Origin: Baffinella frigidus
Taxonomy: Eukaryota > Cryptophyceae > Cryptomonadales > Baffinellaceae
Length of the DNA stretch: 33,687 bases
Reading direction: 5' to 3'
Assembly (NCBI GenBank): GCA_026770585.1
Contig: MU646306.1
Span: 1,358,480 to 1,392,166 of the forward strand
A program made the position numbers and the translations under genes. Under the pieces are notes generated by a model. That model ran no database searches, was not told the origin of the DNA, and was given only the letters and a program-made list of their open reading frames with translations. Each line of letters starts with the position of its first letter. Position 1 is the stretch's first letter. Shown in pieces: positions 1 to 33,687 of this stretch.

Positions 1-394
1 TCGCTGCGTGTGTGCAGCACCCAGGACGCGCATGGACGTGTGAGTATCGCATGGTGTGTGCGCGAGGGTGTGCGTGCGTGAAGAGAGGGTCACGTGACGT
101 GCCCCGGCAGCCCGGACGCTGGTCACGGTGGACGTATCCATGGGCGTCGTATGAATCACGTGCCGTGTGGCGGGGGCGTGTGGGGAGGAATAGAGGGTGG
201 CGTGACCCTGACGCGCGTCGGCAGCCCGGACAAGCTTATGAGCATCACGTGACGGGTGGCGAGGGCGTGCGTGCGTGAAGAGAGAGTGACGTGAATTTTC
301 TTGAGGAGAAGTTGACGCGAAGCGCCCCGGCAGCCCGAGATACGTACCCTCTGAACCTGATATATGGTTGTTGATATATGAAGTGCCCCGGCAG
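1..394 (+). repeat. Tandem copies of the gene A first-exon acceptor
   Basis: The acceptor context GCCCCGGCAG followed by CCCGGAC occurs with AG ending at 110, 224 (shorter GGCAG form), 333 and finally 394, where the true exon starts. The copies also share flanking GTGCGTGCGTGAAGAGAG and CACGTGACG motifs. Spacing is about 110, 109 and 61 bases. The upstream copies cannot be joined to a full exon. Confidence 0.7.
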
Positions 395-3300
395 CCCGGA
401 CAAGCGCGTGCAGACGGGAAAAACGCGCTTCCGGGAGGAGCCGTCCGCCTCCGGGGCGTCGCGGCTGGAGGTGAGCTCGGGCGTATACGAATGATAGCAC
501 GGGCATATACGTATACTAAAAGAATCAAACACCATCCTCGATTTGATCCACTTCGGAGGATTCGGATTCTGGGCGTTCGCCTGTCCTGGGATCCATCGCC
601 TCCCGTGTGGGGGCGCATGCTGTATGTGCCTTGGAACATGACCATGCCAGCCAGCCAGCCTGCCTGCCTGCCTGCTGCGTTGAGGGATGCAACGCCTGTG
701 GAGTATATGATGGATGAAACGCGTATTGAGTTTTTCCTCGAGTTTTTACGGGGGGTGGTTTGCAGGATAGGTTGGCGGACACGGAGCGTTGCTGGATGCA
801 AGGCCTGTGGAGCAATTGATGAGTTTTTCGCGAGATTTGACGGGGGGTGGTTTCCAAGCTCGGAACATGGCGTGCACGCTTGCCTGTCGCCTACATGGAC
901 GAAACGCCTGTACCGTGTAGTGTTTCACTATTTCCTCGTTCCTAAAACATTTCACTATTTCCTCGAGTTAAATTCATAGACATTGTATCACTCAACTCAA
1001 GGCTAAAGGGCCTATCTAGCACCTGTATCGAGAATAATAAAGAAGAAGAAAAAGAAGAAGAAAAAAAATCACTTCATCCTCGAGTGTTTACGGTGGGGTG
1101 TGGTTTGCAGGAAGGGTGGGCAGAGACGGAGCTGCTGCGGGTCTCGTCGCTCTTCCCCACCAAGGACCTCCTCCCGAACATCTCCCCGCGGTCAGGGTGC
1201 CCGAGCCCTCCGGTTTACATGTATGTGTTTGTAGAGCGCTTGCGGGAAAACTTGTCGGATTTCAACGAGATTTTTTTTCAGGATTTCAGAGAATTTGTAC
1301 CAGAATCGTTTAGATGGACCGGTTTCATGTCACGTCCTTGTACAAAAGTTCTGAATTTCTGAAAATATTTCTCGTGAAATCCGACAGGTTTTCCCGCAAG
1401 CGATCTACCAGGATGTTTTCGATGCGCTACCGGTTTCGTCGAAATTCCATTAATCTTCACCCAATTTCTACAAAAACTGTCCGCCACGTCCAGTTCCCGA
1501 GAATTTAATTTACATACTTAGCTGAATGAAATCGCGAATGCTAGTACTCAGGGCTGGCGGGCGACCGCTTCGCGCCACCGCGTGCCTTCAGGAAGCACTC
1601 TGCGCGACGCAACCCTGTCCTCTTCTCGCTAATGGTAGGAATCGCTAATGGTGGTATTTACGGCAGGCGGGCGGTCGCTAACGTTAGTGATCGCGGCGGG
1701 CTAAACCCTAAACCCTAAACCCCAAACCCTGAACTCTAAACCCTCAACCCCCACCCTCTCGGTCTTCACCCTTAACCCTACACCATACACGCAGGCGAGC
1801 GATCGCGCACATGCTCCACGCCCACGGCTCCTGCAAGGTCTTTGCCCCTTCCGCTACCGAGCAAGGACGTCATTCAACCTTCAAGGATTTTGAAAACTTG
1901 CACCTGAATCCTAAGCGAAATGGACTTGTAAAACGAAAAAGCTGAGGCCAGATTCTGGCCTCAGCTTTTAAACGAAACCCCGGGTGCCTCGATAGCGGGA
2001 CTTGGTTGCAATTGCTGATTTGTGTGCACGTGCTGCTTCCGCTTGCCAGAAACAGCAAAGACTTTGCTGTTTGGACTTTGCTGTCCAGAAACAGCAGAGA
2101 CCTTACGCCCCAACCGCTCGGTCTCAACTCACCTTCCTCTTATTCGTGCTGTCAAGTTTTCCCTCGAGGTTTGGTGCTGCATTGCGTGCACTTGCTGCGT
2201 GCTGATGGTGCACTTGACGCTGGCTCGCTTGCTCTGGTTGCTCTTGGAAGCACTCCCAGCACCGAGAATGAGGCAGGGCAAAAACAAGCCTCAACAATTT
2301 AATAGGGTAACGGCCTGAAAATGGGGTAGTTAGGCCTACGGCATTGCCTAGGACCTCGAACCGTAGGCCGAGACTTTTTGGTCCTAGGATCCCTCGGCCT
2401 ACGGTACGAGGTCCTAGGCAATACCGTAGGCCTAACTACCCCATTTTCAGGCCGTTAGCCTATGAGTTTCATCCCAAGTGCACCCTCAGCAGCACCACCA
2501 CGCATGGCGTGGACCCACGGACCGCTACCGTATGGGGACGCATGCTGTATTTGCTGCGGACCATGACCACGCCTGCCAGCTGCCTGCCTGCCTGTGTTCT
2601 GAAGTTCGCATCTGACGCCTGAACAACTTTTGGCGCGGAGGTGGAGGCTGGCTTGCCCCGCGCCACTTGAACTCAATTCCGCCGCAGGAGCGTTCAAAAC
2701 ACGAGGTGGAGGAGGATAACGCCGTGGAAAAGCGCATGTCCGGGGGGCAGGGGCCGCTTCTGGCGCGCGCCGTCAGCGCTGACTCCAGCCTGATGTCTGG
2801 CGGTGAGCATTCATCGTACCTTTTTTTGCTAAGTTAATTTGTGTTAGGTATTTCTTTGCACAGTTCACTTGTAAGTGTCTTTGCACAGTTCACTTATAAG
2901 TGCCACCAACATTATGTTGGTAGCTTGCAGATTTGACGTGCCTTGCAAAGGTGCCTTGCAGATGTCACTTGCAATGGAATGGATATGGATGTTGGCAGAC
3001 CTATATCGAATCCATCTGGAAACAGCTCGTACGAGCGGCCGATACGGGGTATGAGGAGCACACTGCGTAGGGAATGTGCGGTTCTGGCGCTGGTTGTTTT
3101 GCAATAAATTACCAACCTCTCTGGTGACTTGGGAAGTTGACTTGCAAAGGTGACTTAGGAACTTGCAACGTTGCTTGAGAAGTGCAAAGCTGCCTTGCAC
3201 ACGTGCCTTGGGAAGTTGACTTGACTTGCGAAGTTGACAAACGTGACTGGGGAAGTTGACTGATATGTATGTTGGCAGACAACCCGTTCGCGTCGCCGAA

Positions 3301-4351
3301 TCACTCCCGGGAGCTGTACACGGATTCAGGGTACGAGACTGCCAAGGACTACCACTCTGCTATGGACGCCAGCCGCTCGCGCTGGGGGTGCTAAACCCTA
3401 CACCCTACACCCTACACCCTGGACCCGAAACCCGAGACTCTACACCCTACACCCTACACCCTACACCCTACACCCTACACCCTACACCCTACACCCTACA
3501 CCCTACACCCTACACCCTACATCACTCCCGGGAGCTGTACACGGATTCGGGGTACGAGACTGCCGAGGACTACCACTCTGCTATGGACGCCAGCCGCTCC
3601 CGCTGGGGGTAACACCGAAACCCGGAACCCAAAACCCGAAACACGAAACACGAAACTCGAAACTCGAAACCGGAAACCTGAAACCCTAAACCCGCAATCC
3701 CAAACCCTACACCCTAAACCCTGAACCCTCATCCCTAAACCCTAGACCTTGACTAAACACTAAACCTTAAATCCTAAACCCGAAACCCGCAACCCTAGAC
3801 CCCAAACCCCAATCCCCAAACCCTAGACCTCAAACCGCATGATTCTGCTGCGGCGGGTGCACACGGGCTGAATCTTCGCACGCACGAAATTCTCCCCTCC
3901 CCACTTTGTAACCCTACACCCTAAACCCTGAACCCTAACCGCAGCGCCGTCCGATGAATCCTCCCACGCAAGTACCGTAGATTACACGCGTGAGAAGGTA
4001 ACCTACGCGTAACCTACTACATGTCCCGCCAACGAGAAAGAACTCAATGGAAGAGCTCAACGAAAATAACCCTCCCCTCCCCCAAAACAGCGCCGTCCCC
4101 GAGATGCCGCACATCTGGGAGATGCATCTTCGCACGCAAGAAAGTATCCCCTCCCCACTTTGTAACCCTACACCCTAAACCCTGAACCCTCATCGCAGCG
4201 CCGTCCCCGAGATGCCGCACATCTGGGAGATGCCCCCTCCCGAGCAAGATGACCTCGCCCTGTCTCTGGTCGGGGGCGGGATGTCGTCCGTCAAAGGCTC
4301 CAACTTGCTCCGCAACATCCCGTCGATCAACACTGAGGTGCGAATATATAT

Positions 4352-4407
<56 letters not shown>

Positions 4408-4957
4408 GAATAGAAAGAAATAGAGCCCCCGTCTAGCTCTGCATGCGTCGGGTTGACTGATGCTGTTCTGCTGTAAAAGTCGTGAGATGCGGGCATGCGC
4501 GACTGGTAAGAGCGACACCACTTCCACCCAGTCCCGCGTCCCGAATCCGATCCGTCTCGCGTCTTACCGAATCCATGACGTCCGTGCCGGGTCTCGCGTC
4601 ATCCCAAATCCGGTGGGTACCGCATCCCGTCATCCCAAATCCGACCCGTCTCGCGTCGTACCACGCCAGAGTGGAGGAGGGGGTTGATTTTTTTTAACCA
4701 TGTCAGGACACGGTCTTTGACTTTTGATAACTCCTGCCTTGCAGAGGAATTGACTTTTGGCGACCCCTTCGAAGACTCTGGCGTGGTACCTACCGAACTG
4801 AGCGCCTCGCCCCCCTCCCTGCACGCAGGGCATGCTCGAAGGCGCGGGCGGGACAGACCGAGGGGGGGCAATGATGCGATCCGCGCTGCTGGCGACGCCG
4901 AGGACCCTTCGCCCGAATCCGGACAAGAATATCGAGCCGCCCAAGGCTGAAACGTGA
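395..4957 (+). CDS. Gene A: unrecognised low-complexity protein, 3' part, 7 exons
   Basis: I read seven plus-strand exons: 395-470, 1111-1212, 2688-2802, 3279-3387, 4199-4337, 4747-4785 and 4829-4957 (TGA at 4955-4957). Each has an AG acceptor and a GT donor, and the intron phases match at every join, giving 235 codons after a split first codon. The frame enters at 395 needing two bases from an upstream exon, so the 5' end is outside the window. The protein is rich in Ser, Glu, Pro and Gly. It contains stretches such as DNPFASPNHSRELYTDSGYE, AVPEMPHIWEMPPPEQDD and ELTFGDPFEDSGV, with no membrane segment and no motif I can name; it looks intrinsically disordered. The donor of exon 2 (1212) is the least certain: it was chosen because it keeps phase 0, and a GT at 1197 would break the frame. 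The last intron is only 43 nt. The function is unknown and I do not assign one. Confidence 0.62.
600..900 (+). repeat. Degraded repeats, including a decoy of the exon 2 acceptor
   Basis: At 752-790 the sequence GGGGTGGTTTGCAGGATAGG continues with TTGGCGGACACGGAG. This is a decayed copy of the true acceptor region ending at 1110 (GGTTTGCAG then GAAGGGTGGGCAGAGACGGAG). Further partial copies lie at 838-880. A separate segment at about 600-675 (GGGCGCATGCTGTATG..ACCATGCC, then TGCCTGCC tandem) recurs at about 2525-2600. Confidence 0.55.
1237..1402. mobile_element. Foldback MITE in gene A intron 2
   Basis: Terminal inverted repeats of about 35 bp, CGCTTGCGGGAAAACTTGTC at the left and its complement at the right (GACAGGTTTTCCCGCAAGCG, one mismatch), enclose about 95 bp. 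There is no coding capacity. It begins 24 bases after the gene A exon 2 donor. Confidence 0.75.
1680..1790. repeat. CCCTAAA-type telomere-like array
   Basis: Degenerate CCCTAAACCC repeats (about 1700-1770) inside gene A intron 2. They are interstitial, with unique sequence on both sides, so this is not a chromosome end. C-rich in the sense of gene A. Confidence 0.7.
1937..1969. repeat. Perfect 16-bp hairpin
   Basis: AAAAGCTGAGGCCAGA at 1937-1952 and its exact complement at 1954-1969 are separated by one base. It lies in gene A intron 2. Possibly a minimal foldback element; no gene context supports a terminator role. Confidence 0.7.
2302..2463. mobile_element. Near-complete 162-bp palindrome (MITE)
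   Basis: The left arm starts ATAGGGTAACGGCCTGAAAA and the right arm ends TTTTCAGGCCGTTAGCCTAT. The arms pair over about 57 bp with few mismatches, and an inner stem (ACCGTAGGCCGAG / CTCGGCCTACGGT) extends the pairing almost to the centre. Noncoding, in gene A intron 2. Confidence 0.8.
3395..3810 (+). repeat. CCCTACA/CCCTAAA array enclosing a duplicated exon end
   Basis: Perfect CCCTACA 7-mers run from about 3445 to 3520, followed by degenerate ACCCGAAACC repeats from 3610 onward. Embedded at 3522-3608 is an 87-bp copy of the 3' part of gene A exon 4 (3279-3387), ending in its own GT donor at 3609. The copy lacks an upstream AG acceptor and changes one Lys codon (AAG) to Glu (GAG). Confidence 0.8.
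3862..4198 (+). repeat. Tandem duplications of the gene A exon 5 acceptor
   Basis: The acceptor plus exon start (GCAG then CGCCGTCC) occurs with exon-like starts at 3945, 4091 and finally 4199, the true exon. The copy at 4091 preserves 34 bases of exon (CCCGAGATGCCGCACATCTG in the middle) before running into a duplicated upstream segment, CATCTTCGCACGCAAGAAA. That segment also occurs near 3868, so the duplication unit spans intron and exon. Confidence 0.8.
4345..4405. repeat. (AT)n microsatellite
   Basis: About 24 uninterrupted TA dinucleotides at 4355-4403, starting shortly after the gene A exon 5 donor (4338). Able to extrude as a cruciform; noncoding. Confidence 0.9.
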
Positions 4958-5041
4958 GAACCCAGACCACACGAGGCTGTTTCATTCCGCATTCCTCAAT
5001 TTGAACCCCGGGTGTTAAATTGTGTAGTAATTTTTACCTGT
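4958..5041. other. Gene A 3' flank
   Basis: This AT-richer sequence follows the TGA of gene A. I see no canonical AATAAA polyadenylation signal and no further exon. Confidence 0.4.
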
Positions 5042-5084
5042 TTGGTCACGTGGCTACACGCTTTCCGTGTAGCCACGTGACCAA
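5042..5084. repeat. Perfect 19-bp hairpin downstream of gene A
   Basis: TTGGTCACGTGGCTACACG and its exact complement are separated by CTTTC. Two more perfect hairpins follow at 6116-6155 and 6196-6222. It lies about 90 bases past the gene A stop, so it may be transcribed as part of the 3' UTR; a role in 3'-end formation is speculative. Confidence 0.75.
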
Positions 5085-5689
5085 CTCCGCACACAACGCC
5101 TACACTCAGCTTTTATTATGGGTGCTTCGGCAGCCTCGTATGGGAGTCCGACTGTTGATTGGCGCGTGTTGTTTTGGTACAAGGTGATATCACCCCGGTG
5201 CTAAACCTGCGCGTGGCAGGCAACGGTGGAGGACTCTGAGGACACAGTTCCGTGTAGGATGACCCAAGTGACGTTATCCCCAGAGGGCATGTTGACTGAG
5301 CCGAGCAGGGGGTTCTCTCGAGCGTATGGTCGCAGTATGGTTGAGGGTTGAGGTTTTAGGGTTTAGAGTTTTTTTATGTTTCGACGCCATAGAGGCCTCC
5401 GGTCATTGTCTTTAACTAGTAGCTAGTGACCACTTTACACCCTGTGTCTCGCCTTTCGCGTGCCCGCACTCCTCATAACCTGACCCCTCCCCTCCCACAA
5501 CAGGCAACTATCCCTGATGCACGAAATGCAGCGGCTCCAAGCGCGCGGGTGCCGTCTCACACGCCCGTCCCCCGGGCCCTTCGGGCTCTCGCGATCAGAG
5601 GCAAGTCAGGAGCGGTCGTACCTGGCTGTGTGTGGGATGGGAAGGACGATGGGCACGCCGTTCTCCCTTGTGGTAACCCCCTCTGAACC

Positions 5690-5810
5690 CTAGACCCTAG
5701 ACCTTGAACATGAAACACGGAACATGAAACCCGAAACACGAAATATGGAACACGAAAGACACGAAATATGGAACACGAAACCCTGAACCCGAAACCCGCC
5801 AGCCTCTTCG
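5690..5810. repeat. Degenerate AACACGAAAC / CCCTGAACC repeats
   Basis: Short diverged repeats around CCCTAGACC and ACACGAAATATGGAACACG. Intergenic; nothing coding. Confidence 0.6.
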
Positions 5811-5881
5811 GCAAAGCTTTTCACAGCACGCCGATGCCTACTAGGGCCCTGCGGTGCTCCAAGGAGGGAGGTGGCGTCTGG

Positions 5882-6003
5882 TACAGGGGTACCTCGCTCA
5901 TAAGAAAGCGCCCACCCCCATAGGACCACCATAGGGCCTTAGGCATAGTCCCACTATAGAGTCCTAGGGGGGCGCAGTTTCTGATGAGCGAGGTACCCCT
6001 GTA
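5882..6003. mobile_element. TA-flanked foldback MITE, family 1, copy 1
   Basis: Starts TACAGGGGTACCTCGCTCAT and ends with the near-exact complement (ATGAGCGAGGTACCCCTGTA), with a palindromic interior around CCTAGGG/CCATAGGGC. Length is 122 bp. The terminal TA on both sides suggests TA target-site duplication, as in Tc1/mariner-related MITEs. Four more copies occur in this window. Confidence 0.88.
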
Positions 6004-6115
6004 TTCAACGTATCCCCTTTCGTGCAAAACAGGAGAGGTGCGGTACGCCTTGCGTCCATGGGGAAAGAGGCGGTGTCTCACATTGGACATTGGAGGCACC
6101 CAGGGGTGCATGGCA

Positions 6116-6155
6116 CCCACCTCCCGTGTAGAGGGAGCTCTACACGGGAGGTGGG
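6116..6155. repeat. Perfect 18-bp hairpin
   Basis: CCCACCTCCCGTGTAGAG (6116-6133) pairs with 6138-6155 across a four-base loop. Intergenic. Confidence 0.75.
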
Positions 6156-6195
6156 TCGCTCGACAGCGGTACAGCGAGTTTGGCACGAAATCAAA

Positions 6196-6222
6196 AGCCA
6201 AGGTCGACAATCGACCTTGGCT
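6196..6222. repeat. Perfect 12-bp hairpin
   Basis: AGCCAAGGTCGA (6196-6207) pairs with 6211-6222 across CAA. Only 40 bases from the preceding hairpin. Confidence 0.65.
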
Positions 6223-6499
6223 CTTCCGTAGGAACCCGCTGTATCCCTACCGTAGGGCCTATGGATTACGTTTAGATGGAGTGGTCCCGTCTTGCTCGGC
6301 AGCGGCACGGGACGCGCCTCCCCCAACTTCACTGCTAGGGCGAAGTTTTCGTGTTACTCAACTAAAGGCGAAAATCGAAAATCGAAGTACACTGATGGTG
6401 TATCTTGTTTCTAAAGTGGACACATTTGAGGGGGTTGTTGACTTTTACACAATATCAGGATTTGCAGTGAACTTGCAAAAGAGACGCGGCGCTGCATGG

Positions 6500-6714
6500 G
6501 GAAAGAGGCAGCGCAGTGTCTGACAGTGGCACCCCTACACCACACAACGGCCCCATCGGTACCCCTACACCGCAGAACGCCCCCGAATCCGGGAAGGTGT
6601 GGAACACGGTGGTGCTTGAGGTGAGGCGGTGTCTGACAATGCCGCCCCCCCCCTGAGCCGCAGAACGGCCCCGAATCCTCGGAGGTGGTGATGGAGGTGA
6701 GGCGGTGTCTGACA
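6500..6714. repeat. Minisatellite bordering the assembly gap
   Basis: Units containing GAGGCGGTGTCTGACA, then a CACCCC tract, CCGCAGAACG and CCCCGAATCC recur about every 60-90 bases and run into the N block. The gap is therefore probably a collapsed tandem array. Confidence 0.65.
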
Positions 6715-7044
6715 NNNNNNNNNNNNNNNNNNNNNNNNNNNNNNNNNNNNNNNNNNNNNNNNNNNNNNNNNNNNNNNNNNNNNNNNNNNNNNNNNNNNNN
6801 NNNNNNNNNNNNNNNNNNNNNNNNNNNNNNNNNNNNNNNNNNNNNNNNNNNNNNNNNNNNNNNNNNNNNNNNNNNNNNNNNNNNNNNNNNNNNNNNNNNN
6901 NNNNNNNNNNNNNNNNNNNNNNNNNNNNNNNNNNNNNNNNNNNNNNNNNNNNNNNNNNNNNNNNNNNNNNNNNNNNNNNNNNNNNNNNNNNNNNNNNNNN
7001 NNNNNNNNNNNNNNNNNNNNNNNNNNNNNNNNNNNNNNNNNNNN
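6715..7044. other. Assembly gap (330 N)
   Basis: Unsequenced. Any open frame crossing it is an artefact. Confidence 1.
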
Positions 7045-7181
7045 CCCCCCTTACTCCTCCTACTGCACGACCCCTCCACTCTACCCACTCGAAGGGTATG
7101 GTACCACCTGTGCCCCCTCACCTTCTCCACCCCTCCACCCCACCCACTCGGAGTGTATGGCACCTGTGCCTGCCCTCACTC

Positions 7182-7317
7182 TACAGGGGTACCTCGCTCA
7201 TAAGAAACCGCCCCCCCCCTAGGACTCTACTGTAGGCCCATGCCTGGGGCCCAGTAGGCCCATGCCTAGGTGGCCCTTGGAGGGGGGGGCGTTTCTGATG
7301 AGCGAGGTAGCCCTGTA
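7182..7317. mobile_element. MITE family 1, copy 2
   Basis: Same termini as copy 1 (TACAGGGGTACCTCGCTCAT; the right end is ATGAGCGAGGTAGCCCTGTA, one mismatch). The interior is longer because of a duplicated GGCCCATGCCTAGG segment. Confidence 0.85.
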
Positions 7318-7530
7318 CCCATCCACCCCTCCGGCCCGCGACGCTGTGAATCCACTCTCGCGTGTTTCATCATTTGCTTACTCTCAAGTGCACTCTCGCC
7401 ATCTCGTCTCAGAAAAGAACTTATTAATAGGCTTAAGAGGAAACGGGGACCAAGCGCTGTTGAAAAATCTTGGGCGGTGGAGATTCCTGGAAGCTCGCTG
7501 GTGAATCGCGTGTTTCATCATTTGCTGAGG

Positions 7531-7620
7531 ATGCTATCCCGGGGTGGATTTTGTGCTTTTAAACAACTACGTCGAAGCTGAGATAGCAAAATCTGAGAAA
7601 ATCCACCCTTGAGATAGCAT
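7531..7620. mobile_element. Small 90-bp inverted-repeat element
   Basis: ATGCTATCCCGGGGTGGATT at the left and AATCCACCCTTGAGATAGCAT-like sequence at the right form terminal inverted repeats of about 22 bp with a small bulge. A second GAGATAGCA lies inside. Noncoding. Confidence 0.6.
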
Positions 7621-8059
7621 AAAAGGCGGTTCAAATTGCATGGCGTGTTTGCTGAGGGTGCGTGCGTGTTGGCAGATGGATGCCGCGCTCTTGAAACTCA
7701 CGCTCAAGATGGGGCTTCGTGGGGGCGGGCACAACTTCCCCCCCAAGGTGCCACATGGAAAATTAGGGGGGGGGGTGAGGAAGCATTTGCATCCATTCTG
7801 AGGACCTGCGAGCACCGATTTAAGCTGTTTCAGGTTGGTGGTGGTCGCGCAGGGGGGTGTAGGATGTGGGTGAGAGCAACCCCGGGGGGGGTGGGGAGTG
7901 TGTCATGAAAGGTTGTAGTAAATGGCGCTGGCGGCAAGAGTGAAGGCTGGAGAGCCCGGACCGGGCTGAGAGACTGTCTACGCGAATTGCCTCTGTTAGA
8001 CTTTCAAGAAAGAAGTTTACTTTTCGTAAAATAGGAAAGCTTTGGTTGGGCGCGCGCAG

Positions 8060-8340
8060 CTGCGCTGCTCGATCACTCGACTCGAGTCTCGAGTGCTTTT
8101 CCCTGAAGCTCAAGCAGCTCTGACACTTGCCCCCCCCCCAGCAACCGAGCCACAGCAGAGCCTGGCTGGACCATGGGTGGGGCCAGCCCGGGAGGCGTGT
8201 GGTCCCATAGCCAGCTCGATCACTCGACTAGTCGAGTGGCCGTCACCACGACCCCCCATCAACCCGAGCCACGGCAGGGCCTGGCTAGACCATGGGCGTG
8301 GCCAGCCCTGGAGGCGTGCGGTCCCATAGCCATGCGCCAT
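8060..8340. repeat. Two-copy tandem repeat with palindromic caps
   Basis: Two copies of a segment of about 75 bp (CCTGGCT(G/A)GACCATGGG ... GTCCCATAGCCA) at about 8140-8212 and 8266-8335. CGATCACTCGACT palindromic motifs precede the first copy (8070-8096) and separate it from the second (8217-8240). Noncoding. Confidence 0.7.
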
Positions 8341-8452
8341 CGGAGAATGACAATCGTTCTAGCACCCACGCACTTGTGGACCGTGCGAAAAAGGCCTAGA
8401 CAAGAACAAGACGTTCTCGCAGCAGTGCAACGAGAACCTCTCTGCCCCCTCC

Positions 8453-8575
8453 TGCAGGGCATTACCTAGCTCATAAGAAACCGCCTCCCCCTAGGACACC
8501 ACAGTAGGCCTATGCCTAAAGCCTCATGGTGGTCCAAGGGGGGGGGCGTTTTCTTATGAGCGAGGTACCCCTGTA
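8453..8575. mobile_element. MITE family 1, copy 3
   Basis: The right end is intact (TTATGAGCGAGGTACCCCTGTA-type) and the left end diverged (GCAGGGCATTACCTAGCTCA). It has the family's palindromic CCTAGGACC..GGTCC interior. Likely the oldest copy here. Confidence 0.8.
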
Positions 8576-8960
8576 GGAGCGTCTCACTGCTGGACACGGA
8601 GACCCTCAATCTGGGGTTCGCGAGGCCCGAAGGGAGGGTGGTGCTCGCACATAGTGTGAGCAGAAAAATGAGGGGCGCGAAAGGCCCGAAGGGGGAGAGG
8701 TGCTCGCACGTGGTAGCACCTCTGCGCGTGAGAGCGCAGCTCACGCATGGAAGCCCTGAATGTGGGGCTCGCGAGGCCCGAAGAGGGAGAGGTGCTCGCA
8801 CATGGTGTGAGCGCGTCTGCACGCGTGAGCGTGGAGGCCCTGCATCTGGGGCCCGCGAGGAGGCGAGGTGCTCGCACATGGCGTGCGCACCTCTGCACGC
8901 GTTAGCGTGGAGGCCCTGCATCTGGGGCCGTTTGCGCCGCTCACGCGAACAGTACGTTCA
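8576..8960. repeat. Minisatellite 3' of RAD21
   Basis: Four to five units of about 70-80 bp share GTGCTCGCACATGG, GCGTGAGCGTGGAGGCCCTG and CGAGGCCCGAAG. Open frames run through it on both strands because the unit is GC-rich; none has coding support. Confidence 0.75.
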
Positions 8961-8972
8961 GATGCGTGACTG

Positions 8973-9017
8973 TACGCGTGAGCTTCTCACGAGCTTCTGG
9001 AAAAAAGCTCACGCGTA
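8973..9017. repeat. Inverted repeat spanning the RAD21 stop codon
   Basis: TACGCGTGAGCTT at 8973-8985 and its exact complement at 9005-9017 flank a 19-base spacer. The right arm includes the RAD21 TGA (9009-9011). In the transcript this would fold into a 13-bp stem over the stop codon and early 3' UTR. It may simply be a stray copy of the exon end in inverted orientation. Confidence 0.6.
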
Positions 9018-12000
9018 GAGGGACGTGTTCTCCGTAGGCTTGATCGCAAGGTCGCCGTACTCCTCCTCCTGCACGATCTCCAGCACGTTCTCGTTCCTGC
9101 GCCACACACACAGTCAGTGTTCGGAACCTCGCGTTTGAGAGAGGGATTCACGACATGCATGGGGGCCATCTCCAGCACGTTCTCGTTCCTGCGCCACACC
9201 AACAGTCAGGGTCCGGAACCTCACGCTTGGCAGCGAACCAACCGTCAGGCACTCCTCCTCCTGCACGATCTCGAGCACGTTCTCGTTCCTGCGCCACACC
9301 AGCAGTCAGTCATTGACAGGCATCCATCGACACCTCAATTTTGATAGTTCGTGTGGCACATGAACCGTCAGTCAGCGAAACCTCGCGTTTGAGAGAGAGA
9401 TGCAAGACATGCATGAGGGCCATCTTCATTACATTCCTGTTTCTGTTGCATACCAACAGTCAGTCATTGGAATCTCACGTTTGAGAGTTACTGCGCCGCA
9501 CCAACCGTCAGTCATTGGAACCTCACGGTTGAGGGTTCCTGCGGCACACCAACCGACAGTCATTGGAACTTCACGTTTGAGATTTCCTGCGGCACACCAA
9601 CAATTAGTCAGTCGTTGGAACCTCACGTTGGAGAGAGTGATGCAAGTGACCCATGGGGGCCAGATTCGTCATGTGAAAGGCAAGGGTGCCGCACTTGGAA
9701 GGTTGTGATGATGATTTTCAGCGAGTTGATGCAAAGAAGGGGATCGGATCATCGTTCAGAGAAAAGGGGAGGGAATGCTGACTTGAGAACGAGGAGGGCG
9801 TAGAAGACGCGGGCGGCCGTGCGCTTGGTCGTCGTGGGTCCGCTCACGATCCTGAGGGGGGGGGGGGGGGGGGGGTTGTCAAGTGCCACAATTTTGAAAC
9901 CAGGGATCATGAGGGTGACGGTTTGTCGTGTGCTGGGGGGGGTGACAGGAGTTTGGGCAAACAGTCAAGTTGTCAAGGAGGAGGAGGAGGAGGAGGAAGA
10001 TGAGGAGGAAGAGGAGGAGGAGGCGGAGGAGGAGGAGGAGGAGGAGGAGGAGGAGGAGGAGGCGGAGGAGGCGGAGTAGAAGAAGGAGAAGGAGGAGGAG
10101 GAGGAGAAGGAGGAACCTCTGGAAGGAGAGGACCGATTCAGGCTCGGGGAGCTTCACGGCGATCTGCCGCGCGACCGAGACCGCGAATTCGGACAGCCTC
10201 TGCGGAGCGGGGGAAGCACGTTGGGGTTTAGACGTGAGAGGCACGTGAGGGTTTAGGGTTCAGGGATTGTGCGACCGAGACCGCGAACTCGGACAGCCTC
10301 TGCCGAGCGGGGGAGACACGTTGATGTTTAGACGTGGGAGGCACGTTCTAAAGGGTTGATGGTTCAGAGGTTGTGCGACTGAGACCGCCAATTCGGACAG
10401 CCTCTGCCGAGCGAGTTTGGCACGTTAGGGTTTAGCGCCTAAGGGTTCGGGGGCTGCATTTCTGAAACCGCGAACTCGGACAGCCTTTTCCGAGCGGGGG
10501 AGACACGTTGGGGTTTAGACGTGAAAAGCACGTTCTAAAGGGTTGAGGGTTCAGAGGTTGTGCGACTGAGACCGCCAATTCGGACAGCTTCTGCAGAGCG
10601 AGTGTGGCACGTTAGGGTTTAGCTCCTAAGGGTTCAGGGGTTGCATTTTTGAAACCGCGAACACGGACAGCCTCTGCCGAGCGGGGGAGACACGTTGGGG
10701 TTTAGACGTGGGAGGCACGTTAGAGTTTAGGGTTCAAGGGTTGCGCGACCGAGACCGCGAACTCGGACAGCCTCTGTCGAGCGCGCGAGGGCGGTTCAGG
10801 GTGTAGGGTTTGCCGGTTTAGGGTTCAGAGTTTGCCTCGAGGGAGGCACGTCATCTCACACGCAATTCGGCATCTCTTTCCAACCACCATCTCATGCGAA
10901 AGCATGCGAGACCAGCTGCTTTACAAAGGGTGCGAGGCAAGGGGTGACGGGGGGTACGCGGGGAGGTCTGGGGATGAACCCCATGTAGGCATAGCCGGAG
11001 TGACTTTACACACGTCACGTCCTCAAAGTATTACTGCAGAGGCGGCGCACCTGGGTGAGGACGGCCTGCGAGGGGTTGGTCTCCGGCTCCTCCCGAAGGC
11101 TGGCGTTCGAGTACACCCCCGAGTCGGCGTCCCCGTCCGCCGTCAGGTTCCAGCCCCCTGGATGTGTGTTGGGGATTAGGGTGTATTGGGTAGTGTGTTG
11201 GGTGTAGGGTTTAGGGTCTGGCATTTAGTTAGAGTTTAGTGTTTAGTGTTCAGGGTGTTGGGTTTGGGGTTAAGGCGCGACTTGGCGTTTGGGTTTCGAC
11301 TTAAGGGTTTCGGGTTTCGGGTTTAGGGTTTAGGGTTTCGGGTTTAGGGTGTGGGGTTTAGGGTTTGAGGTTTAGGATGTAGGGTTTAGGGTGTACCGTC
11401 GTCGAGGCCGCCGCAGGAGGTTAGGCGCGACTTGGAAGAGGGGAAGGTTTTGAGGTTTACGGTTCAGGGTTTAAGTTGTAGGGTGAAGGGTGTAGGGGTT
11501 AGGGTTCACCGTCGTCGAGGCCGCCGAAGGACGTGAGGCGCGACTTGGAGGAGGAGGCGATCGAGTTGCGGTCGTTGAGGGAGTCCATCTCGAACGCGCT
11601 GGTGCGGAGGTTGGGGGGGGGGTTGGGGTCAGCGATATCCTCAAAGGAGTTTCGGGTTCAGGGTTGACAGTTGACGGAGGGTTGCGAGGTCAGTGATTTC
11701 ATCTTCAGATGGAGGCTCCTACTACATGAACTAGCGAATAGAGTTGGAGGAGGAGGTGATGGAGGCGCGGTCGCTGAGGGAGTCCATCTCAAACGCGCTG
11801 GTCAGGGGGGGTTAGGGTTGGGTGGGGGGGGGGGTTGACGGGGGGCTGCGAGTTCACAGGTCACATCTCCGGAGGATCCTCGGACAAAAACTAGCGATCC
11901 TCCAGAACTGGCGACTCTGAATAGGTGTAAGTGTATGGTTAGAAACGCAGTACATGATTGGTGGAAGGGTTTGGGGTTTACGGTTTAGGGATCGGGGGCC

Positions 12001-15000
12001 TGGTGGCACTAGGGTGTGGGGGTAGGGGTAGGGGTAGCAAGTAGTGGGTCAGGGTCAGGGTCAGGGGGGTGGGGGGGTAGGGGGTTAGGCGCAAGGGTAT
12101 GGGGTTAGACGTAGGGTCAGGGTCCGTGGGTTAGGGGGGTAGGGGGCTAGGGGCAAGGGTGCGGGATTAGGGGTAGGGTCAGGGTCAGGGGGTTCGGGGG
12201 TTAGAGGGTTAGGGTAGGGGGGTAGGGGTGAGACCTCGGGACGTCGAAGGCGTCGGACGAGGAGTTGGTCTTGCTGCGCGGAAGAGGCTGCTTGAAGCCG
12301 CTCCCCTCCTCGCTCGCCGCGCGGATCGCCTCCGGGTCCTGATAAGGGTGGATATTTGGTGTAGGCTCCTCTTGTTGGCAAACTCTCAGCCCACAACCGG
12401 GTCCTAAGAGCGAGAGGCCACTTTACTGAATACAGGCGTGCAGACACGACAGCGTCAAGCTCCACCAGAGGCCACGAGTGGTGCATGGGTTGTGAGGGAC
12501 CTCGCTTCCGTAGCTAAGGAGAGAGGTTTTCAGATAGCAAATGGTCACGGGGCTGGGAGGAGGAGGAAGCACTCCTTACAAACCAAGGATCCTCAGGGTA
12601 AAGGTGTGTTTCGACAACACGAGGAGTCGGGGGTGGGATGAGGAGGAACCTCGCTGCCGTAGCTGAAGGACACGCCGTCGCCGCCGCTTCCGCCGCCCGA
12701 GCTGTCGCCGCCCATGCCTGCGCAGGGAGGATGCGTCAGGCGGGGTTCTCACAGGAGAAGCAGGAGTTGCGGAGATGCTGGATAAGTACGGTTTATGGTT
12801 TTGTTTGTGGGTGATGGGCCAGACGTTTACGAGTGATGGTTTATGATTTAGAGGTTAGGCGTTGACGGAGGGTGGTTTAGGGTTTAGGGTTTAGGCATGA
12901 GGATTTAGGGTTTGGGCTTTTATGGGGGAATGGTTTAGGATTTAGGATCAGGGGTTGAGGGTTGAGGGGTTAGGCGTGTACGGGTGATAGTTTCGGGGTG
13001 TTGGAAGAGATAAGGTCTCTCGCTCTGACCTCTACCCTCCGCAGGATCACTGGTTATTAGGGTTCATGGGTCCGGTTACGTAGCAAATCATGAGGAATGA
13101 GTGAGATGAGGCAGGGCTTTTTCACAGCAGCAGCAAGGTAGGGCGACTTGCGGAAGGGCCAGAGGAGTACCTCCAAGGTCGCCGTCGATGTGGCCCGATA
13201 TAAATATAGATGTATGGATATATAGATAGATAGATTTACAAAGATAGATACATATATGGATGCATAGAAAGATAGATGGATTGACATAAATCGATAAATA
13301 GATGTATATATATGTATAGATAGATAGATAGATAGATAGATGACCTCCGAGGTTGCAGTCGATGGGGCCCGTGTCCATGTCCACGTTGCTCTCGCGTCAG
13401 AAACAAGTCAGTGAGGCGGGGTTTTCTCGACGCGGTAGCAAGTTAGGCCTCTGGCGGAAACGCTAGAGAAGGTTCAGGTTTTGGTTGTAAAGTTGTCCTA
13501 AACCCTATACCCACCCATAAACCCTCACACCTCCGATGTCGAAGTCGATATGGTCCGTGTCCATGTCCACGTTGTAGTCGTAGCCCTCCTGGATCTCGCC
13601 GTCGGCCGCGTCGCCTGAGTTAGGGTTTAGGGTTTGGTGGTTAGGGGTTTGGGTTTTGGGGTTTGGAGTTGGGGGGTTGGGGTTTGGGGTTTGGGGGTTT
13701 GGGGTTTGGGGGTTTGGGGTTTGGAGTTTGGGGTTTGGGGTTTGGGGTGTGTGGCTCAGAGTCTAGGATTTTAGGTTTGGGGTTTGGGGTATAGGGTTTA
13801 GGGTATAGGGTTTAGGGTCTAGGGTGACCGGTGCGCTGCTTCTTCGCGCGAGTGGCGATGGGCGTCTGCGCCACGTTCTCTTTGAACCCGTACATCCTAC
13901 CCATTGGGAAAGGGTTCAGCCACGGGGGGTAGGGGGGGAAAATGTGTTTCAAAGAAACGAAATGTGATGCGGCGGCAGATCATTATGTGTGGACAACTAT
14001 GAGGTGAGCGTGTCTGACTGTAGATGCGGTCTCTGGGCAATCACAGCCGGCGCACGGGCGAATCTCTTGGCAATCACAGCAGGCGCACGGGCGCTTTGCA
14101 GGGCCATCAAATCCTGCTTTGGACGTTACTTTGTCTGAGGGCAGAAAAGAAGACACCCTCTCCAGCCAACTAGGAGTGCCATTTCACATTAATAGGAGTG
14201 CCATTTCACATTAATAAGTCTCTGCCTCACCAATCCATGGCTGGAGAGTAGGGAGCGTTTTCACGTAACAAGACCCTCCTTGTTGGCTAGTGTCTGGCAA
14301 CGTATGACCGCGAATGTGACCTCGCAGGTGGTCCACTCCGATCATCCAAGAGAAAAAAGGCACGGAGGGGTGTCGTCAGGCAAGATGAACCTGAAGATCT
14401 TGTTGAGCTTGCGGCCGAAGCCCGGCGTGAGCGGGCCAGAGATGATGTCGGCGACGGTCCCCGTGGTGTACTTCTTGTAGTGCTGCGGCTGCCGGCAGAT
14501 GTGCGCGGACACCCACTCGTTGTCCTGGATCCAGAGCCGGCACTCCTGTGAACGCACCCGCACGTTAGTATGGTAACCGCCTACATTCAGGGAAGCCTAT
14601 GGTGTTGACGACGACTACTCGGTGTCCTGGATCCAGAGGCGGTATTCCTGCCCCACGCGAAGGATTTAGATGGTGGGGGATCTGCGCCCTCACATTAATA
14701 GGGTGCACGTCAATAGGGTGTCCAACGGTAAAGCGTAGGGCTCACTCGTTGTCTTGGGTCCAGAGCCGGCACTCCTGCGAAAGCCCCAACTTGTTAGTGG
14801 GGTAACCGCCTGCATTCAGGATAGTTACGCCTACGGTGTTGACTGTTACTGCTCGTTGTCCTAGATCCAGAGACGGCTTTTCTGCCCCATACGAAGGAAC
14901 CAATAATTAGTAGGGTTGCAATAGGCCACACACGCACACACTAACACTCACAAGTTCACGAGAGGCGGGGCAAGGGTGGTACGTCTTCAGGACACACACA

Positions 15001-16033
15001 CGCACATACGCGCGCGCGCACACACTAACACTAACACACTAACACACTAACACACTAACACACACACGCACGCGCGCACGCGCGCACGCGCGCACGCACA
15101 ATTGCACACATGCACACATGCACACATGCACACATGCACACATGCACACACGCACACACGCACACACGCACACACGCACACACGCACACACGCACACACG
15201 CACACACACACACACACACGTGCACGCAAGATCACGAGGTTCAGAGGAGGGGCAGAGGAGGGGCGGTACGTCCTTGGACAGCTGGACTTGCGTGTCGTAC
15301 TCACGGTGTAGTGTTTAGGTCATAGTGTAGGGTGTAGGGTGTAGGGTGTAGGGTGTAGGGTGTAAGGTGTAGGATGTAGGGTGTCGCGTGCCAGGTGTAG
15401 GGTGCAGAGTATATGGTATAGGGTGTCGGGTGTAGGGTGTAGGGTATAAGTTGTCGGGTGTAGGGTGTAGGGTGTAGAGTGAAGGTTGTCGGGAGAAGGG
15501 TGTAGGGGTTGTACGTCCTTGGGAAGCTGGACTTGCGTGTCGTACTTTGGGCCCTTGCGCATCCTCTTCTTCTGCTTGCTCTTGGTCGCCTGCGCGGGTG
15601 TAAGGGGGTTGGTGATTCAGGGTTTGGGGTTTAAGGGGTGCGTCTTTGTGCGCTGCAGGTCCTTTGCCCACAGGACGTGTGTCTGCAGGGGTTTAGGGGG
15701 TTGAGGATCTAGTCTTTAGGGGGTTGAGGGTGTAGGGAGTGTGGGGGGTTCGATGTCGCGTCATGCAGTTCCCTGACCCAAAGGTTTTTTCACCTGCAGG
15801 TGTTTAAGGGGTTCAGGGTGCAGGTGGTTTAGGATTTCGGGTTTAGGGTTGAGGTGTGAAGGGGTTTAGGGGTTAGGCGTAGGGGTAAGGCGTCATGGTG
15901 TTTAGGGTTTAGGGTTTAAGGGGTTTAGGGGGTTTAGAGTGTAGGGTATGTGATCTAGGGGGTAGGGCGTGCACCGGCTCGTCCTGCGGCTCCACGTCGT
16001 AGTCCACCTGGTTGAGGGTTGAGGGTTGAGGGC

Positions 16034-16082
<49 letters not shown>

Positions 16083-19000
16083 GTAGGGCTGAGGGTTAAG
16101 GGGTTGAGGGCTAGGAATTACCTCGGGGAGGGGGGCGTCGTCGTAGCCGTAGCCATCGTTGGGGTAGTCCTGGTTTGGGGTTTAGGGTTCGGGGTTTAGA
16201 GTTTAGGGTTTAGGTTTCAGGCTTTAGGGGTTTGTGGGGGGAAGGTTTAGGGTTCTGTCTGACGGCAGGATACAGAAGAGCGCTCAGTGAAGACGAAATG
16301 CTTCAGCACAAACACAGGCTTTGCAGCATTCACACCACCCAGACTGTCAACTGGAGAACAACCCGACTGAGACAGAGCTAGAATGAGGCAGGGCGATGTC
16401 TGCAGACGACAGGCGTTCGCACAAACAAGGGAGCGTAGAGAGGGCACCGCAACCTGGTCCTGCTGCTTACTGCAGAGAATGTCTACGAACAAATGGCTGT
16501 CAGCACAAACACGGGGGTGTAGAGAGGGCACGGCGACTTGGTTCTGCTGCTCGCTGCCCCATCACCGCAGAGGATGTCTACGAACGAATGGCTGTCAGCA
16601 CACACACGGGGGGTGTAGAGGGCACGGCGACCTGGTCCAGCTGCTCGCTGCCCATGACAACAGACCCCGCCCCGCCCGAAGAGGACGCCGCGCCGCTCTT
16701 GGAGGACGCGCCCGCCTTGGAGAGCGAGCGCGCCGTCGAGGTCACGTCGTCGACCGAGCCCTGCCGTAGGAAGTTGTGGTCAGTGGCTGGGAGGCGAGCG
16801 CGCCGTCGAGGTCACGTCGTCGACCGAGCCCTGCCGTAGGAATTTGTGGTCAGTGGGAGGCGAGCGCGCTGTGGATGGCACGACGTCGACTGAGCCCTGT
16901 CGTTGGTGTTAGCGGGCAGAGGTTCGAGGATACACCCGCCTTGGACAGCGAGCGCGCCGGCAAGGTCACATCTTCACCGAACCCTGTTGCGGGGGGTTGG
17001 GGTTTGGGGTTTGGGGTTTAGGTCGAGGTCACGTCGAGGTCACGTCGTCCCCCGAGCTGTGGATGTCACGTTGTCGACCGAGCTCTGTTTAGGGTTTGGG
17101 GTTTGGGGTTGGGGGTTCGGGGTTTGGGGTTTGGGGTTTGGGGTTTGGGGTTTGGGGTTTAGGGTGTGGGGTTNNNNNNNNNNTGGGGGTTCGGGGTTTG
17201 GGGTTTGGGGTTTGGGGTTTGGGGTTTGGGGTTTAGGGTGTGGGGTTTGGGGTTTGGGGTTTGGGGTTTGGGGTTTGGGGTTTGGGGTTACGTTAGCACT
17301 AGCCTGTGGAGCTAAAAGACAGGTGGTGTAGGGTATAAGGTGTTGGGTGTGCTGTGTGGGGTGTAGGGTGCAGGGTCAACGCAGCACTAGCGTATGTGGC
17401 GAGCAGGCAGATGGTGTAAGGTGTAAGGTGCAGGGTATATGCTTTCTGGTTTTGGGGTTAGAGTGAGAGGTGGTCGATGTAGGGGTGGGAAGTGCAGGTG
17501 ATGACACTACCTGGTAGCCATGGTGTTGGGTGTGGGGTGTAGGGTGTAGGGTGCAAGGTGCAGGGTATGTAGGGTGTATGGTGTAGGGTGTAGGGTGCAG
17601 GGTATAGGGGGTAGGGGGTAGGGGGTAGGGTGTAGGGTGTAGGGTGTAGGGTGCAGGGTGCAGGGTGCAGGGTGCAGGGTGCAGGGTGCAGGATATGTAG
17701 GGTGTGGGGTGTAGGGTGCAGGGTGTAGGGTGTCGGGTGTAGGGTGTAGGGTGTAGGGTGTAGGGTGTAGGGTGTAGGGTGTAGAGTGTAGGCAGGACCT
17801 GGTAGCCGGCGTCGTTGGCGTTGTAGTCGTCCATGGCCACGTCGAGGGGGTTGTCGCCGATCTCGCTCACCGGCTGGTTCGAGATCAGGTCCGACCTGGG
17901 CACGGTTTTGGGATTAGGGGAAAGTCCTGGGAAAGATTCACGCGGGAGAATATATCGAGACGTTTTGCTTTCCTGGTTCAGGTTTAGAGTTTAGGTTTAG
18001 GGTTTAGGGTTTAGCGTGCTTTAGGGTTAAGCGTGGTTTAGGGTTTAGGTGTACGTTGTAGGGTTTAGGTTTATGGTGTAGGGTGTAGGGTGTAGGGTGT
18101 AGGGTGCAGGGTGCAGGGTGTAGGGCAACCTCGTTCTTCCGCAAAGCTGTATCTTTAGGTTGAGGTTGATGGGTCAGGGTTTAGCGTGTTGGGTGAAGGT
18201 CTAAGGTGCAGGTTTCAGGTGTAGGGTGTAGGGTGTCTGGTGTAAAGTGTAGGGTGTTGGGTGTTGGGTGTAGGGTTTCTGGTTGAGGGTGCAGGGTGTA
18301 GGGGTGTAGGGTTCGTGGTGTGTGGTTCAGGATTCAGAGTTTGTGGTTCACGCACGGGGGCGTGGGCACACGGGGGCGGTGCATGGGCGTAGGGGTTTGC
18401 AGGTGTGTGGTGTGTGGTGTGTGGTGTGTGATGTGGTGTGTGGTTTGTGGTTCAAGGTTCACGGGGGCGGGGCACACATGAGGTCGTCGTCAAGGCCCGT
18501 GGTAGACGAGCGGTCCTCCCCGCGATCTGGGAGGTTGATGTTGATGTTGATCCGCGAGGACCGCCCCGAGCGCCCAGAGGGGAGGGAGCCTGTAGGGTGT
18601 AGGGTTAGAGGTTAGAGTTCAGGGTTTAGGGTTTAGGGTTTTATGGTTTAGGGTTTAGGGTTTGGGGTTTGGGGTTTGGGGTTTAGGGTTTAGGGTTTAG
18701 GGTCTAGGGTTTAGGGTTTAGAGTTCAGGGTTTAGGGTTTGGGGTTTGGTTTTTGGGGGTGTAGGGTCTGGTAGGGTACGGAAAGGTAGGGTAGGGGAGG
18801 GTGGGGTAGGGTAGGGTAGAGTAGTTAGGGTGGGGTAGTGTAGGGTAGGGTAGGGTAGCGAGCCTTGGACGCTGGAGCCGGTGTCGAGCTGGGAGGCGAG
18901 CTGGGAGTCGCCGCCGTCGAGCCAGTCGGGGAACCTGCAGTACATTTCAGAGCGTTATCACACCAATCCAAGGCTTACGCGTGAGTGTACTAAAGAGGAT

Positions 19001-20641
19001 GAAACCGACCGACCGACCGACCGACCTGCAGGGATGTGAGTGGTCCACTTAGTGCGGCTCACTTAAGGGCGGGTTGTCAAATCGGGGGGGGTAGAGATTG
19101 CGGCACGTGACGTCAGAGGTGGGAGTGGTGCAAGGCCGAGTGCTCCCGCAAAAGTGCAATTTGTGGTCTCTGTGATTTGTGAGGCTCACGGTGGTTGACT
19201 CAAATGGAGCCAACACACTGAAATGTGTGTGGCAATGCGCGTCTCGAGCAGAGGCACAATCTCGCCAGGGGAGGCAGGGGGGCGCATCGACAGCAGCAGA
19301 TGTTGCAGGGGGTCGCATTACCATCAGCAGATGTTGCAGAGAGACGCATCAACATTCGCAGAGGTTGGCGGGAGACGCATCAACATAGGCAGCGGTTGGA
19401 GAGAGAGTGGAGGGAACGCACTCATCAGGGATGTCGAGGAGGAGGTCGTACTCCAGGATATGCCCGGGGAGCGTGATCGCATCGAGCCGCGCCTGCTCCG
19501 CGGTGTTGGGGGTTGGGGGTTGGGGTCTAGGAGTGAGTGGTTTTGGGTTTTGGGTTTGGGGTTGGGGGTTTGGGCTTAGGGGGGTATGCGGATATGGCTT
19601 GCCACACTGCACGCTCTACCACAATCCTCCCCCGGGGCATGTGACTCACCTCGGATCTCTGGGCTACTGGGACTCACCTCGGATGTAGTACATGTGACTC
19701 ACCTACATGTGACTCACCTCAGACTCATGTAGTACATGTGACTCACCTCGGATCTCTGGGCTACTGCATCGGATCTCTGGGCTATCCAGCACCCGCGTAG
19801 GCCCTTGGATATGGTCTCAGTAACGTGGATATGCTCTCAGTGACTTGGATATGGTCTCAGTGAAAGTGGATATGTGGGTCTACAAACTGAAGTGTGTGTG
19901 GCAATGCACGTCCCGAGCAGAGGCACAAGCAGGGAACCGCATCGTCGTGGAGGCGGGGTCTACTCAGCACACGTGCATGTTGCGGATATGCCTTGCCACA
20001 AAGGAGCAATTTGCGGCGTGTGCTTTCGGTTTCCCGGCGCGAGTGTTTGCGGCTTTGGGCGTGGAGGTGGGGGGGGGCACAGACCGCCTCGCTCTTCTTG
20101 CTGGACTTGGGGAGGTCGATGGACTCGCTGGCCGGGCGGAAGGACAGGGTGAGCCGCTCGTGCGTCTTCTTGATGTCCTCTTGGAAGAACTTGACCTTGA
20201 AGGAGTGGATCCGAGTATAACCAAGGAGAAGCTGCCCGTTGAGGCGCAGCGCATACCTGCGCGAACCCCGCCCCGCGTGGCGTCAGCATCCTCATCATCG
20301 GGCACGAAGCGCCTGGGGAAAGATCAAAAAGCGCGGGAGGGGAGCTGGGGGGAAGCCTGGCTGGGGAGAGGGCGGGAAACGTACACGCGGTTCTGATCGG
20401 GCTCGATGATGGCGTTGAAGGAAGAGTCGTAGTCGAACTCCTCCACGGCCTTCTTGTTGATCTTCTGAGGTTGGTGGCACGCTTGCCACAATCTGCCAGG
20501 GATCGACGGCACCACAGTCAGCCAGGGATCGACAAGCAGGGGCACTTTGTCCCAGGAACCAATGCGCGGCAAGCAGGGATGGGGAGTGTACTTGCCCAGC
20601 GGTCCCTTGCCTTTCAAGTTAAGCTCGGAGGTGTAGAACAT
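9009..20641 (-). CDS. RAD21: Gene B: RAD21/SCC1 alpha-kleisin cohesin subunit, 21 exons, complete
   Basis: RAD21/SCC1 closes the cohesin ring by bridging the SMC3 neck (N-terminal domain) and the SMC1 head (C-terminal winged helix), and it is cut by separase at anaphase. Exons, in transcript order: 20641-20592, 20492-20385, 20256-20085, 19492-19422, 18934-18864, 18589-18478, 17895-17799, 16760-16632, 16169-16122, 16007-15975, 15589-15515, 14545-14391, 13896-13829, 13614-13531, 12717-12650, 12338-12235, 11598-11510, 11157-11051, 10199-10117, 9851-9783, 9096-9009. They total 1881 nt, which is 626 codons plus TGA, with matching phases throughout. Family members are about 560-640 residues. The N-terminus [17 protein letters not shown] matches the kleisin start, [18 protein letters not shown] matches the conserved RIY-type core, and the end [19 protein letters not shown] matches the winged-helix C-terminus. 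All junctions are GT-AG except the exon 5 donor, which must be GC to keep the frame. A meiotic REC8 identity is less likely but not excluded. Confidence 0.92.
9097..9650 (-). repeat. Tandem copies of the RAD21 last-exon acceptor
   Basis: On the minus strand the acceptor plus GAACGAGAACGTGCTGGAGA recurs with exon-like starts at 9188 and 9288, besides the true one at 9096 (spacing 92 and 100). The 9288 copy keeps the open frame through ATCGTGCAGGAGGAGGAGTG before diverging. More degraded units, CACCAACCGTCAGTCATTGG and similar on the plus strand, continue to about 9640. Confidence 0.8.
9855..10116. repeat. Poly-G and GGA/GAG purine-strand microsatellites in RAD21 intron 19
   Basis: About 20 G at 9857-9876, then a GGA-rich run from about 9978 to 10116. 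On the transcribed sense strand these are pyrimidine tracts (C and CCT), placed just upstream of the exon 20 acceptor and just after the exon 19 donor. They create long false Glu/Arg or Leu open frames. Confidence 0.85.
10200..10800 (-). repeat. Six extra tandem copies of the RAD21 exon 19 acceptor
   Basis: On the minus strand CAG followed by AGGCTGTCCGA(G/A)TTCGCGGT recurs near 10300, 10403, 10487, 10591, 10672 and 10772, in addition to the true exon start at 10199. Spacing is about 80-105 bases. Each copy keeps roughly 30-40 bases of exon plus its CGCTC..CAG acceptor, then returns to CCCTAAACC-like intron. Only the most 3' copy continues into the full exon. Confidence 0.88.
11195..11400. 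repeat. TTTAGGG-type array in RAD21 intron 18 side
   Basis: Degenerate GGGTTTAGGGTTT repeats on the plus strand (CCCTAAA on the RAD21 sense strand) occupy intron 17 between exons 18 and 17. No exon is visible. Confidence 0.8.
11396..11440 (-). repeat. Duplicated 3' end of RAD21 exon 17 with donor
   Basis: Minus-strand TCCAAGTCGCGCCTAACCTC then GGCGGCCTCGACGACG followed by GTACACC is a diverged copy of the true exon end at 11510. It lies on the intron side and contains an in-frame TAA, so it cannot serve as coding sequence. Confidence 0.8.
11740..11815 (-). repeat. Duplicated 5' end of RAD21 exon 17 with acceptor
   Basis: Minus-strand CAG followed by CGCGTTTGAGATGGACTCCC and then TCAGCGACCGC copies the true exon start at 11598. 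The order on the transcript is decoy acceptor first, then the real exon. Confidence 0.8.
11995..12230. repeat. GGGTAGGGG / GGGTCAGGG array
   Basis: G-rich on plus, C-rich on the RAD21 sense strand; fills the 5' part of intron 16. It gives false proline-rich open frames. Confidence 0.75.
12235..12338 (-). other. RAD21: RAD21 exon 16 with separase-type cleavage motif
   Basis: This exon opens with Asp-Pro-Glu-Ala-Ile-Arg (DPEAIR), predicted residues 448-453, an exact match to the separase consensus [DS]xExxR known from animal RAD21 and yeast Scc1. It is followed by [20 protein letters not shown] and SSDAFDVP, an acidic and serine-rich stretch typical of the exposed kleisin linker. The position, about 70% along the protein, resembles the second separase site of human RAD21. 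That the site is cut is inferred from the motif and its placement, not shown. Confidence 0.6.
12490..12530 (-). repeat. Duplicated 3' end of RAD21 exon 15 with donor
   Basis: Minus-strand AGCTACGGAAGCGAG followed by GTCCCTC copies the true exon end AGCTACGGCAGCGAG then GTTCCTC at 12650. Confidence 0.7.
12780..13010. repeat. TTTAGGG-like degenerate array in RAD21 intron 14
   Basis: Diverged GGTTTAGGGTTTAGG and GGTTGAGG units. No exon is visible. Confidence 0.65.
13141..13400 (-). repeat. Duplicated 3' ends of RAD21 exon 14, separated by GATA repeats
   Basis: The donor context CTCGGAG then GT (true donor after 13531) recurs at donors near 13344 and 13170. The exon-derived sequence AACGTGGACATGGACACGG is kept in the first copy. 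Between them is a (GATA)n/(ATAG)n microsatellite at about 13200-13345. Confidence 0.8.
13620..13828. repeat. GGGTTTGGGGTTTGG array in RAD21 intron 13
   Basis: It fills the whole 214-nt intron between exons 13 and 14, apart from the splice sites; C-rich in sense. Confidence 0.85.
14600..14900 (-). repeat. Three extra copies of the RAD21 exon 12 acceptor
   Basis: Minus-strand CTGGATCCAGGACA with a preceding CAG acceptor recurs near 14648, 14775 and 14882, besides the true exon start at 14545 (about 100-130 bp apart). Copies carry TACCGCCTCTGGATCCAGGA-like exon starts and share a GGTAACCGCCTxCATTCAGG intron segment on the plus strand. Confidence 0.85.
14930..15225. repeat. (CA)n / ACACGC / ACACATGC microsatellite
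   Basis: About 290 bp of alternating purine-pyrimidine CA, CGCA and CATG repeats in RAD21 intron 11. It is a candidate Z-DNA-forming tract, and open frames through it are artefacts. Confidence 0.9.
15263..15514 (-). repeat. Duplicated RAD21 exon 11 end plus GGGTGTA array
   Basis: Minus-strand AGTACGACACGCAAGTCCAG, then CTGTCCAAGGAC and GTAC (15263-15301), copies the true exon end at 15515. Between the two lie TGTAGGG repeats (about 15310-15510). Confidence 0.85.
15605..15970. repeat. GGTTTAGGG-type array in RAD21 intron 10
   Basis: Degenerate units including two partly similar TTTG(T/C)CCACAGG..GTGT(G/T)TCTGCAGG segments; no exon is visible. Confidence 0.65.
16008..16110. repeat. GAGGGTT array in RAD21 intron 9
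   Basis: Perfect GGTTGAGGGTTGAGG 7-mers fill most of this 114-nt intron. Confidence 0.85.
16400..16631 (-). repeat. Duplicated 3' ends of RAD21 exon 8 with donors
   Basis: The true exon end (GCGAGCAGCTGGACCAG then GTCGCCGTGCC, donor at 16631) is copied twice downstream, near 16533-16555 and 16455-16475. The sequence GATGTCTACGAACxAATGGC on the plus strand repeats with it, so the unit is about 90 bp. Confidence 0.8.
16790..17090 (-). repeat. Five extra copies of the RAD21 exon 8 acceptor
   Basis: Minus-strand CAG followed by GGCTCGGTCGACGACGTGAC (true start 16760) recurs near 16835, 16897, 16982, 17058 and 17083 with increasing divergence. The first copy is nearly identical for about 50 bases. 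Confidence 0.85.
17090..17300. repeat. GGGTTTG array with 10-N gap (17174-17183)
   Basis: A homogeneous TTTGGGG array in RAD21 intron 7, interrupted by a small assembly gap, so its length in the genome is unknown. Confidence 0.85.
17500..17798. repeat. TGTAGGG array and a copy of the RAD21 exon 7 end
   Basis: GGGTGTAGGGTGCA repeats run from about 17530 to 17790. At 17508-17524 the minus strand reads GGCTACCAG then GTAGTGTC, a copy of the true exon end GGCTACCAG at 17799. Confidence 0.75.
17950..18477. repeat. TTTAGGG, TGTAGGG and GTGTGTG arrays in RAD21 introns
   Basis: Degenerate repeats fill intron 6, the 582 bases between exons 7 and 6. No additional exon with a coherent frame is visible. 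Confidence 0.7.
18598..18863. repeat. TTTAGGG to GGGTAGGG array in RAD21 intron 5
   Basis: TTTAGGG-type units at 18600-18750 grade into GGTAGGG units at 18770-18858. Intron 5 starts with GC rather than GT if the exon frame is kept. Confidence 0.8.
19000..19421. repeat. GACC microsatellite and CAGCAGATGTTGCAG minisatellite in RAD21 intron 4
   Basis: (GACC)n at about 19003-19026. At 19268-19400, units GACGCATCAACAT(A/T)(G/C)GCAG and GCAGATGTTGCAG repeat four to five times. A segment GTGTGTGGCAATGC..GAGCAGAGGCACAA at 19222-19260 is repeated at 19893-19930, on the other side of exon 4. Confidence 0.7.
19505..19870. repeat. Repeats between RAD21 exons 4 and 3
   Basis: A GGGTTGGGG tract is followed by GTGACTCACCTCGGATCTCT-type units (19627-19790) and GGATATGGTCTCAGTGA units (19806-19872). 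No exon. Confidence 0.7.
20085..20641 (-). other. RAD21: RAD21 exons 1-3: N-terminal kleisin (SMC3-binding) domain
   Basis: Exon 1 (20641-20592) begins with the ATG and encodes 16 residues plus AA. Exon 2 (20492-20385) supplies the rest of that Lys codon and then [19 protein letters not shown], which corresponds to the IWLAAHWDKKLTKAHVFE-type segment of animal RAD21. Exon 3 (20256-20085) gives [20 protein letters not shown] through to [20 protein letters not shown], the kleisin N-terminal core including the FRP..(V/I)DLP motif. The domain covers residues 1-110 or so. The ATG at 20641 is chosen because MFY is the near-universal start of SCC1/RAD21 proteins and no upstream in-frame kleisin sequence exists. 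The two introns here are short (99 and 128 nt), unlike those further 3'. Confidence 0.93.
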
Positions 20642-22370
20642 GGCGAGAGCTGCCCCGGATCCACGCTACGAAAGGCCTGCTGCTCTGCGAACCCGATCGG
20701 CTCGCGGTTCGTCGGAAGGGCTGAGGTCTGCGGGAGGAGCGCTCTTGTGGCGCAGCGCTGGTGCGCTGGATGCGAGCGCTGCAAGCTCCTCTGCCAGCCC
20801 CGCAGCATCGCTGTCAGACCCCCTGCGCCCTGTTCTGGCCCGTCCCCGCCAAAGCGGCTTCCACCGCTAGCCCGGTTGCAGCTGCCGCAGGAGCCCAAGC
20901 CAGCCGCGAGCCCAAGCCCAGCAGCGCCGCGGCAGCACGCACGCGCCGGTCAGCGCCGCTGGCAGCGCGGTCGGACGCGGGGGAACCTGGGTGTGCGTGA
21001 AGGATGGCGGTGCAGCGAACGAGTTCTGCTTTTCGCGGAAAAAGTTGGGTGATCGCGATGAATCAACTCGGATCAGCGTCGATTTCTTTTTTTCTCCCCC
21101 AAGCCTCCCAAATCGAGATTGGATTGTTGGGCATTTTCTAGCTGGAGCGGGTCAACATTGAACCAACGGCTCCAATTCCAATAGGAAACTGAACATAAAC
21201 GGCTCAAACCATATCCTCGATTTGACCCACTTCAGGGGTCGCGGTGGTTCAGCGGCAATCGCAAGGGACTCTTGAACTCTCCGCGCTGCTTCCAGCGGAG
21301 GGGCGCACGCCAGACGCCAGCCATCCAGCGAGCGGTCGCTTCAGGCCCCGGGCCGCGGGGCCTGGAGCGCGCGTCGGCCGCCTTCAGAGGGCTTGGGGCG
21401 GTCGAAACGCTTCTCTCGCGGAAGGGGTGTGTGTGTGCGCCTCCTCTGGCGCCTTTCCTGCACAGCGTGTGGACGGTGCGTGCCTTCTCCCGAGGTCCTG
21501 CTGAACAATAGATTCCTCGGGAAAGGTCATGCTTTGCGGCCATGGTTGGTGTCATGCAGGGGTTCTCCCACTCCGGCCTAATTTTGGCCACAAACGGAGC
21601 ACACCGTGGGAGCAAGTGAAGGAGCATCGAGACCACGGACGTGCGTGCGGCAGCCAGCGCTGATGGGCATGAAAACGCTGATGTTTTCTCGCCCTCCGGC
21701 GCCCTGTTTCTGTCCTGGTGCTGCACGGCGCGAATTGCGTGCTTCTGCGCGAGTAGCCTTGCGTGGCACGGATATCTCGCTCTTCGGAAGGGCAGCGCTC
21801 CCAGGAGGAGTCTGTCTGCGGCTGCGCTTGCGGTGGTGCTCAGCGGTCGAGACACCTGCGATCCCAGCTGGATGCGATCCAGCTGGATGCGAACCATCAT
21901 GATCGTTTTGGAGTTGCAACCCACTCAACCCCTCTGGGTTTCCTCCGATAGCAAGTTGACCTTGCTACAAGTTGTGGATCTCGTAATGTTAGAATCCGAT
22001 GGTGGTGTTTGCTAGTCCTGCAGATGCTATGTTCAAGGGTTGCTTTGGAATTACAGATGCGCGCAGTTTATTTTATGTATGCTACCCCATAATACCTCTT
22101 CAAGATCTATTCTGATGGCGATTTGTCCTTGCTGGAAGCTGGAAGTTGTGTATGTCAAAAAGTTGGAACAGAGAAGCACTTTCCCCTTGTCCTCTAGCGG
22201 CAAATTTGAGGGAGTAGTTCTGGTGAAAAATGTGACACAGCGTTTTTGCCTGAGCAGGCTGTGCTCAGAATCCACTGGAGGAGTAGATTGAGGCTCGCCG
22301 CTCTGCGGGGTCTGTCTCCAAGGTATGTGTGCGTGGCCAATTTTCACCCAAGTCCCATACCAAACTATAC
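20642..22370. other. RAD21 upstream region, no gene recognised
   Basis: GC-rich sequence 5' of the RAD21 start codon; the promoter must lie here, but I cannot point to a defined motif. Open frames on both strands lack splice or homology support. A segment at about 21205-21236 (ATCCTCGATTTGACCCACTT) nearly repeats one at about 535-555, and a GATGCGATCCAGCTG palindromic repeat lies at 21869-21893. Confidence 0.5.
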
Positions 22371-22440
22371 ACCCTACGCCCTAAACCCGAAACCCGAAAC
22401 CCGAAACCCAAAACCAGAAACCCAAAACCAGAAAACTCAA
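22370..22440. repeat. ACCCGAAACCC array
   Basis: A short degenerate C-rich array between RAD21 and gene C. Confidence 0.7.
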
Positions 22441-22699
22441 AGCATTTCAAGTTTTCAACTGATTTGGATCTTTGGTTTTATTTTGATTTTATGTGAGTTT
22501 GAGTACATTGTACTACTAACTCAAACACCTAGGTGGGAAATTGCTCAGTGCAATAGGTTACCAGCGCCCCTGGTGGCACAATTTGCAACCAAGTCCCATC
22601 CTTGATCGTTGCATATTGACCGACCCTAACCGACTCCGCGTGAGCAGTAAAGTTGGATTTGATTGAGGAATTTGCCAATTGCATCCTTGCCACGCAGAC

Positions 22700-23580
22700 C
22701 TGCTGAACCCTAAACCCTACAACCTAAATGCTAATCCCTAAACCCTAAACCCTGAACCATCCCTGAACCATAAACCTTGGCCCCTAATCCCTGAACCCCA
22801 AACTTTACAAACTAATCCACAAAGCCTACACCACTACTCCCAAACCCCGAAACCCAGACCATAAATCATTCTAGTGACATGAATGCTTTGTCTCGGCTTT
22901 TCAACCCTAAGCCCTAAACCCTTTACTCTGAGCCCTGAACTCTGAACTCTGAACCCTGAACCCTGAAACCTAAACCCGAAACCTTAAACCAGGAACCCGA
23001 AATCCGAAACCTTGAATCCAAAACCCTACACTCTCAGCAAATCCTAGATCCCTGAACAATGAATTCTAAAACCAAATCCCTAATCTCTACACTCTGAACA
23101 ACAAACTATGAACCTTAAACCGTCAAAACAAAAGCTTGAACCCAAAACTCTGACCTGTAAACCCAAACCCCAAACCCCAAACGTTAAACCCTCAACTCTA
23201 AACCCTATATCCTAAACCTTAACCCCTACATCTTAAACCCGAAACCCTAAACCCTAACTACTGAAACCTAAACCCTAAACCACACACCATAAACCCAAAC
23301 CCCTTAAAACCTAAACCCTAAACCCCAAACCCTCAAGACTAAACACTAAAACCCCAAACCCTTCACCTTTTACCCCTTACCCTTTAGGGTAAGGGTTTAG
23401 AAACCTCATTCCCCAAACCCTAAACCCATAAACAATAAACCCCTAACCCTAAACCCTAGACCCTACACCCGATACTCTAGACCCTAAACCCAATACTTCA
23501 ACTCTTGCACGCTCAATCCTAAAACCTGAACCCTGAACCCTAAACTCTAAACCCTGAAGCCAAAACACCAAACCAATAAC
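22700..23580. repeat. 0.9-kb degenerate CCCTAAA telomere-like array
   Basis: Diverged CCCTAAACC/CCCTGAACC units, the longest such array outside introns in this window. Around 23378-23393 is a local strand switch, TTACCCTTTAGGGTAA, where the array inverts and returns. Interstitial, with unique sequence on both sides. Confidence 0.85.
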
Positions 23581-23582
23581 CT

Positions 23583-23775
23583 GGTGCTGGATCAGATCAA
23601 GATTCTGCGTCGTCATCTCTCCACCGCACGGGCTCCCTCTGGCGACGCGCCAGAGAGCGACGCGCCAGAGAGGGCCTACTACCACGTGCTCATGCTCGCG
23701 TACTGTGTCCGTGACGCTGGAGGCTGCAAAGGACGCGCTGCGCGGATGCTTAGATTTCGAGGGCCGGATGCTTAG
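23583..23775 (+). other. Isolated open segment, possible exon
   Basis: After the C-rich array a GGATCAG acceptor-like site precedes an open frame reading IKILRRHLSTARAPSGDAPE then SDAPERAYYHVLMLAYCVRD. GACGCGCCAGAGAG is duplicated inside, and CGGATGCTTAGATTTCGAGG is duplicated at its end. I recognise no family and see no partner exon; it may be chance. Confidence 0.2.
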
Positions 23776-24482
23776 ATTTCGAGGGCGAAGGTGTAGATAC
23801 AAACAAGTGCAAAGGCGCTACCGGGGCGGGGTCCTGTGCAACGTTCGAAAAGTGCGGGTCTCGCAAGACCGTGCCCCAGAGTGAAGCGGCAGAGGAACAC
23901 ATTTATGTGTTCCAGCGTTTTTCTAAAAGTGCTCACGCCGCTTCACTGCCAGGACAACCGTGTTGGAATGAGAGAATGCGGCAAAAAATTGAGTGGTGTC
24001 ACGAGTGTGCAACTGGTAGTAAGAACCTCCAACATTTTGACTGGGGGGGGGTCCGAGGTCGCTCACATGAGTGGAGGGTTGGATGAGGAGAACAGGGTTG
24101 GAAGAGGAGGAGATATAGCAGGAACAATTTGCTGAATTGAACTGCACGTTGACAATTGAAAGGCGTATTGGGGAATGTTCCGAGCATCCTACGCCCAAAG
24201 TCTACTGCATGGATTTGAAGAGACATCATGAGCATTCCAAAACTGTTGAGTTTAGTAACAGGCCCCAAGGGCTGCAAAAATTGAGGCACACACCTATCTA
24301 AAGACCAGAGTTTTTCAGTATGTTCTCGTCCATTGACGTCATGAGTGAGTTGTCGATTGGAGTCTTGTCGATTGGAAGAGGAGGTTCAGAACTTTGCTAA
24401 ACAACTTGGATATCAGACCTAGCTTCGAAACTCGATGAATGAACGCCTGCAGAATTTTCAGGCGATGCGCGCCGGTTTTAAT

Positions 24483-24604
24483 TACAGGGGTACCTCGCTC
24501 ATAAGAAACCGCCCCCCCCCTAGGGACCACCATAGGGCCCTAGGCATGGGCCTGCTGTAGGTTCCTAGGGGGAGGCCGTTTCTTATGAGCGAGGTACCCC
24601 TGTA
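24483..24604. mobile_element. MITE family 1, copy 4
   Basis: 122 bp, with perfect ends: TACAGGGGTACCTCGCTCAT at the left and its exact complement at the right, flanked by a further T/A on each side. The best-preserved copy here, so probably the most recent. Confidence 0.9.
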
Positions 24605-24884
24605 ATCCAGCCACAGGTATTGAATAATTGCCATAACCTGCGAAGCTGTCTCTCTATATCTCTCGCACGCTCTCTATCCCTCTCTATCCATCTCTTGCAA
24701 CCACCACCACCGCCATCGCCACCGCCACAGACAAAGACAAAAGACACCTCCATCTCCTGCTCTGATACAGCCTCGGTGCCACACAGAGTCATCACCCCCG
24801 GGGCGCTGAAAAGGAGTGTATTTAAATGAATAGGAAAACCCCGCACGGAGCGGACGATGACGGTCGAGCCACCGCTTGCACGCC

Positions 24885-25005
24885 TACAGGGGTACCTCGC
24901 TCATAATAAACCGCCTCCCCCTAGGACCCTACAGTAGGCGTATGCCTAGGGCCCTACGGTGGTCCTAGGGCGGTGGCAGTTTCTTACGAGCGAGGTACCC
25001 CTGTA
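24885..25005. mobile_element. MITE family 1, copy 5, just 3' of gene C
   Basis: 121 bp with the same termini (one change near the right end, TTACGAGCGAGG). It lies 30 bases past the gene C TAG, so it probably sits in the 3' UTR or terminator region. Confidence 0.88.
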
Positions 25006-25035
25006 GAGAACCGCCGCTCTGCACCACGCCACCCT

Positions 25036-28000
25036 CTACACCTGGGTCATGCTGTCGCCGACAGAGCGCGAGACCAAGGTCGCCCCCCCATACGACCCTA
25101 CGGACCGCCGCGAGTCCATGGTCCCGCCCCCGCCCCCGGGAGGCGCCCCCCCCATCTGCACCGAGTAGCCTGACATGACGAAGTCGTCGACGGACGCCAC
25201 GGTGCCCCCCCGGTTCTGAATCGAGGGCTCGAAGGACGGCTGGAGGGGCATCGAGGGTTCGAAGGACGGCTGGCGCATCGAGGGTTCGAAGGAGGGCTGG
25301 AGGGGGACCGTGGATCGGAAGAAGCCGAGGGAGCCCTGCGGAGGGGTTGGAGTGTGAGAGAGCTTCATGCGACTGGTCACGCCGGGGGGAAACCGCGGAG
25401 ATGAACATCAAAGAGAATCGTCGCCTGTTTATAAAATAAAACCTACATGTGGCTAAGCAACACCTTCTGCAGAGGATGTGTGAGGGAACTGGTCACGCTG
25501 CCACGGTTTAAGCGTGGGGACGTGACCAGCTGTCGTACAAATCCTGGACTGCGAGCGCAAAACCAACATTTAGGAAAAGGCTGGGATCAGCCTGTAGTGG
25601 ACACTGGCAAGCAGCCTCCCCAAGTTGAGGATGCCTTCTCTCTCTCTCTCTCTCTCTCTCGCTCTCTCCCTCTCTCTCTCTCCCTCTCTCCCCCTCTCTC
25701 TCTCTCTTCTTCTCTATCTCTATCTCTCTCTCCCACCTGCGCGTCTGCCCCAAGCGTATGCCGTGCCACTTGCTGCATGGCCATGCCGGATTCCATGGAT
25801 CCGGGGCCGTAGGGAACCTGGTTGATCCACGTACGAAACAGACAGTGTTAGTCAACCGTCTCCACGTACGAAACATGCGTCAGTCGACCGTCGTGGGAAT
25901 AAACCGTCGTACGACGTCGAACTACGAGTCCCACGACTGTTGACTAACGCTGTCTGTTTCGTACGCGGACGCTGCCCAAACCGGTCAGGGTACAACACAC
26001 ACACGTTGACAAGTCGAGAGGGGGGGGGGGGGGGGGATGCACCTGGGCGATATTCATCGGCGGGTTTGGCGCGGGCGGCGCGGAGACGAAGTAGCTGGAC
26101 GGCGGTTGCTGCATCGAATACGACGGCTGCAGCGGTGCCATCTCCCTCTGCGGTTTGGGGTGTGGGTTGAGGGTTGAGGGTTGAGGGTTGGGGGTTGAGG
26201 GTTGAGGGTTGAGGGTTGAGGGTTTAGGGTTTAGGGTTGAGGGTTTAGGGTTGAGGGTTGAGGGTTGAGGGTTGAGGGTTGGGGGTTGAGGGTTGAGGGT
26301 TGAGGGTTGAGGGTTTAGGGTTTAGGGTTGAGGGTTGAGGGTTTGTGGTTTATGGTGTAGGATTTATGGTTTATGGTTGAGAGTTTGTGGTTTAGGGTTT
26401 GGGGTTTAGTTTTTTTTTTGGGGTGGGTATGGAGTTTGGGGTTTGTGGTTTATGGTTTAGGATTTAGGGTTTAGGGTTTAGGGTGTAGGCTTTGGGGTGT
26501 AGGGTTTAGGGTTAAGGCTTTGGGGTGTAGGGTTTAGGGCTGAGGGTTTGGGCTTGAGGGTTTAGGGTTCAGGTTTTAGGGTTTGGGGGTTGGGGATTAG
26601 GTTTCATGGTTTATGGTTTAGAGTTTGGGGTTTATTGGTATGGTTTAGAGTTTGGGGTTTATGGTTTGGAGCTTGGGGATTTTGGGTTTAGGGTGTAGGG
26701 TTTGGTTCATGGTTTATGGTTTAGGGTTGGCTTTATGGTTTATGATTTATGGATGATGGTTCATGGATGATGGTTTAGGGTTTATGGTTCAGGGTTTGGG
26801 GTTTAAGGTTTGGGGTTTAGGGTTTAGAGGATAGGGTTTGGGGTTTCGAGTTTATGGTTCAGGGTCCAGGGTTGAGGGTTGAGGTTTCTGGGTTCAGGGT
26901 TTAGGGTTTAGGTTTCAGTGTTTATTGTTTATTGTTCAGGGTTCAAGAAACAGGGTTTAGGATTCAGGGAACGGGGCTTACGTAGACGATCTCATGCGGC
27001 GGCTGCACTTTGGCCGGAGCCTCAGGAGCAACGGGCACCATCGAGACCCCCGCGCCTTGGCCCCTGCCACCCACCATTCGTATCTCAGAGAAGGTTTTGA
27101 TCGAGGCCTTTCCTGCCAACGAAATTACTATACACGTGCTGTACTATTACTAGCCTGATCCGAACTGTGTGGTGTGTTTTTTGTTGGCAGAATGGACTTA
27201 AGTTTTTTTTTGGTTGGCAGAATGGACTTAACTTTTGTTGGCAGAATGGACTTAAGGTTTTTGTTGGCAGAATGGACACAATTCGTGGTATGCCCGCCAC
27301 AGCTGTGGAGGCCAGCGCAGAGGGGGGGAGGGCTGGCGCGGCTCAGGACGACGCCACACTTCACTCCGAGCCACAAGATTTCAGCTAAGTCAACCAGCTC
27401 ACCTAAGTCGACTTTCCCCTGTTTTCGTTTAGATGGACCTGGCCACTATGGACGGCATTTGACTTAAGGCGCTGGCTTTCAGGAGGAGTTGACTTAGGCG
27501 AAATGTTCTGACTCCGAGTGCACTTTGGCTAGCGCAAGTACCAGAGTGTAACTCTATCGAGGTTCCCCGCACACGTGTTCCGGTTGGCGTACACCAAAGT
27601 GGTTGTGGACACCAAAGTGGTTGGCGGGTTGGTCCGGGGGCGGGGGGTGGAGCGTCGAAGGTTTCGGGTGTAGGGCGTAGGATTTAGGGTTCAGTGCTTA
27701 GGGTGTAGGGTTGAGGGTTGAGGGTTGAGGGTTGAGGGTTGCGGGTTGAGGGTGTAGGGAGACGGACCCGAGGTTGGGGAGGGGGTGCGGCTCAGGGTCT
27801 TCGATATGCGAGCGGAGCACTGAGCGCCAGAAGACGAAGTAGGAGAAGGTCAGGAAGATCACCAGAACGACCAAGGGGATCGCCACCTGTGTGGGGTTGG
27901 CGTCCAGGGTTCAGAAAGACCTGACGTTAACGGTGTGCTGAGCTGGGACTAGACGGAAGATGACCAGGACCCCTAACGGGATCGACACCTGAGCACCGGC

Positions 28001-31000
28001 AGACAGACGGAGAGACAGAGAGACAGAGAGACGGGTGGTTGGGGTTCAGGATTTGGGGGTTGGGCGCAGGGTGACGAAGTATGGAAAGGTCAGGAAGATG
28101 GCCAGAACAACCAACGGGACCACCACCTGAGTGGGGTTGGCGTCCAGGGTTAAAATTCAGGTGACGTCAAAGGTGTGCTGAGCTTGCAGGGCTCGCAGGA
28201 AATTTCCACCGACAATCCAGTCGAATTGGATCTCGAAATGTCGGTTCACAAGATATTTGTAGAGACATTCCGGTAGGACTTGTCGCGTTTTCGACTTCGA
28301 GATTTCAAGATTTCAGACTTCAAAAAGGTTTTAAAGGGCGTAAAACGTTTTAAAACACACCGTTTCAAATCTCATGGTACAAATGAAGACTCGAAGTCTT
28401 GAAGTCTCGAAATCGAAAACGCGACAAGTCCTACCGGAATAGCTCTAACGAAAAAAATATATTTAGAACACGAACATAACTAGGCCGATCGCTACTACCG
28501 GCCGGGAGTTTGTTTCCAGGAAGTGAATCGATCCTCTCAGTGTGAGACGTTGGCTCGGGACCAAAGTGGATCCTCCTCCCTGAGGAACACGTTTGTTGCA
28601 GGGCCCGCACGGGGGGCGTAACCCCCCCGCACCTACCCCCGGTCGGGACTTTGCTTTCAGGGAGCGGATCATGGAGTGAGGGGTTGTTCGGAGGGGTGGG
28701 GTGCGGGGGGGCGAGACCCAGTAGGCGCGCCCCCAGGCATAGCAAGCTGGGCTAGCGGACTATCCTCAAGTTGACATGCTGGGTCCCCGGTGCAAACCCG
28801 TCAACTTTGGCGCGGGAAAGGCCCCTGGCTGAGACTCAGTATGCGAGGTTGGTTCGGGGGTAGGGTGTGGGGGAGGTTCGTTCGAGAGTAGGGTGTGGGG
28901 GAGGTTCGTTCGAGAGTAGGGTGTGGGGGAGGTTCGTTCGAGGGTAGGGTGTCGGGGAGGTTCGTTCGAGGGTGGGGGGCGGGGGGGCGAGACCCAGTAG
29001 GCGCGCCCCCAGTCATAACAGGATGAGATGCTCTCCCCCTGTTGCGTGCGCGCTACCACGCACTCCTTGAACCTGCCGGGCGGTTTTTGTCCAGGCCGTT
29101 ACATGCCGTGAGGTGGCGCAACGGGATTGAACCCCGGCGCGCAGTTGATGTATGCGAATGTGAAAGGTTATGCAGGGACAACTGGCTCAAGAAGGTAGCA
29201 GATTGAGATTCTCTCCCCTTGTTGCGTCCGCGCTACCACGCACTCCTTGAACCTGCCGGGGAGGTTTGTGGTTTGGGGTTTGGAGTTGGGGACTGGGGTG
29301 TGAGGTTTGTGGTTTGTGGTTTGTGGTTTGTGGTTTGTGGTTTGGGGTTTGGGGTTTGGGGTTTGGGGTTTGGGGTTTGGGGTTCATGCATAAGGGTTTA
29401 GGGTTCGTGGTTGATGGCCATGTGGCGCGCGCCGTCACTAATTCGAGTCTCGTGGTTACCCCGTGCCTGGGTGTCACCAACCCGCTCCTGGTGGCTACCC
29501 CACAACAGGGACTGCCCCCCCCAGCTTGATTTAGACCCCAGATTTACACAACCCCCAGCTTTATTTAACTGGGTAGTTGGGCAACCCCCAGCCTTATGTA
29601 ACTGCCAGCTTTATTTAACTAGGTAGTTGGGTTTATTTAACTGGGCAGTTGGGTGGTCTGACCAGAGGGACTGGACGTCGCTGGAGAGGAGGGGGGCGAT
29701 GAGGAACCCCACAAGGCACATCTGCCGCGCACCCGCGATCACCTGCGCCCAACGGGAAACGCGTTAGCAGACAAGTGCATGTGAGTACGGACCCGAAATA
29801 GCCTCCCGCCTAAAGTGGTCACCCCAAAGTCATCTTCCGAGGCGGGCCCATCTCGGGTCCGGAGATGACTCACAGTGCACGGCAGACGAGGTTTGGCGAT
29901 CACCCGCGCCGCCGGGAAACGCTCAGCGGACACTGCAAAGCAAACGAGGTTTCGAGTGTTGAGTGTGATGACATGCCATCAAACCTCCCCTGCAGCTTCA
30001 AGAAGTGCGTGGTAGCGCAACAAGGGGAGAGCATCGCATCCTTCTGCCTTCTTGAGCCAGTTGTCTCTGCATAACCTTTCATATCCGCATACATCAACTG
30101 CACGCCTGGGAGTCCTGGGAGTGTCCCGGGGAGTTCATAGGTGTCCACGTCTTCGTGTGAAGAGAAACGGTTGCAATCATTTGTGTACGACGAAATGGAC
30201 GTGGCGTATATGCGTGGTGGGGCGAGACCACAGGGGCAAAGCATCAGGGTGTGTTCGTGTGATGGCAGGCGGATTACTGGGAGTGTGCCCTGGTGGTCCG
30301 AACAAGGTTCGTGCCAGGAAAACGAGCGTGTCTGGTTCATGTGTGGTTGGGGGGAGTTGTGGGGCGGAACCACGGGGAACACAGGGGCGAATATATATGT
30401 GTGGGGCATATATGTGTGGGGCGTATATGTGTGGGGCGTATATGTGTGGGGCGGGACCACGGGGGCGAAGCAGTCGCGGAGCGGGCCGGCGAAGAGCGAG
30501 ACCGTGACGCACGCGCTGTGCGTCTCTGACCCGCTCCCCCCGAACATCTCCCCAACCTGGGTGGTGTGGGGTGCGGGGTGAGGGGTTTGGGGTGAGGGGT
30601 GAGGGTTTGGGTTCAGGGGTGAGGGGGGAGGGGGGAGGGGGGATGGGTTTGAGGTTTTGGGTTTTGGGTTTGGGATTTGGGGTTTAGGGTTTAGCGTTGA
30701 GGGTTGAGGGTGTAGGGTTTAGATTCGATGAGCCTTAGGGCGCCCCGCAGTCGATTCTAACCGATACATGCCCCGGGTTTATCTCAGAAAACGAGTTTTA
30801 GAACTCGTTTTCTGAGATAAGGGTGGAGCGCGCCGCGACACCAGTGTTGGCGCGGGCCGCGAGCTTACCTTAACACTCAACCCTAAAGGCTAAACCCTCA
30901 ACCTCAATCGTCAACCCTCAACCATCAACCCTCAACCTTTACCACCTCGACGACAGTCTTGGGGCGCGCAGCGAGGTTACCTTCCAGGAAAACATCGCCA

Positions 31001-33430
31001 AAAGTTGACGCGTTGTTTGCAGGTTTCCACTACTCATAAGCTGACTGTGCGGGATTTCAAGGGGCGAACCTCGACGACGGTCTTGACGCGCACCTCAGTG
31101 CAAACCCGTGCGCGAACCGCGCCGCAAAGTGCAATACCGTATGCGAACGGAAGCATCCCCCTGGTGGAGCGCACCTCGACGACGGTCTTGGCGCGCGCCA
31201 CGAGGCTACCATCCCAGGAAATAACGAGATTTTTAGGCGTTATTTCCCGTTTGCAAGTTTTCACTCGTAACCTGGTTGCAGATTTTCGAGCGAGGGGCGC
31301 ACTTCGACGACGGTCTTGGCGCGGGGTTGTCTAAACCCGTAACCCTAAACTCAAAACTCTCAACCTCCAACCCTCAACCCGCAAACCTCAACCCTCAACC
31401 CTCAACCCGCAATCCTCAACGCTCAAACCACAACCCCCTAACCCCAACCCTGAACCCTGAAACCTGAACCCTGAACCCTGAACCCGGAACACCTCGACGA
31501 CGGTCTTGGCGCGGGCAGCGAGGTTGCCGACAACAGAGGCCGTCATCGCCAGGAACGTCGCCGTCACCACCGATCCTGCCCACCACGCCATAAGTCACCA
31601 CCGCCCCTGCGCGCCACGTCATAAGTCACAACTCCGAACGTGCTAAGTCACCATGGTCGTCGCCATGGTCGTCGCCCTTGCCCCCCCCCCCCATTTGGGC
31701 ATCGTGGGCGTCACGGATACAGCCCATCTAAACCATGTGTAAAGCTTCTTACAGGATCGTGCGCACGTGACCATCCGCGCGTGCACAGCTGTGCATCACC
31801 GCAGCGCATTTATCTCAGAAAAGAGATTTTTAAATTCGTTTTCTTAAGTCAATTCCTGTACAAATTCGTCAACTTATTCTTTTCTCTGCGCATAAGTTGA
31901 CAAATTTGAAGGGGGGTTGACTTAAGAAAATGAATTTAAAAATCTCTTTTCTGAGATAAGCATGGGCGTGTTGTCACGCACCGCTGTGGTGTGAAGCACC
32001 ACGCTGGCATGGATGGAGTCGCCGCGTGCTATGCGGCGACGCCGAGACGCGGCCCAGCGCGCGAGGGGAGAGGCGCGAGGGGAGAGGCACGAGGGGAGAG
32101 GGCGCGGGGACAGGCAAGTACCGGAGAGGAACCCGACGAGCGCGCGCCCCCCGGCAGCAAGGCCGACGCAGAGGGGGAAGAGGACGACCGCGACGAGCTG
32201 CAGCCACTGGCCCCGCCTGGTCCCGACGAAGGAAGCTGTCGCGAGCCGGTCCGGGTAGAAGACGGCCTGCGGGGGTTCAGGGTTTAGGGCTGCGAAATAA
32301 ATGGTCAAATTCTCGTCCCTACATGTGAGACACTACACAAAGCTCACTGCGAGGGCGGCGTCCGAGGAGTCACTGCAGCCTCACGAGGCGACTGATATCT
32401 CGGGTGGCGGACGTTTGGATCACGCGGTGTTCGGCTTCAGAGAAACAGAGAAGCATACGGAAGCTGCAGCCACTGGCCCCGCCTGGTCCCGACCAGGGAG
32501 GCTGTCGCGAGCCGGTCCGGGTAGAAGACAGCCTGCGAGGGCGGCATCCGATGAGTCACTGCATCCTCAAGAGATAACGTATATCCACTAGCCCTTGAAG
32601 GTGGCTCAAATGGTGCTCTGTGGCATTTTCGATTGCACTTGCATCGGGGTCGGACCCGACCCCCCGATCCAAGGTGATGTCGAAGACCCTCCAGGGCGAT
32701 ATTTGAGCCACTTGGGATGACTGGTGGATCTCAGTTGGCAGACTTTCGGGCCGGTTTGAGAGCGACAGATGACCATACGCGAGGTGCACTGGGCCCCACG
32801 ACCGACGGGGTTAGAAGATCCGCGCCGGTGTTGCTGCCGGGGGGCGAGCCTCGTGCGTTATACAGGTACGTTATACACCCATACAATATGCTATACAGGT
32901 ACGTTATACACCCATACAATATGCTATACAGGTACGTTATACACCCATACTATATGTTATACACCCATACTATATGTTATACAGGTACGTTATACACCCA
33001 TACTATATGCACAGAGGCGGGGAGGACCTTGTGGGTATCTAGGCTCTAAGGGCACCTAAGGACGCAAAGTGCCCTTATAGCCTAGATACCCACAGACCTG
33101 GAGTTGGGCGAGGGTGCGGCGGTCCGCGCCAGCATTCCGGCGCAGCTGCTGGCAGATCTCGTCCACAAGAATCAATGTCGCCCGTCTGGTGCGTCACTTC
33201 GCATCCTATATACGTACATTATACGTCCTATATACGTACAGTATACGCCCTATATACGTACATTATACGATCGTGTGTTGAGGAAGGGAGGACCTGGAGT
33301 TGGGCAAGGGTGCGGCGATCCGCGCCAGTGTTGCGGCGCAGCTGCTGGCAGATCTCGTCCACAAGAATCCGCGTCGCGGGCCCGATTGCGAGGATGGTCA
33401 GCCCGCCGATGAAGAACGGCACGAAGGCGC
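25036..33430 (-). CDS. Gene C: divergent membrane proton-pyrophosphatase homologue, 3' part, 10 exons
   Basis: Membrane pyrophosphatases couple PPi hydrolysis to H+ (or Na+) pumping across vacuolar-type membranes. Exons, in transcript order: 33430-33294, 32266-32122, 31575-31493, 30556-30458, 29742-29677, 27886-27768, 27063-26982, 26147-26043, 25817-25737, 25335-25036 (TAG at 25036-25038). Phases match at every join, giving 404 residues plus stop; the frame enters from beyond the right edge. Exon 1 (GAFVPFFIGGLTILAIG.., V.E...Q) aligns with the GAMLP...T....G.A family segment. Exon 2 (LVAVVLFPLCVGLAAGG) and exon 3 (SVVTATFLAMTASVVGNLAA, then RAKTVVE) align with the next helices; exon 3 is ungapped over 27 residues. 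Exon 4 aligns with the [20 protein letters not shown] region but lacks most of its catalytic residues. Exon 6 adds an extra hydrophobic segment, and exons 7-10 form a Pro/Gln/Ser-rich tail. The tail ends in TQV, a possible class I PDZ-type ligand. Probably a pseudoenzyme or regulatory paralogue. Confidence 0.8.
25638..25736. repeat. (CT)n microsatellite in gene C intron 9
   Basis: About 95 bp of CT/CCCT. On the gene C sense strand it is a GA-purine tract directly after the exon 9 donor. Confidence 0.9.
25830..25965. mobile_element. Foldback MITE abutting a gene C acceptor
   Basis: Terminal inverted repeats of 27 bp (CGTACGAAACAGACAGTGTT then AGTCAAC; one mismatch) enclose about 80 bp with internal TACGACGT-type palindromes. 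Its end is only 12 bases from gene C exon 9 (starts 25817), so the element supplies most of that 3' splice-site context. Confidence 0.82.
26150..26960. repeat. GGGTTGAGG / GGGTTTAGG array in gene C intron 7
   Basis: More than 0.8 kb of TTGAGGG and TTTAGGG units, nearly filling the intron between exons 8 and 7. C-rich on the sense strand. Confidence 0.88.
27160..27270. repeat. TTGGCAGAATGGACTTAA minisatellite
   Basis: Four units containing TTGGCAGAATGGAC at 27183-27277, about 29-32 bp apart, in gene C intron 6. Confidence 0.85.
27940..28145 (-). repeat. Two decoy copies of the gene C exon 6 start
   Basis: The exon 6 acceptor and start (CAG then GTGGCGATCCCCTTGGTCGT, true start 27886) recur near 27986 and 28126. 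The latter still reads VVPLVVLAIFLTF-like sequence before diverging. GTGGGGTTGGCGTCCAGGGT on the plus strand is repeated with it. Confidence 0.8.
28261..28446. mobile_element. Foldback MITE in gene C intron 5
   Basis: A perfect 28-bp inverted repeat, ATTCCGGTAGGACTTGTCGC then GTTTTCGA (28267-28294) against 28413-28440, with imperfect pairing extending on both sides. Noncoding. Confidence 0.82.
28450..29670. repeat. Gene C intron 5: duplicated segments and TTGGGG arrays
   Basis: GGGGGCGAGACCCAGTAGGC occurs at about 28708 and 28985, and GCTACCACGCACTCCTTGAA at about 29050 and 29233. GGAGGTTCGTTCGAG(A/G)GTAG units repeat at 28860-28975, TGTGGTTTG units at 29265-29390, and CAGCTTTATTTAACT units at 29550-29650. 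No exon is visible. Confidence 0.65.
29880..29925 (-). repeat. Decoy copy of the gene C exon 5 acceptor
   Basis: The plus-strand segment GGCGATCACCCGCGCCGCCG then GGAAACGC corresponds to GCGATCACCTGCGCCCAACG then GGAAACGC around the true acceptor at 29743, but the CAG has mutated. Confidence 0.6.
30200..30457 (-). repeat. Copies of the gene C exon 4 end and an ATATGTGTGGGG minisatellite
   Basis: The donor context (GGGACCACGGGGGCGAAGC on plus at 30453) recurs at about 30229 (GAGACCACAGGGGCAAAGC) and 30367. Between them are four GGGGC(A/G)TATATGTGT units at about 30395-30450. Confidence 0.7.
30560..30730. repeat. GGGTGAGGG/GGGTTTGGG array in gene C intron 3
   Basis: G-rich on plus, C-rich in gene C sense; directly upstream of exon 4. 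Confidence 0.75.
30778..30822. mobile_element. Solo foldback of the TTATCTCAGAAAA MITE family
   Basis: TTATCTCAGAAAACGAGTT and its complement are separated by about four bases. It shares its outer 13 bases with the 155-bp element at 31807-31961 and so looks like an internally deleted member. Confidence 0.75.
30835..31330 (-). repeat. Four to five decoy copies of the gene C exon 3 end
   Basis: The exon end GCCAAGACCGTCGTCGAG then GT (true donor at 31492) is copied with donors near 31174, 31070 and 30954, plus weaker forms near 31302 and 30860. Copies carry the preceding CTCGCTGCCCGC-like sequence and are spaced about 100-180 bases apart. Confidence 0.83.
31330..31490. repeat. CCCTCAACC/CCCTGAACC array, opposite orientation
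   Basis: Here the plus strand is C-rich, so the gene C sense strand is G-rich, unlike most other intron arrays in this window. A second such block is at 30870-30945. Confidence 0.75.
31807..31961. mobile_element. 155-bp MITE, TTATCTCAGAAAA family
   Basis: Terminal inverted repeats of about 43 bp (TTATCTCAGAAAAGAGATTT at the left; AAATCTCTTTTCTGAGATAA at the right) with a second inner pair AAGTCAA/TTGACTT. Lies in gene C intron 2. Confidence 0.85.
32340..32570 (-). repeat. Decoy copy of the gene C exon 2 start
   Basis: Minus-strand CAG followed by GCTGTCTTCTACCCGGACCG copies the true start at 32266 and stays nearly identical for about 70 bases (32467-32536). GCGAGGGCGGC(G/A)TCCGA(G/T)GAGT on plus is duplicated at 32350 and 32536. 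Confidence 0.83.
32860..33010. repeat. TACAGGTACGTTATACACCC minisatellite
   Basis: About five units of 20-33 bp built from TATACAGGTACGTTATACACCCATAC pieces. A related TATATACGTACATTATACG set lies at 33205-33270. Both are in gene C intron 1. Confidence 0.85.
33031..33093. mobile_element. 63-bp foldback element
   Basis: GTGGGTATCTAGGCTCTAAG then GGCAC pairs with GTGCCCTTATAGCCTAGATA then CCCAC across a 13-base loop, with two mismatches. It directly borders a decoy donor of gene C exon 1. Confidence 0.75.
33098..33180 (-). repeat. Duplicated 3' half of gene C exon 1 with donor
   Basis: Minus-strand sequence reads LVDEICQQLRRNAGADRRTL AQLQ followed by GTCTGTGG, almost identical to the true exon end at 33294. 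It lacks its own acceptor. Confidence 0.85.
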
Positions 33431-33495
33431 CTGGTGTAGGGTTTGAGGTTTTGAGGTTTGGGGTGTAGGGATTCGGGTCCGAAGACTGCATGTAT

Positions 33496-33572
33496 CTCGC
33501 CCACTAGGATGCGTGGGGCGGGGCCGATGGCGAGGATGGTTAGCCCGCCGATGAAGAAGGGTACGAAGACGC
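33496..33572 (-). repeat. Duplicated 5' half of gene C exon 1 with acceptor
   Basis: After CAACAG the minus strand reads GVFVPFFIGGLTILAIGPAP RILVGE, a diverged copy of the true exon start at 33430. The frame stays open into repeat sequence. It could be an alternative first part, but it lacks the downstream half. Confidence 0.8.
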
Positions 33573-33632
33573 CTGTTGGGGTTTTGGGGTTTTGGGATTT
33601 TGGGGTGAGGAGTTACGGTTTGGGGTCCTAAG

Positions 33633-33642
33633 CAAGCAAGCA

Positions 33643-33687
<45 letters not shown>
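33633..33687. repeat. (CCAG)n tract at the right edge
   Basis: AAGC repeats become CCAG repeats that continue to the last base, a plausible reason for the sequence to end here. Confidence 0.9.

Follow-up and report, generated by a model that had tools for sequence, protein, structure and literature searches.

Genes in the window

The window (33,687 nt, the whole stretch of DNA that was analysed) comes from the nuclear genome of a cryptophyte-like alga. We modelled three genes in it:

395..5600, plus strand: gene A, 8 frame-continuous exons
395-470, 1111-1190, 1795-1837 and 2688-2802, plus strand: gene A exons 1-4
3279-3387, 4199-4337, 4829-4953 and 5504-5600, plus strand: gene A exons 5-8
20641-9009, minus strand: RAD21, 21 exons, 626 aa, frame unbroken
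25036..33430, minus strand: gene C, C-terminal part of an H+-pyrophosphatase, 11 exons modelled, the 5' part lying beyond the model

Pfam searches with the RAD21 model returned Rad21_Rec8_N (2.4e-18) and Rad21_Rec8 (3e-11); this model predated the correction of the exon 1/2 boundary, which was finally set from P0001. With both domains predicted in one protein, the gene is by sequence a RAD21/REC8 cohesin subunit. Judged by its homologs, it is also a cryptophyte nuclear gene: among 11 hits (best hit 65%), Hemiselmis, Guillardia theta and Hanusia were hits 4, 5 and 6. Nineteen of the 20 introns are GT-AG, and intron 5 is GC-AG. A relative's protein aligned over the entire model and recovered 19/20 donors and 20/20 acceptors. 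Gene A had no match in Pfam. The last exon of gene C holds an in-frame tandem repeat (25220-25305).

From outside the window we added CCT1 and a second H+-PPase, for five genes on three contigs. Searches for VCP, HSP90 and RPB2 gave no usable gene. Two further CCT fragments, on C6 and C39, lie outside the gene set.

RAD21 exon edges are copied into the adjacent introns

The earlier note had named 11 RAD21 junctions with tandem copies. Masked BLAST self-comparison misses copies inside masked stretches, and another comparison was used in its place. An exon-edge copy was found in the adjacent intron at 10/40 junctions, namely the donors of exons 8, 11, 14, 15 and 17 and the acceptors of exons 8, 12, 17, 19 and 21, and in other introns in 0/760 comparisons. 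The 30-nt edges of these 10 junctions scored 29-60 in their own intron versus at most 23 in the others. The eleventh, the exon 7 donor, was weak (19 vs 16) and had no alignment hit above threshold, so that ten of the named junctions are confirmed and the exon 7 case is only weak. The range of one to six copies per boundary was reproduced, with the maximum at the exon 19 acceptor. The mapped copies are:

9168..9199, minus strand: exon 21 acceptor copy, 32/32 identical, AG kept (real junction at 9096)
9251..9299, minus strand: another exon 21 acceptor copy, found by alignment
9535..9549, minus strand: short, weak exon 21 acceptor copy, score 25
10271-10313, 10375-10413 and 10464-10500, minus strand: exon 19 acceptor, first three of six copies (all six span 10271..10783), AG lost in 10464-10500
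10562-10600, 10651-10687 and 10743-10783, minus strand: exon 19 acceptor, last three copies
11395..11441, minus strand: exon 17 donor copy, filler 4 nt
11741..11802, minus strand: exon 17 acceptor copy
12495..12520, minus strand: exon 15 donor copy
13169..13197, minus strand: exon 14 donor, second copy
13343..13388, minus strand: exon 14 donor, first copy
14617-14650, 14743-14787 and 14852-14877, minus strand: exon 12 acceptor edge, three copies (span 14617..14877)
15266..15301, minus strand: exon 11 donor copy, beyond a TGTAGGG-type array
16532-16571 and 16449-16473, minus strand: exon 8 donor, two copies (span 16449..16571)
16787-16842, 16856-16906 and 16926-16986, minus strand: exon 8 acceptor edge, first three of five copies (all five span 16787..17087)
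17032-17057 and 17059-17087, minus strand: exon 8 acceptor edge, last two copies
20512..20532, minus strand: exon 2 acceptor copy with a 26-bp period, AG lost, absent from the earlier note's list

The mapped units sum to ~1.9 kb of the 9.8 kb of RAD21 intron (overlaps counted twice, a few weak copies omitted), versus 31% taken by arrays with a period of up to 14. To call the introns built from junction copies is thus an overstatement.

The copies recur in other genes and are specific to the adjacent intron

Genes A and C had been said to show the same pattern, and they do, at 2/14 and 7/20 junctions. One of the seven, the exon 7 donor of gene C, is doubtful because its own intron scored 29 versus 32 elsewhere; mapping gave no junction-reaching copy there. 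Two of the mapped cases are:

3521..3609, plus strand: gene A exon 5, copy of the last 88 nt and the donor, after a CCCTACA array; unit ~220 nt, offset 221
30833..31302, minus strand: gene C exon 3 donor, five copies with boundaries at 31302, 31174, 31069, 30945 and 30833, the last with GC instead of GT

In CCT1, 5/38 edges had copies, all five within the 32 edges of the well-supported part (other introns, 0/612), and the second H+-PPase had copies at 4/14 edges (other introns, 0/60). Adjacent-intron copies in RAD21 and genes A and C together numbered 19/74, versus 3/2528 in other introns; across the five genes, 28/120 junctions had copies. The presence of exon-edge copies in adjacent introns is confirmed.

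The wrong-side intron of the same exon had a copy in 0/68, 0/36 and 1/12 cases, and the single match fits a copy of 66 of the 78 nt of an exon. Within RAD21 exons, 0/135 exon 30-mers were copied. Exon-part identity of the copies was 79-100% (mean 0.91), and most carried substitutions or indels. In an introner check that skipped very common words, a 341-bp probe (the end of RAD21 intron 20 and a portion of exon 21) gave two matches, both at the locus it was taken from. One exact-pattern scan of the viral contigs found nothing.

Junctions show no clear excess of copies

The earlier note implied that copies are commoner at junctions than elsewhere. Self-comparison over ±1 kb came out against this: local copies were present for 30/103 junction windows, 487/1734 intron interiors (28%) and 392/1578 windows of the sampled genome (25%), classes that are non-independent because intron windows contain the decoys themselves. 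The genome sample comprised the 8 sequence-bearing regions of 12 (four were all N), with uneven rates from 6% to 41%. Two classes of junction-spanning window gave 29% and 27%, versus 0.3% in the control.

The junction had no preferred place within the copied unit either. Its position was compatible with uniform (KS p = 0.30 and 0.35, for only 11 donors and 12 acceptors). Our first impression that donor copies end at the GT was abandoned, since it gave way to a uniform distribution of junction positions once the alignments were extended leniently. A dedicated junction mechanism is therefore unsupported. Nor does the statement that copies always lie on the intron side reveal directionality: the one-sidedness is true by definition. 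We likewise rejected the "shortest exon" as evidence, as a copy anywhere in the intron would make its exon longer.

The nearest copy lay within 45 nt of head-to-tail at 9/23 junctions and was separated by 61-515 nt of unmatched filler at the other 14/23. Simple head-to-tail duplication therefore needs later insertion or decay at these 14.

Copies create decoy splice sites in longer introns

Mapping in four genes yielded 40 copies. A usable splice dinucleotide survives in 36 of them (GC in one case), and 21 score no worse than the real site, which bears out the claim that rows of decoy sites are produced. Use of 35 of the 36 usable decoys would lead to a premature stop. Normal splicing apparently ignores these intronic look-alikes: judged from the gene models, of which that of RAD21 is backed by the relative's protein, only the outermost site would be taken. 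Nearby splice sites also compete at tandem (NAGNAG-type) sites and in intron sliding. The neighbouring sites seen here resemble these in competing, but they lie 70-659 nt from the real site and nearly all carry the premature stop.

Introns with copies are longer than those without (median 686 vs 393 nt; 19 vs 34 introns, p = 9e-4). Of the proposed intron lengthening by junction-spanning duplication, the high density and the association with longer introns are upheld, a special junction process is not.

Origin of the copies

We propose, with a probability of about 0.8, that the exon-edge copies are explained by frequent local tandem duplication retained where the mRNA is unchanged. The genome would undergo such duplication in units of ~25-220 nt with little regard to gene structure. 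Units within exons, and those that take in an entire exon, would alter the mRNA and mostly be lost; the in-frame tandem repeat in the last exon of gene C speaks against this. Units within introns, or over exactly one exon edge, would leave the mRNA the same if the outermost of the competing sites is used, which means the first donor or the last acceptor, and would therefore be kept, lengthening the intron and then decaying neutrally. Exon definition is the likely selector, because the outermost site yields the shortest exon. The copies, their specificity and sidedness, the lack of a clear junction preference and the decoy strength were observed directly, and it is from them that we infer the duplication rate, the selection and the splicing rule. 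The underlying process is ordinary; density is what gives the copies their value. Wherever a junction has been duplicated, nature has set almost identical splice sites in competition with each other. As this holds for roughly one in four of the junctions tested, the genome would allow direct measurement of how splice sites are chosen, how decoys decay and how introns grow, with no need for engineered constructs.

Junctions might instead be preferred duplication sites, with breaks that arise, say, where composition steps from exon to intron or in connection with transcription, and that are then filled in. We consider this unlikely. With four genes pooled and array-like windows dropped, the edge/interior ratio was 1.16 (bootstrap 0.73-1.83), about twofold above uniform-placement simulations (mean ratios 0.34-0.81), in which 1.16 was reached in 0/288 runs and 0.73 in 39/288; simulations with growing introns gave 0.25-0.64. 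The excess was largest in gene C (0.35 vs 0.15) and CCT1 (0.16 vs 0.05). However, the ratio fell to 0.58, within the simulated range, once all intron windows were counted, and RAD21 alone also fits the null (0.25 vs 0.35); the ±1 kb search and the uniform position within units point the same way. It is just as improbable that junctions are a real duplication hot spot at which introns grow by recopying their own ends, the spliceosome tolerating equally strong decoys through a strict shortest-exon rule.

Selection for the copies as functional decoys or as alternative sites would suit the many usable and strong sites among them, but GT/AG is retained in 32/35 copies, near the 29.0 expected under neutral decay, and both the premature stops and the full-length alignment of the relative's RAD21 argue against use; we find this highly improbable. 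Slightly less probable still is an origin of the introns themselves in tandemly duplicated exon segments that contained AGGT. In a review (PMC3443670) and in Drosophila cases (PMC2891723), local tandem duplication within genes, hidden from the mRNA by splicing, creates introns, and the same mutational process would operate here. Unlike in those cases, existing introns here grow at their edges and the copies repeat an existing junction. The birth signature (duplicated AGGT, far exon edge repeated) was found in 0/53 intron heads compared with the next exon head and 1/53 tails compared with the previous exon tail, although old introns could have lost it. An assembly artefact is scarcely credible: the assembly is gapped, with many stretches partly or wholly N, but the genes lie on three contigs, and the majority of copies have diverged from their exon through substitutions or indels.

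Dense junction-spanning duplication was not described in the open-licence literature searched, which does not imply its absence from print. A related case is that of the direct repeats near intron splice sites treated by Rogers and Bendich 2025 (PMC11782384). There, too, sequence is repeated at intron-exon borders, but those repeats are 4-30 bp and come from comparing the two ends of one intron, whereas most units in this genome measure 25-220 nt and one junction is copied into its own intron.

Gene models

The window (C4:1358480-1392166) comes from a genome of 382 Mb in 1364 contigs. Among named organisms, cryptophyte algae are the closest relatives of the spliceosomal genes it carries. Three genes were modelled:

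RAD21, 20641 to 9009, minus strand: 21 exons, 626 residues, no internal stops
Gene A: 8 exons, frame unbroken
Gene C, H+-pyrophosphatase (PF03030, 3.4e-14): 11 exons, frame unbroken

Both Rad21/Rec8 Pfam domains were found in RAD21, in a model version predating the exon 1/2 correction. The best hit among 11 homologs was P0001, the RAD21 protein of a relative (65% identity across its full length); Hemiselmis andersenii, Guillardia theta and Hanusia phi were hits 4 to 6. We checked the RAD21 model with a purpose-written spliced protein-to-DNA aligner and P0001 as query. This alignment recovered 19/20 donors and 20/20 acceptors, with the mild circularity that the splice-site weights had been trained on the three gene models built here for the window. 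The sole missed site was the exon 8 donor, which falls in a gapped part of the alignment; the site that the aligner picked is not among the mapped copies.

Three of four tubulin matches in the genome fall in long open frames (457-604 codons) and so differ from the modelled genes with their many exons:

C931:78873-79505, tubulin match
C1176:66591-67097, tubulin match
C99:232606-233112, tubulin match

Exon edges are copied into the adjoining introns

We compared the 30 exonic nt beside each junction with the adjoining intron and with other introns. In RAD21, 10/40 edges had a strong copy in the adjoining intron, versus 0/760 comparisons with the remaining introns of that gene. Adding genes A and C brings the count to 19/74 edges, versus 3/2528 in non-adjacent introns and 0/68 in the wrong-side intron, at the opposite end of the exon. 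The gene C exon 7 donor is a doubtful member of the 19, as it scores 29 in its own intron but 32 in a different one. The pattern extends to two genes outside the window. CCT1 (contig C94) had 5/38 edges copied, all five among the 32 edges of its well-supported part (controls: 0/612 non-adjacent introns, 0/36 wrong side). The second H+-pyrophosphatase (contig C273) had 4/14 (0/60 and 1/12, respectively); its wrong-side match fits a copy carrying 66 of one exon's 78 nt. Pooled over the five genes, 28/120 edges were copied, counting CCT1 by its solid part only.

The junction copies are a real and well-specified observation. An earlier note had described one to six degraded copies per junction, splice site included, in RAD21 and likewise in genes A and C. 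The RAD21 alignments bear this out: they show one to six diverged copies and continue through the splice site in most. Except for a weak exon 7 donor, its list of RAD21 junctions also stands.

Junction copies are probably an edge effect of local duplication

The same note read the pattern as intron lengthening by junction-spanning duplication, matching no known named mechanism, and gave as a test whether such copies are commoner at junctions than in exon or intron interiors. We sought copies of complexity-filtered 30-mers within 1 kb. Copies were no commoner at junctions than in intron interiors or the sampled genome: windows across a junction with 10-20 exonic nt had one in 30/103 cases, compared with 487/1734 in intron interiors and 392/1578 in stretches sampled from the genome (of 12 chosen, 4 were all N and the remaining eight ranged from 6% to 41%). 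The figures were 37/135 for other junction-spanning windows, 17/60 for exon windows near an edge, 43/183 for deeper exon windows and 122/776 outside the three modelled genes; a cross-region control gave 1/396. RAD21 exon sequence was copied inside exons in 0/135 cases, and its exon 30-mers matched non-adjacent introns in 2/2439. The place of the junction within the copied unit fits a uniform distribution, in small samples (KS p 0.30 for 11 donors, 0.35 for 12 acceptors). Measured by copy frequency and by position in the unit, copying at junctions is an edge effect of local duplication in general. A special junction mechanism is unsupported.

There may still be a modest junction preference. With each intron alone as search space, copies were present for 24/106 edges in four genes and for 247/1265 filtered intron windows, which makes the ratio 1.16 (bootstrap range 0.73-1.83). 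A neutral simulation with uniform placement and the actual exon and intron lengths gave ratios with means of 0.34-0.81; 0/288 of its runs reached 1.16, and 39/288 reached 0.73, the lower bootstrap figure. We go no further than "may" because the ratio depends on the filter, falling to 0.58, within the simulated range, once array-like windows count, and because RAD21 alone gives 0.25 versus 0.35.

General local duplication would most probably leave copies on the intron side as follows. When a tandem duplication spans one exon edge, one copy would stay joined to the exon body and the other would by definition be intronic. If the outermost splice site is used, the mRNA would be unchanged and the duplication tolerated. 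Exon-internal duplications would mostly not be, an exception being an in-frame tandem repeat in the last exon of gene C (25220-25305; 27-nt period, three copies, PSFEPSM in translation). At 9/23 junctions the nearest copy is no more than 45 nt off a head-to-tail position, as in gene A exon 5 (unit of 220, offset of 221); 14/23 have 61-515 nt of unmatched filler, some of it telomere-like by eye. Copy-bearing introns are longer (686 vs 393 nt).

It is accepted that introns can be gained by tandem genomic duplication (PMC3443670, PMC2891723). The birth signature of that route is absent here (0/53 and 1/53 introns), so the copies look like existing introns growing at their edges. Rogers and Bendich (PMC11782384) describe direct repeats that are shorter than our units and arranged differently. 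We found no earlier report of dense junction duplication among open-licence papers.

Decoy splice sites are probably nearly harmless

In four genes, 21/40 copies score within half a bit of the real site or above it, and 36/40 keep GT, GC or AG. Among the 35 copies in the three window genes that were located with exon sequence only, 32 retained the splice dinucleotide, versus 29.0 expected under neutral decay: decoy dinucleotides are neither purged nor protected. Splicing at a usable copy is predicted to give a premature stop in 35/36 cases, with exon lengths of 180-742 nt. The median real exon is 88 nt long and the longest inside the models 222 nt (300 nt for the last exon of gene C), so the two length ranges overlap slightly. 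Judging from the gene models, "shortest exon wins" (exon definition) would be the simplest rule to select the real sites; it only restates the outermost-site rule, since an exon always becomes longer when an intronic copy is used. What is most valuable here is that in this genome near-identical splice sites are naturally set against each other at many places.

Other repeats and sites

Telomere-like hexamers in introns are strongly sense-biased (CCCTAA 145 vs TTAGGG 6 in RAD21, gene C, gene A and CCT1; 35 vs 11 in the C273 H+-pyrophosphatase). One possible reason is a likeness of the C-rich repeat to a branch point plus pyrimidine tract; alternatively, G-rich RNA repeats might disturb splicing. 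By eye, the window also holds five copies of a MITE-like element, ~115-135 bp long and ending in inverted repeats like GGGTACCTCGCTCATAAGAAACCGCC, which one exact-pattern scan did not find in viral contigs:

about 5884-6001, MITE-like element
about 7184-7317, MITE-like element
about 8455-8577, MITE-like element
about 24485-24604, MITE-like element
about 24887-25006, MITE-like element

RAD21 intron 5 (donor 18864) is GC-AG, and its donor side, GCTCGCTACCC, resembles by eye the start of the next exon, GCTCCCTCCCC.
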